From assembly GCA_036941025.1 (NCBI GenBank), contig JAYMNP010000001.1, positions 3,122,501 to 3,186,500 of the forward strand: DNA of 64,000 nucleotides, written 5' to 3'. Below are positions 1-64,000 of the stretch, in pieces (positions within the stretch are counted from its first letter, which is position 1; each line of letters begins with the position of its first letter). The stretch comes from Lachnospiraceae bacterium JLR.KK002 (GTDB taxonomy: Bacteria > Bacillota > Clostridia > Lachnospirales > Lachnospiraceae). A program made the position numbers and the translations under genes. The notes below the pieces were generated by a model that made no database searches, was not told the origin of the DNA, and saw nothing but the letters and a program-made list of their open reading frames with translations.

Positions 1-566
1 TTCACCTGCGCTTCTATTACCCCGTCCAGATAACCTTTCAGATAGCTGTCCTCTTTCAGGTAATTGTATGGACATTTCTCCGTATAGAGGGAACCTACAA
101 AAGATACTTCCGCAGCATATTTTTCTCTGTCCTGCCTGGTAATGTGTTCCAGCAAACTGTCCAGACGGACATAATCCGCGCCCAGAGGCAGATAGAAAAT
201 CTTCCTGGGGTTCTTCGTATGAAATTCCTCATACAGCGCATAGTCAAACAGAAAAATGCGGTTCCAGGAATTGCTGACAGAATGGGAATACAACTCCATG
301 GCCGGACAGTCCACCACCCAGCTCACATAAGGTATATGAAAAATATTGCACACTTCCGAAATCACCGGAAAAAAGCTGACGCTGAATACCATCTGGTATT
401 CCTGCTTTTTCAAAGCCCCGCTGACCAGGTTCATCTGTCCCCTGGCCCCCAGCTTTTTATTTTTCATTTCTTCCGTGATTTCCGTTACTTTATGCCCCAG
501 TCTGGTCAGAACCGCCAGAATGTCCGGCTCGCAAATACTGTTATATCGGTAAAATAATATATTCAT
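1..566 (-). CDS. CgeB/DUF3880-like glycosyltransferase, N-terminal part (cut by window edge)
   Basis: An open frame reads leftwards from an ATG at 566-564 (MNILFYRYNS...) through the left edge, giving the first 188 residues. The N-terminal half resembles DUF3880/CgeB-type proteins, which precede a GT-B-like glycosyl transferase domain; recognisable stretches are SICEPDI, FSVSFFPVISEVC, SWVVDCPAMEL and SFVGSLYTEKCPYN. Proteins of this type are common in Clostridia flagellin-glycosylation clusters and are thought to transfer sugars to flagellin or to a growing glycan. It lies 41 bp downstream of legB. No good Shine-Dalgarno is visible because a 14-bp tandem repeat (569-607) fills the initiation region. 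The C-terminus lies outside the window, so completeness cannot be judged. Confidence 0.75.
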   Translation of the reverse strand, partial: MNILFYRYNSICEPDILAVLTRLGHKVTEITEEMKNKKLGARGQMNLVSGALKKQEYQMVFSVSFFPVISEVCNIFHIPYVSWVVDCPAMELYSHSVSNSWNRIFLFDYALYEEFHTKNPRKIFYLPLGADYVRLDSLLEHITRQDREKYAAEVSFVGSLYTEKCPYNYLKEDSYLKGYLDGVIEAQV

Positions 567-567
567 A

Positions 568-607
568 TCATCTGCTTCTCATCATCTGCTTCTCATCATC
601 TGCTTCA
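568..607. repeat. 14-bp direct repeat, about 2.8 copies
   Basis: The unit catctgcttctcat is repeated head to tail between the legB stop (608-610) and the ATG of the next gene. It occupies the place where that gene's ribosome site should be. On the coding strand it reads as AGAAGCAGATG units without a strong Shine-Dalgarno. Confidence 0.8.
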
Positions 608-1588
608 TTACACATTATAAATATCTGTCTTGTATGCGTTCATATTATGCCGCATCCAGCCGATGGTTTCTTCAATTCCCTGTGCAAAGGTATACTGCTG
701 TTTCCAGTCTGTCAGAGCCTGAATCTTTGTATTATCCCCCAGCAGGCGGTTCACTTCGCTTTTTTCCGGACGCAGGCGCTGTTCATCACAGACAATTTTC
801 GCATTTGGATTAATCTGGGAAATGATTTCCTGCGCCAGCTCTCCGATGGAAATTTCCTGCCTGGTTGCAATATTGATTTCTTCCCCGATGGTTCGGGCCG
901 ATTCCGCAATGGCAATAAAGCCTGCCGCCGTATCTTTCACATAATTAAAATCTCTGGTGGGAGTCAGGGAGCCTAATTTTATCTCTTCCTTTCCCGCCAG
1001 AAGCTGGGAAATAATAGTGGGTATCACTGCCCTTGCAGACTGTTTGGGCCCAAAGGTATTAAAGGGGCGCACAATGGACACCGGCATCTGAAAACTTCGG
1101 TAAAAGCTCTCTGCCAGCCGGTCTGCACCGATTTTTGTGGCAGAGTAGGGAGACTGGCCCTGATAAGGGTGTTTTTCATCAATGGGCACATACTGAGCCG
1201 TCCCGTACACTTCCGAGGTAGACGTCACCAGCACCCGTTCCGTTTCTAACTGACGTGCTGCCTGCAGTACGTTTAATGTTCCCTTAATATTAGTATCCAC
1301 ATAGGAATCGGGAGAATGGTAGCTGAAGGGGATGGCAATCAGCGCAGCCAGATGAAAGACTGCGTCCATTCCCTCCATGGCTTCCCGTACCCCGTTGGGG
1401 TCCCGGACGTCCCCGGTACATACTTCAATTTCTTTTAATTTATCTGCCGGAAGGCTGTCCAGCCACCCCCAGGTATTAAAAGAATTATAATAAGCAAAGG
1501 CTTTTACTTCATAGCCTTTTTCCAGCAAACTCTCTGTAAGGTGGCTTCCGATAAAACCGTCTGCCCCTGTTACCAGTACTTTTTTCAT
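608..1588 (-). CDS. legB: LegB-type NAD-dependent sugar-nucleotide 4,6-dehydratase
   Basis: 326 aa, full length for extended SDR nucleotide-sugar dehydratases. The Rossmann motif GADGFIG is at residues 8-14, the catalytic segment STSEVYG at 123-129 and the YxxxK pair at Y148/K152. The start MKKVLVTGADGFIGS is typical of LegB proteins, which dehydrate a (GDP or UDP)-GlcNAc as the first committed step of di-N-acetyl-legionaminic acid synthesis. A PtmE-like guanylyltransferase is encoded directly upstream (37 bp gap), which favours GDP-GlcNAc as substrate; that is inference from context. The product would go to a LegC aminotransferase, and no clear LegC is seen in the window. The protein should be cytosolic. 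Confidence 0.85.
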   Translation of the reverse strand: MKKVLVTGADGFIGSHLTESLLEKGYEVKAFAYYNSFNTWGWLDSLPADKLKEIEVCTGDVRDPNGVREAMEGMDAVFHLAALIAIPFSYHSPDSYVDTNIKGTLNVLQAARQLETERVLVTSTSEVYGTAQYVPIDEKHPYQGQSPYSATKIGADRLAESFYRSFQMPVSIVRPFNTFGPKQSARAVIPTIISQLLAGKEEIKLGSLTPTRDFNYVKDTAAGFIAIAESARTIGEEINIATRQEISIGELAQEIISQINPNAKIVCDEQRLRPEKSEVNRLLGDNTKIQALTDWKQQYTFAQGIEETIGWMRHNMNAYKTDIYNV

Positions 1589-1625
1589 AAACAGTATCCT
1601 TTCTGTTCTGATTTCAGATTTCCTG

Positions 1626-2699
1626 TTACGATTTCAGATTCAGCTTCTGCTCCATACGATGCATTTCCTCAAATTCTCCCATATCCAGAAAAGAATCCTC
1701 GCTGATTGGATACATGCCCACCTGGCGGTCTTCTTTTAACAGCCGGTCTGCCAGATCCGTCATATGAAAAAAGGTATCTTTCGGTATTTCCCGCAGCAGC
1801 TCCGGGCTCAGAATATACATACCCGTATTTACGAAGTAAGAAATTTTCGGTTTTTCCTCCATGGCTCTGATTCGGCCGTTCTCGCTGGAGTGAACCACCC
1901 CGTAAGGCACAATGATGTTTTTCAGGGCTGTTACAATGGTGAGTTCATTTCCTGCTTTCTGATGATACTCATATATATCGGCATAATCCGCATGAATCAG
2001 AATATCACAGTTTGTTACAATAATGGGCCTGGAAAACGTCCCCTCCAGCAAAGTAAGGCTTCCCCCGGTTCCCAGCGGTTTGTCTTCTTCCACATACTTC
2101 AGGCTGTAATCCCCCATACTTTCGGAAAAATAAGACTTTATCATGTTTTTCCGATAATTTACCGTTACATGAAAATCCCTGACCCCGTATGTACGGAACT
2201 CGTTGATAATACGCTCCATAATGGGAATATCCCCGACAGGTATCAGAGGCTTGGGCAAAATCTTTGTATATGGATAAAGACGTGTTCCCTTTCCGCCTGC
2301 CATAATCACCACAGGAACCTCTTTCAGGGTATCCCGCTCCTTAATTTTTTCGCCGATTATTTTTTCCTCTTTGAAAATAATATCAATGATCCGGTATTCT
2401 GTGGTCACCACCGGCAGGGCAGTGATTACATATTTTTCTATAAATTCCTGCGCTCTGTTTCTTTCTTTACAGTAAATAATTTTGGGATTTTTATTCATAA
2501 TCCGCCAGATTTCTTCCTGCAGATTTCCTGTTTTAATCAGCCATCTGCGGATATCTCCGTCGGTAATGACTCCGGCCAGCTTTTCCTCCTTATCTGTCAC
2601 AAATAGAATTCCTTTTGTATTCAAGTCAATTTTCTGCATGGCTTCCACCACAGTAGCGGTCCCGGCTATGAGAAAATCATAAAGTTCCTCCTGTTTCAT
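1626..2699 (-). CDS. ptmE: PtmE-like CBS-domain sugar-1-phosphate (guanylyl)transferase
   Basis: 357 aa. Two CBS motifs fill residues about 8-120 (TDGDIRRWL near 47-55 belongs to the first). A nucleotidyltransferase domain follows, with signature GGKGTR at 135-140 and then PKPLIPVG. This CBS plus NTP_transferase arrangement is that of C. jejuni PtmE, which makes GDP-glucosamine-type donors for legionaminic acid. Its place between neuA and legB fits that role. The nucleotide used cannot be read from sequence, so GTP preference is inferred from the family. The upstream neighbour is a nuclease-domain remnant rather than a pathway gene. Confidence 0.8.
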   Translation of the reverse strand: MKQEELYDFLIAGTATVVEAMQKIDLNTKGILFVTDKEEKLAGVITDGDIRRWLIKTGNLQEEIWRIMNKNPKIIYCKERNRAQEFIEKYVITALPVVTTEYRIIDIIFKEEKIIGEKIKERDTLKEVPVVIMAGGKGTRLYPYTKILPKPLIPVGDIPIMERIINEFRTYGVRDFHVTVNYRKNMIKSYFSESMGDYSLKYVEEDKPLGTGGSLTLLEGTFSRPIIVTNCDILIHADYADIYEYHQKAGNELTIVTALKNIIVPYGVVHSSENGRIRAMEEKPKISYFVNTGMYILSPELLREIPKDTFFHMTDLADRLLKEDRQVGMYPISEDSFLDMGEFEEMHRMEQKLNLKS

Positions 2700-2732
2700 G
2701 GGAAACCTCCTGTTTCCTGTGCTGTCTTCCTG

Positions 2733-3020
2733 TCAGCAATCCTTGTCAAATATCTGTTCCTTATCCTCAGGGCACATTACTTCACAGTCCTTTTTGTAAA
2801 ATGCAACGGCATATTTTCTGATCTGTCTGTACCCGTCTTCTGCCAGTTCTTTTGCATAACCTCTTTCATCAATCTGCTGAAGGCCTTTTTCACAGGCTTC
2901 TTTCAGTCCGTCAATTGTCTCTGCTATTTTCAGCTCAAATATTATGGCAAATCCATGCCGGCCGGGAGAGCGCATAATAATATCAGCCCTTCCATTTCCT
3001 CCGTTAAATCTTTCAAAGGT
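2733..3020 (-). pseudogene. C-terminal remnant of an AAA-ATPase-like/PD-(D/E)XK protein
   Basis: This open stretch of about 95 codons matches only the end of the DUF1703-type proteins encoded intact at 8564 and 55067. It contains GGNGRADIIM, then FAIIFELKIAE (the D...ExK nuclease core), then a helix and KYAVAFYKKDCEV, cf. KYGFAFCGKQVL in the 8564 protein. The ATPase domain is missing. The frame begins at the neuA stop codon, so the fragment probably remains from a deletion that joined it to neuA. A start ATG at 2973-2975 exists, but a functional protein is unlikely. Confidence 0.7.
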
Positions 3021-3785
3021 TACAGGTGCAGGATATGCCCCAGCAAAAACTCTGCCATTGCAAAATCCAGTTCATCATCAATATCAATGGAATGTTCTTT
3101 TGACATAATACAGGCATAGCCCCGTTCTCCGTAAAGGGTTCCCTTTTTCACCAACAGCGGTACCGATACGATATACACTGCCCCGTTAATCCGGTAATAG
3201 CTGGAGAGTTTCTGTCTGGGGCCGTTGGCCTCTTCCCGGATAAATCCTTTCAGGCATCCGTCCTCCGGCAATGTATTGCTCCACAGGGGCGAATGTTCCA
3301 CTTCGCATACCCCCACCACACTGTCCGCCTGTTTTTCTTCCAGTATCTGATAAGCAGCGCGGATATCCTGGCTGGTGCGCAGAGGAGATGTTGGCTGCAG
3401 CACCGCAAGAGTATCAAATTCTTTTCCCAGCTTCCTGTATTCCTCTAAAACATACCGCATGGCGTCCCAGGTGGTGGCTGTTGTCAGAAGAAAGCTCCGG
3501 GCTCCTCAGAAAGGGAACCTCCGCCCCGTACCTTCGAGCCGTCCCGGCATATTCCGGACTGTCCGTGGATACATGCACACAGTCAAACAGGCAGGATTCC
3601 AGAGCTGCTTCTATGCTGTAGGCCATCAGAGGTTTCCCGTTTAACGGTTTTATATTTTTATCTTTTAATCCTTTCGAGCCGCTGCGGGCCGGAATCACTG
3701 CGATATGCTTCAAAGGCTCCTGCGGGCCGGATTGGCTGCCGCTTATCACAGGCTCCTGCGGGCCGGAATCACTGCTGTTTCTCAT
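3020..3785 (-). pseudogene. neuA: CMP-sialic/legionaminic acid synthetase, frameshifted
   Basis: Two overlapping frames together make one NeuA/LegF protein. The first, from ATG 3785 (Shine-Dalgarno GGAGGA 5 nt upstream), gives IPARSGSKGLKDKNI, the CTP-binding motif, then HVSTDSPEYA and VPFLRSPELSSD. One extra base near 3481 then breaks the frame. The other frame continues as TATTWDAMRYVLEEY...LQPTSPLRT to the stop at 3020. The intact enzyme would activate the nonulosonic acid made by NeuB to its CMP form. Residues 1-24 are three 12-residue repeats not typical of NeuA. Either the gene is inactive, or the extra base is a sequencing error or a switchable site. Confidence 0.85.
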
Positions 3786-3825
3786 ATGCTCCTCCAGATC
3801 AGATTAACTGCTGTTTTTTTCATAT
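3679..3825. repeat. imperfect 36-bp tandem repeat at the neuA 5' end
   Basis: The segment ctcctgcgggccgg starts at 3717 and again at 3753. A weaker copy starts at 3789 and a partial copy lies at 3682-3700. The spacing is 36 bp, or 12 codons, so copy-number change would keep frame. The repeated element includes part of the genuine CTP-binding motif (ATTCCGGCCCGCAG), read in another frame in the extra copies. Confidence 0.75.
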
Positions 3826-4986
3826 ATCCTTCCAGGAAATATCATAAAAGGTCTTCTTTAAGTTTATCGGCTCTTTTTCCAGAAAACTTTTTATAATCCG
3901 GGCAATCTGTTCCGATGTGGTTCCGTCTCCATAGGGATTCCGGTATGTTCCGGTTTTCATTTCCAGAGCCTGCGTCATGGCTCTTTGGATGGACTGGCAG
4001 TCGGAACCACAGTTTATAATACTGTCTGCCATAATCCGGCCTTTCTGCCGGTCTCCGATATTGACGGTGGGAACCCCCAGAGCCGGAACTTCAATGATTC
4101 CGCTGGAAGAATTGCCCAGAACAAACCTGGCATATTTTACTGCGCTCAGATAGCGTTTCATACCAAGGGAGGCCACCAGTTTCATATTGGAATGCCCGGA
4201 TGTTTCCCGCTCCATATATGCGTTGATTGCTTCTCCTCCGGCGTCTGCATTGGCTTTTGTAATCAGATAAAACAGATTTGGCCGGGATTCCATGGCCTGA
4301 AACAGTTCTCTGACCTGCGTTTCAGCCTCTCCCGGCTCCAGTGTAACGGGATGGAACGTAACCACCGCATAATCTTTTTCTGCCGGAAATCCGGCCTGCT
4401 CTGCCAGTTCCGGCCGGCTCAGCAGTTTTTCCTGTAATATATTTTCCACACCCAGAGCTCCCACATTAAATACCCGCTCCGGTTCCTCCCCCATCTGGAT
4501 GATTCTCCTGCGGTATTCTTCCGTGGAAGCAAAGTGCAGATAACTCATTTTCGTCACCGCATGGCGGATATTATCATCAACAGCTCCCTGGGTCAGCTCG
4601 CCTCCATGAATATGAGCTATGGGTATCTGCTCATTCATGGCCGCTGTGCAAAAAGCCAGAATTTCTGTCCGGTCTCCCAGAACCACCAGTAAATCCGGTT
4701 TTTCTTCCTGAAAATACCGGCCGAATTCCAATAATGCACATGCCTGAGTTCGGGTAATATCATAGCTGGTATTTCCCTCTGCATTTATGGGAATTCTGGC
4801 TGAAATCTCTATTCCGTCCCTCTCAATTTCCCGGCAGGTATATCCCTGGCTTTCCGTCAGGTGGGAACCGGTAACCACCAGGCTGGTTTCCAGCTCCGGC
4901 AACGATTTCAGTTTCAGAATCAGCGGTTTTAAAATACCGTACTCTGCTCTGGTAGCAGTTATAATACAGACTTTCTTTTTTTTCAT
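3820..4986 (-). CDS. neuC: NeuC/LegG-type hydrolysing NDP-sugar 2-epimerase
   Basis: 388 aa, the usual length of UDP-GlcNAc 2-epimerases. ATRAEYG (11-17) is the N-terminal signature, followed by VTGSHLTE, GDRTEIL, HIHGGELTQGAVDDNIRHA and, late, GNSSSGIIEVPALG with TVNIGDRQKGR. The enzyme removes the nucleotide and inverts C2 to give ManNAc or, in the legionaminic route, 2,4-diacetamido-2,4,6-trideoxymannose, the substrate of NeuB. The gene sits 13 bp downstream of neuB. The legB/ptmE context favours the LegG reaction over sialic acid synthesis, but the motif set does not decide this. Confidence 0.85.
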   Translation of the reverse strand: MKKKKVCIITATRAEYGILKPLILKLKSLPELETSLVVTGSHLTESQGYTCREIERDGIEISARIPINAEGNTSYDITRTQACALLEFGRYFQEEKPDLLVVLGDRTEILAFCTAAMNEQIPIAHIHGGELTQGAVDDNIRHAVTKMSYLHFASTEEYRRRIIQMGEEPERVFNVGALGVENILQEKLLSRPELAEQAGFPAEKDYAVVTFHPVTLEPGEAETQVRELFQAMESRPNLFYLITKANADAGGEAINAYMERETSGHSNMKLVASLGMKRYLSAVKYARFVLGNSSSGIIEVPALGVPTVNIGDRQKGRIMADSIINCGSDCQSIQRAMTQALEMKTGTYRNPYGDGTTSEQIARIIKSFLEKEPINLKKTFYDISWKDI

Positions 4987-4999
4987 GGCAGGAATCCTT

Positions 5000-6010
5000 T
5001 TACTGTCTCAATATTTCTGTCCCAATCAGCTCATCTTCCGCGTAATCCCGGTCTGCCTTCCGTCCCATCAGTTCAGGCCAGCGCATGGGAGAAATTCCCG
5101 TTCCGGGCCTTTTGGCAGTCAGATTGTCCTCGCTGAGTGTTTCGCCTTTTTTTATCCGGCATCTGGCCACAATGCTTTTCCGGGCTACTGCCCGGTTCTT
5201 CTCCTCGGATTGCGAAGGTTCTTTTTTCCCGCTGCCCAGGGCCTGTTCCACATTGCGGACTGCTGTTACCATGGCCTTCAGTTCCTCCGGCTCCAGGCTG
5301 GCCCGGTGATCCGGCCCTTCCATGGTCCGATCCAGAGTAAAATGTTTCTCAATGACACAGGCCCCCAACGCCGCCGCTGCAATGGGAATCTCAATGCCCT
5401 TCGTATGATCTGAATAGCCCACAGGCAGATGAAATTCCCGTTCCATGGCTGCCATGGCTTTCAGATTCACATCTTCCATGGGCGTGGGATATTCCGTATT
5501 ACAGTGGAGCAGGGTAAGTTCCGGTGTGCCTGCCTTTTTCAGGCAGTCCACAGCCTGCCGTATTTCTTCCAGATCACACATGCCGGTAGACATAACCACC
5601 GGTTTTCCTGTACCGGCAATTTCCAGCAGATAAGGCAGGTTGGTGATTTCTCCGGAAGGCAGTTTCCAGAAATCCATATTCAGTTTATCCAGAAAATGAA
5701 TACTGTCCAAATCAAAGGGAGTGGACAGAAATCCTATTCCCTGCTGCCGGCAGTATTCGTTCAGTTCCAGAAAATCCTTCTGTGTCAGGGCCAGCTTTTT
5801 CAGCATTTCCAGCTGGCTTTCCTCTGTTCCGGTGGTCTGTTTCTGATATTCCGCTTTCTCAGCAAAAACGGACACCAGTTTTTCCGGAGAAAAGGTCTGG
5901 AATTTAATATAATCTGCGCCTGCCTCTCTGGCCGCCAGAACCATCTGTTTTGCTGTTTCCAGACTGCCGTTGTGATTGACGCCTGCTTCTGCAATTATGA
6001 TAATGCTCAT
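5000..6010 (-). CDS. neuB: NeuB/LegI-type nonulosonic acid synthase
   Basis: 336 aa. AEAGVNHNG (7-15) is the NeuB TIM-barrel signature, followed by KFQTF, STPFD, KLPSGE, STGM, HCNTEYP, GYSDHTKG and IEKHFTLDR. The last 60-70 residues form a SAF (antifreeze-like) domain (ARCRIKKGETLSEDNLTAKRPG). The enzyme condenses phosphoenolpyruvate with an N-acetylmannosamine-type sugar to make a nine-carbon acid. It lies between neuD (55 bp gap) and neuC. It is probably LegI given legB and ptmE nearby, but sialic acid synthesis cannot be excluded. The protein should be cytosolic and metal dependent. Confidence 0.88.
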   Translation of the reverse strand: MSIIIIAEAGVNHNGSLETAKQMVLAAREAGADYIKFQTFSPEKLVSVFAEKAEYQKQTTGTEESQLEMLKKLALTQKDFLELNEYCRQQGIGFLSTPFDLDSIHFLDKLNMDFWKLPSGEITNLPYLLEIAGTGKPVVMSTGMCDLEEIRQAVDCLKKAGTPELTLLHCNTEYPTPMEDVNLKAMAAMEREFHLPVGYSDHTKGIEIPIAAAALGACVIEKHFTLDRTMEGPDHRASLEPEELKAMVTAVRNVEQALGSGKKEPSQSEEKNRAVARKSIVARCRIKKGETLSEDNLTAKRPGTGISPMRWPELMGRKADRDYAEDELIGTEILRQ

Positions 6011-6065
6011 AGACTACTCCTCATAACCGTTCAGAACCCATCACAGTTCTCATTCCTCATTCTTT

Positions 6066-6731
6066 TCACATAGGCCGTGCCGGAACTCCGGCCACTTTGC
6101 TGCCGGATGGAATATCCTTCACAATTACACTGCCGGCCCCGGCAGTCACATCATTTCCGATGGTAATCCCCTGGATTACTCTGGTTCCCAGGCCCAAATC
6201 ACACCGGCAGCCCACAGTAACCTGTCCGGCCAGCTTTACATCCGGGCTTAACGTGGTAAAATCCCCCACCGTTCCGTCATGGCAAATCATGGAACCTGTG
6301 TTGAGAAACACAAAATTCCCCAGTGTCACATTGGTGGATACCCTGCAATCCATGGACAGTATACAGCCCTGCCCCATGTGCACATCGGAGCAGATTCTGG
6401 TATCTCCCAGGATAAGATTCGGAAATTTCAGCCGGGGATTTCCCATGAGTTTTTCTGCAATTTTCCTGCGAAGCCCCGGCTCTCCCACGCAGACTGCCAC
6501 ATTGGTTTCCTGCTCCAGGGCCAGCAGATACTCATCGTCTCCCAGATAAGGGCAGGTGATATTTCCCACAGAAATATCCGTTGTGCCATGGCTTATGCGG
6601 GGCTTTACATCCACATACCCCATGATGTTCCACAGGCCTTTCGGGGCATGGCTTTGATTTACCATTTCAAGCTGCCAGAGAAGCTCCCGCATACAGCCGC
6701 CGGAGCCTGCTAAAATCAGGTTCTGTGTCAT
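6066..6731 (-). CDS. neuD: NeuD/LegH/PglD-like sugar O/N-acyltransferase
   Basis: 221 aa. The N-terminal 85 residues form a small Rossmann-like domain (LILAGSGGCMRELLWQLE). The rest is a left-handed beta-helix of hexapeptide repeats with GQGCILSMDCRV and LGLGTRVIQGITIG and ends SKVAGVPARPM, as in NeuD and PglD. In the legionaminic pathway this family acetylates the 4-amino group of the LegC product; in sialic acid clusters it acts as an O-acetyltransferase. Start ATG 6731 overlaps the stop of the preceding gene by 4 bp (ATGA), so the two are translationally coupled. Confidence 0.8.
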   Translation of the reverse strand: MTQNLILAGSGGCMRELLWQLEMVNQSHAPKGLWNIMGYVDVKPRISHGTTDISVGNITCPYLGDDEYLLALEQETNVAVCVGEPGLRRKIAEKLMGNPRLKFPNLILGDTRICSDVHMGQGCILSMDCRVSTNVTLGNFVFLNTGSMICHDGTVGDFTTLSPDVKLAGQVTVGCRCDLGLGTRVIQGITIGNDVTAGAGSVIVKDIPSGSKVAGVPARPM

Positions 6732-7093
6732 TTTGCAGTTACTTCTTTTGCAGCTTCTCCAAGGGCTTCAAATACAGGAATCACTTCCGTAAATTTCTCT
6801 GCCATCTGTGCGTCGTCTTTGGCTGCAATGGCGTCGCCCAGGGCTTTTATTTTTTCGTTGAACATTTCTTTTTCAATGCGGACTTTGTCCTCGTTCAGCA
6901 ACTCCATGGTACCGTTGAATACCTGAATTTCCCAGTTCATGGCCTGTACGATATCGTTCAGAAATGCTTCGGTATCTTCCAGACGTTCTCCGGACAGTTC
7001 CTTTACAATAATGTTCATGTTTTTTACCAGACGTACATTAAACTCCAGTAATGTCTCCAGTGCTTCTTTCTGTTCTGCTCTGTTCTCAATCAT
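6728..7093 (-). CDS. small helical protein of unknown function
   Basis: 121 aa, acidic, almost entirely predicted helix, with no membrane segment or signal peptide. GGAGG lies 7 nt upstream of the ATG, and the gene is coupled to neuD by a 4-bp overlap. I do not recognise the family. Its size, helical character and placement inside a flagellin glycosylation operon recall flagellar secretion chaperones, but no specific FliS/FliT/FlgN motif is visible. A distantly similar 108-aa helical protein (40247-40573) precedes the Maf gene; both have an ...N(V/I)xLVxK... start and a similar spread of hydrophobic residues. A chaperone or adaptor between flagellin and the transferases is one guess. Confidence 0.7.
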   Translation of the reverse strand: MIENRAEQKEALETLLEFNVRLVKNMNIIVKELSGERLEDTEAFLNDIVQAMNWEIQVFNGTMELLNEDKVRIEKEMFNEKIKALGDAIAAKDDAQMAEKFTEVIPVFEALGEAAKEVTAK

Positions 7094-7134
7094 TTTTTTA
7101 TCCTCCTGATTTGTATATTTCTTTACAAACTATG

Positions 7135-8472
7135 TTATGAAATGGCTTCTCTTATCATTTTTGCCATATAATCAATCATCTTCTCTGTCATTCCCGGATA
7201 AACCCCAATCCAGAAACTGCGCTCCATAATAAGGTCTGTCTGCTCCAGCGAGCCTGCCACCCGGTATCCCCGGCCTTCCTGTCTCATCTCATCAAAGCAG
7301 GGCTGGCGCACCAGATTTCCGGAAAACAGCATTCTGGTCTGAACACCGTGATGTTCCAGATAGCTGACAACCTGATTTTTGTCCACGCCCTCCCGGCAGG
7401 TAATCAGAAAGCCGAACCAGGATGGTGAAGAATCCGGACAGGCTTCCGGCAGAATCAGATATTCTTCCAGTTCCTGCAGCTGCTCTTTCAGCCGGTTGAA
7501 GTTGGCTCTGCGCTTTTCCACAAATCCCGGCAGTTTTCTGAGCTGGGCGCAGCCCACAGCAGCCTGTAAATCTGTAGCCTTTAAGTTATAACCGAAATGG
7601 GAATAGACATATTTGTGGTCATATCCCAGGGGCAGTTCTCCGTACTGCCTCTCAAAACGGTGGCCGCAGAGATTATCCTGTCCGGAAGGGCACATGCAGT
7701 CCCGTCCCCAGTCCCGCATGGAGCGCATAATTTTGTGCAGAAGGGGATTGTCTGTATAGACAGCACCGCCCTCTCCCATAGTCATATGATGGGGCGGATA
7801 GAAACTGCTGGTTCCCATGTCCCCGATACTTCCCGTTTTCTTCCATACACCGTCCATATGGTATTCACTGCCCAGAGCGTCGCAGTTGTCTTCCACCAGC
7901 CAGAGGCTGTGTCTGTCACAGAATTCTCTCACTGCTTTCAAATCAAAGGGATTTCCCAGGGTATGGGCAATCATCACGGCTTTTGTTTTCTCTGTAAGGG
8001 CCTGCTCCAGAAGGCTCACGTCGATATTATACTGGGGAATGGTAAGGTCCAGAAAAACCGGCACCGCTCCGTATTGAATACATGGTGTTACTGTAGTGGG
8101 AAAACCTGCCGCCACGGTAATGATTTCATCTCCCCGGCAAATACGCCTCTCTTTTAAAAGGGGAGAAGTCAGTGTCATAAATGCCAGCAGATTTGCCGAG
8201 GAACCGGAATTCACCAGGGAGCAGTACTTTACACCGATATATTCCGCCAGTTCCTGCTCAAACTGTTCCGTATAGCGCCCGGAAGTGAGCCAGAATTCCA
8301 GAGCGCTGTCTGTTAAATTCCGCATTTCCTCCTGGTCATACACTCTGGAAGCATAGGAAATCCGGTCTCCCTCCCGATATTCTTCTGTGTTCTGATGGAA
8401 AGTCTTATAATATGCTTCCACCATGGAAAGGATTTCCTCCCTTGCCTCCTGTTCTGTCTTCTGTTCAAACAT
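7135..8472 (-). CDS. rfbH: RfbH/E1-type CDP-6-deoxy-4-hexulose 3-dehydrase
   Basis: 445 aa. This aminotransferase-fold protein has FYPPHHMTMGEGGA (224-237), where the usual PLP lysine is replaced by histidine, the hallmark of E1/RfbH dehydrases. Cysteines C197, C259, C261 and C269 give C-X61-C-X-C-X7-C, nearly the C-X57-C-X-C-X7-C [2Fe-2S] motif of Yersinia E1. E1 uses PMP and an iron-sulfur centre to remove the C3 hydroxyl of CDP-4-keto-6-deoxyglucose. rfbF and rfbG, which make that substrate, lie upstream beyond an inserted AAA-ATPase gene. The partner reductase (E3, DdhD/AscD) is not in the window. Confidence 0.9.
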   Translation of the reverse strand: MFEQKTEQEAREEILSMVEAYYKTFHQNTEEYREGDRISYASRVYDQEEMRNLTDSALEFWLTSGRYTEQFEQELAEYIGVKYCSLVNSGSSANLLAFMTLTSPLLKERRICRGDEIITVAAGFPTTVTPCIQYGAVPVFLDLTIPQYNIDVSLLEQALTEKTKAVMIAHTLGNPFDLKAVREFCDRHSLWLVEDNCDALGSEYHMDGVWKKTGSIGDMGTSSFYPPHHMTMGEGGAVYTDNPLLHKIMRSMRDWGRDCMCPSGQDNLCGHRFERQYGELPLGYDHKYVYSHFGYNLKATDLQAAVGCAQLRKLPGFVEKRRANFNRLKEQLQELEEYLILPEACPDSSPSWFGFLITCREGVDKNQVVSYLEHHGVQTRMLFSGNLVRQPCFDEMRQEGRGYRVAGSLEQTDLIMERSFWIGVYPGMTEKMIDYMAKMIREAIS

Positions 8473-8563
8473 AATCTGTCTTCCTTTCTGTCTGAATTAA
8501 TACCAGAGCATTGCGTAACTGATAAATCACCAGAATTTCATACTATAATTATTATTCAATATT

Positions 8564-10348
8564 TCAGCTTCGCTTATCACATGTTCCAATCAACACCTGT
8601 TTTCCACAGAAAGCAAATCCGTATTTCCGGATTCTTTCTTCCGGAATTCCCCTGGCTGTAAGCGCCGCGGCATAACTCTTCTCTTCTATCTGTTTCAACG
8701 CTTCCGCCACCGTATCAGAAAGTTCCTGTTCCTTCCGGGAATCCTGTACTTTAAATTCCAGAATAATTCCATTACCACTCTGACTTTTGGGCTCCAGCAT
8801 GACGTCATACCTGCCAAATCCGCTTTCTCTGTTGGAAGTAATGATATAGCGGTTTTCCAGTTCTACCAGCAGACCTAACATAAATCCATGATAAAATCGT
8901 TCTGATTCCTCTCTGTCAGAATGCTTTCCCGTATCAAAATAACTGAAGGTTTCACTGGTAATACGATTCATGTATGCGTTCATTTCTTCCAGATTTCCTC
9001 TCAGAAATGATTTGATAAACCTTTGATAACTTGACGGATTACCGGAAAACCACCTGTGTATCATACTTCGGAACATCAGATTCACTTCCCGGTTTGTCAG
9101 TGCCAGTTCATATTCAGGTTCCGTTATCAGCTCATCGCTTCCATAGTCTTCATAGCTGACTGCCTTCAGATATCCGCTGGCAAGAAGCAGGCTCCATACA
9201 GCATACTCATTGTCATCCAGCCAGTTATATACAATCTGTTCATCTATGGGCACGAACAAATGCTCTCCACGCAGCAGGATTTCAAATGATTCCTTCAACT
9301 CCGGGCTTCCTTCCCGAATGAGTTTTCCTGCCAGGCTGTTAGAACTGGTATTTGCCCAGTATGCTGCAAATTTCCTTTTATCCAGAAAATTCAGAATCGA
9401 CCAGGGATTATAAATATCTGTCCGGCTGCCAAAAATAAAACCGTCATACCACTTTTTCACATCCTGCTTTTTGGCCGATAAGCCAAACTCATCAAGGGCA
9501 TGAAAAACTTCTTCCTCTGTAAAACCGAAATCATCTGCATATTTTTCTGACGTGGTTGTTATCACCTTTAAATTCAGGTCTAAAACTACGGACTTCTCAC
9601 TTATATTGGTATCGCCTGCATAAAAATTCGCTTCGCGAATGGCAGGCGAGCAGGCAATCAATCTGCAAGGCAGATTGGTTACAAAAGTGATCCCCGTCAT
9701 AATAGCCCGTTCCAGCCAGGGATTTGTCTTAAATGACGAATTAAACAGATTGCGGATAAAGGCTGTGATTTCCTCCCAGTAGCCATTCACATATGCCTCC
9801 TGCATTGGTGTATCATATTCATCCAGCAGAATAATTGCTTTTTTCCCATAATACTGATACAAAAACTTCGACAGCTGAGAAAGGGAAAGAGATAAATCCA
9901 CTTCATTCATCTGCTCTCTTACGCCATACATATATGATTTATCTGCCATCGAAAGTTTATCACTATTCAGAAGAAATTCATACTCTGAATATAAATTAAT
10001 CATCAACCGGCAGATTTTCTGCTTCATCATATCATAAGAAGTCTCTTTCACACTGCCAAAAGAAAGACTGATAACCGGCCAGGTTCCCTGCAGTTCCCTG
10101 TACTTCTCCTTCTGCCATATGGCCAGGCCTTCAAATAAATCTCCCCTGTCCGCGTATTTAACAGAAAAAAACTTTTCCGTCATGCTCAGATTCAGAGTTT
10201 TGCCAAAACGACGGGGACGGGCAATCAATGTCACTTCGTCATTGGATTCCCACCATTCTTCTATAAAATCTGTTTTATCTATATAGAAATTATGACTGAT
10301 TCTTACTTTTTCAAAATCCTGATGTCCGATTCCTACAGTTCCTGCCAT
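8564..10348 (-). CDS. AAA-ATPase-like protein with C-terminal PD-(D/E)XK domain (DUF1703 type)
   Basis: 594 aa from ATG 10348, which has GGAGGA 7 nt upstream; a longer reading from TTG 10360 would swallow that site. The N-terminal ATPase-like domain shows FYIDKTDFI, then the P-loop-like ARPRRFGKTLNLSM and later IILLDEYDTPMQ (Walker B). The C-terminus has a nuclease core: RYDVMLEPK followed by GIILEFKVQD. Such genes are multicopy in Clostridia and Bacteroidetes; their role is unknown. It separates rfbH from rfbF, interrupting an otherwise contiguous CDP-sugar set, which suggests an insertion. Related copies lie at 55067 and, as a remnant, 2733. Confidence 0.8.
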   Translation of the reverse strand: MAGTVGIGHQDFEKVRISHNFYIDKTDFIEEWWESNDEVTLIARPRRFGKTLNLSMTEKFFSVKYADRGDLFEGLAIWQKEKYRELQGTWPVISLSFGSVKETSYDMMKQKICRLMINLYSEYEFLLNSDKLSMADKSYMYGVREQMNEVDLSLSLSQLSKFLYQYYGKKAIILLDEYDTPMQEAYVNGYWEEITAFIRNLFNSSFKTNPWLERAIMTGITFVTNLPCRLIACSPAIREANFYAGDTNISEKSVVLDLNLKVITTTSEKYADDFGFTEEEVFHALDEFGLSAKKQDVKKWYDGFIFGSRTDIYNPWSILNFLDKRKFAAYWANTSSNSLAGKLIREGSPELKESFEILLRGEHLFVPIDEQIVYNWLDDNEYAVWSLLLASGYLKAVSYEDYGSDELITEPEYELALTNREVNLMFRSMIHRWFSGNPSSYQRFIKSFLRGNLEEMNAYMNRITSETFSYFDTGKHSDREESERFYHGFMLGLLVELENRYIITSNRESGFGRYDVMLEPKSQSGNGIILEFKVQDSRKEQELSDTVAEALKQIEEKSYAAALTARGIPEERIRKYGFAFCGKQVLIGTCDKRS

Positions 10349-10389
10349 AAATTCCTCCAAATGATAGCTTCAAATCCCCGGCCTGACCT

Positions 10390-11160
10390 TTATACCTTCC
10401 AGGGGGCTTTCCCGCTGTTCCAGAGCTTTTCCAGATATTCCCGGTCGTGGATATTGTCCATGGGGGACCAGAAGCCCGGATGTTTATACGCCGCCATCTG
10501 GCGGTCTGCTGCCAGCCTCTCGAAAGGCTCCCGCTCCAGCATGGTACTTCCGTCTCCCAGATATTCATATACGGAAGGCTCCATAACCATAAATCCAATG
10601 TTGACCCAGGCCTGGTCAGAACGGGCTTTTTCCTGAAAACCCAGCACCTGATTGCCCGCGGCATCCAGCTGCAGCGCTCCAAACCTGCCTTCCGGCTGAG
10701 TGGTGGAAATCGTCACTGATTTTTTCTGCTCTCTGTGAAATTCCAGAAGACGATGGATATCCACATCGGAAACACCGTCCCCGTAAGTCAGCATAAAAGG
10801 CTCCTCGCCTATGTAATCACGGGCCCGCAGAATTCTTCCCGCTGTGAGTGTCTCAAGCCCTGTGTCCACCAGCGTCACCTTCCAGGGCTCGCTGTTTTTG
10901 TCCAGCACCTGGACTTTCTGGTTCTTCAGGCTGATTTTCAGCTGGCTGTTGTTCTGATAATAATTGACAAAATATTCTTTTATCATATGCCCTTTGTAAC
11001 CGCAGCATATAATAAATTCCTGAAATCCGAAAGCCGCATACTGCCTCATAATATGCCATAATATGGGCCTGCCTCCGATTTCCACCATGGGCTTGGGACG
11101 AAGCCTGGATTCCTCGCTGATTCTCGTTCCTTTTCCGCCTGCTAAAATAACTACTTTCAT
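10390..11160 (-). CDS. rfbF: glucose-1-phosphate cytidylyltransferase
   Basis: 256 aa. The nucleotidyltransferase signature LAGGKGTRISEESRLRPKPM occupies residues 6-25, followed by EIGGRPILWHIM and LTYGDGVSDVDI, all typical of RfbF/DdhA. The end HPGFWSPMDNIHDREYL...GKAPWKV is also diagnostic. The enzyme makes CDP-glucose from CTP and glucose 1-phosphate, feeding rfbG encoded 44 bp upstream. A diverged second copy lies at 14090-14866. High confidence from the family-wide motif set. Confidence 0.92.
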   Translation of the reverse strand: MKVVILAGGKGTRISEESRLRPKPMVEIGGRPILWHIMRQYAAFGFQEFIICCGYKGHMIKEYFVNYYQNNSQLKISLKNQKVQVLDKNSEPWKVTLVDTGLETLTAGRILRARDYIGEEPFMLTYGDGVSDVDIHRLLEFHREQKKSVTISTTQPEGRFGALQLDAAGNQVLGFQEKARSDQAWVNIGFMVMEPSVYEYLGDGSTMLEREPFERLAADRQMAAYKHPGFWSPMDNIHDREYLEKLWNSGKAPWKV

Positions 11161-11204
11161 ATCTGCCGCTCTTTCATTGTGAATTCTTTTATCTGATGTT
11201 ACAC

Positions 11205-12257
11205 TTACTGCTTCTTCCCCAAAAACTCCTTAATCTGGCACTCCATACAGGAACGGATATCTCCCCGTTCCCGATATACTTTGGTCCATTCCACGGTTTT
11301 TTCCACTGCAGTTCTAATCTTCCAGGCGGGCTTCCAGCCAATCCGGGCTTTAATCAGGGAACAGTCCAGCTTCAGGAAGGAGGCTTCGTGGGGACCCTCT
11401 TCACAGAGATTTTTCCAGCTCAGTCCTTCTCCCCAGGACTGACAGAACAGATCTGTCAGTTCCCCTACGGTAATGCAGTCTTCCTCATCAGGGCCCACGT
11501 TATAATAGCCCTGCTTATGGGCCTCTTCGGCCTGCTGCTCCACAATGGCCAGATAGGCAGTCAGAGGTTCCAGTACATGCTGAAACGGGCGTATGGAATA
11601 AGGATTTCTCAGAATAATTTCCTCTTTTGCCAGCGCTGCCCGGACACAGTCAGGGATAATCCTGTCTTTTGCAAAATCCCCGCCTCCGATAACATTTCCG
11701 GCTCTGGCCGTGGATACCGCAATATTCCTGCTGTCAAAAAAAGATTTCTTATAGCTGTGGGTAACCAGCTCAGAACAGGACTTGCTGTTGGAATAAGGGT
11801 CGTAACCATCCAGCGGGTCTGTCTCCCGGTATCCCCAAATCCATTCCCGATTTTCATACACCTTATCCGTGGTTACATTTAGTACGGAACTTACGCTTTC
11901 CGTATTCCGCACGCACTCCAGAAGGTGTACCGTTCCCATCACATTGGTCTCGTAAGTGTAGACGGGATTCTCGTAACTTTCCCGCACAATGGGCTGGGCT
12001 GCCATATGGATAACCAGTTCCGGCTGATATTTGTCGAATACAGATTTCAGGTTCTGATAATCTCTGATATCGCCTTCCAGATCTGTCATTCCCTCTCCTG
12101 CGCCGGAGAGCTGAAACAGGTTCTCTTCTGCCGGCGGCTTTAATGCATAACCAATTACCCTGGCCCCTGTCATCTGCAGCATAAGGCTGAGCCAGGCGCC
12201 TTTAAAGCCCGTATGGCCGGTGAGCAGTATGGTTTTGTTTTTATAAAAATCAGACAT
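11205..12257 (-). CDS. rfbG: CDP-glucose 4,6-dehydratase
   Basis: 350 aa. The extended SDR Rossmann motif GHTGFKG (14-20), the KTILLTGHTGFKGAWLSLML start and the later TTDKVYENREW and DPYSNSK (YxxxK) match RfbG/DdhB. It converts CDP-glucose to CDP-4-keto-6-deoxyglucose, the shared precursor of 3,6-dideoxyhexoses and branched yersiniose-type sugars. GGAGG precedes ATG 12257 by about 7 nt. It heads the rfbG-rfbF-rfbH group and is separated from the next gene upstream by 267 bp holding a stem-loop. Confidence 0.92.
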   Translation of the reverse strand: MSDFYKNKTILLTGHTGFKGAWLSLMLQMTGARVIGYALKPPAEENLFQLSGAGEGMTDLEGDIRDYQNLKSVFDKYQPELVIHMAAQPIVRESYENPVYTYETNVMGTVHLLECVRNTESVSSVLNVTTDKVYENREWIWGYRETDPLDGYDPYSNSKSCSELVTHSYKKSFFDSRNIAVSTARAGNVIGGGDFAKDRIIPDCVRAALAKEEIILRNPYSIRPFQHVLEPLTAYLAIVEQQAEEAHKQGYYNVGPDEEDCITVGELTDLFCQSWGEGLSWKNLCEEGPHEASFLKLDCSLIKARIGWKPAWKIRTAVEKTVEWTKVYRERGDIRSCMECQIKEFLGKKQ

Positions 12258-12412
12258 GTTTTATTCCTCCACGAACACTTCGCAATATCTGGTATGTAAG
12301 CGGTAATAAGAATCATTCCGTATATATTATCGTAAATATTTCATTCCTGCATAACATATATGGCGAATGAAACAGATTATGGATGGTTCCTGCCATAAGC
12401 CACTCCAAACAA

Positions 12413-12454
12413 TAAATCCGCTATACTGTCAACTGACCATAGTATAACGGATTT
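12413..12454 (-). terminator. stem-loop between the glycosyltransferase at 12525 and rfbG
   Basis: AAATCCG-CTATACT pairs with AGTATAA-CGGATTT around a loop of about 12 nt. It follows the stop of the 12525-14051 gene by 70 bp. On the minus strand it is followed by TTATTG, a weak U-tract; the plus strand has TTTTT. It could be a terminator or an attenuating hairpin before rfbG. The remaining part of 12258-12524 is AT-rich and I see no gene in it. Confidence 0.55.
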
Positions 12455-12524
12455 TTGGCGAAATTACAACTGAGCTGCATAAATTCAATGGACTGCTGAC
12501 TGAATCAAACCATAGTCTGTTCGT

Positions 12525-14051
12525 TTATATCCTCAGCCCCTTTTCTTCCAACAACAGCTTTCCCGCAAGAGCCTTACATTGCATGGAAAATAATTCTACG
12601 GCTTCCTTCAAATTCCCCTGGTCTGAATCAGACATATGGTTTCGCACAACATCACTCAAATCCATGCCTTCCAGACGACTTCCAAACTGACGGTTAAAAA
12701 CTTCAAACTTTCCTGCCAGAAAATTCATATCTCCTTCTGTCAGTCTTTCAATTTTTCCCACATCATGATCAGCCAGGTCTGCCATTTTGTATAATTCATA
12801 CACTGCGTCAAGTCTGACTGACTGTGCTTCCGGATATTCCAGATCAAATTCCAGACGCTTTCCTTCCCCTTCCTGAAGCAGAGAAATGCCAAACTCTTCT
12901 TCCATCTTCCTCAGCATGTCGTAAGCACGGTTATACCAGGTATGATTCTGAACTTTCTTATAACCATTCTCTGCAATTTCAGCTGCTTCCTCCTGATGTG
13001 ACAGCAGATATTTCAGACGTCCGGACAGGGATTCAACATCTTTTAATGAAAAAATAATCAGCTCTTCATTATCCCTAAAATTCTCCACAGTATACTTACT
13101 TTCATCTGTAACCGCAACAGCTTTACTCAACATGGCCGCTGCGATTCTCTCCTGAAAAGCATCCTTAAACCAGGGCATAATATTCAGAGCAATTCTGGCG
13201 TCTGCCAGCGCTTTTTCTGCTGCATAAGCACCGCCTTCATGAATCACAAGATTTTCCATATGTTCCGAATAAAAATTCTCCCACCCCTGTCCAAACACAT
13301 GAATGGTCAGGCCGTCACCCAATAATGCACGGATTACTTTGTCCCGATAATAAAAACGGGCATAAAAATCAACTTTAAAAAATTCACCCATCAGTTCATG
13401 AAAATCTGCATCACTTACTTCCTGATTATACTTCTTCAATGTTCTGGACAGACATTCCTCCAGCGTATACTGTGAATTTACAATAATATCTTCCAGCATG
13501 TCTTCCAAAAATTTTAACAGTACACCGCCCTGTCCAAACCGTTCTGATAATTCTTTCTTTATTTGCTCCGGATCCTGCCAGGTTCCGGTAAATATAATAT
13601 CCAGAGTCCGCTTTTCATACGGTATATATTCCGGACGTGCGCTTCCTGACAACGGAATAAACGATGTGTGTTTAACCATTGGAAAAAATTTATCTATGTA
13701 ATCACAGAAGTTTCTGTCACATCCAAACACAATTGTCCTGTCATCTGCCTGATTCAGATGGGCCCCAACTCCAACAGGCGGATCACACAGATAAATACCG
13801 TATATGCTTTCCGTTGAAAGATTTCTCGTAATTCCCCAGTCACAGCATACACCGTTCAAATCCAGAACCATATCAAATTTATATTTCGCAAGTACATGAT
13901 TATATAACATGGGCTGCGCCAGAGACCATCCATCCAGAGTACAGGTATTACACCCCAGTTTCCGCATGGCCAATGCCCATTCTTCAATATATCGTTCTGA
14001 AGAAGCATAACGCGATGCTGTTTTTATTAATAAAATATTTTTTCTTTCCAT
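12525..14051 (-). CDS. CgeB-like (DUF3880-type) glycosyltransferase
   Basis: 508 aa, with no signal peptide or membrane segment. The N-terminal half (ILLIKTASRYASSERYIEEW, then FDMVLDLNGVCCDWG) resembles the DUF3880 part of CgeB-like proteins. The second half has a GT-B-like region: IHVFGQGWENFY, HEGGAYAAEKALADARIALNIMPWFKDAFQERIAAAML, then KYTVENFRDNEELIIF. This is the Glyco_trans_1_2 pattern, where an invariant glutamate binds the nucleotide sugar. The last 100 residues are helical and unassigned. Its neighbours are CDP-sugar genes on both sides, so it may use one of those sugars. The donor is not readable from sequence. Confidence 0.75.
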   Translation of the reverse strand: MERKNILLIKTASRYASSERYIEEWALAMRKLGCNTCTLDGWSLAQPMLYNHVLAKYKFDMVLDLNGVCCDWGITRNLSTESIYGIYLCDPPVGVGAHLNQADDRTIVFGCDRNFCDYIDKFFPMVKHTSFIPLSGSARPEYIPYEKRTLDIIFTGTWQDPEQIKKELSERFGQGGVLLKFLEDMLEDIIVNSQYTLEECLSRTLKKYNQEVSDADFHELMGEFFKVDFYARFYYRDKVIRALLGDGLTIHVFGQGWENFYSEHMENLVIHEGGAYAAEKALADARIALNIMPWFKDAFQERIAAAMLSKAVAVTDESKYTVENFRDNEELIIFSLKDVESLSGRLKYLLSHQEEAAEIAENGYKKVQNHTWYNRAYDMLRKMEEEFGISLLQEGEGKRLEFDLEYPEAQSVRLDAVYELYKMADLADHDVGKIERLTEGDMNFLAGKFEVFNRQFGSRLEGMDLSDVVRNHMSDSDQGNLKEAVELFSMQCKALAGKLLLEEKGLRI

Positions 14052-14089
14052 TCCAAACTCCCGTTAAAGGTTTCCCTGTTTCCTATGAA

Positions 14090-14866
14090 CTAATCCTCCC
14101 ATACTTTCCAGGGCGCTTTTCCTGCTGCCCAAAGGTTGTCAAGCCACGTTTTATCCCGGATTGTTTCTACCGGCGACCAGAACCCCTCATGCCGGTATGT
14201 CTGTACTGCCTTTTCCTGCGCCAGGCACTCCATCAGTGTAGCCGCTCTGGTGGGAGAATCAGGCGCAAAATACGGAATTGCCTCAGGCTCCAGTACCATA
14301 CTGCAGGCATTTACCCAAGCCTCACCGGCAGAAGCTCTGTCCATAATACCCTGGTATTTGCCGTTCTCACTTAAAGCCAGTATCTCATTTCTTCCTGTGG
14401 GATGGGCAACCGCAAAAGTAGCGATATCTCCATGAGCTTTGTGCTGCTCTGTCATTTTCCGGATATCAATGTCAGACAGACAATCTCCATAAGTCACCAG
14501 CACAGTTTCACTTCCGCTGTATTCTCCTGCCATATACAGCCGGTCTGCCACGGAAGAACTGCGCCCGGTATCAATTACAGACACCTTCCAGTCTTCTGTC
14601 TGCTTCCGGTGTATTTCCACATCATTTGTCTGCAAATCTACCGTAATATCAGACTGATAAATATAAAAATTCATAAAATATTCTTTGATTGCCTCGCCTT
14701 TATATCCGGTACAGATAATAAAATCGTTGTATCCATAATAAGCATACTGTTTCATGATATGCCATAAAATCGGTCTGCCGCCAATCTCCGCCATTGGTTT
14801 TGGCATCTTTTCGTCTTCTTCTATCAATGTGCTTGGCAGGCCGCCTGCCAGTATAATTACTTTCAT
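14090..14866 (-). CDS. RfbF-like nucleotidyltransferase with altered signature
   Basis: 258 aa, clearly a paralog of rfbF along its whole length: EIGGRPILWHIMKQYAYYG, ICTGYKG, VTYGDCLSDIDI, HEGFWSPVETIRDKTWLDNLWAAGKAPWKV. The N-terminal signature GGxGTR, whose arginine and glycine loop hold the nucleotide, reads GGLPSTLIEEDEKMPKPM (8-25). The catalytic arginine is therefore missing and the loop is changed. It could be a cytidylyltransferase with other substrate handling, or a catalytically weak form. The C-methyltransferase gene upstream (23 bp gap) may act on its product. Family is certain, activity is not. Confidence 0.8.
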   Translation of the reverse strand: MKVIILAGGLPSTLIEEDEKMPKPMAEIGGRPILWHIMKQYAYYGYNDFIICTGYKGEAIKEYFMNFYIYQSDITVDLQTNDVEIHRKQTEDWKVSVIDTGRSSSVADRLYMAGEYSGSETVLVTYGDCLSDIDIRKMTEQHKAHGDIATFAVAHPTGRNEILALSENGKYQGIMDRASAGEAWVNACSMVLEPEAIPYFAPDSPTRAATLMECLAQEKAVQTYRHEGFWSPVETIRDKTWLDNLWAAGKAPWKVWED

Positions 14867-14889
14867 CTGCTTACCTCTATTGCTTCCGT

Positions 14890-16017
14890 CTACAAAAGAA
14901 CAACCTCATTCTCCGTATGCATTTCTTCCAGCTGTTCTCTGATCCTTTCTCCATACAACATAGAACAGATTAAAACTGTACAATGCTGATCCTTCAAATA
15001 TTCAGGTGAATATACTGTATATCCATATATTTCCATTCCCTGTTTAATTTTATTATTATCTACAAATCCTTTTATATTACATTGTGATAAATTTGTAGTC
15101 GCCAGCAAACTCATCACATAAGAACCTGTTCCCCAGATCACCAGTTCTGTTTTTTCTTTTTTTAACGTTTCTATAACCGATTTTATCCGTTCTGCACGCT
15201 CCTCCTGGCGTCGAAAATAAGAACAAACCGCATTTTTTGTAGCAGTATCCTTCTCAGGCAATACTGTCTGATCTGCCTTACGGTAAACCTGTATCAAATC
15301 TATCGCATCATGTTTCTGTGCAATTCGTTCCATACCATGCAGGGCCATCAGATAATCCAGCGATTTTGCTGAAAAATAATTAATATGCTCCAGATTAAAA
15401 TGGTTGGGAATACTGGACATATCATCTTCGATTTCTGAATAATCAGGAACACTTATCATGAATACACCATTTTTTTTCAACATCTTTGCAACATTATCCA
15501 TCCCTTTTCCTGGAATCAGCAAATGCTCTGCCACCTCAAACAGGAAAATACAATCATACTTTTCTGTTTCTTCCGGTGCAACTTCAGAGTAAATACTTGC
15601 AACATACGCCTCAATTCCCGTTTCTCGTAAACGCCTCACACTTTCCTCAGAGGGATCTGCTCCCGTAATATTTGAATACCCATGCTGCTTTAATGCCACT
15701 TCAAATCGTCCGTTTCCTGCCCCTATCTCCAACATCACAGACTCTTTTGTAATATATTTCAATAAAAACTCTTCCACCATTTCAAAACGAAGACTGTTAT
15801 CATCTTTGCTGTCATCACCATAAAAATTAAAATTACTGTAATACCAGTCCAGATCTTCCATAGACGCCGCTGTATCTGCATAAACAAATCCACAGTTATC
15901 ACATACCACCACATTATAGGAATCCGGCAGACGATAATTTTCCGGAACTCTCATTTCAATTTTCCTGATCACCTCTGTATGATTCCCGCCGCATACAGGA
16001 CAAATTCTGTTTCCCAC
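14890..16017 (-). CDS. sugar C-methyltransferase-like SAM enzyme
   Basis: 375 aa. The N-terminal zinc-finger pairs CPVC (6-9) and CDNC (39-42) are followed by a class I SAM domain (MLEIGAGNGRFEVAL). A C-terminal Rossmann-like module starts at about residue 293 (VIWGTGSYVM...GFVDNN...GYTVYSPEYL). This three-part layout is that of NDP-sugar C-methyltransferases such as TylCIII. It is placed between an RfbF-like gene and the phosphoramidate kinase gene (2 bp gap), so it could methylate a deoxysugar or belong to the phosphoramidate cassette. The C-terminal module recurs in four other proteins here. Substrate unknown. Confidence 0.75.
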   Translation of the reverse strand: MGNRICPVCGGNHTEVIRKIEMRVPENYRLPDSYNVVVCDNCGFVYADTAASMEDLDWYYSNFNFYGDDSKDDNSLRFEMVEEFLLKYITKESVMLEIGAGNGRFEVALKQHGYSNITGADPSEESVRRLRETGIEAYVASIYSEVAPEETEKYDCIFLFEVAEHLLIPGKGMDNVAKMLKKNGVFMISVPDYSEIEDDMSSIPNHFNLEHINYFSAKSLDYLMALHGMERIAQKHDAIDLIQVYRKADQTVLPEKDTATKNAVCSYFRRQEERAERIKSVIETLKKEKTELVIWGTGSYVMSLLATTNLSQCNIKGFVDNNKIKQGMEIYGYTVYSPEYLKDQHCTVLICSMLYGERIREQLEEMHTENEVVLL

Positions 16018-16019
16018 AA

Positions 16020-16547
16020 TTACATACCTTCCTTACCTGATTTTTCAAAAAAACTCATTATCTTTTCTGCCTGTTTCTCCGGAGATATATTCCCGTCATT
16101 CTGAATTGTCAAATCCGGACATTTGGGTTCTTCCAGTCCTACCTGAAAACCTGCCAGCTCCTTTTCCTCTCCGGATTCATATGCACTGTACAGTCCTTTC
16201 TGGTCACGTTTTTTCAGCGTCTGCATGGTAACCTTTACATAAATCTCATGATAATTTTCGATATTTTCCCGATTCCATTCCCGTACACTGTCAAACATGG
16301 AAATTGTACAGCAAATTACATTTAATCCCTGACTCTGTAACATATGGCATAAACGTGAATATCGCATGGCACATTTTCTTCGATCTGCTTCCGAATATCC
16401 AAGATCATTCCCAAAAATCTCCCTCATAATATCCCCATCCAGAAATACTGTACCGGAATACTTCGTTTTTAATTTTTCATAAAATATCCTGCCAATAGTG
16501 GTTTTCCCTGCTCCTGAAAGTCCTGTAATCCAATAAACTGCTGCCAT
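16020..16547 (-). CDS. cytidine-diphosphoramidate kinase-like (CysC/Cj1415 type)
   Basis: 175 aa. The APS-kinase fold has a P-loop GLSGAGKT (9-16) and LDGD (36-39), then GNDLGYSEADR. The following segment (SQGLNVICCTISMFDSVREWNRENI) departs from true APS kinases and resembles C. jejuni Cj1415, which phosphorylates CDP-phosphoramidate at the ribose 3' hydroxyl. The flanking genes are homologs of Cj1416, Cj1417 and Cj1418, which supports this over a sulfate-activation role; no ATP sulfurylase is nearby. Known: the Cj1415 reaction. Inferred: the same reaction here. Confidence 0.8.
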   Translation of the reverse strand: MAAVYWITGLSGAGKTTIGRIFYEKLKTKYSGTVFLDGDIMREIFGNDLGYSEADRRKCAMRYSRLCHMLQSQGLNVICCTISMFDSVREWNRENIENYHEIYVKVTMQTLKKRDQKGLYSAYESGEEKELAGFQVGLEEPKCPDLTIQNDGNISPEKQAEKIMSFFEKSGKEGM

Positions 16548-16570
16548 TTCCTGCCCTTTCCTGCCTGATA

Positions 16571-17350
16571 CTATTTTATCTTTTTCTCCACAATCTTTAA
16601 ATCATCACAGTCATCAATTTCAAACCAGCCACGCTGAATATGTACCGCTTTCAGTTTATAATTCTCATCAACAAGGCCCTGCAGCAAATCTGTCATATAC
16701 ATCTTATCATAATTCCGTTCTGTTCTCCAAAGCTGTTCTCCGGCTTCTGATCGTCTTCTGGCCTCTGCTGCAAGATTAAGTACATTCTTTAACCCCTGTC
16801 CCCTGAATCGCATCAGGCCAATGTACTGAGACTGTACATGTTTCAGTTCTGATGTCCTCTGGCCGATTTCTGTAAGATAATCATTCTCATCAAACATGAG
16901 AGACTCCGCATCATCCAGTGGATTATCACATCTTTCTGACCAGTATTCATACCAGCCATCATCCACAATCACCGACATATCATCAGATGTTTCCAGAATT
17001 TTCCTCAGGACTTTTTCGCTGTATATGATATCTCCATACGAAATAAGAATATCATCCTCCCGTTCCATCAGATCCTTTGCACACATGAGAGAGCATACCA
17101 TATTCGTTGTTTCAAATTCTTCATTAATTATAAAATGAATGCCTGTTTTCTGCAGCTTTTCTCTTAACACATCACTTCTATAGCCAGCAACAATCGTAAT
17201 ATCTTCTTCTTTCATACCACAAGAGTACATGGTATCAAGCTGCCGCTCTATAATGCTTCTTCCATTTACCTCAACCATACATTTCGGACAATGCTCCGTC
17301 AACGGACGCAGCCTGCTTCCCTGCCCCGCTGCCAGTATAATTACTTTCAT
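16571..17350 (-). CDS. CTP:phosphoglutamine cytidylyltransferase-like (Cj1416 type)
   Basis: 259 aa from ATG 17350 (AGAGGA upstream); a longer reading would overlap the previous gene. The signature AAGQGSRLRPLTEHCPKCMVEV starts at residue 7, followed by NTP_transferase features: NMVCSLMCA, ISYGDIIYSEKVL, VDDGWYEYW and a C-terminal WFEIDDCDDLKI. It resembles LicC-type cytidylyltransferases and C. jejuni Cj1416, which joins CMP to L-glutamine phosphate. The amidotransferase gene directly upstream and the glutamine kinase gene in the same operon make the phosphoglutamine reaction the best guess. Confidence 0.8.
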   Translation of the reverse strand: MKVIILAAGQGSRLRPLTEHCPKCMVEVNGRSIIERQLDTMYSCGMKEEDITIVAGYRSDVLREKLQKTGIHFIINEEFETTNMVCSLMCAKDLMEREDDILISYGDIIYSEKVLRKILETSDDMSVIVDDGWYEYWSERCDNPLDDAESLMFDENDYLTEIGQRTSELKHVQSQYIGLMRFRGQGLKNVLNLAAEARRRSEAGEQLWRTERNYDKMYMTDLLQGLVDENYKLKAVHIQRGWFEIDDCDDLKIVEKKIK

Positions 17351-17351
17351 C

Positions 17352-17960
17352 TCATTTCCTCTCTTTTTCAAATAAATCCTGTAATCGTCTTATATCCTCC
17401 ATACAAAATTCTGACTCTCTTTCAGGATGCCACATAACCGCCAGAATGCCTTTTTCCCGGTCCGTAACTGCCTCAATCACTCCATCTTCTGAAATTGCCA
17501 GAACTTCCAGAGGACGCTTCACCTGAAAACATGCCTGATTATGATAACTGTTTACGGTAAATTCCCCCAGACTGCCCTGAACCTTATGGCGAACTGCCAC
17601 ATGCCCACTGATTTCCTCAAGTCTACAGTCATAATAATCCAGAATCACCTGCATTCCACGGCAAAAACCAAAAACAGGTACGTTCCCTTTCAATGCAATG
17701 TCCAGTAATTTTTTCTCTGTCTCATCACGTTCAGGCGCCTGTCCGCCATACCTCACCAGGCTGTTCCCACCGGTCAGAACAAGACCGGCAGGCTTCAACT
17801 GATACATCATTTCTTCTGCTACTGATAAAACATTTGGCAGCGGAATCGGAAGAAATCCGCACTTTTCCAGAAAAACAGGAATGCACTGATCTGCACAGTC
17901 TCTCCGTTCTCCATAACTTTCCACGACCTCTACCCGCTGCGTATATAAAACGATTTTCAT
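17352..17960 (-). CDS. class I amidotransferase-like gamma-glutamyl-CDP-amidate hydrolase (Cj1417 type)
   Basis: 202 aa. This peptidase C26/class I glutamine amidotransferase domain has nucleophile C100 in FGFCRGMQVI and the His-Glu pair H178/E180 in MWHPERE. In C. jejuni, Cj1417 cleaves gamma-glutamyl-CDP-amidate to glutamate and CDP-phosphoramidate. No synthetase subunit is encoded next to it, which fits a stand-alone hydrolase. The stop codon lies 2 bp before the start of the cytidylyltransferase gene, so the two are probably co-translated. Generic gamma-Glu-GABA hydrolase activity is the alternative if context is ignored. Confidence 0.8.
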   Translation of the reverse strand: MKIVLYTQRVEVVESYGERRDCADQCIPVFLEKCGFLPIPLPNVLSVAEEMMYQLKPAGLVLTGGNSLVRYGGQAPERDETEKKLLDIALKGNVPVFGFCRGMQVILDYYDCRLEEISGHVAVRHKVQGSLGEFTVNSYHNQACFQVKRPLEVLAISEDGVIEAVTDREKGILAVMWHPERESEFCMEDIRRLQDLFEKERK

Positions 17961-17970
17961 TACAGTTTCC

Positions 17971-18720
17971 TCACTTTACCTGCGCCATCCATATCCTGGT
18001 AGTATAAGGAATTTTAATATATTCCTGCCCTTTCCCTTCTACCACTTCTCTTATTCTCTCATTGATATACTGAAATTTTTCTTTTGACTGCCTCTGAACT
18101 GTCCCATGGGATTTCCAGCCTTCAATAAAATCTTCTGACAGAACTTCATGTATAACGGTTCCTTCCACAAAAACCACTTCCCGGAAGTTTCCGCTCTCAT
18201 TAATCACCCCCGTCTGATCTTCTCTTCTGGTCCCATAACCGTAATTTTCAATCTCCTGCATTAATACAGCCTCAATTTCCTTTTGCAACGGGTCATTCAA
18301 ATCCCTGTGATTCCACATACAGGCAAACCATCCATTATCCTTTAAAATTCTTTTTGCCTCCACCAGTGCTTTCTGCCTGTCACACACATTAAAGGAAGAT
18401 CCAAACGTCACCATATCAAATTTTCCGGTTTCCATACCGGTATGTTCTCCAACGCCTTCAAACCATCTGACATTCTCAAATTTTTTCGTTCTCTCTATTC
18501 CGTTTGCCCGCATGGCGTCATTTGGCTCCACAGCAAATACTTCCAGGCCATATTCTGCCAGTTTTATGGTCAGATGAGCTGCTCCGGCTCCAACATCACA
18601 AACCAGATCACCTTTCCGCACTCCTGCTGTCTGTAACATTTTATCAATAGCTGTCTGTGCGTAATCCGGCCTTTTCAAATATGCTGCTGCCAATTCTGTA
18701 TAATCCCATTCTGTTTTCAT
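17971..18720 (-). CDS. class I SAM methyltransferase of the phosphoramidate cassette
   Basis: 249 aa. Motif I is DVGAGAAHLTIKL (42-54), with EPNDAMRANG at motif II, FDMVTFGSSFN, and WFACMWNHRDL at motif IV. This is a Methyltransf_11-like small-molecule methylase. Its position, 10 bp before the amidohydrolase-type gene and 35 bp after the glutamine kinase gene, parallels Cj1419/Cj1420, proposed to methylate the phosphoramidate. Whether it methylates O of the phosphoramidate or something else is inference. Confidence 0.72.
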   Translation of the reverse strand: MKTEWDYTELAAAYLKRPDYAQTAIDKMLQTAGVRKGDLVCDVGAGAAHLTIKLAEYGLEVFAVEPNDAMRANGIERTKKFENVRWFEGVGEHTGMETGKFDMVTFGSSFNVCDRQKALVEAKRILKDNGWFACMWNHRDLNDPLQKEIEAVLMQEIENYGYGTRREDQTGVINESGNFREVVFVEGTVIHEVLSEDFIEGWKSHGTVQRQSKEKFQYINERIREVVEGKGQEYIKIPYTTRIWMAQVK

Positions 18721-18755
18721 TCTGATTCTCCTTTCAAATTATAAATAAGCAATTA

Positions 18756-21095
18756 CTATCTGTTTCTTAAAATCCTGACATTTTTCGCCAATGCATTGAT
18801 TTCCAGTATTTCAGCCTTTCTGTACTGTTCAAAACGCTTCGTACCAACGCCTACCACCGCTGGAATCCCCAGTTCTCCAGCCCTTATAGCCATATGGGAA
18901 TTTGCCCCTCCATACTTTGTGATAAACCCTCTGATTCCATGTGCAAAAATCCAGTCATAGCCCGGATCAGCGCTCTGAATGAATACTATTTTGTCCTTTA
19001 TTTCTTTACTGTCAACAGAGCCTTCCAGCACCAACGTCTCACCAGCCACACATCCCAGCGTAATATAATTAGGCTCTGTATCCGGATAATAAAAAGACCA
19101 GACATCCTCTGCGTTCAGGATAAGAGGCGGCAGCGTCACAGATTTTGTCAGCTCATATTCTTCCCTGCCTTTTTTTGCGGCTCTCTTTAAATTCATTTCC
19201 GTGTCCTTTGTGGACATATACAGTTCTCTGACTGCCTGTATGTTCATATAGGCGCATTCTTCCCTGGAAATACCATACTTTTCTCCGATTTTTCCCAGTA
19301 TCTGTATCGCTTTACTCAGGTTCCTGGTAAAAACAAATTTTCCATACTCCCTTCCCTCTATTACTCTTTTTATAAAATCCATAAGTTCCAGAATGTTATT
19401 GTTCAGGCCATTCTCAGTCAGTGCATCGGTGAGACCCTGCATCTGCTTCAGAGAAAGGCGAAATACCTCCCCGGAAGATACCTTCTCTTCACTGTCCTCC
19501 TTATTCCAGTCAAAATAAAGTTCCGGAGCCTCATCATAGCGGGGAGAAGTAATATCATATGTTCCTGGTCGAAGATGTCCATATTTTTTAAGAAAACTAT
19601 GTCTGGACAGTTCTTTAAAATCTCTGTTCATATTAGAGCTGACCGTTTCAACCCCTGCCATAAAAAGTTCATAATCTTTCTCTGAAATAATCTTTCTATT
19701 TACCAGTGACTGCAAAAGCTGCACTGCAATAAACGCCGCTCTTGCCAGTCCTGCGAAAGGCAGTGTTCCATATCGCTTGCAGTCTTCCAGTAACCAGTAT
19801 ATTTTCTCCAAATCTCCCAGATCACTGGACATTACTTCTTCATAGCGCTTTTCCAGAACTCTGATTTTTTCATAATCTTTCCGCCAGAGCCCTGTTTCAT
19901 GGTTAATAATCCGATTAGTAATGTTCCTCAGAGAAGTTATAACTGCTTCCGTTTCCTCTGATGTGAAACCATACTCTGCCAATATCCGGATGCGTTCCGG
20001 CAAATCCAGTGTATAGCAGGAAAATACAATATCAAATTCAACTTTATCATGTTTCGACGGTTCTTTTTCCAGTCGCTCCAGATAATAATTTACCAGTTTT
20101 TCACTTATCATTTCATCCAGTTCTGCCGGAATAAAAGAATTAAAACTGACCCGAACATCAATATAGGGCAACCCACAGAAATCAACCATAAGTGGAAAGC
20201 TCCTGAGATTTCTGTATCCATAATTATCTCTCTGATACGCCCATATATTGTCGGTAATAATTTCACGGTATAATGACATTGCCAGGGGCTTTGGACGTAT
20301 TCCTATCATTTCAGCAGGGTTCCAGTCCGGCATGACGCCATAGACTGTCTTTTTTCCACATAAAAAGGGTCGGGGAGACTGCTCCATTTTAATTTTTCTT
20401 TCAATCCTGGCAAGTTCTTTTTCCTGTCTTTCACAATCCGCCGTCGCTCCGTTTAAGCATAGTGATCTTACCTGAAAAATATACAATATATCTTCTTCTG
20501 TTACCGCAAATTCCACATCCAGATTATTTTGCCCAAACAAATTTTCCAGTTCTTCCAATGTGATATATAAATTTGCAGGAAATCCTTTTTCCGCTCCCGT
20601 TGCTTCCTTTTTGAACCTGTAAAGTAATTTACTCTCTTTTCCACTGCCTGATGTGACAGCTGATGTGGAACCTGTCTCATCATAGTTAATCACATAATAA
20701 TTTCCAAGTGTACTTGGCTCAGCTGTAAATGCAACCCCACAATATTTCACATTTTGCAGCATGGGCTGAACCAGAATCTGGTTACCTCCATTATCATCAT
20801 CAAAAGAAGCAATCACTCTGTTTACAGCCTGTACAAAATTCTCATAGCATGTTACATTTCCCACTGATTCAAATTTTCCGGCCTGAGACTCTGAAGCCGT
20901 GTCTTCATTTAAGGCAGAACTTCTGACGATCAGAGGACTTACTGAAAATTCTTCTATAATTTTCTCCCACAGTGTTTCCTGTCTTTTCTCATTCCATTCT
21001 TTCACTGTAAAAGAAAGCTGAGGCAGAACCTGTGCCCTGGAAAGTTTTCCATATATTCTCTGTAATGTTTCAGCTTTTGTTCCTAACTCCAACAT
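18756..21095 (-). CDS. L-glutamine kinase-like PPDK/PEP-synthase-family enzyme (Cj1418 type)
   Basis: 779 aa from ATG 21095, with GAGGG upstream and just past the previous stop. Longer reading frames would overlap that gene by 77 bp. The N-terminal ATP-grasp-like PPDK domain shows VRSSALNEDTASESQAGKFES and ILVQPML. The middle is variable and helical. The C-terminal swivelling domain ends in GGANSHMAIRAGELGIPAVVG with phosphocarrier His734. There is no C-terminal PEP/pyruvate barrel. C. jejuni Cj1418 has this layout and phosphorylates the glutamine amide nitrogen. A rifampin phosphotransferase has the same architecture, but the neighbours argue for glutamine kinase. Confidence 0.8.
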   Translation of the reverse strand: MLELGTKAETLQRIYGKLSRAQVLPQLSFTVKEWNEKRQETLWEKIIEEFSVSPLIVRSSALNEDTASESQAGKFESVGNVTCYENFVQAVNRVIASFDDDNGGNQILVQPMLQNVKYCGVAFTAEPSTLGNYYVINYDETGSTSAVTSGSGKESKLLYRFKKEATGAEKGFPANLYITLEELENLFGQNNLDVEFAVTEEDILYIFQVRSLCLNGATADCERQEKELARIERKIKMEQSPRPFLCGKKTVYGVMPDWNPAEMIGIRPKPLAMSLYREIITDNIWAYQRDNYGYRNLRSFPLMVDFCGLPYIDVRVSFNSFIPAELDEMISEKLVNYYLERLEKEPSKHDKVEFDIVFSCYTLDLPERIRILAEYGFTSEETEAVITSLRNITNRIINHETGLWRKDYEKIRVLEKRYEEVMSSDLGDLEKIYWLLEDCKRYGTLPFAGLARAAFIAVQLLQSLVNRKIISEKDYELFMAGVETVSSNMNRDFKELSRHSFLKKYGHLRPGTYDITSPRYDEAPELYFDWNKEDSEEKVSSGEVFRLSLKQMQGLTDALTENGLNNNILELMDFIKRVIEGREYGKFVFTRNLSKAIQILGKIGEKYGISREECAYMNIQAVRELYMSTKDTEMNLKRAAKKGREEYELTKSVTLPPLILNAEDVWSFYYPDTEPNYITLGCVAGETLVLEGSVDSKEIKDKIVFIQSADPGYDWIFAHGIRGFITKYGGANSHMAIRAGELGIPAVVGVGTKRFEQYRKAEILEINALAKNVRILRNR

Positions 21096-21099
21096 TGAC

Positions 21100-22728
21100 T
21101 TATCCCTCGTCTGCAACCGGTCTGATATAATCATAGTATTCTGTTTCTTCTTTGTATCCACGCATATATTCTGCATACATCTTCTTTATAAACTCGTTTA
21201 TATCATATTTATCTTCCGGTCTTCCATATTCATCAAGAACCTCCTGAGCAATTGAGGCAAATTTAAAATCTTTCTGCAATATCTGCTCCAGAGCTGCTTC
21301 ATCAAATTCTGTAAACTCCGGTACATCATTTTCATATCCGTAGGCCTTTTTAAATTTAGAATAAATCATATTAAGCCTTGCTTCATCCCATACTGTCAGT
21401 GCCTCTGAAAAATTCTTTTCTCCAACTGTTGTTGTATCATTGCCTGTAATATATTTCACACCATCCGCTGTAAACACCGGAAAATAAACTTCATATCCGT
21501 TTGTTGTGGTAGACGACAGAATATCACTGTATGGAATTTTCATCCAATCACACAGACTTCTCATTGTTTCTTCCGAACGGAATTTTAAATCCTCAAAACG
21601 AATTACCTTTACGCAGTCAATACCTTTACGCTTTTCCAGATTCAAACCCATCTCACATTTTATGGTATGAATAAAATCTGCATCCTTTGTGAGAATAATA
21701 TTATCTTTCCCTTTTATAATCATCCTGCGAACATAAGAATAACATTGCTGCACGGGTTCCCGGATAATGATCAGATTTTCTATCCTGGAAAACTCATCCT
21801 TATGAAAATATTCATATGTATCAGCCACATCATAATTTGTTTTATGCATATGATAAAAAAGCCAATAAGAAGTGTCTCTTTTCTTTCTTCCCAGACAATT
21901 ATTATATGCTGCCGCATAAATTTTCATCATATCTCCAAAAGAAGTAAGTGATATCTTCCGTCCTGCAAACTGTATCCGAAGCTGACGCATAAAATCGTCC
22001 GGATGTATCAGAACATCATCCATAAACTGGCCTTTTTCGTCCATAATTAATGCAAATTTATTATTTTTCACACAACTCAAATGGCCGTATGCTGAATGAA
22101 AATATCCAAACATCTGTGCTCCCATTTCAATCAGTAATTCTGTACCTTCCAGATATTTCAACCTGTGTTCGTAAACGAGTCCAAATACATGGGTACTGTA
22201 TGGCAATGTTAAAATATCCGGATGACCGTCTAAAAGCTGTTCCAGATAAAAACTGCCTGAATTTGACATGTGATTAAAAATAACCACATTCTGTATTTCT
22301 TCTGCACAAATTAATTCTTCCCGATTCTCAACAATGTCCATATCATTCACATTCGCCAGGTCAAGCAAATAAAGATACAGAGGAATCCGCAACTCTGAAT
22401 TGCTGTCATATACTCCATATTTTTTAAGATTTCTGATCATATTGGTAAATCCGTCTCTGTTCCATGTGCCAACTCTCTTCTCCACATCAATACAAACCAG
22501 ATATACAGCATTCGGATATCTCTCTACTGCTTCTTCCAGAGAATAAACCGGTAAATCCTGATATTTCTGTCTGCACTTCTCCGGTGCATCATCACAGAAA
22601 CACACCGGATTACATCCCATTTTTGTAAATATCCGATACGCAATTTCACCCCAAAAACCAGCCCCATACAAACACATTTCCCGTTCTTTCGCCTGATTAA
22701 TCGTATCTGTTATACTTTTATGCCACAT
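21100..22728 (-). CDS. sulfotransferase-fold protein, candidate phosphoramidate transferase
   Basis: 542 aa from ATG 22728 (AAGGAG 10 nt upstream). A Rossmann-like module opens the protein (CLYGAGFWGEIAYRIF, residues 19-34). A sulfotransferase-like domain follows: IFNHMSNSGSFYLEQLL (150-166) sits where the 5'-phosphosulfate loop should be, and IIIREPVQQCYSYVRR (320-335) matches the 3'-phosphate-binding R...S strand-helix. That domain recognises nucleotides bearing a 3' phosphate. The cassette's CysC-like kinase would create such a nucleotide from CDP-phosphoramidate, so this protein may transfer the phosphoramidate to a glycan. An ordinary PAPS sulfotransferase is the alternative. Confidence 0.65.
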   Translation of the reverse strand: MWHKSITDTINQAKEREMCLYGAGFWGEIAYRIFTKMGCNPVCFCDDAPEKCRQKYQDLPVYSLEEAVERYPNAVYLVCIDVEKRVGTWNRDGFTNMIRNLKKYGVYDSNSELRIPLYLYLLDLANVNDMDIVENREELICAEEIQNVVIFNHMSNSGSFYLEQLLDGHPDILTLPYSTHVFGLVYEHRLKYLEGTELLIEMGAQMFGYFHSAYGHLSCVKNNKFALIMDEKGQFMDDVLIHPDDFMRQLRIQFAGRKISLTSFGDMMKIYAAAYNNCLGRKKRDTSYWLFYHMHKTNYDVADTYEYFHKDEFSRIENLIIIREPVQQCYSYVRRMIIKGKDNIILTKDADFIHTIKCEMGLNLEKRKGIDCVKVIRFEDLKFRSEETMRSLCDWMKIPYSDILSSTTTNGYEVYFPVFTADGVKYITGNDTTTVGEKNFSEALTVWDEARLNMIYSKFKKAYGYENDVPEFTEFDEAALEQILQKDFKFASIAQEVLDEYGRPEDKYDINEFIKKMYAEYMRGYKEETEYYDYIRPVADEG

Positions 22729-22766
22729 TTCTTCACTACTCCTTATAATCAACTTTAACTTACGCA

Positions 22767-23411
22767 CTATTTCAAATAATTTTTCAGGCAAATCGTCTCA
22801 AAGGTAGACCACTTTCTCCGGTCTATGCAGTCATACCAGATATCTTCCTGTTCCTCAATTTGGATTAACTTTTGAAGAAATGTTTCATTTATTTCTTCTT
22901 TGGGTATAATTACTACTCCTGAGTCATCGCACACTGCCACTGCCCCCTGATATACATTTCTCCTGTTACTGATTATTTCCCTGTATTCTGTTTTATCTAC
23001 AGGTTTGTTAAAACAACCCACAGGAGATACTCCCTGACACCAGACAGGATAATTCTCTTTGATCAGCGTATGGGCATCCCTCATTTTTCCTGTACAGACA
23101 ATTGCCCTGTTTCTTAAATACAGTAAAATATATTTTGATACAATATCACCAATAATTGCCCGTTCATGTACGTCTATCGCATCTATCAGAACTATCTTTC
23201 CGGCAACGGGTTTATTATGTAAATCTTCATGCACTGTCCAGTTCGATTCCTGAACAGCATACAGATATTCTATTTCTCCTACAGCAAAATGTCTGGCATT
23301 CAGTGCCTGGACTTCACATAACGCTCCGGTTTTTCCCAGACAGTCTGCCACCTCTGTTGTTGAAACACGATTTTGTTCTATATAGTCAATAATCTTTTGT
23401 TTTATATCCAT
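22767..23411 (-). CDS. RraA-family protein (HMG/CHA-aldolase-like)
   Basis: 214 aa. RraA-fold features: IDAIDVHERAIIGDIVSKY then VCTGKMRDAHTL, with the family's conserved R111-D112, and PVWCQGVSP. RraA-like proteins include 4-hydroxy-4-methyl-2-oxoglutarate aldolases, oxaloacetate decarboxylases and the RNase E inhibitor. Acidic residues after the RD pair are consistent with metal binding, but activity cannot be assigned. It is encoded between a formyltransferase-like gene (12 bp) and the sulfotransferase-like gene (38 bp). A role in making or cleaving a small acyl precursor for glycan decoration is conjecture. Confidence 0.7.
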   Translation of the reverse strand: MDIKQKIIDYIEQNRVSTTEVADCLGKTGALCEVQALNARHFAVGEIEYLYAVQESNWTVHEDLHNKPVAGKIVLIDAIDVHERAIIGDIVSKYILLYLRNRAIVCTGKMRDAHTLIKENYPVWCQGVSPVGCFNKPVDKTEYREIISNRRNVYQGAVAVCDDSGVVIIPKEEINETFLQKLIQIEEQEDIWYDCIDRRKWSTFETICLKNYLK

Positions 23412-23423
23412 ATCCTCCTCCTG

Positions 23424-24230
23424 CTATTCACAATGTAATATCATTGTACCGCTGGCATCTGTTAAAATAACAGTATCATTATCTGTTATCATCGTCTTTT
23501 CATCTGATTTTTTATTTTCAAAAGAATACCTTTTTACTCTGAGCTTTCTGCCATTAATTTCACAAATTGCTCCATAAAATTCCCGCTGGGACAAAATCTT
23601 TCCGCGGATTACATCAAAAGTATCAAAATTCAAATCAATTATAATATCTTTTTCAGAAATTTTAGGCCAATATTTCCCGGCGAGAATCAGTTCTCCCTCC
23701 AGTTTCCCATTCAGAAACAATTCCAGGCGTTTTAACAAATATGGAATACCTTCTGTCAGTTTTGCATTTAATGAAGGCACATCATCCTCCTGGTCTACCA
23801 AAACTTCATATTCACCAATAAGCAAACCTTCATCTATTCCTCCTGTCAGTTTATATAAAGACAAACAGGTTTCAGTATCTCTGTTAAGTATAGTTCTTAC
23901 AACAGCATGCGCCCCTCTGTTAAAGCGTAAATTTCCTCCGTGAAAATTATAGATAGCATACTTCTGAGCCATACTTTCCGGAATAATAAATTCAAATTTG
24001 TACATTATGATAAAATCAATTTCCATGGCAGAAACATTATCTGTAATACTGCTTAATTCCTGTTTTTTACTTATTTCATAATATTTCAGATTTTTATTCT
24101 TTACCAATTCGTAATATTTCTCTGTCAACCTTCCTGTTACACCAACAGCACCTGTCAAATCCAGGAATTCACATTCCAGAAGATATTTTATCATCTTCTC
24201 AGAATATCCAAAATAAATTACCTTTTTCAT
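23424..24230 (-). CDS. formyltransferase-family enzyme (ArnA/VioF-like)
   Basis: 268 aa. The formyltransferase catalytic triad is visible as N95 and H97 in YNFHGGNLRFNRGAH and D133 in TGGIDEGLLIGE. A C-terminal OB-like region (YGAICEINGRKLRVKRYSF) follows. Sugar N-formyltransferases use N10-formyltetrahydrofolate on 4-amino sugars. A VioA-like aminotransferase gene lies 3.5 kb upstream in the same direction, giving a possible 4-amino to 4-formamido sequence. It is too short and too divergent for the housekeeping Met-tRNA formyltransferase. Start ATG 24230 nearly abuts the CapK-like stop. Confidence 0.7.
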   Translation of the reverse strand: MKKVIYFGYSEKMIKYLLECEFLDLTGAVGVTGRLTEKYYELVKNKNLKYYEISKKQELSSITDNVSAMEIDFIIMYKFEFIIPESMAQKYAIYNFHGGNLRFNRGAHAVVRTILNRDTETCLSLYKLTGGIDEGLLIGEYEVLVDQEDDVPSLNAKLTEGIPYLLKRLELFLNGKLEGELILAGKYWPKISEKDIIIDLNFDTFDVIRGKILSQREFYGAICEINGRKLRVKRYSFENKKSDEKTMITDNDTVILTDASGTMILHCE

Positions 24231-24231
24231 T

Positions 24232-25545
24232 TTACTTTCCCTGATTCCTGCATTTCTCAGGTATTTTACAGACGGTCATCCGAGTCTTTCCGCTTCTGAG
24301 CTTTGGAATATCATCTACATATTCAAATTTCCAGTTACTGTCTCCGCCGAAAAGTTCTTTACATTCTTTCACAATCATATCTTCATAAGTATGATTTGTC
24401 GTATTCAATATCCATGTAAAATTATGATAATCCTCCTGAACAAGCTGAAATTGTCTGATATCCATAAAGGGCTCTAAAAATGAAATACTGTTAAAATAAT
24501 TTATCATTTGTCCATCCGTAGTGTAAAGGGCATCTGTCTTTCTTCCATGTATTTCTGTTATATATACTTTTCCGTCTGCCATAGTCTTTTTCGTCACCAA
24601 ATCACCGTTCTCATATCTTATTACAGGAAATGCTTTATTAAAAAAGTCAGTAAGCACCAGTCTCCCAACTTCTCCCTCTTCTGCCGGCTCATTGCTGTCC
24701 ATTTTCAATATTTCAAAGTAAAAATCTGCCGTATTTGCCCTGCTGCCAAGACCGCTTCCATCTTCTACAGCCAGTACGCCATTTTCCTCATTAGCGTAAA
24801 GGACATACACCGGGCAGCCAAAATATTCTGAAATCGTCTTTCTGGCAGTTTCTTTCAATGTCTCGGAAACCGAAAATATCCCTTTTAACCGGCATTTTCT
24901 CCCCGCTGCTTTCCCATTTATAATAAAACGCGAAAGATGATCCAAATAGGAAGCCATACATGTGAGTGTTTCAAATTTTTCTTTTTCCAAATATTCCAGA
25001 AGACTGGAAAATGCTTTTTCATCATGATGTTTACTATCCAAATAATAAACATTATCTCTGATTTGCCGTTCCACAGGTATATTTTTATCAGCTACTGTCT
25101 CACTGATAAAGAGTGTTTTTGTATGCGATGGAACGCCCACATTAGCGCGAAATACTTTATTTCCGGCTATCCATCTGCAATGTTTATATCTGTCCATAAC
25201 CATTTTAAAAGGCGTACCTGTAGAACCGCTTGTATATTTACAGCAGTTATCTTCCAGGTTTTCATATTCTTTTACTGCAATTTCATCCCAGTGCTCTTTT
25301 AAGTGAGATTTATCAACAACAGGGAAGTCCTGTAACGTCTGATATCCTTTATACTTTTTGTAATAGTCTGAAAACATAGTTGCAAAGTTAAGAATCTCAT
25401 TTAAATAATGTTTTTGAAATATCTCCGTACATTCCGGATGTCCAAGTATATAATCAATTTCATCACAGCAATTTACCAGACGCCCTTTATTATTCTCAAT
25501 ATCATCTTTCACAAAAGCTGTATATTTTAATTCTCTTTCTGTCAT
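24232..25545 (-). CDS. CapK/PaaK-like adenylate-forming enzyme
   Basis: 437 aa. The ANL-superfamily signature YTSGSTGTPF is at 104-113, LYANEENGVLA is the A5-like region, and VIRYENGDL is the A7-like motif. It matches coenzyme F390 synthetase/CapK-type proteins common in polysaccharide loci, where the acid substrate is usually unknown. The neighbours are an ATP-grasp ligase, a GNAT acetyltransferase and a formyltransferase-like protein, together an acyl or amino-acid attachment cassette. The product could be an acyl-adenylate passed on to a sugar amine. Substrate not readable. Confidence 0.72.
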   Translation of the reverse strand: MTERELKYTAFVKDDIENNKGRLVNCCDEIDYILGHPECTEIFQKHYLNEILNFATMFSDYYKKYKGYQTLQDFPVVDKSHLKEHWDEIAVKEYENLEDNCCKYTSGSTGTPFKMVMDRYKHCRWIAGNKVFRANVGVPSHTKTLFISETVADKNIPVERQIRDNVYYLDSKHHDEKAFSSLLEYLEKEKFETLTCMASYLDHLSRFIINGKAAGRKCRLKGIFSVSETLKETARKTISEYFGCPVYVLYANEENGVLAVEDGSGLGSRANTADFYFEILKMDSNEPAEEGEVGRLVLTDFFNKAFPVIRYENGDLVTKKTMADGKVYITEIHGRKTDALYTTDGQMINYFNSISFLEPFMDIRQFQLVQEDYHNFTWILNTTNHTYEDMIVKECKELFGGDSNWKFEYVDDIPKLRSGKTRMTVCKIPEKCRNQGK

Positions 25546-25562
25546 GATGTATATCTCTCCTT

Positions 25563-26019
25563 TTACAAACAGTCATCTCTGATTTTCAATTCCATTAATA
25601 TATTGGAATCATTATCTCCAATTTTTTCAAATCCAGATTTTGTATACATTTCATAAGCAATCAGATTTGTTTTAGCAACCTCCAGTCTTATTTTATGCAT
25701 TCCATTCTTCCTGGCAGTCTTTATTGTCGATTTGAGCAGGTAATTCCCGTACCCCCCCCCCTCTGTATTTTTTCCGTACCACTATTATCGACAGCCAGGC
25801 AATTCTGTCAGTTATATCATTTGCATAAACTGAGGCATACCCCATATTATCCATACCGGAATTTTCATCTCTTATAACCATAAATTCTGCTTTTGATGCA
25901 AATTTTTCACTTAGTTCTCTTAATTTTTCATCTGAAATGTTTTTGTTGTACAAGTCATTTCGACATTCAAATAAAATATTTTCAATTATATCCTTTTCAT
26001 TTTCTGTAGAAAAAATCAT
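25563..26019 (-). CDS. GNAT N-acyltransferase, out of frame at a G10 tract (probably phase-variable)
   Basis: The start ATG 26019 has AGGAG 8 nt upstream and overlaps the previous stop (ATGA). The frame reads through YASVYAND...IIVVRKKYRGGG into a run of ten G and then hits a stop at 25693-25695. Dropping one G restores the GNAT acetyl-CoA motif (RGGGYGNYLL) and continues as ARKNGMHKIRLEVAKTNLIAYEMYTKSGFEKIG to the stop at 25563-25565, giving 158 aa. With G10 the protein is truncated inside the acetyl-CoA site, so the present state is OFF. It probably acetylates an amino group in the glycan precursor; the substrate is unknown. Confidence 0.8.
25752..25761 (-). repeat. homopolymeric G10 tract (C10 on plus strand) in the GNAT gene
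   Basis: This is the only mononucleotide G/C run of this length seen by eye in the window; other C runs reach 6. It lies exactly where the reading frame breaks, inside the conserved RGxG motif. One-base slippage to G9 would give a full-length protein. Confidence 0.9.
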
Positions 26020-27248
26020 ATCTTTATCTCCTGCCGACATACAATTTTCACATTATTATCTATATCTTTTATCAACTGATCCAACTCACTTTTTTTCTCA
26101 CAGCCCGCAATATAGAATCCGGCTCTCTCAGCATCATTTTGAGCATTCTCTATATAAGTGCCTGCCTTAATATTAAATCCATACGCAAGGATATCAGGAT
26201 TGTTTCTCAAAATATCCAATCCATCTATCTTTTCAACAATACCTCTTTCAGCAGGAGGATCAAAAAATCTTAATACCGCACAGCGCTCCCTCAGATTTTT
26301 ATTTACTTCAAACTCCGGACTTGTGATATTACCAAGAGCACATTCGAGCAAATAATCATAATTATCCACCCCGGACATAAAAGGAACAATATGGGAAGAT
26401 ATTAAGTTTCCCCCTCCTCTGGCCGCAATCTCAATCAAATAATATCTGCCATTCTGGAATTTATACTCTGCATGTGTTAAGCCAAACTGTAAGGACGATT
26501 TATTTACAAATAAATCATTCTCCACTGTTAATTCCTGATAATCATACAGTTCGCTGTCATGAGTAAAATAAAGCTCACAGGCAATATTGGAATTGTACGC
26601 ATAGTGTTTCTTTTGAGAAATAGCCAGCGTGCAGTGCCTGTCCGGAGTTTTGATCCCGTCAACAGTAAACTCCGTACCTTCTATATATTGTTCCGCCAGT
26701 ATGGCATTCCGTACTTTACTGAAAGATAATGTTTCTTCAAAATGCCTTCGGATATCTTCCGTACTTTCAATTGTAAAAACACCTCTGCTGCTATTACTGT
26801 CCAATGGTTTTATAATAATTTTTGAATTAATAAATTCAAAAAAATCAACTGTTTCTTCCAGGGTCCTGCACATCCTGTATTCCGGTACATGTAATCCATT
26901 TCTTCTGGAAAACTCCCGCATTTCGTATTTATCTGTAAAAAGACGTGCGCTTTCTCTGTCCAGTGCCGGCAAACATAAACGTTCTCCCAATTCTGCCAAC
27001 AAAGGCATCGCAATATCGCATTCCTCTGAAATAACAGCATCAGCTTTTATATCTTCACAATATTTTACCACTCTCTCAACATCAAAAATATCACTTTGTA
27101 AATATCCATCTGCATATTTGAATGCCGGAGATTCTTCATATGGATTAATCACAAATGTCTTATATCCCTTTGCCTTACTTTTTTTTATTATGGGTATCTG
27201 CCATTCACTGCCTGGTAATACCACAATTTTTTTTCCCAAAACAACCAC
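26016..27248 (-). CDS. ATP-grasp carboxylate-amine ligase
   Basis: 410 aa reading from GTG 27248. Typical features: KIVVLPGSEWQIPIIKKSKAKG (pre-ATP-grasp), EECDIAMPLLAELGE, IIIKPLDSNSSRGVF (ATP-binding lysine strand), EQYIEGTEFTVDG, and YYLIEIAARGGGNLISSHI (Mg-binding E and N). It should join a carboxylic acid to an amine or amino acid with ATP. The start is unusual: the Shine-Dalgarno AAGGAG at 27292-27297 is separated from the GTG by a perfect 10-bp hairpin. A TTG three codons later is another possible start. The next gene (GNAT) overlaps its stop. Confidence 0.8.
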   Translation of the reverse strand: MVVLGKKIVVLPGSEWQIPIIKKSKAKGYKTFVINPYEESPAFKYADGYLQSDIFDVERVVKYCEDIKADAVISEECDIAMPLLAELGERLCLPALDRESARLFTDKYEMREFSRRNGLHVPEYRMCRTLEETVDFFEFINSKIIIKPLDSNSSRGVFTIESTEDIRRHFEETLSFSKVRNAILAEQYIEGTEFTVDGIKTPDRHCTLAISQKKHYAYNSNIACELYFTHDSELYDYQELTVENDLFVNKSSLQFGLTHAEYKFQNGRYYLIEIAARGGGNLISSHIVPFMSGVDNYDYLLECALGNITSPEFEVNKNLRERCAVLRFFDPPAERGIVEKIDGLDILRNNPDILAYGFNIKAGTYIENAQNDAERAGFYIAGCEKKSELDQLIKDIDNNVKIVCRQEIKI

Positions 27249-27251
27249 TCA

Positions 27252-27290
27252 CGTACTGATATACAATCCTGAATCTAAATTATCAGTACG
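27252..27290 (-). promoter_or_regulatory. hairpin between Shine-Dalgarno and start of the ATP-grasp gene
   Basis: CGTACTGATA (27281-27290 read on minus) pairs perfectly with TATCAGTACG (27252-27261), loop 19 nt. AAGGAG lies 2 nt before the stem and GTG 3 nt after it, so folding leaves a ribosome-site spacing of 5 nt. Similar leader hairpins that shorten an over-long spacer are known in phage T4. Confidence 0.5.
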
Positions 27291-27389
27291 TTCTCCTTCC
27301 TGAATTTTTTATTCAAATAAAATGCATATGGAACACAATTTCAGCGTTTCCGAAGGGTTGTTTCTCCTGAAAATGTAAACTCAATTTGG

Positions 27390-27690
27390 TAGTTTTACCA
27401 AAACATATCCGGAAACAACCATTTTTTCATCCTGGTTAAAAATCATTGTTTCCAATTTCGCCTTATTCCGGGGAAGTATTTCTAAAATTTTCACTACTAT
27501 AATTTTCCCACTCAGAATTCAAAAATCATCAATTCCTATATTACTACTGATTGAAATGTTTTTTGTTCCATATATACTCGCCTTTTTACTGATTAATACG
27601 TTTTTACCTCTCCCCTCATAATTTAATGCCTTTTTCTTTCAATTCGGTTATAGAACAAAAGCTATTCACGCTCACTCACTCCTTCCTCTC
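27390..27690 (-). pseudogene. decayed MaoC-like dehydratase fragment
   Basis: Within the 513-bp gap between two genes, one minus-strand frame reads IIVVKILEILPRNKAKLETM, then IFNQDEKMVVSGYVLVKLPN and stop. This resembles the C-terminus of MaoC-type (R)-hydratases. Further upstream a short open piece (NSFCSITELKEKGIKL) could be part of its N-terminus, but stops and a deletion intervene. No other gene is visible in 27249-27761. The identification rests on about 40 residues. Confidence 0.4.
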
Positions 27691-27761
27691 TTCTTCATAA
27701 ATATTGAGAGAATGCCATTGGTTTGCTGCCTGTATATCCATTTAAAATGCTCTGATAATAT

Positions 27762-28862
27762 TTATATACATAAACTGATAATCTTTTTTATCCCTTCTTT
27801 TTCCAAATTTTCATATAACGGAAGTACCAATATCTTCTCGGCCAAATTTCTTGCATTTCTTAAATCAAGTTTTTTATATTTATTTTTATAACATGCCTGG
27901 TCTGAGGTCAGGGGATAAAAATACTTTCTGGAATAAATTCCGTGCTGCCTTAAATGATCATAAAGTTCATTCCGGCTCATCTTATACTCATCTTCTATAA
28001 TCACAGGAAAATAAGCATAACTGCTGTTTGCCTCCGGATTTTTCTTAAAGAAGCGGATTCCTTTTACTTCTTTCAGATTTTCCATATAACAATCATAATT
28101 GTGCCTTCGTTTTTCTCTTACTTCTTCAACATGCTTCAGATTGCACAGCCCCATAATTGCACTGAATTCATTCATTTTTGCATTCGCTCCTACTCCTGCC
28201 ACAAGATTTTCATTGCGTATGCCAAAATTCTTGAGATTATACAGCTTCTCGTAATAGCGATGTTCCGAAAAGGTAACTGCCCCTCCTTCAATGGTATTAT
28301 ACACTTTTGTCGCATGAAAACTGAATATTGACGCATCACCATAACACCCAATCCCCTTTTCTTTATACTTTACACCAAAAGCATGGGCTGCATCATAAAT
28401 CACTCTCAAATCATATTTGTCTGCTATTCTCTGAATTGCTTCTACGTTACAGATATTTCCGTACACATGCACAGGTACAATTGCCACTGTATGTTCCGTG
28501 ATTAAATCTTCTATTTTTGTCTCATCTATTGTCCCATCAGACAGTTTTATGTCACAAAATATGGGTTTTAAGCCATTCCTTACAATTGCATGTGTTGTTG
28601 AAATAAAAGTAAACGGCGTTGTAATTACTTCCGCTCCTTCCGGAAAGCCCATCATTTGAATCGCCATTTCCAGTGACATATGGCCGTTTACCATTAACGA
28701 TAATTCCGGAACATCCAGATATTCCCGTAATTCTTTCTCCAACTGCCCGTGATACTGCCCCATATTTGTCAGCCAGTGGGTATCCCACAGGGGCTTAATC
28801 GCTTCTATGTATTCTTCATAAGGAGGCATAGAAGACTGTGTTACCAAGATATTTTCCTGCAC
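27762..28862 (-). CDS. DegT/DnrJ/EryC1 sugar aminotransferase (VioA-like)
   Basis: 366 aa. PLP lysine K186 lies in FSFHATKVYNTIEGGA and the PLP-nitrogen aspartate D157 in YDAAHAFG. The N-terminus NILVTQSSMPPYEEYIE...WLTNMG is characteristic of dTDP-4-keto-6-deoxyglucose 4-aminotransferases (VioA/QdtB-like group) rather than of LegC, which starts differently. It should transfer an amino group from glutamate to a 4-keto sugar nucleotide. A formyltransferase encoded further along the operon could act next. It follows the HAD phosphatase gene by 71 bp. Confidence 0.78.
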   Translation of the reverse strand: MQENILVTQSSMPPYEEYIEAIKPLWDTHWLTNMGQYHGQLEKELREYLDVPELSLMVNGHMSLEMAIQMMGFPEGAEVITTPFTFISTTHAIVRNGLKPIFCDIKLSDGTIDETKIEDLITEHTVAIVPVHVYGNICNVEAIQRIADKYDLRVIYDAAHAFGVKYKEKGIGCYGDASIFSFHATKVYNTIEGGAVTFSEHRYYEKLYNLKNFGIRNENLVAGVGANAKMNEFSAIMGLCNLKHVEEVREKRRHNYDCYMENLKEVKGIRFFKKNPEANSSYAYFPVIIEDEYKMSRNELYDHLRQHGIYSRKYFYPLTSDQACYKNKYKKLDLRNARNLAEKILVLPLYENLEKEGIKKIISLCI

Positions 28863-28933
28863 TTCTTATTTCTCCTTTTTCTTATTTTACGGTATTTCAT
28901 ATTAATTTTGTCAGACAACGATACCGTGACCAT

Positions 28934-29581
28934 TTATAAATACTTTTTCAGCTGTATTGGCTCATCTGCCATTCCCAACGCCGAAACTTTTTCCATATAC
29001 TGATTCTGAAAACCAAAACCATACGTTACACCTATAAACTGCACACCGGCCTCTTTCGCACCTGTGGCATCATTTTCGCTGTCGCCAATCATAACTGCTT
29101 CTGCTGAAGAATCCAGTTGCGCCGCTGACAGACACTTTTTTATAATATCGCTTTTTCTCAGTTTATTGTTATGATCTGCCCCGAAAATAATATCACTGTA
29201 TGCTCCAAATCCAAAATGACGCAGGATAATTTCTGCATAATCCTGCCTTTTATAAGTTGCTATGGCAATTCTCGTTCCACTTTCCTTTAAATACCTGAAA
29301 ACATCAAAAATTCCTTCATAGGGTACTGCTTTCAGCAAATCGACACTTTTGTATCTGTCGCGAAATGTCTCCGTCAGTTTTTTTACAGTTTCTTCATCCA
29401 GATGATAAGCCCTCTGAAAGGATTCCTGTATTGGAGGACCGATAAATGTCTTTAATACTGACTCCTCCAGCATTTCCAGGCCGTATTTTTTAATTGTATA
29501 ACGGACAGATTCTAAAATCCCTTCTGAAGTATTCAGTAAGGTGCCGTCCACATCAAATATCACAAGTCTGAAGCACCCCAT
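28934..29581 (-). CDS. HAD-superfamily hydrolase (phosphoglycolate-phosphatase-like)
   Basis: 215 aa. HAD motif I is FDVDGTLLNT (D10/D12), motif II lies in IAIATYKR, and motifs III/IV are in KSDIIKK...MIGDSENDATGAKEAG. A helical cap between motifs I and II places it in the PGP/Gph type. It is encoded 5 bp after the TPP enzyme and before the aminotransferase, so it may dephosphorylate a sugar intermediate of the same pathway. Substrate unknown. Confidence 0.78.
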   Translation of the reverse strand: MGCFRLVIFDVDGTLLNTSEGILESVRYTIKKYGLEMLEESVLKTFIGPPIQESFQRAYHLDEETVKKLTETFRDRYKSVDLLKAVPYEGIFDVFRYLKESGTRIAIATYKRQDYAEIILRHFGFGAYSDIIFGADHNNKLRKSDIIKKCLSAAQLDSSAEAVMIGDSENDATGAKEAGVQFIGVTYGFGFQNQYMEKVSALGMADEPIQLKKYL

Positions 29582-29586
29582 AACAT

Positions 29587-31419
29587 TTATTCTCCTTTTT
29601 CTGTTATGTTACTGTAACCATTCCGCTTATATCGCATTTTGTCATATTCCTCCCGTTCCAGAAAGGGTGCCATATCGTCCAGAGAAGGCGATACTATTCT
29701 TCCATCCGGCAGCAGCCTTGAAGACGATTTTGGTTCAAAATTTTGCTCCGAATCAACAACAACTTCACAGATACATGCTCTTTCGCAGGACAGTACATCT
29801 GCTAAAATTTCATTACACTGTGCTTCTGAATCTATTTTACAGTAACTTATGCCAAAAGCCCCGGACAGTTTTTCAAAATCAGGAAAGCCCACACCGCTCT
29901 CACTGTCAATGCCCACAAACGACGACTGAAACAGATTTCTCTGAGTCTGCCGTATGGAATGATACCCGCTATTATTCAGGATAAACAGCTTAATATTCAG
30001 CTTATTATAAGCAACTGTCGCCAGTTCCTGGAGATTCATCATGATACTTCCGTCTCCGTCGATACAAATAGTTCTCCTGCTGTTATCTGATACAGCCACT
30101 CCCACTGCTGCCGGCAGCCCATATCCCATAGCCGCACATCCGGAATTTGTAAACATCCGCTGTCCTTGCTTTATCTTTCCGGCCTGAAATGTAATAACAC
30201 ATGCTCCGCCATTCCCACAAATAACTCTGTCAGCCGCATTTAGTTTTTCAAACAAAACATCTATGAAAACATATGGATTTAATCTGTTGTTTGAATCATG
30301 GTACTTTTCCAGAACAACGGGATATTGTTCCAATGCCTTATGGCACCAGTCCACCCACGCCTTATGGTGGCCGGGCGGTTCATATTCCATGTCAAGCATC
30401 TTTCTGACAAATTGTTTTACATCCCCATGAACCGGCATATCTGCATGAACTGTGGGCTTTATAAGTTCCTTTTCATCTATATCAACCACTATCTTATATG
30501 CATTTTTCGCAAAATCAAAATGATTATATCCAATCATCCGAATATTCATCCTGCATCCCAGGCTTAACAGCAAATCACTGTTCTGCAACGCAAAATTACC
30601 GGGCCTTGTCCCAACTGTTCCCGGCATTCCTGCAAAATACGGATTTTCATAAGCCACCGTATCATTGGCATTCCATGCAGTCACAACCGGAATCTTCAAT
30701 TTATTAATCAGTTCCAGAAATTCATTTTCCGCATTTCCCAAATGCACCCCTGTACCTGCCAAAAGCAATGGAGACTTTGCATTTCTGATTTTATTTAAAA
30801 TAATATCTGCCTGATTGGCTGACAGTTCCGGTATCTTCCAAAACTGCTCTGTCTCAGACTGAAAATGCTGCAGCCGCTCTGTCTCAATCTCGGCTCCCTG
30901 AACATCCAGAGGAATATCCAGCCACACCGGACCGCCTCTCCCATGTCTGGATAAATACAAAGCCTTTTCCAGATGATAGGCAATCGCATCCGGTTCCCTA
31001 ACCATCACTGCATACTTTGTCATATTTGATACGGATTTTATAATATCACATTCCTGATCTCCCAGCTGACGTAATGCAAGCTGCGGACACGACCAGACTG
31101 TAGTTTCCCTTTTCACCTGTCCGGACAGGACAAACATAGGTATGGAATCTACCCAGCCGCCGAACACTCCTGTAATGGCATTTGTCCCTCCAGGTCCGCT
31201 GGTCACGCAGACTGCGGCTAATTCACCTGTCATTCTTGTATAGGCTTCCGCTGCAATCGCACAGGCCTGTTCATGATGATTAAATACGCAATGTAATCCC
31301 TCCTGATGGCCTATGGCCTCATTCAGGTGCATGGCGCCGCCGCCTGTTACCATAAAGCAATCCCTGATACCATGATTTACCAGAAACTCCGAAATGTATT
31401 GTGCAACTTTTATTCTCAT
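29587..31419 (-). CDS. acetolactate-synthase-like TPP enzyme
   Basis: 610 aa, three-domain TPP enzyme. Catalytic E50 lies in FNHHEQACAIAAEAY; the central domain has LLLAGTGVHLG; the TPP-binding end shows GDGSIMMNLQELATVAYN...LNNSGYHSIRQTQ. It is related to acetohydroxyacid synthase but sits in a sugar cluster, like YerE, which adds a two-carbon unit from pyruvate to CDP-3,6-dideoxy-4-ketoglucose. rfbF, rfbG and rfbH are present in this window, so a branched-chain sugar is possible. An HMGL-type aldolase gene lies directly upstream and suggests a linked carbon-carbon bond reaction. A second copy is at 49195. Confidence 0.75.
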   Translation of the reverse strand: MRIKVAQYISEFLVNHGIRDCFMVTGGGAMHLNEAIGHQEGLHCVFNHHEQACAIAAEAYTRMTGELAAVCVTSGPGGTNAITGVFGGWVDSIPMFVLSGQVKRETTVWSCPQLALRQLGDQECDIIKSVSNMTKYAVMVREPDAIAYHLEKALYLSRHGRGGPVWLDIPLDVQGAEIETERLQHFQSETEQFWKIPELSANQADIILNKIRNAKSPLLLAGTGVHLGNAENEFLELINKLKIPVVTAWNANDTVAYENPYFAGMPGTVGTRPGNFALQNSDLLLSLGCRMNIRMIGYNHFDFAKNAYKIVVDIDEKELIKPTVHADMPVHGDVKQFVRKMLDMEYEPPGHHKAWVDWCHKALEQYPVVLEKYHDSNNRLNPYVFIDVLFEKLNAADRVICGNGGACVITFQAGKIKQGQRMFTNSGCAAMGYGLPAAVGVAVSDNSRRTICIDGDGSIMMNLQELATVAYNKLNIKLFILNNSGYHSIRQTQRNLFQSSFVGIDSESGVGFPDFEKLSGAFGISYCKIDSEAQCNEILADVLSCERACICEVVVDSEQNFEPKSSSRLLPDGRIVSPSLDDMAPFLEREEYDKMRYKRNGYSNITEKGE

Positions 31420-31434
31420 AATTGCTTTCTCCCA

Positions 31435-33030
31435 TCAGTATTCCATTTTATACTTCGTTTTTGTCAAAAACCGAACATTTATCAGGGATTTGTTTTCTGT
31501 CAAAAACGCGCTCATATATCTGTTGAGATAATCTGACTTATTTTTTATAAATTCATATTCCATATGCTCATTTAAATAATTCATTTCTCCACAGGAATAT
31601 CCGTCAAACCCTGCCAAAACCACAGTCTTTACCTGTAAACGAATCAGTTGTCTTAATAACATAGCCAGTGAATTATCAATCAATTCTGTTTCACGATCCA
31701 GTAAAGGACCTATATTTATTACATAATCAAACTCTCCACTGGAACAGGTGACATTTGACGTGGCAATTATTTTATATTTTTCCTGACTTAAATTTGTAGC
31801 CATTTGTACATAACGTTTTGAATTGCTGATAAAAATATAATCCGGATGCAGATAATCCGGAATATAATTAATGGATATAATCGGCAAATTCCGTTCTTTC
31901 ACATAGCTTTCTATTTTATCATGTTCCAACTCCATGGATTTCCCCGGCCCCACCAGTAATAATTCCTTCCCTTCAAACAGTTTCTTTAATAATTCCTGCG
32001 CTTTCCGGTCATTAATTTCATTTAACTGATACTGAACATATGACTGCTCCATATAATCTTTGTCATAAAGAAGTTTATTCTCTCCCTCCAGTTTCCCCAG
32101 CAATTCATTGATAGACTTAACTGACAATGTGTGCTTGTTCATCAGATACGATACATAATCCGGATGGCAGTCATTAGAAGCTGCCAGATAATAAAACATA
32201 TTATATCCCCAGGTTGCAGGATGATAAAATTGTGAAATATTTGAATCAATGGCTTCCAGAAGCTGGCTGATACGATACCGTTTTCCATGAATATGATTCA
32301 AATGCATGGCAAGAAGTTCTATGGGTGCATTACCGGCACTCTTTCCCATCCCATAAAGAGAACCATCTACAATCATCATTCTCTCTGTTTCATTTGACAA
32401 CATAGTGATGCAGTTTGCATATCCCATCTGAAAATTATTATGGGCATGATACCCTAATCCAATACCGCTGTGCAGATTTTCACTTAAAAGGGTAAAATAA
32501 TGCATAAGATTATTCTGGTGCATCAGTCCATAGGTGTCTACCATGGATACCGCATAAGGCCTGACCTGATTCGCCAGCTGAATCAAATCCATCATCTCTT
32601 CATCGCTATAACTGGTAACGCTGACAAGCTGCGCAAAAACTTTATATCCCAGCTTTTTTAATTCTCCGCAAAAGGCTATGGCCTGCTTTCTTAAATGTTT
32701 TTTGAAAATTACTCTGATTCCATCCAGAAAGCTCTCATTGCATGGGCTGATGTACTCCAGACCACATTTTCCATAATCAATCATCCCTACAACCATGGTT
32801 TGTTTTTTATTCAATTTTCCATATATTTTTCCCACACATCCCGTATCCGGCATAATACTTCTGTCCAGATCAAAGGGGCGCTTTTCATCCAGAAAGCCAA
32901 TTTCTATAATGTCTGTTCCTGCATCTACGATACGTTCAAAGATACTTACGAGATTGTTATTCCCAAACTTCCAGTCGTTTATATACCCTCCATCCCGTAA
33001 CGTACAGTCAAGCAGTTTTATTTCTCCCAT
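31435..33030 (-). CDS. HMGL-like aldolase with C-terminal extra domain
   Basis: 531 aa. The TIM-barrel HMGL/DRE signature LLDCTLRDGGYIN (6-18) is followed by EIGFLDEKRP, SMVDTYGLM and the metal-binding HxH in GLGYHAHNNFQMGYANC. This places it with 4-hydroxy-2-oxovalerate aldolases and isopropylmalate/homocitrate synthases. About 190 C-terminal residues (ELLLVGPGKSMELEHD...IISINYIPDYLHPDYIFISNSKRY) form a separate Rossmann-like domain. Its gene abuts the SDR gene with no gap and lies 15 bp before the TPP enzyme gene, so the three probably act in sequence on a branched or acylated sugar. Exact reaction unknown. Confidence 0.72.
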   Translation of the reverse strand: MGEIKLLDCTLRDGGYINDWKFGNNNLVSIFERIVDAGTDIIEIGFLDEKRPFDLDRSIMPDTGCVGKIYGKLNKKQTMVVGMIDYGKCGLEYISPCNESFLDGIRVIFKKHLRKQAIAFCGELKKLGYKVFAQLVSVTSYSDEEMMDLIQLANQVRPYAVSMVDTYGLMHQNNLMHYFTLLSENLHSGIGLGYHAHNNFQMGYANCITMLSNETERMMIVDGSLYGMGKSAGNAPIELLAMHLNHIHGKRYRISQLLEAIDSNISQFYHPATWGYNMFYYLAASNDCHPDYVSYLMNKHTLSVKSINELLGKLEGENKLLYDKDYMEQSYVQYQLNEINDRKAQELLKKLFEGKELLLVGPGKSMELEHDKIESYVKERNLPIISINYIPDYLHPDYIFISNSKRYVQMATNLSQEKYKIIATSNVTCSSGEFDYVINIGPLLDRETELIDNSLAMLLRQLIRLQVKTVVLAGFDGYSCGEMNYLNEHMEYEFIKNKSDYLNRYMSAFLTENKSLINVRFLTKTKYKMEY

Positions 33031-33954
33031 TCACAGTCCCTCCTGTTTACGGAACCATTGAACTGTCTTTCTGATTCCTTCATCAAACTCTGTATCTGGC
33101 TGAAAGCCTGTATCTCTGATAAGTTCCGATATGTCCGCTCCCAGGAACATCACCTGATTTGGAGTATAAGGCACTTCACCTATTCCCAGTTCTGCCGCCG
33201 GATTAACAGCTCGTCTGACCTTTTCCATATACTCACATAAAGGCGCTGTTTTACCACTTCCAACACAGTATACTTTATCCTCTTTGCCCTTTAACCCCAG
33301 ACTAAATAACGCCTCTGCCGCATCCTGGCTGTAGAGATAATCCCACTGCTGCTCCCCTTTTGTCAACAGGGGCCTCTCCTCATTCAAAAGTTTCCGAATT
33401 AACATGGAAATCATCGTAGCCTGTCCATCGTAAGGACCGTATACGCTTAATATTCTGGTCCATATATGGCGCATCCCAAGTTTCTTACACTCCAGCCTGC
33501 TCATCTGACCTGCGCACAGCTTTGCCATTCCATATCCATTTTCCGGAAATGCCGGTGTATCCGGTGTAAGCAAATTCTCATGCCTGCCATATTCGGCCTG
33601 AGAACCTGCTCCGATAAAAGTTTCACACCCAATTCGTTTCGCCAGATGTACAGCATCCAGGGTATACTCTACGTTTTTAAGCTGCAGATACACATCGTTT
33701 CTGCCTGCACCAATTGTAGATGCCCAGGCAAAATGATAAAACACTTCACACCCTGGAATTTTTTCTGCCGATAACTCTTTTATTCCGTCTAAACTGCATT
33801 CTGTCAGATGTACCAGAGGATGCCTGGGAATGCAATTTATTCTTTCAGAATCTTTTCTGCAGAATACCCATACTTCCACCTGTTCTGTAATACATTTCTG
33901 TATCAGTGCCATCCCTATTGCACCGGTAGCACCGGTTACTGCCACACGCTTCAT
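33031..33954 (-). CDS. SDR-family NDP-sugar epimerase/reductase
   Basis: 307 aa. The Rossmann motif GATGAIG is at 8-14, and YxxxK appears in NGYGMAKLCAGQ. The sequence AYHFAWAST-like segment (VFYHFAWAST) and GAGSQAEYG match extended SDRs that act on nucleotide sugars. It may be the 4-reductase or epimerase that finishes the sugar begun by the rfb genes or the TPP enzyme. A second SDR of similar size (51001-51894) begins the other operon. Confidence 0.75.
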   Translation of the reverse strand: MKRVAVTGATGAIGMALIQKCITEQVEVWVFCRKDSERINCIPRHPLVHLTECSLDGIKELSAEKIPGCEVFYHFAWASTIGAGRNDVYLQLKNVEYTLDAVHLAKRIGCETFIGAGSQAEYGRHENLLTPDTPAFPENGYGMAKLCAGQMSRLECKKLGMRHIWTRILSVYGPYDGQATMISMLIRKLLNEERPLLTKGEQQWDYLYSQDAAEALFSLGLKGKEDKVYCVGSGKTAPLCEYMEKVRRAVNPAAELGIGEVPYTPNQVMFLGADISELIRDTGFQPDTEFDEGIRKTVQWFRKQEGL

Positions 33955-33981
33955 ATATCTGAACCTCCATCAGATTCAAAT

Positions 33982-35364
33982 TCAGCATCCACACTCTGTT
34001 CTTCTGAGTTCTTCCAGTATTTTATCCAAGGATAATATATCCCCTTTATAGCCGCGTCCCTGTACATATTCTGCAATTTCCCCATAACGAGACGCCAGGG
34101 TCACCAATAAAGGTTCTTCTGTTGACGCCAGTGCTTCACATGCAGGCGTTCTCACCTCATATCCATTCCACTCTGTTATATGAGTATTTCTGTCATAAAT
34201 ATACAGAATCTCAACAGGTTGGTCTTTTAATATTTTTGTCAATGCTTTTCCAATTTCTGAAACAGCATACAGTATAATCCTTTCTATGCCTCTTTCCTTC
34301 AGATAATCTGCCAGCTTCTTTCCAACATCTTCGATGAAAAATAAATTCCGGAACACCCGATAATCTCCCTTAGCCGGTAACTCTCCTCTGTTGCTCAAAT
34401 GATCTCCTGTCCATATATATACACGTGGGTCTTCAAATACAGGGTGCTCCATAATCCGGAGATACTCCTGGTGATATGGGTGAAGCGGATTTCTGATATC
34501 AAAAAACCACTCCAGGTTTTCTTCCATGGCTTTTTCCGGTAAAAATCTGCGAATTCGGACTACGTCTGCTCCAAACTCATTGATACATCTGTCAATATAT
34601 TCCGGCAGCGTTCTAAAATTCCGCTCCTGCATCACCATGGCAAGCTCCAGAAAATTTATTTTCCCTTCCTGACGAAGTTTCTTTACAAATCTGAGGTTGT
34701 CTTCTATACGCTTTACCGGCAGCTTTGTTCCTGAACACCATTGATAAGCCGCCTCATCAAAACTATGGACCGTTATAGCCACATCCAGATGGACATCTCC
34801 AATATTTTTAATCTTCTCCCAGTTCTCCGGTGTAAATAATGAGCCATTTGTTTCCAGTGAAAAATTTGCCTGTTCCTTCACCTCAGGTCTCCATTCTGAT
34901 ACCAGCCTTATCATACTGTCGCTGACAAAAAATTCGCCAAGCCCATTTGCCGAAAACTCTTTTACATATGGCAAAGCGGCCCGTATCTCACTTTCAACCT
35001 TTTTTTCAACATTCGGATCCGGTTTTTCATCGCTCCTGGAAGCACAGCAGGTACAATGATAATTACATCGCCTGTCATATGCCAGACTTACTATCTCCGG
35101 ATATTCCGGGAATTCATCAATCTCAACCATATAGGATTCCAGATTATTATTTGCCATGTAGAGGCAATTTTCTTCGTTACAATAATCATAAGTACCATCC
35201 ACCAGCGTCTGGCGGAATCTTTTTGCCGCCTCACTGTTGAATACTTCCTTCATAGTATTATCCCTGAGATTACCCAGCAGATAAAATCCTGCCCAGCTGC
35301 AGGCACGAACCGTTCCGATTCCATCAATCACCTGAGCATATAATGCCCGTTTACAAACCTTCAT
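33982..35364 (-). CDS. radical SAM protein with C-terminal Rossmann-like module
   Basis: 460 aa. The 4Fe-4S motif is C100-NYH-C104-TC-C107, followed by ANGLGEFFVSD and LETNGSLFT. Unusually, a SPASM-like cysteine region (CSWAGFYLLGN...CNEENCLYM) comes first, before the radical SAM barrel. Residues about 361-460 form the same kind of Rossmann module seen in other proteins here (RIILYAVSEIGKALTKIL...YIYDRN...YEVRTP). It could modify a peptide or a sugar; in this context a sugar or flagellin residue is likely. The substrate is unknown. Confidence 0.75.
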   Translation of the reverse strand: MKVCKRALYAQVIDGIGTVRACSWAGFYLLGNLRDNTMKEVFNSEAAKRFRQTLVDGTYDYCNEENCLYMANNNLESYMVEIDEFPEYPEIVSLAYDRRCNYHCTCCASRSDEKPDPNVEKKVESEIRAALPYVKEFSANGLGEFFVSDSMIRLVSEWRPEVKEQANFSLETNGSLFTPENWEKIKNIGDVHLDVAITVHSFDEAAYQWCSGTKLPVKRIEDNLRFVKKLRQEGKINFLELAMVMQERNFRTLPEYIDRCINEFGADVVRIRRFLPEKAMEENLEWFFDIRNPLHPYHQEYLRIMEHPVFEDPRVYIWTGDHLSNRGELPAKGDYRVFRNLFFIEDVGKKLADYLKERGIERIILYAVSEIGKALTKILKDQPVEILYIYDRNTHITEWNGYEVRTPACEALASTEEPLLVTLASRYGEIAEYVQGRGYKGDILSLDKILEELRRTECGC

Positions 35365-35371
35365 TCGCTAT

Positions 35372-36607
35372 TTACCTCTCTTTTTCCAATCTGTATGGCA
35401 TACAGTAATTCACCATATGCTTTTCTTCTAAATACTCTGCAATTACATCTGCGTTCACCGGCTGCACTGCCAGTATAAACCCCGGATTTCTAAACCTGTC
35501 AATCACTTCCTGTAAATGATATATCTTCTTTCCTTCCAGGATTTTCGGGCCTATCTGCCCATCTGATACAACAAATCCCTTAAATTCTACTCCTGCATTT
35601 TCCATCTGTTGTCTGCATATCATGGCCAGTCTGCTGGTTCCATAAATAAACAGGTTCTCTGAAGCCAATGATATTTCAATAACAGAAGAGCTTAACCGTA
35701 ATACGTCCAGACAATCATAACATTTCTGAATTCTCTCTAAATTCATGTCTCGCTCCAGAGCTTTTTTTATGCCAGCCTCTTTGTCAATCGAAGTGCAATA
35801 TCCGAAATAATCAGACTCTGTTTTACCTTCCAGCAGCTCGTGGTATTTTCCTTCTGTATAAACATCCAGTTTTTCCATGAAACGGATCGTATTAATCGTA
35901 TGCTCATTACAAAACGCCTGATTTTCCACCGTTTTTGTTTTATAGGAATTCAGTACCATGACACGATATACTGACATCGGCTTTTGAAAATAGTATACTT
36001 TTCCTCTGCTTGCATAATACTGGCGAAGAAAATAATCTATTATCCGAGGTTCCGAGAAAAAAGAAGGCATTTCCAAATACAAATCTGTCCGAAAAACATA
36101 AGAAGCAGTAGCCGGAAAATCTGAACCCAAACCTGCCTTAATCTGTTCTTCCTGTGAATATGTCCCGTCCCGCGGGAAAGTATCCAGTAAAACTTTTTCC
36201 CCTGTCCTCATGTCTAATTTAACCGCATTATGCATACACATGGAGTAGTCCTGATGTGATTCCAGAAAATCAATCTGTTTCTGCAGTTTTCTGTCATCTG
36301 TCCAGTAATCATCCCCTTCGCACAATGCAAAATATCTGCCTCTGACAAGCGGCATCATGTATTTCCCCATTATATCATATTTTGAAAACTGGTTTTCCTT
36401 TTGCCAGATTACCCGTATCAGCTCCGGATATCTGTCCGCATATTCTTTTACAATTTCCGCTGTACGGTCAGTAGAAGCATCTTCATGAATAATCAACTCA
36501 TATTTGAATTCTGTTTTCTGACTGAGCACTCCTTCTATCGCATCTCCTATAAATGCTTCATGATTGTATGTTGGGCACAATACAGACACCATAATATCCT
36601 TTTTCAT
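35372..36607 (-). CDS. family 2 glycosyltransferase with C-terminal Rossmann-like module
   Basis: 411 aa. The GT-A fold starts VSVLCPTYNHEAFIGDAIE, then IIHEDASTDRT and the metal-binding region ALCEGDDYWTD. It is soluble, without membrane segments. From about residue 317 an extra module (NLFIYGTSRLAMIC...KGFVVSDGQIG...IYHLQEV) resembles the modules of four other proteins in this window. It probably adds one sugar of the flagellin glycan. The following gene's start overlaps none of it; the two glycosyltransferase genes are adjacent. Confidence 0.82.
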   Translation of the reverse strand: MKKDIMVSVLCPTYNHEAFIGDAIEGVLSQKTEFKYELIIHEDASTDRTAEIVKEYADRYPELIRVIWQKENQFSKYDIMGKYMMPLVRGRYFALCEGDDYWTDDRKLQKQIDFLESHQDYSMCMHNAVKLDMRTGEKVLLDTFPRDGTYSQEEQIKAGLGSDFPATASYVFRTDLYLEMPSFFSEPRIIDYFLRQYYASRGKVYYFQKPMSVYRVMVLNSYKTKTVENQAFCNEHTINTIRFMEKLDVYTEGKYHELLEGKTESDYFGYCTSIDKEAGIKKALERDMNLERIQKCYDCLDVLRLSSSVIEISLASENLFIYGTSRLAMICRQQMENAGVEFKGFVVSDGQIGPKILEGKKIYHLQEVIDRFRNPGFILAVQPVNADVIAEYLEEKHMVNYCMPYRLEKER

Positions 36608-38329
36608 CTATATTCCCCCAAGCTGTTCATGAAGCCCCATTAAATGCAGTCCACATGATTCTGCCATTTTCAAAAGATGTATTTTCTGTTCCTCTTCCAG
36701 AGTAAATTCATCTATTGCCTCCATAAAACTCCAGAGTAATTTGTCCGTCATATTCAAAAAGTCATCCGGCTTATAACTGTACCTTCTTGCTAACTCAAAT
36801 AAAAACGATGCCTTACCAATGGCCAATGCCAGTCCGGCTTCTGCACCCTGGCAATCTTCTTCCATAAAATAATGTATAAAATCTATATATCCTCTAAATT
36901 GTTTCAATCTCGACTCATATGTGGCGTAAGTAGGGAGCTTTGAATTTTTTACAAGCCCTTCTTCTCCTGCCTGCAACTCCAGCCCTTTTTTCCTGCCCAT
37001 CTCTACTTCTTCTGAAATTAATGATTCGTTTTCAGAAATCAATGTAACCGGATCCTCCAAATAATCGCCACGTCTGCTCAGTATTGCGCACCACCATTCA
37101 TGGGGATAACAGGCAAAAAAATAATTATCAGAAAATTCATTTAATTTATGTAAATCCTCCAGAATAAAATCCTCTCTCCTTACTATGAGACCTGACAAAT
37201 AATTCTGTCGAAGAAATTCTGCGCTAAAGGCTTCCAGCCCCTTTTTTTTATGCAGGTTTTCTTTTATATCTGCGCATTGGAACTCTGTCCGGGCTCTTAT
37301 AAGACCTGCTTCCGGGTGTTTACTTAAAAGTGCCAGATAATGTTCCACCGCCTCTATCACTACATCATCTTCATCTGACACAAATAAAACATATTTTCCA
37401 TGGGCCATTTCTACTGTATAAATCCAGTTATCAGATGCTTTTAATCTTATTCCATGATCAAAATAATGAATTCTGGCATCCGTTATCCTGCCAACTTCAT
37501 CATATTCTTCCTGATAATAATCATTACAGTTTTTAGAAATTGCAATTTCAATTTCTGCATCATAGCACATTCTTAATAAATTTTCCAGACGTTTTAAAAC
37601 CATATGTCCCCGATTTGCTGTTGGAATACCGATTGTCAGCAATACATTTTTTGTATTACGCCCTTCCGGAGTCAAACGATACTGGTGCTCCTGGTCTATA
37701 ATGTTATCTAATTTTTCTATGGTATCTTTATTTCCAAGCAAAATACGCGGTAAATAGACAGAAGTATTCTGATGAAAATAATCCTGAAATTCCAATACAT
37801 CCGAAAATAATCTGATATTATTCATATAATCTGCCAGTTCCGGAATCTTGAAAAAAGACATACATCTGTTTCTGTCATGGCAAATTGCATAAATTTTTCG
37901 ATTCCTGGCAGCAGCCAGTACCGGTTTTTCTTTATTCCAGTCCCAGTCCAGTTCCAGCACTGCCCCACTGAATTCCATTTCCTGAAATACCGGTCTCAAA
38001 TCTGTTTTTTCCAAATCCGGAACAGAAAAAATCCCCCGAAAAATCTCCAGTTCTTTATCAAAAATGTAATATTCCCCATCTCTGTATGGAATAAAATCTA
38101 AAATACATTCCTCATAAATATCCTTACTTTTTTCTGCAAATGGATGAAAGGCCTTCCTGAATTTTTCATCATTTTCTGCCATATAACAATTATAAATTGT
38201 CTCTATCAGCCATTCCTGTTCATAGCCTCTCATATAGAGCAAAGCAAAAGACTCTAACGCTTCATCATATTTTCCTTCCTCAAATCTTTCACAGGCATAT
38301 TCCATCAATTCTCTGTTCTCAAGTGCCAT
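36608..38329 (-). CDS. glycosyltransferase with N-terminal TPR-like region
   Basis: 573 aa from ATG 38329, which has AGGAAGG upstream. The N-terminal 70 residues are TPR-like helices (LMEYACERFEEGKYDEALESF). A GT-A domain occupies about residues 225-420 with TIGIPTANRGHMVLKRLE, IEIAISKN and the DxD-containing VLFVSDEDDVV. The C-terminus is helical. It is a close paralog of the protein at 46415-48091, suggesting parallel functions in the two operons. Its start lies 11 bp inside the end of the Maf gene. The acceptor could be flagellin. Confidence 0.8.
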   Translation of the reverse strand: MALENRELMEYACERFEEGKYDEALESFALLYMRGYEQEWLIETIYNCYMAENDEKFRKAFHPFAEKSKDIYEECILDFIPYRDGEYYIFDKELEIFRGIFSVPDLEKTDLRPVFQEMEFSGAVLELDWDWNKEKPVLAAARNRKIYAICHDRNRCMSFFKIPELADYMNNIRLFSDVLEFQDYFHQNTSVYLPRILLGNKDTIEKLDNIIDQEHQYRLTPEGRNTKNVLLTIGIPTANRGHMVLKRLENLLRMCYDAEIEIAISKNCNDYYQEEYDEVGRITDARIHYFDHGIRLKASDNWIYTVEMAHGKYVLFVSDEDDVVIEAVEHYLALLSKHPEAGLIRARTEFQCADIKENLHKKKGLEAFSAEFLRQNYLSGLIVRREDFILEDLHKLNEFSDNYFFACYPHEWWCAILSRRGDYLEDPVTLISENESLISEEVEMGRKKGLELQAGEEGLVKNSKLPTYATYESRLKQFRGYIDFIHYFMEEDCQGAEAGLALAIGKASFLFELARRYSYKPDDFLNMTDKLLWSFMEAIDEFTLEEEQKIHLLKMAESCGLHLMGLHEQLGGI

Positions 38330-40250
38330 TTTTATTTCCTTCCTGCCTCTCATTATCTTTTACCGGATGTTCTTCCGCATATTTTACAATGGTCTGCTCT
38401 GCAATATCTGATATTTCATCTGCTGCTACTGTCACTCCGTACAACAGGACTTTTCCCTGCTCTGCCACATCCATGAGCTCCCCCGCTTTATCTGCCTGCA
38501 TCTGATATGCAATGGGTCTTAAAGTATAATTCAGTCCCTCAAGACTGTCCATCACGGTCCGCGCCATATAGTCAGATTCCATATAACGGTTTACCTTTGA
38601 TATCTTCTTCAATACTTTTGCCAGTTCCTGATCTGACACATTCTTCTTCCTGGACAGCTTCTCCAGACGCTCATAATAACCCAGCCCCTCTTTGGCTTTT
38701 TTCTTTACCTCCTCAAGTTTCTTCAGAGATCCCCCAAAACAATTTAAAACCTTTTCGCGGTCATCTCCCACAAATAACTTTTTACAGCGATCAATATGCC
38801 ATTTTACGTTAAATTCCCTGACACAATATTTCTGAATTGCCTTTTTCAGTGTCATAATTTTAGTACCGCGAATCAGAGCTCCGCCTTCTGTGGCATCCAC
38901 CACAGTAACGTGATCCCATTTTTCAAAATGATCTTCAAACCATCGTCGGTATAAATCAAAATCCAGCCTGGTCAGAACTTTACCCCCATCTACAGACTCA
39001 ACTTCAAAATATTCTCCGCTGTCTGCATCAATCTGATCCATCTCATCCTGAAAAGTTCCATCGGCATGGGTCCTGTTCCCTGTCATTGCCAGGTCCTGTC
39101 CTACCAGAATCACTGTCCCCGTTCCCATGTTCAGGCCAAGGGCATATGCTGAAGTCGCCACGGAACCGCCAGTTACAAGATACGGAATCACTCTTGTTGA
39201 CTGCTCACTTTCTTTCTTTTTAATATCCCCTGTAAGATAATCCTCCAGAGCAGAATCTGCGCCATAAAAAAATTTTTTCCCTTTATGGTATGTCATGGGC
39301 CCGGTAGATACCGCTGTCATGGCAACCATAGGCACTCTTGATATATCTTTATGCTGAAACAGGATGTCCGGTTTTAATCCATCTATAATTACAAACAGAT
39401 CCGGAATAATCCCTGCATTTAAAAGGGGTTTCACAGCTGTATCTGTGGCAATAATACAGGCCTTTCCCACGGCTTTTTTCAAATCCATAATATTTTTATT
39501 CAGGGACGGACCTGCAGAAACTATGATAACCGGAACCTCTTTTGGCAGCATTCCATACAAAGCCCTGACACTATATCCTTCATATAAATAATGTAAATTA
39601 ACAAATACATTTACCGCCCGTACATTTGCATAACGTACTCTTGTATTCCATGCCACATGTATATCATACACATACTTTTTAAGATTTGTAATGAATTTTT
39701 CTGTCTTTTCCTGAAACAGGTCGTGATAATTTCCTGAAATATAATACCGCAACAACGTCATATTATCATAGGAAATGAATAATCTGAAATATGATTCTAT
39801 TTCCTCCTCATTGATCCCCTCTACTATAATCCCCACCGGAATATCCGGCTGAAAAATAAAGGATAAATCCACTTCCTGCATGGCTCTGCGAAAGACCTCA
39901 AAAGATGGCTCATAAATCAGTATATTTGACGTTTTCGGGGCTCGCTCCATAATCTGCCGTATATGCTCGCCATTAGAAACACCCAGGATAACAACAGGTG
40001 CATACTCATCTATTTTTCCCTGATTTTGGAACCAACGCTCAATGACTGCTGAAGGTGCGTATTTTCCATTGAGATACAATGTCTTTCCATCCTGTACCAC
40101 CTTCAGGATAGTTGTATTCTCCATCAGACTTTCTTCCGCTATTACATCAAAATTTCTCTTTTTCCGTTTTACATTTTCCAGTATAGCTGCCCATACCGGA
40201 TATTTCCCTCTCAACGCCTCCATATTTTTTTTATAAATCAGTTCGTTCAT
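38319..40250 (-). CDS. maf: Maf/DUF115 motility-associated flagellin glycosyltransferase
   Basis: 643 aa. The DUF115 core shows VPVIIVSAGPSLNKNIMDLKKA, IIATDTAVKPLLNAGIIPDLFVIIDG and YLVTGGSVATSAYALGLNMG, then LVGQDLAMTG. Maf proteins transfer nonulosonic acids (pseudaminic or legionaminic/sialic type) directly to flagellin serine or threonine, independent of a lipid carrier. The NeuB/NeuC-type genes further along this operon would supply the donor. It is cytosolic by inspection. It lies next to the small helical protein gene, with a 4-bp overlap (ATGA). Confidence 0.88.
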   Translation of the reverse strand: MNELIYKKNMEALRGKYPVWAAILENVKRKKRNFDVIAEESLMENTTILKVVQDGKTLYLNGKYAPSAVIERWFQNQGKIDEYAPVVILGVSNGEHIRQIMERAPKTSNILIYEPSFEVFRRAMQEVDLSFIFQPDIPVGIIVEGINEEEIESYFRLFISYDNMTLLRYYISGNYHDLFQEKTEKFITNLKKYVYDIHVAWNTRVRYANVRAVNVFVNLHYLYEGYSVRALYGMLPKEVPVIIVSAGPSLNKNIMDLKKAVGKACIIATDTAVKPLLNAGIIPDLFVIIDGLKPDILFQHKDISRVPMVAMTAVSTGPMTYHKGKKFFYGADSALEDYLTGDIKKKESEQSTRVIPYLVTGGSVATSAYALGLNMGTGTVILVGQDLAMTGNRTHADGTFQDEMDQIDADSGEYFEVESVDGGKVLTRLDFDLYRRWFEDHFEKWDHVTVVDATEGGALIRGTKIMTLKKAIQKYCVREFNVKWHIDRCKKLFVGDDREKVLNCFGGSLKKLEEVKKKAKEGLGYYERLEKLSRKKNVSDQELAKVLKKISKVNRYMESDYMARTVMDSLEGLNYTLRPIAYQMQADKAGELMDVAEQGKVLLYGVTVAADEISDIAEQTIVKYAEEHPVKDNERQEGNKNGT

Positions 40251-40573
40251 GATATTCCCTCACTTTGCAATTCCGTTTCAACATAATGATAAATCTCTAA
40301 CAGGCCATATCGCAGAACATCAAGTAAAAATACGGAATCCTCATTTTCTATTCCATAAAGAATATCCTGCAATACCTGTAATACAAATGCCTGATTTAAT
40401 TCCAGTGAAATCTCCGGTACCTGTACCATATTAATGATAGTTGTTACCATCTGATTTAAAGACGGCAAATAAATCCTGAGGGACTCCATATACGGTTCCC
40501 CGCTTTCAATTTTACAGCTTATTTTTTCTACCAGTTCTATATTTTTACCCAACAATACGTTAAATTCTTCCAT
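40247..40573 (-). CDS. small helical protein preceding maf
   Basis: 108 aa from ATG 40573, with AGGGAGA upstream; earlier ATGs have no ribosome site. It is all helix, acidic, with no membrane segment. I do not recognise the family. It is weakly similar in size and hydrophobic pattern to the 121-aa protein at 6728. Its coupling to maf by a 4-bp overlap suggests a partner or chaperone for the flagellin transferase. It is the first gene after regulatory unit A and is therefore the first gene of operon A. Confidence 0.65.
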   Translation of the reverse strand: MEEFNVLLGKNIELVEKISCKIESGEPYMESLRIYLPSLNQMVTTIINMVQVPEISLELNQAFVLQVLQDILYGIENEDSVFLLDVLRYGLLEIYHYVETELQSEGIS

Positions 40574-40718
40574 ACTATTCTCCCTGCTATTCCTCCACAT
40601 GATACTGCATTTTTTATTTGGGAAAACTTTATCCTGTGAAATTCCCATACACAGTTAAACTATAGCACAGTAATTTTTGTATGAGAACAAAGTGAGCAGA
40701 CCCTGCGCATATTATTTT

Positions 40719-40776
40719 TATCTTATAGAAAAGATACTTTCACGCGTTAGCGTGACAAGGTCTTTCCTATAAGATA
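40719..40776. repeat. 58-bp imperfect palindrome
   Basis: The outer arms TATCTTATAG/CTATAAGATA pair perfectly, and an inner TCACGC-GTTA-GCGTGA hairpin sits in the middle. The 43 bp at 40733-40775 recur with few changes at 62767-62809. It lies just after terminator A. It may be a REP-like element or a further transcription-attenuating structure. Confidence 0.7.
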
Positions 40777-40779
40777 AAT

Positions 40780-40801
40780 AAAAAAGCTGACAAATGCCAA
40801 C
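40780..40801 (-). terminator. terminator of short unit A
   Basis: GTTGGC-ATTT-GTCAGC stem (40786-40801) followed by six T on the minus strand. The same hairpin closes unit B at 51971-51992. It would stop transcription before the 108-aa gene unless read through. Confidence 0.75.
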
Positions 40802-40842
40802 TTCTTAACATTATGCTACTACAAACAGGGCAGGTATACTTA

Positions 40843-40929
40843 TCATAAAGTAATTCCCCTGTTCCTCATAACATTCCATTTATAATTACAGTACCATCCT
40901 GAACTATGATTCCAGACCATTTTCGTCAT
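40843..40929 (-). CDS. putative 28-codon leader ORF of unit A
   Basis: ATG 40929 has GGGAGGA 5 nt upstream, the same context as the flagellin starts. The peptide begins MTKMVWNHSS and ends at TGA 40843. It is not similar to the 20-codon ORF of unit B, so the peptide itself may not matter; translation or the RNA may. Confidence 0.4.
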   Translation of the reverse strand: MTKMVWNHSSGWYCNYKWNVMRNRGITL

Positions 40930-40950
40930 GACTTCCTCCCTGAATTCAAA

Positions 40951-40966
40951 GCAGCTTCCATGCTGC
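40951..40966 (-). promoter_or_regulatory. CsrA-site-like hairpin in unit A leader
   Basis: GCAGC-AUGGAA-GCUGC puts GGA in a hexaloop on a 5-bp stem, the preferred CsrA context. It lies about 20 nt before a GGGAGGA ribosome site, as in both flagellin leaders (53543, 54835). CsrA and FliW are encoded in this window. Confidence 0.65.
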
Positions 40967-41000
40967 AACAGACTCATGCCCTAATCATTTACTGTATTAT

Positions 41001-41027
41001 ATATCGGACATCAAAAAAAATACTTTA
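41001..41027 (-). promoter_or_regulatory. sigma28 promoter of unit A / operon A
   Basis: TAAA (41024-41027), a 15-bp spacer, then TCCGATAT (41001-41008) read on the minus strand. This matches the flagellar sigma28 consensus TAAA-N15-GCCGATAA in all core positions. The spacer contains eight T in a row. Confidence 0.75.
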
Positions 41028-41062
41028 GTGTTTCTAAAATATGCTAAAAATTACAAACAAAA

Positions 41063-41086
41063 GGAGCTGCATTCTGCAACAGCCCC
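41063..41086 (-). terminator. terminator after the BCCT transporter gene
   Basis: GGGGCTG (41080-41086) pairs with CAGCTCC (41063-41069), a 10-nt loop, followed by TTTTGTTTG on the minus strand. It ends operon B, 47 bp after the transporter stop. Confidence 0.75.
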
Positions 41087-41132
41087 TGTATCAGCAAGTA
41101 TGATATTACATTAACAGTGGCCATATACTCCG

Positions 41133-42671
41133 TCACTGTTCTTCATATAAATATTTTTTTGCATCTTTAACGAAACTGACAATAATCAAAATAATAACTA
41201 TCGAAACCGGAAATGCCGCAATTATAGATAGGGTCTGCATATTTTTCATGGAACTCTCTGAAAAAACAAAAGTTACTGGCAGCAAAATCAGCAAAACCGC
41301 CCAAAAAAATTTCATGCCATTTCCTGCTTTCTCTCCTTCTCTGAATTCTCTGTAACTATACTGGCTTGCCACCAGTGTAATACTGTCAAAAGAAGTTGCA
41401 TAAAATGCAATCATGGAAACAGTCAGCAAAATCAGAAACACCGGACAGGCCGGAAGTGTACGGATAATCGCCATCACTGTCTGGTACAGATCTCCGCACT
41501 GATTGAAAAACGAAATTCCATCAAACCTTCCTGTCATCTGAAGACCAAGCCCATAATTCCCCAGAATGATAAAAGAAAGCAGCGTACTCCCCAGACCAAA
41601 GGTATACGCACCAAGAATTACCTGTTTTACTGTTCTTCCACGGCTGATACTGCCCATAAAAAAGGGAGATGCCACACACCATACCATCCAGTAAGCCCAA
41701 TAAAATATTGTCCAGTTCTGGGGAAATGACGACACTCTGAGCGCATCCGTCCATGTACTTAGCACAATAAAATTCTGGATCATATTTCCAACAGCTGAAA
41801 ATCCTGTTTCCAGTATATATCTGGTTTCACCGCCAAATACCAGAACATAAATAAGCAGGGCGCCAAACAGATACATACAGATATTTGCCAGCCCTGAAAC
41901 GCCCTTTAAATCCTTCATGACAGCAAATGTATAGATAAAACAGGTAATAACAAGAATCATAATTGTTATGTATTTTGAACTCTGAATTCCTGCCAGATCT
42001 GCTATTGCAGCAGAGAGCAATGGTGTGGCAACCGAAAATGTGGTTGTGGTGCCGGCAATCAAAGCTATAACAGCCAGAATGTCAATTATCTTTCCGGCCC
42101 CCCTGTCTGTCTGACTCCCAAGAAGCGGACGACATGCTTCTGAATATTTCTGCTTTCTGACGTTACGGACATGCAGCATAAACCCAAAACAGGCAGCCAG
42201 TACCGCATAAAAACTCCATGGAATCGGCCCCCAGTGGAATAAAGGATAGGTCGAAGCCCAATCCTGAACAGAACCAGCTTCTGACACATGGGGTTCCTGC
42301 GCATAACAAATCCATTCACAAAAAGAATAAAACAGAATATCTGCCGCCAGTCCACACGTAAAAATCATTGCTCCCCATGCCAGGAAACCATATTTCGGCT
42401 TTTCCCCCTTTTCTCCCAGTGTAATTTTTCCTATATCTGAAAATGCTATCCAAAACGAAATAAGCAAAACAGCCAATCCCACTGCAAGATACCAGATTCC
42501 AAGCGTATCACCCAGAAATCCCCGAATTGTCATAAGAATCCCTGCAGATACTTCAGGACATACGGTAAACGAAATACACAGCAAAAGAACTACTGCCAGA
42601 GGCACTGCTGTCGTCACCGGATCAATATTTCCCCGTACACCTTTTTCCGACTTTAATTTATTGCCGCCCAT
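41133..42671 (-). CDS. BCCT-family transporter, probable choline uptake
   Basis: 512 aa from ATG 42671; an ATG at 42716 would add 15 residues and deepen the overlap with licC. About 12 hydrophobic helices are visible. BCCT motifs include GILMTIRGFLGDTLGIWYL near the start, HWGPIPWSFYAV and a tryptophan-rich helix 8 region (WTIFYWAYWMVWCVASPFFMG). BCCT carriers take up betaine, carnitine or choline. Downstream of choline kinase and LicC-like genes, choline is the natural substrate, replacing the LicB permease of Haemophilus or pneumococcus. The protein is in the cytoplasmic membrane. Confidence 0.88.
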   Translation of the reverse strand: MGGNKLKSEKGVRGNIDPVTTAVPLAVVLLLCISFTVCPEVSAGILMTIRGFLGDTLGIWYLAVGLAVLLISFWIAFSDIGKITLGEKGEKPKYGFLAWGAMIFTCGLAADILFYSFCEWICYAQEPHVSEAGSVQDWASTYPLFHWGPIPWSFYAVLAACFGFMLHVRNVRKQKYSEACRPLLGSQTDRGAGKIIDILAVIALIAGTTTTFSVATPLLSAAIADLAGIQSSKYITIMILVITCFIYTFAVMKDLKGVSGLANICMYLFGALLIYVLVFGGETRYILETGFSAVGNMIQNFIVLSTWTDALRVSSFPQNWTIFYWAYWMVWCVASPFFMGSISRGRTVKQVILGAYTFGLGSTLLSFIILGNYGLGLQMTGRFDGISFFNQCGDLYQTVMAIIRTLPACPVFLILLTVSMIAFYATSFDSITLVASQYSYREFREGEKAGNGMKFFWAVLLILLPVTFVFSESSMKNMQTLSIIAAFPVSIVIILIIVSFVKDAKKYLYEEQ

Positions 42672-43401
42672 CCCTGTCCGTATTCCCCTTCCCGACGTAA
42701 TCTGAATATGCTGCATCCAATGCAGCCAGTTCTTTCAACTCATCTATTTCAATCAGATCACCTTCCTGCATCTGTCTGATTCCCAGCTGATATTCCTGCG
42801 GATAACAAAACATGACAATATCATCCCAGTATATCTGCGTATTTTTCTTTTTTTCAAATTCTATTTCCAAATGCCTGCAAAGTTTCTTTCCATCTTCTGC
42901 ACTCCATCTTGAAATACTGTACAGCTGCCAGCCCCTTTTTCCACCGTTTCTGGAACAATGCCTGACAAATCCATCCTCTACTGTCATCAGCCATTCATTT
43001 GTCTCTTTCTCCGTCCACACTGCATTATAACCTGAATATTCAAACTCCGGAGACAATATATCTGAATTAAAAATAATCTGATCCCCGTCCAGAATAATGG
43101 AATTTTCAAGATACCAACGTGCAGCATAAAGTGAAGATATATTATTACTCACATCATAACAGGGATTTTCAATCAGGGTAATTCCCTGATATTCATCCAG
43201 CAGACATCTGAATTGTTCTTTTTTATAGCCAACTACTATATAAATCTCACTTATTCCATTTTCATGCAGCCCGCGAATCACTGTATCAATCATTCTCAAA
43301 CCGTTCACCTGTACCAAAGGCTTCGGTGTCTTTAACGTAATGGGATGCATACGTTTTCCGGCACCTGCTGCCAGAATAACAGCTTTCTCAACCCGATTCA
43401 T
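42658..43401 (-). CDS. licC: LicC-like CTP:phosphocholine cytidylyltransferase
   Basis: 247 aa. The signature AAGAGKRMHPITLKTPKPLV begins at residue 11. Features shared with pneumococcal LicC: VGYKKEQF, a YDVSNNISSLYAA segment, TNEWLMTVEDG, the QIYWDDIV metal region and LIEIDELKEL at the end. It makes CDP-choline from CTP and phosphocholine. It overlaps both the choline kinase gene (14 bp) and the transporter gene. Very likely correct because kinase, cytidylyltransferase and transporter form a contiguous set. Confidence 0.88.
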   Translation of the reverse strand: MNRVEKAVILAAGAGKRMHPITLKTPKPLVQVNGLRMIDTVIRGLHENGISEIYIVVGYKKEQFRCLLDEYQGITLIENPCYDVSNNISSLYAARWYLENSIILDGDQIIFNSDILSPEFEYSGYNAVWTEKETNEWLMTVEDGFVRHCSRNGGKRGWQLYSISRWSAEDGKKLCRHLEIEFEKKKNTQIYWDDIVMFCYPQEYQLGIRQMQEGDLIEIDELKELAALDAAYSDYVGKGNTDRDGRQ

Positions 43402-44320
43402 TCACAGCCCCCATTTCTTCCGCAATCTCGAAATACTTCCTCGCATAATCATACTGCCGCAGAGAATATTCCCCAAACTCCACTCCAAGGCTTCTCTTAT
43501 ATTCGCACCAGTTGCTCCACAGAAGTCCGCAGACAGAAATATAACAGTATATCTTGATACGTGTACAGGATGAACAATTTCCTTCAAAATAAATATCTAT
43601 CAGTCTTTCCACCTGGCTTCTGTCATAAGAACTGTAAATACAGAACATGGCAATATCCACATGTGGATCCTGCATACCGGCATACTCCCAGTCCGTAAGC
43701 TGCAGCTTTTCCACTCCACTGTCCATATAGAACAGAAAATTATCCGGCACTGCATCTATATGGGAAAGACAATATGAAGTAATATGTTTACAGATATACC
43801 CTTTCAGAGACAGCACTTTCTGTTTTATCTGCGGATAATCTTTATACATGGACTTCCTCCCCATCCGGAGACTTTCATAAAAATCAATCTGTCCAAACAG
43901 GTCAAACTCATGAGAAACAAACAATTTCATATTGTGAAAATCCCGTAACTTTTCCATACATCTTTTCAAATCAGAGATACTGTCAGGGTTACAGGTTCTC
44001 ACACCTTCCAGATACTTTGTGATTTTATATCCATTTACCGAATTAAAATACACAATATTGTCACATAATCCTTTATCCGCAATTATACGGTAGACCTGTG
44101 CTTCCTGACTGCGATTAATCAGATATTCTGTTCCCTCTCCCGGAACTCTCATTATGTATCTGGTTCCCCCCACAGAAAAACAAAATGAACGGTTTGTCAT
44201 TCCCTTTTTCATGATTCTGATATCTGTAATTTCCTTTGCAGAAACATGAAATATTTTCGCAATCTGATCCACAATATCCGGAGCAATTCCGCTTTCAGAA
44301 AATCTCAATGTTTCACTCAT
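43388..44320 (-). CDS. licA: LicA-like choline kinase
   Basis: 310 aa. The choline/aminoglycoside phosphotransferase fold has KKGMTNRSFCFSVGG (ATP loop), the Brenner motif SHIDAVPDNFLF, and the DFG-equivalent LTDWEYAGMQDPHVDIA. The match to LicA/choline-ethanolamine kinases is strong. It phosphorylates choline for LicC. Its start overlaps the stop of the sulfatase-like gene by 4 bp (ATGA). Confidence 0.88.
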   Translation of the reverse strand: MSETLRFSESGIAPDIVDQIAKIFHVSAKEITDIRIMKKGMTNRSFCFSVGGTRYIMRVPGEGTEYLINRSQEAQVYRIIADKGLCDNIVYFNSVNGYKITKYLEGVRTCNPDSISDLKRCMEKLRDFHNMKLFVSHEFDLFGQIDFYESLRMGRKSMYKDYPQIKQKVLSLKGYICKHITSYCLSHIDAVPDNFLFYMDSGVEKLQLTDWEYAGMQDPHVDIAMFCIYSSYDRSQVERLIDIYFEGNCSSCTRIKIYCYISVCGLLWSNWCEYKRSLGVEFGEYSLRQYDYARKYFEIAEEMGAVNESG

Positions 44321-46338
44321 ATATCTCCCTGCCCGATCAAACGCCAGTATAAATAATCTCTGATCCCTGCATCATCCAGATATTCTTTCAGTTCCAGTTC
44401 CTGTCTGCCGGTTACAACAAATAACGTATTACTTTGGTCAATATCTGCATGAGGCATACAAATGTTATGGCCAAATATGCTGGTTCCCAGTTTTTGCGGA
44501 TTAATATCCCAGACTTCCTTTACCTGATAATTATAACCAAAGTTCTTTAAAAATACTTCCAGCTCTTCATCCGTCCCCACAATCACAACCTGTTTTTCCT
44601 TCAGTTCTTTCTCAAACTTTTCTCTGGGATATCTCTTCTGACTTTCATTGAATTCCCTGTACTTTTCTTTTTTATCCACCAGAAAACCATATTTTTCACT
44701 AAAATCCCATGGATTTTCCTGATCTGTCAAAACATCAAAAATAATCTCAAACCATCTGTTTTGCAGTTTCTTATATAAATTTATAAAATCCTCTCTTTCC
44801 CTGACTGATTCATAGACGTCATCTGCTTCATCCGGATCTGCCATAAGATCACATGCAGTGAAACGGCAGCTGCCAAAAAACTGTGTAATATAACCAATAC
44901 AGTTTATACTGTACCGTTCATTCCGAATTCCCATCTTTATTTCCTGCCTGTATAAGTCAAACGCACCATGCACCCAGGTTGAAAAGGCATATTCATCTCC
45001 GCCGCTTTCAATATTATGACCCATATAATGATTTCCATATGTATCCAGTCCACACCTGTCAATCAGAGTTGGCAAAATATCCTGTGCCATATGAAATCCA
45101 TAATCTATATGCGGCGTGATATCCGGTCCGGTCATATAAAATGGAACCTGAAAAACTCTTCGGCTATAATTCCATTTACTTTCAGGCCGGCAGTATATCG
45201 TATTGGCCGAACCGTGATCCGCGGTAATAATTACATATGTGTTTTCCAGCAGTGCTCTCTTTTCAAGCTCTTTCCAGAACAGGTTAAGATTTTTTGAAAT
45301 GTGCCTGAGGGATAATTGTTTCATCACTGACATTTTCTGAAAGGGTAATAATTCTGTCTCCTGTACCTTTTCCCATATTTCTTCCTCATAACCAGCTTCT
45401 CCATACCGTCTGTCCATAAAACTTTCCGGCAAATGAAAAGAACTGTCATGAATGTAAGCAAGAAACGGCCCTTCTATATCTGTTCTGTTATCATGCCATT
45501 CCCAGAAATGTTCAAAATCCTCCCTGATATTGGAAATTGGCCTTCTCATTGAGTACATAACATTATCACCTGTCGCCAGATCTTTATTATAGACTTCCTG
45601 GCCCAGCATAAGATTTACAGTTTCTCTGTCATAATGTTGGGACGACATAATATACTGAATATTTTTATGCCTGACCAAAGATTCCAGTTTACTTTCAGAA
45701 TCTGATAAAGGTTTATTTTCCACCCTTTCCGCCCTTGACAGATAACTTCGGGCAGATGGCTCACTTTCTTCGTCGCGGAAATTTTCCTGTCTCAGTTCAT
45801 CTTCTAAAAGTTCATCTATATACCGCCTTTTATTCTGCAAATACAATGCATATTCTGACGGGGCTTTTTCCTTATGCCTGTAAATATCAAACCAATGTTC
45901 CAGCCAGATCCCGATAATTCTGTAATCTCCGGACCGCAGCTCCCCTTTCTGTTTAAGCTCAGCATAATATTTTAATCTGTCCAATACGGTATCTCCTACC
46001 CAGCCCGTACCCTGAATTTCCCGTCTGCGCAATTCATCCGTACTTAACAGCATTGGATAATCCATGTAAATATCTTTATATCCATTTTTCTGAAATAATT
46101 CAAAAAACGGCATTGCTCTGAATTTCTCAATTCCACCCAGTAATCCATTCCCTGTCACAGGATCTGCTGACTCCCACAGTCCTCTTATGGCCGCTTCTGT
46201 AAATGGTCCGCTCGCATACATATTGGCAGCACAATAACTGCTCTTTTCCATATTTGAAAAAAAACTGTCTTCTTCCATCTGGTCAATATACCATTTTGAA
46301 AGACTGTCCAATACAATCATAATTACATTTTTCTTCAC
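44317..46338 (-). CDS. soluble sulfatase/alkaline-phosphatase-superfamily enzyme, candidate phosphocholine transferase
   Basis: 673 aa. The fold begins at residue 4 (NVIMIVLDS, metal D11), with the nucleophile region SGPFTEAAIRGLW (Thr) and the metal motif ITADHGSANTIY, then YGFHMAQDILPTLID. LtaS, EptA and PetN have several membrane helices before this domain; this protein has none, so it should be cytosolic. From about residue 580 it carries a Rossmann-like module (VVIVGTDEELEVFLKNF). It is coupled to choline kinase by a 4-bp overlap. No LicD is encoded here, so it may be the phosphocholine transferase. A phosphodiesterase is the alternative. Confidence 0.72.
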   Translation of the reverse strand: MKKNVIMIVLDSLSKWYIDQMEEDSFFSNMEKSSYCAANMYASGPFTEAAIRGLWESADPVTGNGLLGGIEKFRAMPFFELFQKNGYKDIYMDYPMLLSTDELRRREIQGTGWVGDTVLDRLKYYAELKQKGELRSGDYRIIGIWLEHWFDIYRHKEKAPSEYALYLQNKRRYIDELLEDELRQENFRDEESEPSARSYLSRAERVENKPLSDSESKLESLVRHKNIQYIMSSQHYDRETVNLMLGQEVYNKDLATGDNVMYSMRRPISNIREDFEHFWEWHDNRTDIEGPFLAYIHDSSFHLPESFMDRRYGEAGYEEEIWEKVQETELLPFQKMSVMKQLSLRHISKNLNLFWKELEKRALLENTYVIITADHGSANTIYCRPESKWNYSRRVFQVPFYMTGPDITPHIDYGFHMAQDILPTLIDRCGLDTYGNHYMGHNIESGGDEYAFSTWVHGAFDLYRQEIKMGIRNERYSINCIGYITQFFGSCRFTACDLMADPDEADDVYESVREREDFINLYKKLQNRWFEIIFDVLTDQENPWDFSEKYGFLVDKKEKYREFNESQKRYPREKFEKELKEKQVVIVGTDEELEVFLKNFGYNYQVKEVWDINPQKLGTSIFGHNICMPHADIDQSNTLFVVTGRQELELKEYLDDAGIRDYLYWRLIGQGDI

Positions 46339-46414
46339 ATCTTCCCTCCTGAATCATGGATACTTCATCAGATTATCTTATTTTCCAAAAGTTTCAAGGC
46401 TCATTACTCTCTTT

Positions 46415-48091
46415 TTAACTCAGTAACTGTGATATAATACCATCTTTACTTTTTTCCGACAGTCCCATCCCAAAAGCGTCCAGTCTCAATAATGTCTCAT
46501 CAACAAAAGTATTTGCAAGCTCCTTTTTCTCATTCAACTCGTATTTATCTTTCACATTAATCATCAGATAAACCGTTTTTTCCAGCATTCGTTGAAGCAT
46601 TTTCAACTCCAGTTCCTTATCACCGCCTGCAAAATCATGGATACATTCCAATGCATCTTTGTGTTGCTCAATACGGCTTTCCCATGTGGCATATACTGGA
46701 ATATTTCTGTCCCATTTGAGATTTTCAGCCAGGGAATTCCCTGTTTGGCTATATTGTTCCTTCATATCCTCGTAAGCTGAATCTCCTTCTGATATCAGAC
46801 ATACATTATCCTCCAGATAATCTCCCATATCACTTAATAATACCTGACACCATGCATGGGGATAGAAGCCATAAAAACTGTTATCTTCATAATATTTTTC
46901 ATCCCAGACATCTACTCCGGACTTCCAGAATTTTTCCCGATGATAAATGGCACCCGACATATAATTTTGACCTAAAAATCCACCCAAAAGCGCCTCTTTT
47001 CCTTTTTTATAATACATTGTTCTGTCTATCGTAGAATATTGCACACATGTTTTTGCCCTGACCATCGCCAAATCAGTATAAGAACTCAGCACTTTCAGGT
47101 AATGTTCCAACGCACTGATAATTACATCATCTTCATCTGAAACTATTAAGACAAATTTCCCGGCAGCGATTTGCATTACGCTTTTACAATTATACCAGGC
47201 TGTTAATGTTTCATCGTATCCCTTATAATTGATTCGAGCATCCGGAATGGAAGAAACGCTTTTATATTCTTCCTGATACAGCGCTGTCCCGTTTTTCGAT
47301 ATGGCAAACTCTATCTCTGCATCATATGGCATCTGCCTCAGATTCTCCAGACGTTTTAAAAGAAGATTTCCTCTCTCATAGGTAGGAATTCCTATTGTCA
47401 GTAACACACGCTCCGTATTACGTCCTTCCGGAGTAAGCCTGTATGCATGTTCCTGATTAATGATCTCCAGCAGGCCCTGCCTTTCCTCTTCCTCTCCTGC
47501 ACACTGCTTTGGCAGATATTCAGCTGTATTCTCATGAAAATATTGTTGAAACTCTTCTTTACATGAGAATATCATAATATTTTTTGCAAACTTTTCCAGC
47601 TCAGGAATTTTAAAAAAAGAATCACATCTGTTTTTATCTTTGCAGACTAAGTACACTTTTCGATATTCTGCTTCTGACAAAATCTCCGGCATTTTGCTCC
47701 AGTTCCAGTCTGTTATCGCCGCCATTGCACTGAACTCAGACTGTTTGAAACATTCCTGCCGGACAACACTCTCTACTGTTTTTACAGAAAAAACACCCCG
47801 GAATTCCTGTATTTCCCTGTCGTAAATATAATATTCCCCTTCACAGTATGGGATAAAATCCAACATACACTTTTCATACGCTGTTTTTTCTCCAAAATCC
47901 CAACGTCCATAAGAATTCCTGAATTCCATTTCATTCCCTGCCATATAACAGTTATAAATGTTTTCCAGTATCCACTCACGCTCATAGTTTCGAGCATATG
48001 CCAGTACGAAGGCCCTGAGGGCTGTTTCATATGCCCCGCCCTCAAACTGCCCGCAGGCATATTCAAGCAATTCCTGTCCAGTCAATACCAT
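46415..48091 (-). CDS. glycosyltransferase with N-terminal TPR-like region (paralog of 36608)
   Basis: 558 aa from ATG 48091 (GGAAGGAG upstream). Residues 1-70 are TPR-like (LLEYACGQFEGGAYETALRAF). The GT-A region has TIGIPTYERGNLLLKRLENL, IEFAISKNG and FVLIVSDEDDVI. Layout and many residues match the protein at 36608-38329. Sitting before the phosphocholine genes, it may add the sugar that receives phosphocholine. Acceptor not known. Confidence 0.8.
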   Translation of the reverse strand: MVLTGQELLEYACGQFEGGAYETALRAFVLAYARNYEREWILENIYNCYMAGNEMEFRNSYGRWDFGEKTAYEKCMLDFIPYCEGEYYIYDREIQEFRGVFSVKTVESVVRQECFKQSEFSAMAAITDWNWSKMPEILSEAEYRKVYLVCKDKNRCDSFFKIPELEKFAKNIMIFSCKEEFQQYFHENTAEYLPKQCAGEEEERQGLLEIINQEHAYRLTPEGRNTERVLLTIGIPTYERGNLLLKRLENLRQMPYDAEIEFAISKNGTALYQEEYKSVSSIPDARINYKGYDETLTAWYNCKSVMQIAAGKFVLIVSDEDDVIISALEHYLKVLSSYTDLAMVRAKTCVQYSTIDRTMYYKKGKEALLGGFLGQNYMSGAIYHREKFWKSGVDVWDEKYYEDNSFYGFYPHAWCQVLLSDMGDYLEDNVCLISEGDSAYEDMKEQYSQTGNSLAENLKWDRNIPVYATWESRIEQHKDALECIHDFAGGDKELELKMLQRMLEKTVYLMINVKDKYELNEKKELANTFVDETLLRLDAFGMGLSEKSKDGIISQLLS

Positions 48092-48151
48092 TTTATTTTT
48101 AACTCCTTCCTGTAATATCAGGCCCTGATCCATCGATTCTATACAATCTCA

Positions 48152-49180
48152 TCAGATTTTTCCTTCTCCAAAACGCTTTAATATTGCTTCGGCATAGTCG
48201 TCAATATCATCAATTGTATTTGCTGACAGACTTTCACATTTCTCACAAATTTTAATACTGTTTTTTTCACCCTTCAAATGTTTACACTGATATGTTCTCA
48301 GCCTCTCTCCTGCCCAGACAGCTGAAATTTTTTCTTTTTTCAAATCTCCTAATATATAATGCAGCTTCCAGTCAACGCAGCATAAATGGGCAATCCCGGC
48401 ATCGTTTATTACCATAGTAGTAAAAAGAAATGGACAGACTTTTTTCTCTTTTAACTCCTGACCATAAGTTCCCTTTTCTGCATTCGCTATTTTTTCTTCC
48501 ACATTAGTATCCGGCCACAGGGTAGATGAAATTGTTTCCACAAAAATTTCATCACAGCAATTTTCAAACATATCATAAAAACTGTCTCTCTCTTCCTGAG
48601 TATACCCTATGTCGCTGTATTTCAAAAACAATTTACATTGTTGCTTTCTGTCATAAAAAAATTTTATTTTCTTTCGAAACTCTTCAAAATCCAGGTCATA
48701 CTGGCAAACATCCCTGTACTGCTCTCTGCTTATCCCGTTCACAGATATATTTAATATATCAAGCCCGGCTTTTATCAGACTTTCACTCATACTTTCGCTC
48801 AACAATGTTCCGTTTGTTGTAAGCTCAATACATTCTGCCACATCTGATTCCTTTGCATATTGTACCATAGCGCAAATTTCCGGATGAAGCAAAGACTCCC
48901 CTGCTTTAAACAAACGCAACTTTTTGATTTTCCGTCCCTGACTTCTCCATTCTGTCTTCATATCGTCAATTATTTTACAAAAAAGGCCGTACGACATCAT
49001 ACCAAATTTTACACCTTCACGCTTAATTGCTTCTGAATCAGAATGATAACAGAATTTACATTTCATATTGCATGCACTGCATACATCAATCTGAACGGAA
49101 AACGGTACCTCCAGCGGTACAGCACTTCCCAGATTGATTCGTTCTCTTGCGTATATTTTTCCCTGTCTTATCGCAGGCAT
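48152..49180 (-). CDS. radical SAM/SPASM protein
   Basis: 342 aa. The motif C37-NMK-C41-KF-C44 follows VCSA; LTTNGTLLSE and DILNISVNG are typical radical SAM strands. A C-terminal SPASM-like region has CPFLFTTMVIND, HLCCVDW, and CEKC (auxiliary iron-sulfur cysteines). It should be cytosolic and may modify a peptide, sugar or cofactor. It is encoded between the TPP enzyme (15 bp) and the TPR glycosyltransferase, mirroring the radical SAM gene in operon A. Confidence 0.8.
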   Translation of the reverse strand: MPAIRQGKIYARERINLGSAVPLEVPFSVQIDVCSACNMKCKFCYHSDSEAIKREGVKFGMMSYGLFCKIIDDMKTEWRSQGRKIKKLRLFKAGESLLHPEICAMVQYAKESDVAECIELTTNGTLLSESMSESLIKAGLDILNISVNGISREQYRDVCQYDLDFEEFRKKIKFFYDRKQQCKLFLKYSDIGYTQEERDSFYDMFENCCDEIFVETISSTLWPDTNVEEKIANAEKGTYGQELKEKKVCPFLFTTMVINDAGIAHLCCVDWKLHYILGDLKKEKISAVWAGERLRTYQCKHLKGEKNSIKICEKCESLSANTIDDIDDYAEAILKRFGEGKI

Positions 49181-49194
49181 TTTCGAACCTCCTT

Positions 49195-50976
49195 TTACTG
49201 GAGCATCAGCCGCTCCATTTCCTCTTCATCCAAAAAGGGAAACATATCATGTAAAACCGGAGACTGCATTTTCCCATTTTCGTCCAGATGTGACATTACT
49301 TTTGGTGTAATGGGATCATCCGTTTTTTGTATAACTTCCAGAAAAATTCTCTGTTCAGAGTGAAAAAACTGTTTCAGCTTAATTTCTACTTCTCTATTAG
49401 TCTCACACTTTATATACTCAAACCCAAAAGTATCCGCAACCTTTTTAAAATCGGGAAAACTTACTCCTGTCTCCGGAGTACAGCCGACATATCTTCCATT
49501 GAAAAAATTATTGCTGGTCTGGCGAATTGCCGCATACCCATTATTATTAAACACAACTAATTTTATGGGCAAATTGTACTGCACTATTGTCTGAAGTTCC
49601 TGAAGATTCATCATAATACTCCCGTCACCTGTCAGACAATATACATTTTTTCCGGAGGCCACAGCTGCACCAATCGCAGCAGGCAAATCATACCCCATAG
49701 AACCACAGGTATAATTTGTCATTACCCTCTGTCCCTTCTTAACTGTTCCTATCTGCAATTTGGCAGAACTTGCCGTATTATTTCCCAAAGCCAGAATACT
49801 GTCATCCTCTTCATATTGCTGAAATTTTTCCCAGAAACAGTAGGAAGATACTTTTTCACTCTGACTCAGGTTCTGTACAGACTCAAATACCGTAAATTTT
49901 TGTTTCAGATAATCACAATATTCTATCCATTCTGTATGCTCCTGTATTTTCACATCAGATATTTGAGCCATATCAAAAAAGGTCTGTAAACTGGCATTCA
50001 GGAACTGTTGAATATTTAATCCAGGCTTTTTACCTTCATTTTCATCCGCATCTACCATGTATATTTTTGCCTTTGGCGCAAAACCACTCTGATTAAAGCC
50101 AGTCTGCCGAAATCCCAGACTATTTCCCAATACAAGAATCACATCTGCATTTTGTAATACAAAATTTCCACTCCTGGGTCCAATATTGCCAGACAAACCA
50201 TAATACAGCGGATGCTCCATATAAAAGACATCTGCGACCCATGCCCCTCCGATTACCGGTACAGACATGTAATTTACAAATTCTGAAAATTCTTCTCTGA
50301 CATGACTGCTGATAATGCCGGATCCCGCCAGAATACACGGACGCTTCGCATACTGCAGGGTTTGCAATATATCATTTACAACGGTCTGCTCTGGTTTAAC
50401 GCTGCTGCAATCAAATTTTTCTGCAGAATACAAATCTGCTTCTTCTACTTCTGCACTCTGAATATCCTGAGGTATATCCAGCCACACAGGCCCTCTTCGT
50501 CCATCCATAGCTATGTGAACAGCTTTCACCAACTCTCTTTTTATCTCCAGCGGGTCTGTGATCATTCTGGCATATTTCGTCATATTCCGAACAGTTGGAA
50601 CAATTTCAAACTCCTGCATTCCTCGATAACGTAATGGCAATCCGGAAGCAGAAACAGACGTTTGATAACGAACCTGCCCGGAAAGTACGATCATTGGAAT
50701 ACTATCCTGCCAGGCTCCTACTACTCCCGTCAACGCATTTACCGCGCCAGGTCCTGATGTAACACAGACCGCTGCCATTCTGCCACTATACCTTGCATAG
50801 GCCTCTGCAGCCATAGCGCAGGCCTGTTCATGATGATTAAAAAACACTTTTATATCCTTACATATATCTAACGCGTTATCCAGATACATTGCCCCGCCGC
50901 CAACTACTGCAAAACATTCTGTCACACCCAAAGCAGACAATGTATCCATGATAATATCCGCCACGCGCTTTTTCAT
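49195..50976 (-). CDS. acetolactate-synthase-like TPP enzyme (second copy)
   Basis: 593 aa. Catalytic E50 in FNHHEQACAMAAEAY, central domain CILAGSGIISSH, TPP site GDGSIMMNLQELQTIVQYN...FNNNGYAAIRQTSNN. It is similar to the 29587 protein along its length, including the C-terminal LDENGKMQSPVLHDMFPFLD stretch. Here it follows an SDR gene and precedes a radical SAM gene, with no aldolase gene. It may add an acyl-type two-carbon unit from pyruvate to a keto sugar, as YerE does, but the substrate is unknown. Confidence 0.75.
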   Translation of the reverse strand: MKKRVADIIMDTLSALGVTECFAVVGGGAMYLDNALDICKDIKVFFNHHEQACAMAAEAYARYSGRMAAVCVTSGPGAVNALTGVVGAWQDSIPMIVLSGQVRYQTSVSASGLPLRYRGMQEFEIVPTVRNMTKYARMITDPLEIKRELVKAVHIAMDGRRGPVWLDIPQDIQSAEVEEADLYSAEKFDCSSVKPEQTVVNDILQTLQYAKRPCILAGSGIISSHVREEFSEFVNYMSVPVIGGAWVADVFYMEHPLYYGLSGNIGPRSGNFVLQNADVILVLGNSLGFRQTGFNQSGFAPKAKIYMVDADENEGKKPGLNIQQFLNASLQTFFDMAQISDVKIQEHTEWIEYCDYLKQKFTVFESVQNLSQSEKVSSYCFWEKFQQYEEDDSILALGNNTASSAKLQIGTVKKGQRVMTNYTCGSMGYDLPAAIGAAVASGKNVYCLTGDGSIMMNLQELQTIVQYNLPIKLVVFNNNGYAAIRQTSNNFFNGRYVGCTPETGVSFPDFKKVADTFGFEYIKCETNREVEIKLKQFFHSEQRIFLEVIQKTDDPITPKVMSHLDENGKMQSPVLHDMFPFLDEEEMERLMLQ

Positions 50977-51000
50977 CTGAAAACCTTCCTTTCGCTTCCG

Positions 51001-51894
51001 TTATTTTGCGCAATATAAAAGTTCATATATATCAATATCTGCGCTATTTTCATACCAGTCATATAATTTTTCTATACTTTTTTCCAAAGGTGTATACTCG
51101 AATTGGGGAAACTCGTCCAGAAAACGGTCACATCGTGCTGTATATTCATTTCCCATTCCTTCTCTGCATATCAGTACCGGCAAATCTTTTTTGCTCACTT
51201 TTAAAACAATCTGACAAATCTCACTCAGCCGGACAGTTTTTCCTGATACCAGATTATAAGTATGATATTTCGGCTCATTTTGCAGAAAGCACTCCAGCAT
51301 TCTGCAAAAATCTTCAATCCACAAATAATCAAAACAAACATCCTGACTTATTGATAATGGCAAATTCTTAATCGCTTTACAGCACACATTAGATATGAAT
51401 TTAAGAGGATAATATTCATATTTTCCAAAAATACCAAATAACCGAAAATTATAGATATTCTGACTGCTCTCTATCAGCTGACCAATTGTATATTTCATCA
51501 GTCCATAAGTATCTACCGGAATCGTGGCTCCAACAGTTTCTTCTCTCACTTTGACTATGGGAAATCTTTTATCATATTCTGCCCCGGAACCCAGATAAAA
51601 CATTTTTCCATATAAATTTATATTTTGTGCAAAGTTCAAAAAAATTCTCAGATTATATTCCACTTTTTTTGTATCGTCTTTCTGGTTATCCGGACGTTTC
51701 GCATATACTGCAAAATGCAGCACATAATCAAAATGATGTTTTTCCAGATATTGTGTTACCTGTTTCTCATTCAAACAATCCAACTCTTTACTGGAGGGCG
51801 CATATACTATATATTTTTCATTTTTCCTCGCCAGGAAATCTATTACATTGCGCCCTATAAACCCGCTTCCGCCGGTAATCAAAATTTTTAACAT
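51001..51894 (-). CDS. SDR-family NDP-sugar enzyme, first gene of operon B
   Basis: 297 aa from ATG 51894 (AAGGAAAA upstream). A longer reading to 52038 would run into the terminator of unit B and lacks a ribosome site. Rossmann motif GGSGFIG at 8-14; YxxxK in DTYGLMKYTIGQLIES. Together with FYLGSGAEYD this is an extended SDR, probably a reductase or epimerase on a nucleotide sugar. It is followed by the TPP enzyme gene after 24 bp. Confidence 0.75.
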   Translation of the reverse strand: MLKILITGGSGFIGRNVIDFLARKNEKYIVYAPSSKELDCLNEKQVTQYLEKHHFDYVLHFAVYAKRPDNQKDDTKKVEYNLRIFLNFAQNINLYGKMFYLGSGAEYDKRFPIVKVREETVGATIPVDTYGLMKYTIGQLIESSQNIYNFRLFGIFGKYEYYPLKFISNVCCKAIKNLPLSISQDVCFDYLWIEDFCRMLECFLQNEPKYHTYNLVSGKTVRLSEICQIVLKVSKKDLPVLICREGMGNEYTARCDRFLDEFPQFEYTPLEKSIEKLYDWYENSADIDIYELLYCAK

Positions 51895-51970
51895 ATCTGT
51901 TTTCCTTATCCTATTTACAATTACAGTAAAAATATCAGATAAAATTCTTATTATTCCCTGTAATGCAAAC

Positions 51971-51992
51971 AAAAAAGCTGACAAATGCCAAC
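51971..51992 (-). terminator. terminator of short unit B
   Basis: GTTGGC-ATTT-GTCAGC (51977-51992) plus six T on the minus strand, identical to terminator A. It lies 77 bp before the SDR start. Confidence 0.75.
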
Positions 51993-52050
51993 CTCTTAAT
52001 TCTGCTACCAAAACCAAAGAACCACTTCTGCAAAGCAATTCTTCTGGTTT

Positions 52051-52113
52051 TTATAACATTCCGTCTTCAATTAAAAATTTTTTAGAAATATGATCTAAGA
52101 TCCTCTCTGCCAT
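52051..52113 (-). CDS. putative 20-codon leader ORF of unit B
   Basis: ATG 52113 has GGGAGGA 5 nt upstream. The peptide is MAERILDHIS followed by KKFLIEDGML and stop. It differs from the unit A ORF, but the surrounding DNA is alignable. Confidence 0.4.
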   Translation of the reverse strand: MAERILDHISKKFLIEDGML

Positions 52114-52134
52114 GACTTCCTCCCTGAATTTAAC

Positions 52135-52150
52135 GCAGCCTCCATGCTGC
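52135..52150 (-). promoter_or_regulatory. CsrA-site-like hairpin in unit B leader
   Basis: GCAGC-AUGGAG-GCUGC, GGA in the loop, 20 nt before GGGAGGA. Same arrangement as in unit A and both flagellin leaders. Confidence 0.65.
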
Positions 52151-52185
52151 AACAGACCTGATACTTGAATCATTCACTCTATTAT

Positions 52186-52212
52186 ATATCGAACATATAA
52201 AAAAATAATTTA
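52186..52212 (-). promoter_or_regulatory. sigma28-like promoter of unit B / operon B
   Basis: TAAA (52209-52212), 15-bp spacer, TTCGATAT (52186-52193) on the minus strand. It differs from consensus at one of the usual C positions. The spacer is T-rich as in promoter A. Confidence 0.65.
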
Positions 52213-52363
52213 GCTTTTCAAAATATATGTAATATTTTCCCAATTTTTCTTTCTTTTATCCCGTCCTTTTTGTTATATTTGCACTAAAAAATAACGTATT
52301 TTTATTTTTTATAATATAGTAAAAAGAGCCCGAAAATGAAGATAAATAATCTTCCAATAAATA

Positions 52364-52394
52364 AAAAAAGAGCCGGTATATACCGACTCTTTTT
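52364..52394 (-). terminator. terminator after the second flagellin gene
   Basis: AGAGTCGGTA/TACCGGCTCT-type stem with T7 on the minus strand, 13 bp after the flagellin stop. A-rich on the other side, so it could work in both directions. Confidence 0.85.
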
Positions 52395-52406
52395 AAAAAT
52401 CTTATA

Positions 52407-53519
52407 TTACTGTAACAGTGACAATACACCCTGGTTGGACTGGTTAGCCTGTGCAAGCATGGACTGGCCTGCCTGTGCAAGAATGTTATTCTTGCTGTAT
52501 TCAACCATTTCAGATGCCATATCTGTATCACGGATACGGGATTCTGCTGCCTGAGTATTCTCTGCCACGTTATCCAGGTTGGCAATTGTATGCTCAAGTC
52601 TGTTCTGTAATGCTCCGAGTGCAGATCTCTGGCTGGATACATTGTTGATTGCATTCTGAATCATTGTAATGGTTCCGGTTGCCTGCTGGTAATCTCTTAC
52701 GTTCGGTGTGCTAACTGTTGTAGCCGGTTTGCTTGCAACTTTAAAGATCTGAGCTGCACACATTGCCAGATTCTTAGCACATGTTCTTACATCTCCAGAA
52801 TTTGTAGTAATTGTTCCATTCTGGGTCTTATAATATGCCACACCTTTTGAATTAGCAGAATAAATCGCTCCAACCTGTACGGTACATGCTGCAAGAGCCC
52901 CGATAGATCCTCTTAAAGCTGCAGAATTATTTGTACCAACTTTCTGATTCTTAACAACTTCATTGGTTGTCAGATAACCAGACATTGCTCCTACCTGAGT
53001 AGGTTTGATTCCGATTGCTGCTGCATTCATTGCTGCAATATTGATGGTAATCTTCTGATTCTGGTTTGCTCCTACCTGAAGGTTCTTTCCGGTAAAGCTG
53101 CCATCTAACAGAGACTGTTTATTGAACTGTGTGGTTGCGGAAATACGGTCAAGCTCTTCTACCAGTGCGCTTAACTCCTGATTGATTGCGTCACGGTCAA
53201 CGTTCTGGTTGGTGTCATTTGCTCCCTGTACTGCCAGTTCATTCATTCTCTGAAGAATGCTGTGAGCTTCATTCAGCGCGCCTTCTGCTGTCTGAATCAA
53301 TGATACGCCATCCTGTGCGTTAGAGGATGCTTTGTTCAGTCCTCTGATCTGGCTTCTCATCTTCTCGGAAATCTTTAATCCTGCTGCATCATCGCCTGCA
53401 CGGTTGATTCTGTATCCGGATGATAATTTCTCAGATGATTTTGCCTGTGTGCTTGTGGTAACGCCTAACTGACGGTTCGCGTTCATTGCGGTAAGATTGT
53501 GCTGTACTACCATTGCCAT
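52407..53519 (-). CDS. fliC: flagellin, copy 1
   Basis: 370 aa from ATG 53519 (MAMVVQHNLTAMNANRQLG), with GGAGG 9 nt upstream. The N-terminal D0/D1 helix region is standard: SSGYRINRAGDDAAGLKISE and LQRMNELAVQGANDTN. The C-terminal D0 ends EMVEYSKNNILAQAGQSMLAQANQ. The core of about 80 residues (from 190 to 275) differs from copy 2 and has three cysteines, rare in flagellins. DNA outside the core is almost identical to copy 2. Exported by the flagellar system; the Ser/Thr-rich core is the probable glycosylation region. Confidence 0.95.
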   Translation of the reverse strand: MAMVVQHNLTAMNANRQLGVTTSTQAKSSEKLSSGYRINRAGDDAAGLKISEKMRSQIRGLNKASSNAQDGVSLIQTAEGALNEAHSILQRMNELAVQGANDTNQNVDRDAINQELSALVEELDRISATTQFNKQSLLDGSFTGKNLQVGANQNQKITINIAAMNAAAIGIKPTQVGAMSGYLTTNEVVKNQKVGTNNSAALRGSIGALAACTVQVGAIYSANSKGVAYYKTQNGTITTNSGDVRTCAKNLAMCAAQIFKVASKPATTVSTPNVRDYQQATGTITMIQNAINNVSSQRSALGALQNRLEHTIANLDNVAENTQAAESRIRDTDMASEMVEYSKNNILAQAGQSMLAQANQSNQGVLSLLQ

Positions 53520-53542
53520 AATGTTTTCCTCCTTGAACTTAA

Positions 53543-53560
53543 TGCAGCTTCCATGCTGCA
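53543..53560 (-). promoter_or_regulatory. CsrA-site-like hairpin in flagellin 1 leader
   Basis: TGCAGC-AUGGAA-GCUGCA hairpin with GGA in the loop, followed 9 nt later by AAGGAGGA. CsrA binding here and at the ribosome site would block translation, as known for Bacillus hag. Confidence 0.65.
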
Positions 53561-53574
53561 TGTGATATTATAGT

Positions 53575-53612
53575 CATCTGCCCGTCAGATAACCATTTCT
53601 GACAGGCAGAAT
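53575..53612 (-). terminator. stem-loop between the two flagellin genes
   Basis: CTGCCTGTCAGA pairs with TCTGACGGGCAG around AATGGTTA. There is no U-tract after it on the minus strand, so it may stabilise or process the RNA rather than end it. No sigma28 promoter was found between the genes, so copy 1 may depend on read-through. Confidence 0.5.
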
Positions 53613-53646
53613 AACAAACTTCTTAACTTTTAATAAGATTATACTA

Positions 53647-54810
53647 TTACTGTAACAGTGACAGTACGCCCTGGTTAGACTGGTTAGCCTGTGCAAGCAT
53701 GGACTGGCCTGCCTGTGCAAGAATGTTGTTCTTGCTGTATTCAACCATTTCAGATGCCATATCTGTATCACGGATACGGGATTCTGCTGCCTGAGTATTC
53801 TCTGCTACATTATCCAGGTTGGCAATTGTATGCTCAAGTCTGTTCTGTAATGCTCCAAGTGCAGATCTCTGGCTGGATACATTGTTGATTGCATTCTGAA
53901 CCATTGTAATGGTTCCGGTTGCCTGCTGGTAATCTCTTACGTTCGGTGAGCTAACTGTTGTAGCCGGCTTGCTTGCAACTGCGAAAACCTGTGCTGCACA
54001 TGCTGCAAGGTTTGCTGCACATGCTCTTACCAGACCGGATAATGTGGTAATGGTTCCATTGTTTGTTTTGAAATATGCTGTCTTTGTATTACCTGCAGAA
54101 TAAAGTGCACCAACCTGTGTAGTACATGCTGCAAGGTTCGCAATAGATGCTCTCAGCTTTGCAGAACCAGCTGTACCGCTTGCCTTAGTGGTCGCATCAG
54201 CAGCTGTATAGGTACCAGCTTCATTTTTAACTTTCTGGTTCTTCACAACTTCATTGGTTGTCAGATAACCAGACATTGCTCCTACCTGGGTAGGTTTGAT
54301 TCCGATTGCTGCTGCATTCATTGCTGCAATATTGATGGTAATCTTCTGATTCTGGTTTGCTCCTACCTGAAGGTTCTTTCCGGTAAAGCTGCCATCTAAC
54401 AGAGACTGTTTATTGAACTGTGTGGTTGCGGAAATACGGTCAAGCTCTTCTACCAGTGCGCTTAACTCCTGATTGATTGCGTCACGGTCAACGTTCTGGT
54501 TGGTGTCATTTGCTCCCTGTACTGCCAGTTCATTCATTCTCTGAAGAATGCTGTGAGCTTCATTCAGCGCGCCTTCTGCTGTCTGAATCAATGATACGCC
54601 ATCCTGTGCGTTAGAGGATGCTTTGTTCAGTCCTCTGATCTGGCTTCTCATCTTCTCGGAAATCTTTAATCCTGCTGCATCATCGCCTGCACGGTTGATT
54701 CTGTATCCGGATGATAATTTCTCAGATGATTTTGCCTGTGTGCTTGTGGTAACGCCTAACTGACGGTTCGCGTTCATTGCTGTAAGATTGTGCTGTACTA
54801 CCATTGCCAT
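53647..54810 (-). CDS. fliC: flagellin, copy 2
   Basis: 387 aa from ATG 54810. N- and C-terminal parts match copy 1 nearly base for base. The core is about 17 residues longer, starting VKNEAGTYTAADATTKASG, and keeps three cysteines at the same places (NLAACTTQ, VRACAANLAAC). A strong sigma28 promoter lies about 200 bp upstream, so it is the first gene of the pair. Major filament protein by family. The TLR5-contact segment reads LQRMNELAVQ, with N where activating flagellins have R. Confidence 0.95.
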   Translation of the reverse strand: MAMVVQHNLTAMNANRQLGVTTSTQAKSSEKLSSGYRINRAGDDAAGLKISEKMRSQIRGLNKASSNAQDGVSLIQTAEGALNEAHSILQRMNELAVQGANDTNQNVDRDAINQELSALVEELDRISATTQFNKQSLLDGSFTGKNLQVGANQNQKITINIAAMNAAAIGIKPTQVGAMSGYLTTNEVVKNQKVKNEAGTYTAADATTKASGTAGSAKLRASIANLAACTTQVGALYSAGNTKTAYFKTNNGTITTLSGLVRACAANLAACAAQVFAVASKPATTVSSPNVRDYQQATGTITMVQNAINNVSSQRSALGALQNRLEHTIANLDNVAENTQAAESRIRDTDMASEMVEYSKNNILAQAGQSMLAQANQSNQGVLSLLQ

Positions 54811-54834
54811 AATGTTTTCCTCCTTGAATTTAAC

Positions 54835-54850
54835 GCAGCTTCCATGCTGC
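54835..54850 (-). promoter_or_regulatory. CsrA-site-like hairpin in flagellin 2 leader
   Basis: GCAGC-AUGGAA-GCUGC with GGA in the loop, 10 nt before AAGGAGGA. Same layout as in the other flagellin and in units A and B. Confidence 0.65.
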
Positions 54851-55010
54851 ATGTGATATTTTTATAATCATCTGCCTGTATATAATACAGATGACCATTC
54901 TGCCGAAGCAGTTTTTCGTTCTGTTCCCTGAGGCTTCTGAACAGCCTTCCGGAAACTTTATGCAACTCTTTCTTCAGTTGTAACAGTTGCACTTCTGACT
55001 TACATTATTT

Positions 55011-55037
55011 TTATCGGTTCTTTTTGAAAAGAGTTTA
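55011..55037 (-). promoter_or_regulatory. sigma28 promoter of the flagellin genes
   Basis: TAAA (55034-55037), 15-bp spacer, ACCGATAA (55011-55018) on the minus strand. Only the first base of the -10 differs from GCCGATAA. The leader would be about 200 nt long. Confidence 0.85.
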
Positions 55038-55066
55038 TACTTTTTTACATTTAATTTTACTTTTTG

Positions 55067-56773
55067 TCATGTACTGCATTCCACTGCCACTTTACAGCTT
55101 TTCTTATAGCAGGCAATGCCAAATTTATAGATTGTTTTTATCTCTTCCTGTTTCAAAAGTGATTCATATCCCTTTTTTTCAATCTGTTCCATCGCCTGAC
55201 TGCAGGCAGCGTCAAAGGTTCCGTTTTCAGCATATTTTATTTCTATAATACATCCGGTCTTCTCCGATGGAATGATAAGCATAATATCCATATGACCAAC
55301 CCCGGATTCTGCATTTGACTTTACAATCCAGCTCTCTTCTGCCCTCATCAGCCCAAGCAGCATTCCATGGTAAAAATTTTCCTTCATTTCTTTTCTGACA
55401 TAAGTATCACGAATACTGATGGATTCTTCCATAAAACTATTGAACAATACCTGAACCGTATTCCCATTCCCTTCTTTTACTGCTGTGCAGAACTTCTGCC
55501 ACCGCTCCGTATTACTCACCATTTTCTTCTCAAACCAGGCCAGAATTTTTTCTTCATAGATTCCAAGAATTTCCCTGTTCGGAATAACCAGCTCGTGAAT
55601 CCTGCCAGCTGATTCCCCTGCATCTGTAAGATAACCGGTTGCATAAAGTATACTCCACAGATACATCTGCTTTTTCTGCCTGTTCCCGTTGTCAAAATCT
55701 GAATATGTCAGTCCTGAAATCAGCGGTTTTTCTATGGATTCACCAGATATAAGCGCTTCCATTTCTGTTCTCGTGGCTTCGGTAGAATGTTCCAGAATAT
55801 CTTTCACAATACTGTTACTGCTGCTGTTCTCCCAATGTGATTCCATCCAGGCACTTTCTGATTCACAAAATTTATCGCACTGATTAAGTACATCCCAGGG
55901 GCAGTAAACATGAACATTTCCGAATCGATATCCATCATACCACTCTCTGAATAATGCGATCTTCTCTCCCAAATCATAATAGTCCAGCAATTTGGTTACT
56001 TCCTGATCTGTAAAACCAAAATATTCTGCAAAACGGACATCCGAAACTGTCCGAACTTTGAAATTATTCAGTCCTGTAAAAATACTTTCTCTGGCAATCT
56101 GAAGGCAGCCTGTTATCACTGCAAACTCAAGATTCTCATTTGTTTTAAGGGCCTGGCTGAATATGGAACGAATCAAATCTACCATTTGCAGATAGTATCC
56201 ATTATGATATGCTTTGTCCAGCGGCACATCATACTCATCAATCAGTACAATAGCAGATACCCCATAATGTTTTCGCAACAGTCTTGTTAACAGTTTCAGG
56301 CTATGATGGAGATCAGAGGATTTCTCCAACCGATTTTTTATCAAGTGTTCCAGCTTTTCCTGATCATGGGGCATTAATCGGTCGCTTTTCATAAGAAAAT
56401 CCAATCTTGCAGCTTCTTCGCTGACAACCGTACACAGCGCATCATATGCAGCCTGAAAGTTTTCCCCTCCAACGTCTTTCAGACTGACAGAGATAACAGG
56501 ATATTTTCCCATATATTGTTCACACAGTTCTTTTTCTTCTGCAATTTCAAGCCCTTCAAACAATGAAGGATCCGTGTCAATCTCAAAAAATGTTTTCAGC
56601 ATATCCAGGTTTAAACTTTTCCCAAAGCGCCGGGGACGCGTAAAAAGGTTTACACTGCCTCTGGTTCTCAGCAGTTCACTGATAAAACCTGTTTTATCCA
56701 CGTAATAGAATCCTTTCGTTCTGATATTTCGAAAAAATTCTTCTCCTATCGGGAGTTTTTTCCTTTCTTTCAC
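55067..56773 (-). CDS. AAA-ATPase-like protein with C-terminal PD-(D/E)XK domain (DUF1703 type)
   Basis: About 568 aa from GTG 56773 (GAGGTG 7 nt upstream); a GTG at 56821 lies at the edge of a terminator stem and is less likely. Motifs: FYYVDKTGFI, FTRPRRFGKSLNLDM (P-loop-like), IVLIDEYDVPLD (Walker B), and C-terminal GHMDIMLIIPS with CIIEIKYAE (nuclease core). Paralog of the 8564 protein. It sits between the flagellar chaperone gene and the flagellins, with no evident link to motility. Function unknown. Confidence 0.78.
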   Translation of the reverse strand: MKERKKLPIGEEFFRNIRTKGFYYVDKTGFISELLRTRGSVNLFTRPRRFGKSLNLDMLKTFFEIDTDPSLFEGLEIAEEKELCEQYMGKYPVISVSLKDVGGENFQAAYDALCTVVSEEAARLDFLMKSDRLMPHDQEKLEHLIKNRLEKSSDLHHSLKLLTRLLRKHYGVSAIVLIDEYDVPLDKAYHNGYYLQMVDLIRSIFSQALKTNENLEFAVITGCLQIARESIFTGLNNFKVRTVSDVRFAEYFGFTDQEVTKLLDYYDLGEKIALFREWYDGYRFGNVHVYCPWDVLNQCDKFCESESAWMESHWENSSSNSIVKDILEHSTEATRTEMEALISGESIEKPLISGLTYSDFDNGNRQKKQMYLWSILYATGYLTDAGESAGRIHELVIPNREILGIYEEKILAWFEKKMVSNTERWQKFCTAVKEGNGNTVQVLFNSFMEESISIRDTYVRKEMKENFYHGMLLGLMRAEESWIVKSNAESGVGHMDIMLIIPSEKTGCIIEIKYAENGTFDAACSQAMEQIEKKGYESLLKQEEIKTIYKFGIACYKKSCKVAVECST

Positions 56774-56824
56774 AATTTTCACCTCTTTTCGGATATCAGT
56801 TTTTCCATCTGTACATAACACAAT

Positions 56825-56850
56825 CCCCTCCGGACATCCGTCCGGAGGGG
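56825..56850 (-). terminator. stem-loop after the fliD operon
   Basis: CCCCTCCGGAC pairs perfectly with GTCCGGAGGGG, loop 4 nt. It lies 11 bp after the FliT/FlgN-like stop. The minus strand has only a weak U-tract (ATTGTGTT), but the 11-bp GC-rich stem is strong. Confidence 0.7.
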
Positions 56851-56860
56851 TATCTGCTTT

Positions 56861-57337
56861 TTATTTCTTTTTGTCCATAAACTGAGCGTCTACATAATTC
56901 AGCTTTGCCATATTGGTATAATACTGCTTCGCTACCGTAGAAGAATTCCTCATACTTTTTACTTTTTTCCGTTCCTGAGAAAAGCGACGCTCCACCAGTC
57001 TCCGGTTACGAACTTCTTCACTCTGAATCGTCACGGATTTCTCCGTAATTTCCGTGATAAGCTGCTTCATAAGCAGAATATCTTCTTTATGGGCCTGTTT
57101 TTCTGTTTCCAGAACAGCTTTCACACGACTGTACAGTTCTTCGAACCCTTCATCCAGAAAATTAATGTGATCAATCAGGTTCCCCTTTTCCTCCACGTTC
57201 TGCTCAAAGGCACCTCCGTCAAACTCTTCCTGTTCCAGAATCTGCTGCTGTTCTTTATTCTTCTCAATAATTTCATCCAGAACCTGCACCTTTTTCTGAA
57301 GGCTCTGAATCATAACGCTTACATAATCATTTCCCAT
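56861..57337 (-). CDS. FliT/FlgN-like flagellar chaperone (probable)
   Basis: 158 aa, long coiled-coil helices (VLDEIIEKNKEQQQILEQEE; EKGNLIDHINFLDEGFEELY). The EKxxLIxxIxxLDxGFExLY pattern is typical of FlgN/FliT-type export chaperones in Clostridia. It is encoded 1 bp after fliS and completes the usual fliD-fliS-fliT order. It probably binds FliD or hook-associated proteins before export. No membrane segment. Confidence 0.65.
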   Translation of the reverse strand: MGNDYVSVMIQSLQKKVQVLDEIIEKNKEQQQILEQEEFDGGAFEQNVEEKGNLIDHINFLDEGFEELYSRVKAVLETEKQAHKEDILLMKQLITEITEKSVTIQSEEVRNRRLVERRFSQERKKVKSMRNSSTVAKQYYTNMAKLNYVDAQFMDKKK

Positions 57338-57338
57338 A

Positions 57339-57725
57339 TTATTCCGCCTTTGCAGCTTTATTCTGCCCCATCACTTCTTTCCAGGTGTCGCGCATGGTAC
57401 GAAGATGGGACAGCACTTCTTCCAGAATCTCTTTGTCTTTCTTCAGATTTGCCTCGACCAGACGGTCCATGATGTAATTGTAAACATTTTCAAAATCTCT
57501 GGCAACTTCATATTTATGATCCAGTGTTGACAAAAATTCTGAAATAATATTTTCAACTTTCGTAATATTATTATGTGCTTTTTCCACATTTTTTTCTTCA
57601 ATTGCAACTATCGCAATATTACAGAATTTGATTGCCCCTTCATAGAGCATCAATGTCAGCTCCGCAGGGGAAGCTGTCATAATTTTGTTCCTTGCATAGG
57701 CATCATATCCTCTGTTCGCTATCAC
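57339..57725 (-). CDS. fliS: flagellar export chaperone FliS
   Basis: 128 aa. The family hallmarks are YARNKIMTASPAELTLMLYEGAIKFCNIA at the N-terminus and LDHKYEVARDFENVYNYIMDRLVEAN in the middle. FliS binds the flagellin C-terminus in the cytosol and keeps it unfolded for export. It follows fliD by 15 bp. Confidence 0.95.
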   Translation of the reverse strand: MIANRGYDAYARNKIMTASPAELTLMLYEGAIKFCNIAIVAIEEKNVEKAHNNITKVENIISEFLSTLDHKYEVARDFENVYNYIMDRLVEANLKKDKEILEEVLSHLRTMRDTWKEVMGQNKAAKAE

Positions 57726-57740
57726 GTTATGTCCTCCTTA

Positions 57741-59675
57741 TCAGCCTCCGAACAATGAAGAAAGTGAATTTGTCTGAGACTGCAGTTTTCCAAGTGCAGT
57801 TTCCATGGCAGCAAATTTCTTATAATAGGCTTCTTCCATGGCCTGTAATTTTTCTTCCCATTTCTTAATAGTCTTGGTGTATTCGTCATACTCGGCCTGC
57901 ATCTGTTTGTCATTGTAAACCTTATAGATACTGCTGGAACTGGTAGCCTGCATTTTCTCATGAAGGCCGTCATAAACAGTATTTGCAAGCTGTGTAAAGA
58001 AACTTGCCACTCCGTCGGGATCTTCGGCAATCATTTTGCGCAGTTTGTCATCATTACCGGAAGAAACAGCATCATCTTCATCATGGTCAATATGATATGC
58101 ATAAGACTCATTTTCTGCCGCATTAAAATATCCTGCTGTTTTAATTCCGAAAGAAGCAAGACTGTATTTTTTGCCGTCTACCTCAAAAACTTTTGCCATG
58201 TTCATGGACATATTGCTCATTACGGAGCGCAGTGTCTCATCCCGTCTTAAAATGGAGTCTTTGATCTTGGTCTCCCACTTTTCTATTTCCTTCTCGGACA
58301 TGGCTTCTTTCTCATCATCCGTCAGAGGTTCATATCCCTTGGCAGCAGGAGCATTATAAGCAGATTCCATGGAATTCATCAGTTCATTGTATTCCTTAAA
58401 GAAACTCTTAATCATATCATAGACACCATCCACGTCTGTGGATGTGGTAATAGTCATTGCTCCATTGCTGACGCCTGTAGCTGTAATATTCAGACCATTG
58501 ATGGAAAAATCATTGGATTCTCCCTCAAACAGCGCGCCATTCAGAATAATCTGAGCATTCGTAGCATCCTGCTTGGTGGCAAGATTCATACCTGAAGTTT
58601 CAACCGCACCGGCGTCCTGATAGTCTTTCTTTGTAGCCAGTCCAAGGCTGTCTGCAACTTTAAAACTGTCATCCGGCTTGCCGTCCGGGCCTTTACCTGC
58701 AACCAGTTCCACGGCATCCGTTCCGTTTTTGGAACTCAGGTTAAATCCGCCTTTTGCAGAATCGTATTCCAGCTTCATGCCGGTGGCATCAAAATCATTG
58801 ATGAGGCTGTTCCATGTACTGTTCTCATCAACGGTTATTGTCTTTTCAACACCTCCCACGTTAAACTTCATGGTTCCGGTGGGAATTTTATAACTGAGTG
58901 CCAGAAGATTGTTCAGGTCATTTGACGGAGAGGTACTGTCCAGATCCAAACCATTAAATTTACTGCTTCCTGAAATCATGCCATTGGATGAGAACGCATA
59001 ATCTCCTCCGGCTGCTTCAAAATTCTCTTCTGTTGCCAGTCCAAGGCTGTTCAGCATATTAAATGCTGCCGTATCCCCTTCGTTTACTACAAAACTGAAA
59101 TCATTTCCTACTCCGGTAGTTTTTGAACTTAAAATAAATCTCTGCTGGGTTACGTCGAAATTTGCAGAAATACCTTTTTCACCTAATGCTTTTGTCAAAT
59201 CAGCCACGGTATCTGTTGCATTCACAAATATGGTTTTTCTTTCACCACCCACATCAAAAGTCAGATTCCCGCTTTTCACGCCCAGAGCAGAGAGACTTGT
59301 ATCGTTTGTAATCTGTCCGCCATAAGCCTGCTTAATTTTTCCTCCGGTCAGATACCCGGCAGTTGCCAGCCTCTTTACTTCCAGAGTCTGAGTTCCGTTG
59401 ACAACACCGGCCCCTGCTGTTACCTTTGCCTTAGTCTCGTCAGATACGGTAGTTGTCTTCTTGTTAAAGTTACCTACCCGGCGCATATTTGACAGGGTCT
59501 TGCTGTAGAAATTGTAAATCTTGGTATTCATGTCTTTCCAGGATTCCTGCTTCCAGGAAAGTTTGGTCTGAGCCTTTGTATATTTATCCTGTTTGGTACG
59601 ATACGCTGATACCAGTTCCTGTACAATGGCATCCGTATCAAGTCCTGAATTTAATCCAGAAAGTCTGATTGGCAT
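57741..59675 (-). CDS. fliD: flagellar filament cap protein FliD (HAP2)
   Basis: 644 aa, within the normal range for FliD. The N-terminus (RLSGLNSGLDTDAIVQELVSAY) is the FliD_N signature, followed by SWKQESWKDMNTKIYNFYSKTL. The C-terminal FliD_C domain ends in coiled helices (IKKWEEKLQAMEEAYYKKFAAMETALGKLQSQ). It caps the filament tip and guides flagellin assembly. It lies 11 bp after flaG. Confidence 0.95.
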   Translation of the reverse strand: MPIRLSGLNSGLDTDAIVQELVSAYRTKQDKYTKAQTKLSWKQESWKDMNTKIYNFYSKTLSNMRRVGNFNKKTTTVSDETKAKVTAGAGVVNGTQTLEVKRLATAGYLTGGKIKQAYGGQITNDTSLSALGVKSGNLTFDVGGERKTIFVNATDTVADLTKALGEKGISANFDVTQQRFILSSKTTGVGNDFSFVVNEGDTAAFNMLNSLGLATEENFEAAGGDYAFSSNGMISGSSKFNGLDLDSTSPSNDLNNLLALSYKIPTGTMKFNVGGVEKTITVDENSTWNSLINDFDATGMKLEYDSAKGGFNLSSKNGTDAVELVAGKGPDGKPDDSFKVADSLGLATKKDYQDAGAVETSGMNLATKQDATNAQIILNGALFEGESNDFSINGLNITATGVSNGAMTITTSTDVDGVYDMIKSFFKEYNELMNSMESAYNAPAAKGYEPLTDDEKEAMSEKEIEKWETKIKDSILRRDETLRSVMSNMSMNMAKVFEVDGKKYSLASFGIKTAGYFNAAENESYAYHIDHDEDDAVSSGNDDKLRKMIAEDPDGVASFFTQLANTVYDGLHEKMQATSSSSIYKVYNDKQMQAEYDEYTKTIKKWEEKLQAMEEAYYKKFAAMETALGKLQSQTNSLSSLFGG

Positions 59676-59686
59676 ATTTCTTCCTC

Positions 59687-60163
59687 CTATCCTCGTTCAT
59701 CTATCATAATTCCCGCTAATTCCCATACTTTTGCAATCATATCCAGCGTCTCTTCCGGCGGAAATTCCCGAATCACTTCTTTGGTTCCTTTGTCTACCAC
59801 CTTAATGGTGACCCGGTTGGTGGCGTCATGTATACCGAAAATAAGTTCTGAGTTCTTCGCCTTCCGGTTTACTTCCTCCACTGCACGCTTCATGCTGTTT
59901 TTCTTCTTCGCCATCTCCTGCGCTTCTATGGGACTTTGCTTTTCTTCTCCTGAAACTCCTGCTTTCTCTGAAACCCCGGTCTTTTCCAATACTCTGTTTT
60001 TCTCCGGAATCACAGCGTCCGGCAAAGTCATTTTCCGCTCTGCCTGCGGTGTTTCAGGGCTTCCTGCAGTTTCCTGTCTGGTAACCACTTCCTGTTTAAC
60101 AGGCACCTCCGGCCCACTTCCCTGATAAGGCGCGGATGATGTACTTACCTTTCGAACTTCCAT
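59687..60163 (-). CDS. flaG: FlaG-family flagellar protein
   Basis: 158 aa. The C-terminal 65 residues (ELIFGIHDATNRVTIKVVDKGTKEVIREFPPEETLDMI, then GIMIDERG) are the FlaG domain. The N-terminal half is low-complexity and probably disordered. FlaG affects filament length in other bacteria. GGAGGTG precedes ATG 60163. It is the first gene of the flaG-fliD-fliS-fliT operon. Confidence 0.88.
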   Translation of the reverse strand: MEVRKVSTSSAPYQGSGPEVPVKQEVVTRQETAGSPETPQAERKMTLPDAVIPEKNRVLEKTGVSEKAGVSGEEKQSPIEAQEMAKKKNSMKRAVEEVNRKAKNSELIFGIHDATNRVTIKVVDKGTKEVIREFPPEETLDMIAKVWELAGIMIDERG

Positions 60164-60213
60164 ACTATCACCTCCGTGTGAAACATGACCGTTATAGTTT
60201 TATCTCTTATTAT

Positions 60214-60240
60214 ATATCGGTCGTCTGACAGAAAAATTAA
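60214..60240 (-). promoter_or_regulatory. sigma28 promoter of the flaG-fliD operon
   Basis: TTAA (60237-60240), 15-bp spacer, ACCGATAT (60214-60221) on the minus strand. The -35 element is a one-base variant of TAAA shifted in register, so it is weaker than the flagellin promoter. An AT-rich inverted repeat (60229-60261) overlaps it and could end the upstream sigma-factor transcript. Confidence 0.6.
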
Positions 60241-60727
60241 GAACTATCCCTTAATTTTCAGCTTACATCCCTCTGTCTGCAGGCTGGCCGCATGTTCAGA
60301 TAAGGCTGTCAAAAACCGCAGCATACGTCAGCGATTCAGTTGTCTTTCTTTTTCTCATTCCACAGCCCGTTTTCTTCCACTATGGCCCTCAGCTTTTCCC
60401 TGGCTCTTTTGGCCAGATGTCTGACATTATCTTCTGTTTTCCCCAGGACTTCCGCAATCTCTTTCGTGCTCATATCATAATAATATTGCAGAATCAGCAC
60501 TTCCTGATAGGAAACTTTCAGTTTTTTCAGAAGACTCACCAGAGCTTTCTGTTCTTCCGCCTCCTCCAGAATTAATGCCACATCTTTGTCAAAAATATCT
60601 TCCTGTGTCCATGACTCATCCAGCTCCACTTCCCCTCGCTTCTGTCTCTGCCTGTACAGGTCGAACGTTCTGTGCCGCAACGTGAGTTTTATGTAATACC
60701 ATGCTTTGTGAGGTTCCGCGTTAATTA

Positions 60728-62332
60728 GTGTCTGCTGATTAAGTAGCTATCTGCAACTTCCAACTCTTACATCTGCTCCGGTCATGCCAGAATCGGAACA
60801 GATGCAAAAGAGCGCAAAGTATTCGCCTCTGAATCCTGAACAGATTCGTCACGAATACAGATAATGCAATAGAAGTCAGCTGCGTTTCTTCCAGTTTTGT
60901 GGTAATGCAGCTCATACCATAGCAGCGTTTGCTCAGGCTGAAGGTGCGCTCCACTTCGATTCTATCGGTATTATCCTGATACTCTTGCTTTTTATCAACT
61001 TTTGCTGTGGCACTTGGTCTGCCCAGCTTTGGACCTGATAACCGGATCCCATGCTCCTTGCAATAACTCCTGTTTTCCCTGGTCCGATATATCTGATCTG
61101 CCAGAACACGTTCCGGATAATAACCAGTACGTTCTTTGAAACGCTCTATTGCTTCAATCAGGCAGGTACTCTCGTTGTATGCCTCAAAAGATATTTTTTC
61201 GATACGCCCGTAACCTTCGCTGTCAAGACTGAGATCAAATTTTGCACCAAATTCAACAGGTGCTTTGACCTTACCTCTGACAATCGGTCGAAGCCATGGC
61301 TGCGCAATGCTTACAATGCGATGCTCCACAGAATGGACTCTGTTATCATACATATACTGTTGCTGTTCATGCAGCTTGATGATGGTAAGATACAAGTCGA
61401 TATCCTTACCTGCCATGGCGTATCCATCACTCATGAACTGTTCCAAATAGCCAAGATCTCTTTTCACATAGCCAAGCTGTCTGCGGATTGCGCTGCGGAT
61501 TTTCTTTGCCGTGTGCTTTCTGCTCTTGGCAAATGCAAGATACTCTTTTCTGGCGCGTTTGCGGTATCTTCTGGGCAGCTTAAGACCATAACATTTACAA
61601 AATCGGTAAATGATGTTTTCCAGCTTCTCTCTTGCTTCGTTCAAAAGCGAGATGTCCTGCGGATAACGTATGTTTGCAGGTGCACAGGTTGCATCAAGGG
61701 TCAGCGTTCCTTTGTTTGTATCTTCTTTTGCAGTACCATCATCACCGGATTTTCCTACGGATGGAGGAGTATGGTCATCTTTGTCATCATCCTTATGGGA
61801 AAGAAGATACTCGTTTACTTCCATCAGCATCTCTGCGGAAATGCGTTTACGGAAGAGAACCAGTGTACTTGCATCAAACGGAGCTTCTTCCCGAAATCCA
61901 GGAAGCCCGATAAAGTATTGCAGATACGGATTCTCTGCGATCTGTTCTACAAGCTCACGGTCGGAATACTGGAACTTGGTCTGGATGATCAGAGCTCCTA
62001 ATGCCATACGAAGAGGCTTGGCAACATTGCCCGTATCACTTGGAAACAGCTTGGCATATTTTACTTCAAACTCGTCCCATGGGATGCGGTCAGCCAGTTT
62101 GATCCAACGGTTATCCGGATTCATGTGGAGTCCCATAGGCTGGTTGAAATCGAGGAATGAATGCTGTAACTTGTCAATCGGTTTGTACATTGTTTTAGCT
62201 CCTTTATACTCAAAATCTGTAAAAAACTGCAAGAAAAACGATTTGTTTTCGTCAAAATCCTTGCAATTATTGTACCAGAAAACGGGGCAAAAGTCAGTAA
62301 AATCAAGTGTTTGCAACCTAATCAGCAGACAC
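60728..62332 (-). mobile_element. IS1182-type insertion sequence, 1605 bp
   Basis: Terminal inverted repeats begin GTGTCTGCTGATTA at both ends (14 bp perfect, then partial). The element is flanked by the 6-bp direct repeat TAATTA at 60722-60727 and 62333-62338. It carries one transposase gene and splits a sigma factor gene. Intact ends and open transposase indicate a recent insertion. Confidence 0.9.
60739..62190 (-). CDS. IS1182-family DDE transposase
   Basis: 483 aa from ATG 62190 with AAAGGAG upstream; an open frame extends a further 42 codons without a ribosome site. The N-terminal DUF772-like domain has ALGALIIQTKFQYSDRELVEQIAENPYLQYFIGL and the DDE core includes TLTLDATCAPANIRYPQD (first D), VLADQIYRTRENR (second D) and DRIEVERTFSLSKRCYG (E). 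It catalyses cut or copy of the element through the terminal repeats. All three acidic positions are visible. Confidence 0.92.
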   Translation of the reverse strand: MYKPIDKLQHSFLDFNQPMGLHMNPDNRWIKLADRIPWDEFEVKYAKLFPSDTGNVAKPLRMALGALIIQTKFQYSDRELVEQIAENPYLQYFIGLPGFREEAPFDASTLVLFRKRISAEMLMEVNEYLLSHKDDDKDDHTPPSVGKSGDDGTAKEDTNKGTLTLDATCAPANIRYPQDISLLNEAREKLENIIYRFCKCYGLKLPRRYRKRARKEYLAFAKSRKHTAKKIRSAIRRQLGYVKRDLGYLEQFMSDGYAMAGKDIDLYLTIIKLHEQQQYMYDNRVHSVEHRIVSIAQPWLRPIVRGKVKAPVEFGAKFDLSLDSEGYGRIEKISFEAYNESTCLIEAIERFKERTGYYPERVLADQIYRTRENRSYCKEHGIRLSGPKLGRPSATAKVDKKQEYQDNTDRIEVERTFSLSKRCYGMSCITTKLEETQLTSIALSVFVTNLFRIQRRILCALLHLFRFWHDRSRCKSWKLQIAT

Positions 62333-62766
62333 TAATTATCCGGTCCACATACTGTATCAGTAACACAAAGGTTTCATGCACCATATCTTCCGCATCGGAA
62401 GGATTGTGCAGAATGCTGTTTGCCATTCGGAACATGTCGTCCCGGTACTTCTCATAAATTTTCGTAAAAAATTTCCTTTCTTCATCTGTTTCCAACAGAA
62501 GCAGATATTGAAACATATCTCTCCCCTCCAGTAACTTCTTTTCTCTTTTGTGAATTTTAAAAGGTGCAAAATCTCTGCTGCTATCTTATATATAAACTTT
62601 ACACATTGTTTTGCCCCTTTTCAATCCCCACGCCGGAAAATTTGAAGAATTAATTCCTGTATTCCGAGAATTCCGGTATTTTTTATAAAAAACAGGGTGA
62701 GCAGGCATAATTATTTTGTCGCGCCGAGTGCGGATTTATCCTAAGTGGTACCAGGCTTGCCCGGGG

Positions 62767-62809
62767 GATACTTTCACGCTTTAGCGTGACAGGGTCTTTC
62801 CTGTAAGAA
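62767..62809. repeat. 43-bp repeat, second copy of the 40733 element
   Basis: GATACTTTCACGC(T)TTAGCGTGACAGGGTCTTTCCTGTAAGA differs from 40733-40775 at few positions and keeps the TCACGC/GCGTGA-type inner arms. Here the outer palindrome arms are lost. The open frame across it (62683-62871) is not credible as a gene. Confidence 0.7.
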
Positions 62810-62816
62810 AAAAAAT

Positions 62817-62855
62817 CCACGGGAATCAGGAGCTTACTGTCCCTGATTCCCATGG
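62817..62855 (-). terminator. terminator after csrA
   Basis: CCATGGGAATCAGG pairs with CCTGATTCCCGTGG (one GU), loop 11 nt, followed by ATTTTTTTTCTT on the minus strand. It ends the flgL-fliW-csrA transcript 75 bp after the csrA stop. The remaining part of 62517-62929 holds only the 43-bp repeat and the sigma gene's upstream region. Confidence 0.9.
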
Positions 62856-62929
62856 ACTTTTTCTTTTGCAATCAATCTCTGTTCTTCTGGCAGAAAAATG
62901 GAAATACCATCCTTTCTGTGAACCTGTTC

Positions 62930-63154
62930 TTATAAAATACTCTTCAGGGCTGTCAGGCTGTCTGCTGAAGAAGCGGCCTCATTTTCTTTCTGTATCTGAA
63001 GATATACTTCTTTGCGATACACAGGAACTTCTTTCGGTGCATTGATTCCAACTTTCACCTGATCCCCCCGCAGTTCCAGGATACTGATTTCAATATCATT
63101 ATTTAAAATGATGGATTCTCCTTTTTTTCTGGTTAATGCCAGCATCCTATTCAC
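62930..63154 (-). CDS. csrA: carbon storage regulator CsrA
   Basis: 74 aa. MLALTRKKGESIIL is the CsrA N-terminal signature; GDQVKVGINAPKEVPVYRKEVY contains the conserved RNA-binding RxxVY-type end. CsrA dimers bind GGA in hairpin loops and block ribosome access. Its start overlaps fliW by 8 bp. Candidate targets in this window are the four GGA-loop hairpins at 40951, 52135, 53543 and 54835. Confidence 0.96.
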   Translation of the reverse strand: MNRMLALTRKKGESIILNNDIEISILELRGDQVKVGINAPKEVPVYRKEVYLQIQKENEAASSADSLTALKSIL

Positions 63155-63611
63155 CCGCCTTTTCTTTTTTAGCCTTCAAAATCTCGTATATTGGGAATTT
63201 TACCGGAAAATCATCTTCTACAATGACCTGATGGGCTTTCCGTTCATCCGTATTGATTACAACAGGTGCTTTCAGATTCACACTCAGCAGTGTGATGTCT
63301 TCTTTGGCTGTGACAGTTACCAGTACGTAAGTATTTTCTGCGGTCAGGTTCCCCAGATGTTCCAGCGCCTCGTCCTCCACCTGAGGATTGTAATCCTCTT
63401 TCACCAGCAGCGGATCCATAACCGGGAGGGCAAATGCGGGCTCATCCAGAGACTGAAGCCAGGAAATTCCTTTGCGGGCCCCGTCCTCTCCTTCATCGTA
63501 AATCAGTGTGAATTTCTGGCAGTCCGGAAAACCGATAATGCCTTTTTCAAAAAAGATTATTTTCTCATCTTCTATATCTATCTCTCCGAATAATCGTGTC
63601 TCAATCTGCAT
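63147..63611 (-). CDS. fliW: flagellar assembly factor FliW
   Basis: 154 aa. FliW features: IDIEDEKIIFFEKGIIGFPD, SLDEPAFALPVMDPLL and NLKAPVVINTDERKAHQVI. FliW binds CsrA and flagellin in turn, so that CsrA is freed to repress flagellin translation when flagellin accumulates. It is encoded just before csrA and 12 bp after flgL, the usual order in Firmicutes. Confidence 0.95.
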   Translation of the reverse strand: MQIETRLFGEIDIEDEKIIFFEKGIIGFPDCQKFTLIYDEGEDGARKGISWLQSLDEPAFALPVMDPLLVKEDYNPQVEDEALEHLGNLTAENTYVLVTVTAKEDITLLSVNLKAPVVINTDERKAHQVIVEDDFPVKFPIYEILKAKKEKAGE

Positions 63612-63623
63612 AGCTTCCTCCTG

Positions 63624-64000
63624 TTACAGATAATTCAGCAGTGTCTGGCCGTTTGCTTTGGCAGACGCCTGCAGGGACGCCTGATATGCGTTATAGGCCG
63701 CTGTATATTCGATGATGATGTCTGAAAGTTCCATATCTTCATTTCTGGATTTCAGCTGCTCAAAAGTCGTCTGCTGGTTAGCCATCCTGTTTTCCGTAAG
63801 ATTCAGACGTCCTTCCCGGCTGCCCATATCTGTTCTGGCAAGTTTCACCTGATCCAGATACCCCTGAAATTTCGTTATTCCTCTTGCATAAAGTTTCTGC
63901 ATATTCTCGTCTGCATAAACCGCTTCTTTTTCCGCTGCTTCCAGCCACTGACCCAGTGCCTCCTGAGAAGCAGGGTCGGAATACTGCTGCTGCGTCTGCA
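63624..64000 (-). CDS. flgL: flagellar hook-associated protein FlgL, C-terminal part (cut by window edge)
   Basis: About 125 residues up to the stop at 63624; the start lies beyond the right edge. The frame runs open from position 64000 through EKEAVYADENMQKLYARGI. The end LQKSRNEDMELSDII-type helix (FEQLKSRNEDMELSDIIIEY, then ASLQASAKANGQTLLNYL) is the C-terminal D0 helix shared by FlgL and flagellins. The fliW neighbour and this sequence fit FlgL, the hook-filament junction protein. Confidence 0.88.
   Translation of the reverse strand, partial: QTQQQYSDPASQEALGQWLEAAEKEAVYADENMQKLYARGITKFQGYLDQVKLARTDMGSREGRLNLTENRMANQQTTFEQLKSRNEDMELSDIIIEYTAAYNAYQASLQASAKANGQTLLNYL

Follow-up and report, generated by a model that had tools for sequence, protein, structure and literature searches.

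A methyl-phosphoramidate-type gene set within a flagellin glycosylation island of a Lachnospiraceae bacterium

We analyzed a 64-kb stretch of DNA (the window) from Lachnospiraceae bacterium JLR.KK002, in which six ORFs at 16020-22728 on the minus strand form a tight operon, with 4, 35, 10, 1, and 23 bases separating successive genes (Table 1). Five of the six resembled the methyl-phosphoramidate (MeOPN) genes of Campylobacter jejuni, with best BLASTP identities of 31-43% to the locus of strain GP013 (L076), whose Cj numbers are presumed from position and family. The gene order was PPDK, MT, GAT, NT, CysC in the window and MT, MT, PPDK, GAT, NT, CysC in C. jejuni. Shared with the C. jejuni capsule pathway (Cj1415-Cj1422) were thus the kinase, the cytidylyltransferase, the GATase-fold hydrolase, and the CysC-like 3'-kinase, with their relative order kept, together with a homologous methyltransferase. 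In contrast, the window belongs to a Gram-positive host, has one methyltransferase, placed after the kinase, instead of two, has a transferase from a different sequence family, and surrounds the operon with flagellin genes rather than capsule genes. The first-pass annotation, which had described six consecutive genes that are MeOPN-like in family and nearly in set, was borne out.

Table 1. Features of the operon and of the surrounding island in the window
Feature	Coordinates	Strand	Basis
NeuC and NeuB (nonulosonic acid synthesis)	3820..6010	minus	both over NCBIfam equivalog cut-offs
375-aa methyltransferase	14890..16017	minus	Methyltransf_23; weak, sub-cut-off Methyltransf_14
CysC-like kinase, Cj1415 (CDP-amidate 3'-kinase) homologue	16020..16547	minus	41% identity to Cj1415 (BLASTP); clade 100/97
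Cytidylyltransferase, Cj1416 homologue	16571..17350	minus	40% identity to Cj1416 (BLASTP)
Class I GATase-fold hydrolase, Cj1417 homologue (C100, H178, E180)	17352..17960	minus	31% identity to Cj1417 (BLASTP)
SAM methyltransferase, Cj1419-type; proposed phosphoramidate O-methyltransferase	17971..18720	minus	42% identity to C. jejuni methyltransferase
779-aa PPDK-type kinase, Cj1418 (glutamine kinase) homologue, swivel His734	18756..21095	minus	43% identity to Cj1418 (BLASTP); NF004508; tree
542-aa candidate phosphoramidate transferase, N-terminal Rossmann and sulfotransferase-fold domains	21100..22728	minus	predicted fold
PseD/Maf-like flagellin glycosyltransferase	38319..40250	minus	NF050051 FlagModPseD E 1.4e-29, below cut-off; MptE-like, Maf_flag10_N
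Two flagellins	52407..54852	minus	Flagellin_N and Flagellin_C
FliD filament cap	57741..59675	minus	FliD_N and FliD_C

The PPDK-type kinase, composed of PPDK_N and a swivel His domain, scored 983 bits against NF004508 (cut-off 501). In a tree calculated without the very long L119 protein, it fell in a clade with Cj1418 (97/96), remote from rifampin phosphotransferase (Rph) and PEP synthase (PpsA); the grouping with rifampin phosphotransferases that the first-pass annotation had named as contrary evidence was not what the tree gave, and we reject the rifampin phosphotransferase reading on this position. The swivel His had been numbered correctly for the 779-aa start and corresponds to His761 in the 806-aa ORF. 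Located in GGxNSHMAIR, it was found in 16 of 17 aligned kinases of this family, with the 17th (G547) cut off before it. Eubacterium sp. 14-2 has a kinase that matches the window protein at 96%.

The GATase-fold protein reached 115.9 bits against NF045546, the Cj1417 equivalog model (cut-off 250), compared with 328.8 for the C. jejuni protein itself and 70.1 for the next best of 299 phylum genomes. Because this model matched GATases in 284 of the 299 genomes, none over cut-off, it cannot serve to count the pathway. The predicted residues Cys100, His178, and Glu180 are in place and kept in 9/9 aligned rows, the window's included. Designation as a class I amidotransferase holds for family and Cys/His/Glu triad but not for the expected role, since from the NCBIfam name of the Cj1417 model the protein should be a hydrolase of gamma-glutamyl-CDP-amidate. 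The cytidylyltransferase kept its position in the gene order, and its place was not resolved in a small tree.

The SAM methyltransferase of the operon was 42% and 31% identical to the two C. jejuni methyltransferases, the closer being the one that adjoins the kinase, and 55% identical to the methyltransferase of the Azospirillum TSA2s cluster. All 5 clusters with a CysC of the Cj1415 clade carry a methyltransferase from a single homologous group. Since knockouts of Cj1419 and Cj1420 left the capsule without apparent change, according to the available text of PMC11800397, the methylation step in C. jejuni is without an assigned gene, and the single methyltransferase of the window operon offers a clean test of it. 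The 375-aa methyltransferase gene follows the CysC-like kinase gene after a 2-base gap; its product had no BLAST similarity to MeOPN methyltransferases and is possibly a sugar C-methyltransferase.

Sulfate activation is the usual role of a CysC, and the window kinase shares the PF01583 fold family with APS kinase. The operon might carry out ordinary sulfate chemistry, with the CysC-like protein as APS kinase, the 542-aa protein as PAPS-dependent sulfotransferase, and the PPDK-like gene unrelated; both folds are compatible with sulfation, and the NCBIfam name for the CysC-like kinase family is "adenylyl-sulfate kinase." However, in a tree set against 26 other CysC domains, the window CysC, Cj1415, and the CysC proteins of three other such clusters formed one clade (100/97), contrary to the placement with APS kinases that the first-pass annotation had named as refuting its reading; the CysC proteins of G568 and G402 lay outside this clade. 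The window protein was over the PRK05541 cut-off (188.8 vs. 127) and under that of apsK (TIGR00455; 124.1 vs. 138.7). It is the sole PF01583 protein in the genome, and a search for Sat, CysD, CysH, and CysC found no match to Sat-type ATP sulfurylase (PF01747) and two PF01507 proteins, both far below the CysD and CysH cut-offs. The CysC gene also has three other members of the Cj1415-Cj1418 set next to it. We consider the sulfate reading very improbable and reject it, as this search found no Sat and no convincing CysD and as the CysC lies in the Cj1415 clade.

The candidate transferase gained backing from a predicted sulfotransferase fold at about residues 138-470, behind an N-terminal Rossmann domain at about residues 8-121. 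This predicted fold, which fits a 3'-phosphorylated donor, and an R-x-P-x5-S stretch, the 3'-phosphate-binding motif, are shared with PAPS-dependent sulfotransferases (CurM domain 4gbm, tyrosylprotein sulfotransferases); in the window protein the motif reads R-E-P-x5-S, with Arg323 and Ser331. Unlike those enzymes, the 542-aa protein is fused to a Rossmann domain, its gene sits with CDP-amidate genes in a genome in which no PAPS supply was found, and its 5' loop reads SNSG where that of TPST is RSG. The motif occurred in the candidate transferase of 4 of the 5 clusters with a Cj1415-clade CysC, in none of the 51 other window genes, and in 4 of 210 ORFs of at least 200 aa (14 loci, overlapping frames included), all 4 being transferase candidates or a sulfotransferase-family protein. 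Its strict form missed the Azospirillum proteins, which a looser form recovers, and both forms were written with the sequences already in view. In Azospirillum ramasamyi, the motif and a CysC domain lie in one polypeptide. Searching PDB by sequence with the N-terminal part of the Azospirillum protein returned nothing useful and the Pfam sulfotransferase match was weak (E 0.081), so that the motif is what would make this a sulfotransferase-type protein. In Smac51, where all five pathway genes are present, none of the 8 proteins checked among 22 annotated in the neighborhood had the motif, and no relative of the 542-aa transferase was found beside the modules of G568 and G402.

The window transferase had no match to PF11186 (DUF2972), and its family aligned with DUF2972 at an hhalign probability of 5% (transferase alignment A1, 46 of 75 homologues; DUF2972 alignment A2, 19 of 120 listed, 685 found). 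A sulfotransferase fold was also predicted for Campylobacter DUF2972, with weak Foldseek matches (best E 5.5e-3), and the DUF2972 profile found no sulfotransferase in PDB by sequence. Because the profile link failed and this search found none, we claim a shared predicted fold only.

The flagellin glycosylation island proposed for this region is real: besides the flagellins, FliD, the PseD/Maf-like protein, NeuB, and NeuC, which occur together as in other islands of the Maf/PseD and nonulosonic acid type, the window encodes FliS, FlgN, and FlaG. Genes of the choline-phosphate type are present too, and the window encodes proteins resembling choline kinase and the transferase LicC, as well as a BCCT transporter and a protein with a sulfatase fold. 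Linkage of kinase and flagellin was found in G000, G547, and G402 and is seen again in two other genera. In G547, the transferase and kinase lie near flagellin as in the window, and no CysC was found (search without positive control, assembly 79% complete, contig ending inside the kinase gene). The transferase, kinase, and CysC were not found in the same-genus genome G474, which has a flagellin/FliD locus, and a PseD/Maf query, run without positive control, found nothing in 4 relatives. Among the literature matches listed, no description of a flagellin glycosylation island with a phosphoramidate module was found; in the accessible text of an article about the flagellar island of C. botulinum (PMC2674064), the single occurrence of "phosphoramidate" is in the title of a Campylobacter study that it cites.

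We think it probable that the product of the operon is a nucleotide phosphoramidate, which serves to modify a glycan on the flagellar filament. The reaction chain is proposed by homology to the characterized C. jejuni enzymes (PMC11800397). The PPDK-like kinase would phosphorylate the amide nitrogen of glutamine, the cytidylyltransferase would couple the phosphorylated glutamine to CMP, the GATase-fold hydrolase would remove glutamate to give CDP-NH2, and the CysC-like kinase would phosphorylate its 3'-OH, the last three steps being given in their presumed order. The resulting 3'-phospho-CDP-NH2 would have a PAPS-like layout, with a 3'-phosphate and an activated 5' group; this layout and the sulfotransferase-fold step are what is new in the proposed mechanism. 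The 542-aa protein would bind the 3'-phosphate through its R-E-P-x5-S motif and transfer the phosphoramidate to a sugar hydroxyl, and the methyltransferase would make the O-methyl ester before or after transfer. The predicted fold would account for the 3'-kinase step, and it makes the transferases testable. The acceptor would be a flagellin glycan built in the cytoplasm (nonulosonate and/or CDP-dideoxyhexose type), which we infer because flagellin genes surround the module and a scan of 50 window ORFs recognized no Wzx/Wzy or capsule exporter; the linkage in two more genera adds to this placement.

Flagellin need not be the acceptor, and the group could instead go from 3'-phospho-CDP-NH2 to a polysaccharide, whether secreted or of the cell wall, or to a small molecule. 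Genes of the choline-kinase, LicC, BCCT, and sulfatase types are typical of phosphate-type wall-polymer decorations, and with choline-phosphate-type genes in the island the acceptor could be something else; related Azospirillum and Pseudohalocynthiibacter clusters lie among sugar or polysaccharide genes, and the MeOPN reactions, as far as the available text of PMC11800397 goes, place the group on capsule in C. jejuni. Against this stand the flagellar genes and PseD/Maf-like protein of the same window, the lack of a recognized exporter in the ORFs scanned, and the repeated kinase-flagellin linkage, and we regard a non-flagellin acceptor as rather unlikely. It is more doubtful still that the kinase acts on an amide or amine other than glutamine, the operon then making a different CDP-linked phosphoramidate. 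The kinase belongs to a large family (of 7995 proteins scored, 7204 were at E<=0.001), and of 10 Lachnospiraceae genomes over the NF004508 cut-off, 6 carry a separate kinase clade, so that the model is not pathway-specific; the 14-20 kb fetched for each yielded no relative of any other pathway gene, and three of these six kinases are fused to a GATase domain. The window kinase, however, belongs to the Cj1418 clade and has the whole Cj1415-1417 set as partners.

The operon may exemplify a second "PAPS-like" group-transfer chemistry in bacteria, a view we hold with about even confidence: a CysC-type 3'-kinase would make 3'-phospho-CDP-amidate, and phosphoramidate transferases with a sulfotransferase fold would spend it, here to place methyl-phosphoramidate on the flagellum. 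Such transferases would have been recruited repeatedly, as DUF2972 in Campylobacter, as the 542-aa family in Lachnospiraceae, and as other proteins in Azospirillum. We know of no earlier phosphoramidate on a protein-linked glycan, and this would be the first. Because flagellin is targeted by the immune system, a P-N group there would be relevant to contact between host and microbe in the gut and to flagellum-binding phages. A 2022 review calls glutamine kinase "C. jejuni-specific" in its accessible text (PMC9561416). The full set in the window, together with sets, complete or partial, on plasmids from Azospirillum, deltaproteobacteria, Vibrio, and Rhodobacterales, suggests that the pathway extends well beyond that species.

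The methyl-phosphoramidate (MeOPN)-like gene set that the first-pass annotation had reported was confirmed by BLASTP against the ORFs of a reference locus, comprising 14 kb of C. jejuni strain GP013 around its matches to the Cj1417 (328.8 bits, cut-off 250) and Cj1418 (1174.9 bits, cut-off 501) models. The PPDK-type kinase matched at 43%, the GATase at 31%, the nucleotidyltransferase at 40%, and the CysC-like kinase at 41%, and the window methyltransferase matched 2 C. jejuni methyltransferases (42% and 31%). Gene order is shared with one exception, the methyltransferase lying after the kinase in the window but before it in C. jejuni. On the Cj1417 model, the window GATase reached 115.9 bits, below the cut-off of 250, with the other 298 of 299 phylum-sample genomes at 70.1 bits or less. 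The window spans positions 3,122,501-3,186,500 of contig 1 in a genome of 4.28 Mb; its 6 operon ORFs are separated by 4, 35, 10, 1, and 23 bases, and the gene beyond them starts after a 2-base gap. The nearest named relative of the kinase (96%) is from Eubacterium sp. 14-2, which we take to be a member of Lachnospiraceae.

Coordinates of the operon genes and of features in the window and at related loci
Feature	Coordinates	Strand	Length	Remark
Operon	window 16020-22728	minus		6 ORFs
Transferase	window start 22728	minus	542 aa	length agrees with database proteins
Kinase	window start 21095	minus	779 aa	length agrees with database proteins
Methyltransferase		minus	249 aa	
GATase		minus	202 aa	
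Nucleotidyltransferase		minus	259 aa	
CysC-like kinase		minus	175 aa	
RfbH-, RfbF-, RfbG-like genes	window 7135-8472, 10390-12257			adjoining NeuB/NeuC
BCCT transporter, LicC-like nucleotidyltransferase, choline-kinase-like and sulfatase-fold proteins	window 41133-46338			consecutive
Radical SAM/SPASM proteins	window 33982-35364, 48152-49180			within flagellar island
AAA-ATPase-like/PD-(D/E)XK genes	window 8564-10360, 55067-56821			PF09820, PF08011
AAA-ATPase-like/PD-(D/E)XK gene	G568:C88:33040-34806			
AAA-ATPase-like/PD-(D/E)XK gene	G402:C1:3095105-3096796			flanked by flagellins
Additional gene pair	L061:10398-11703 (G568), L062:6399-7660 (G402)			between CysC and GATase
Kinase with fused C-terminal GATase	L064:8788-11835, L065:7813-10887, L066:3198-6233			3 Lachnospiraceae
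Unfused kinases	L067:8441-10864, L068:8001-10331, L069:8750-11119			same clade as fused forms
Kinase, GATase, nucleotidyltransferase	L055:8353-12763			Vibrio alfacsensis plasmid
Kinase, GATase, nucleotidyltransferase	L057:7176-11793			Pseudohalocynthiibacter plasmid

Trees separated both kinases from their better-known relatives. The CysC tree drew its 31 domains from 18 class genomes (PF01583 scores of 140-235 bits), 6 plasmid records with APS kinase, CysN, or NodQ annotations, 3 plasmid clusters, 2 other Lachnospiraceae clusters, C. jejuni, and the window. The window CysC, Cj1415, 2 Azospirillum domains, and Smac51 formed a clade (100/97) that excluded the remaining 26. The NCBIfam scores of the window CysC and Cj1415 agree with this placement, as both pass PRK05541 (188.8 and 290.6; cut-off 127) and fail apsK (124.1 and 126.9; cut-off 138.7), whereas the CysC of sampled genome G568 does the reverse (108.0 and 144.9). 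This CysC-like kinase is the only PF01583 protein of the genome. No PF01747 ATP sulfurylase was found there, and neither of the 2 PF01507 proteins exceeded 33.7 bits against CysD (cut-off 195) or 52.7 bits against models of the CysH type (cut-off 154); searches covering PF01583, PF01747, and PF01507 found no sulfate activation. Among 20 PPDK-like proteins, the window kinase joined Cj1418, 3 sampled genomes (G568, G402, and G547), and 2 Azospirillum sequences (97/96), remote from Rph and PpsA. The nucleotidyltransferase tree did not resolve the branching. The assignment of the operon to a phosphoramidate pathway is strong.

Passages of PMC11800397 describe Cj1415-Cj1418 as converting glutamine, ATP, and CTP to CDP-phosphoramidate 3'-phosphate. 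With its 3'-phosphate and activated 5' group, such a nucleotide is laid out like PAPS, and the 3'-kinase may serve to provide a 3'-phosphate that the predicted sulfotransferase fold of the transferase would recognize. A motif devised after the fact (2 hydrophobics, R, D/E/N/H, P, 5 residues, S/T) is present in the candidate transferases of the window, C. jejuni, A. ramasamyi, and Azospirillum TSA2s, and absent from the 8 Smac51 proteins checked. It occurs only in the transferase among 52 window genes, only in its homologue among 126 ORFs at 9 Lachnospiraceae loci, and only in the C. jejuni protein and 2 A. ramasamyi proteins among 84 ORFs at 5 other loci; a single 861-aa A. ramasamyi frame holds both motif and CysC domain. 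The mechanism of the transferase is predicted on good grounds. Cj1421 and Cj1422 are named as the C. jejuni transferases in parts of PMC11800397 and PMC3907429; the upstream 380-aa frame in C. jejuni is DUF2972, which, judged by position and homologues, we take as the MeOPN transferase family.

Homologues of the window methyltransferase (E about 1e-25 or better) were identified in all 5 clusters with a Cj1415-clade CysC, Cj1419-like in the window and TSA2s, Cj1420-like in A. ramasamyi and Smac51, and one of each (Cj numbers given by position) in C. jejuni. Cj1419 and Cj1420 appear without assigned function in the relevant part of PMC11800397, their knockouts causing no apparent change, which redundancy of the two would explain.

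Excerpts of the literature report that 13 of 30 Campylobacter strains carry cj1416-1418 orthologues (PMC3907429) and term the glutamine kinase C. jejuni-specific (PMC9561416); our kinase searches, genome samples, and tree argue against the latter. Among the open-access matches listed, none described phosphoramidate genes within flagellar islands of Gram-positive bacteria. A separate kinase clade includes fused kinase-GATase proteins, near which CysC or nucleotidyltransferase relatives were not found, and unfused kinases, the one at L067 having housekeeping neighbors (bactofilin, ribosome recycling factor). The kinases of the Vibrio and Pseudohalocynthiibacter plasmids carry an additional N-terminal stretch, nucleotidyltransferase-like by eye and with no Pfam match; a CysC relative was not found at either locus, and these are perhaps a form using CDP-NH2 without 3'-phosphate. 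The additional pair in G568 and G402 encodes a formyltransferase-like protein and a second protein that matches no Pfam family.

Flagellin is the likely target of the phosphoramidate. The window kinase lies ~31 kb from 2 flagellins. Kinase matches above cut-off occurred in 10 of 299 family-sample genomes, and the transferase (E <= 1e-20) in 2 of 397, the window genome and G547, from another genus, where kinase, transferase, NeuC, NeuB, flagellin, FlgN-like, FliS, and FliD genes share 29 kb of one contig. In G402, the kinase, CysC, GATase, and nucleotidyltransferase genes lie 28 kb away from a series of 5 flagellin ORFs, and in G577, of the separate kinase clade, flagellin was not found in ~100 kb around the kinase. 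The assembly of G568 is too fragmented to show linkage. By rough estimate, such proximity of kinase and flagellin has a probability of 6%, 8%, and 2%, with distances and locus counts fixed after the fact. A flagellin/FliD locus is present in G474, a congener of the window genome, in which kinase, transferase, and CysC were not found (the CysC search lacking a positive control), so the module is a variable component of such islands.

The Rfb-like genes (RfbF and RfbG assigned from family and neighborhood) possibly synthesize a CDP-3,6-dideoxyhexose, making CDP-dideoxyhexoses and nonulosonates both possible acceptors. The genes from BCCT transporter to sulfatase-fold protein may form a choline-phosphate branch inside the flagellar island, which also encodes the 2 radical SAM/SPASM proteins. 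AAA-ATPase-like/PD-(D/E)XK genes recur near the modules of the window, G568, and G402.
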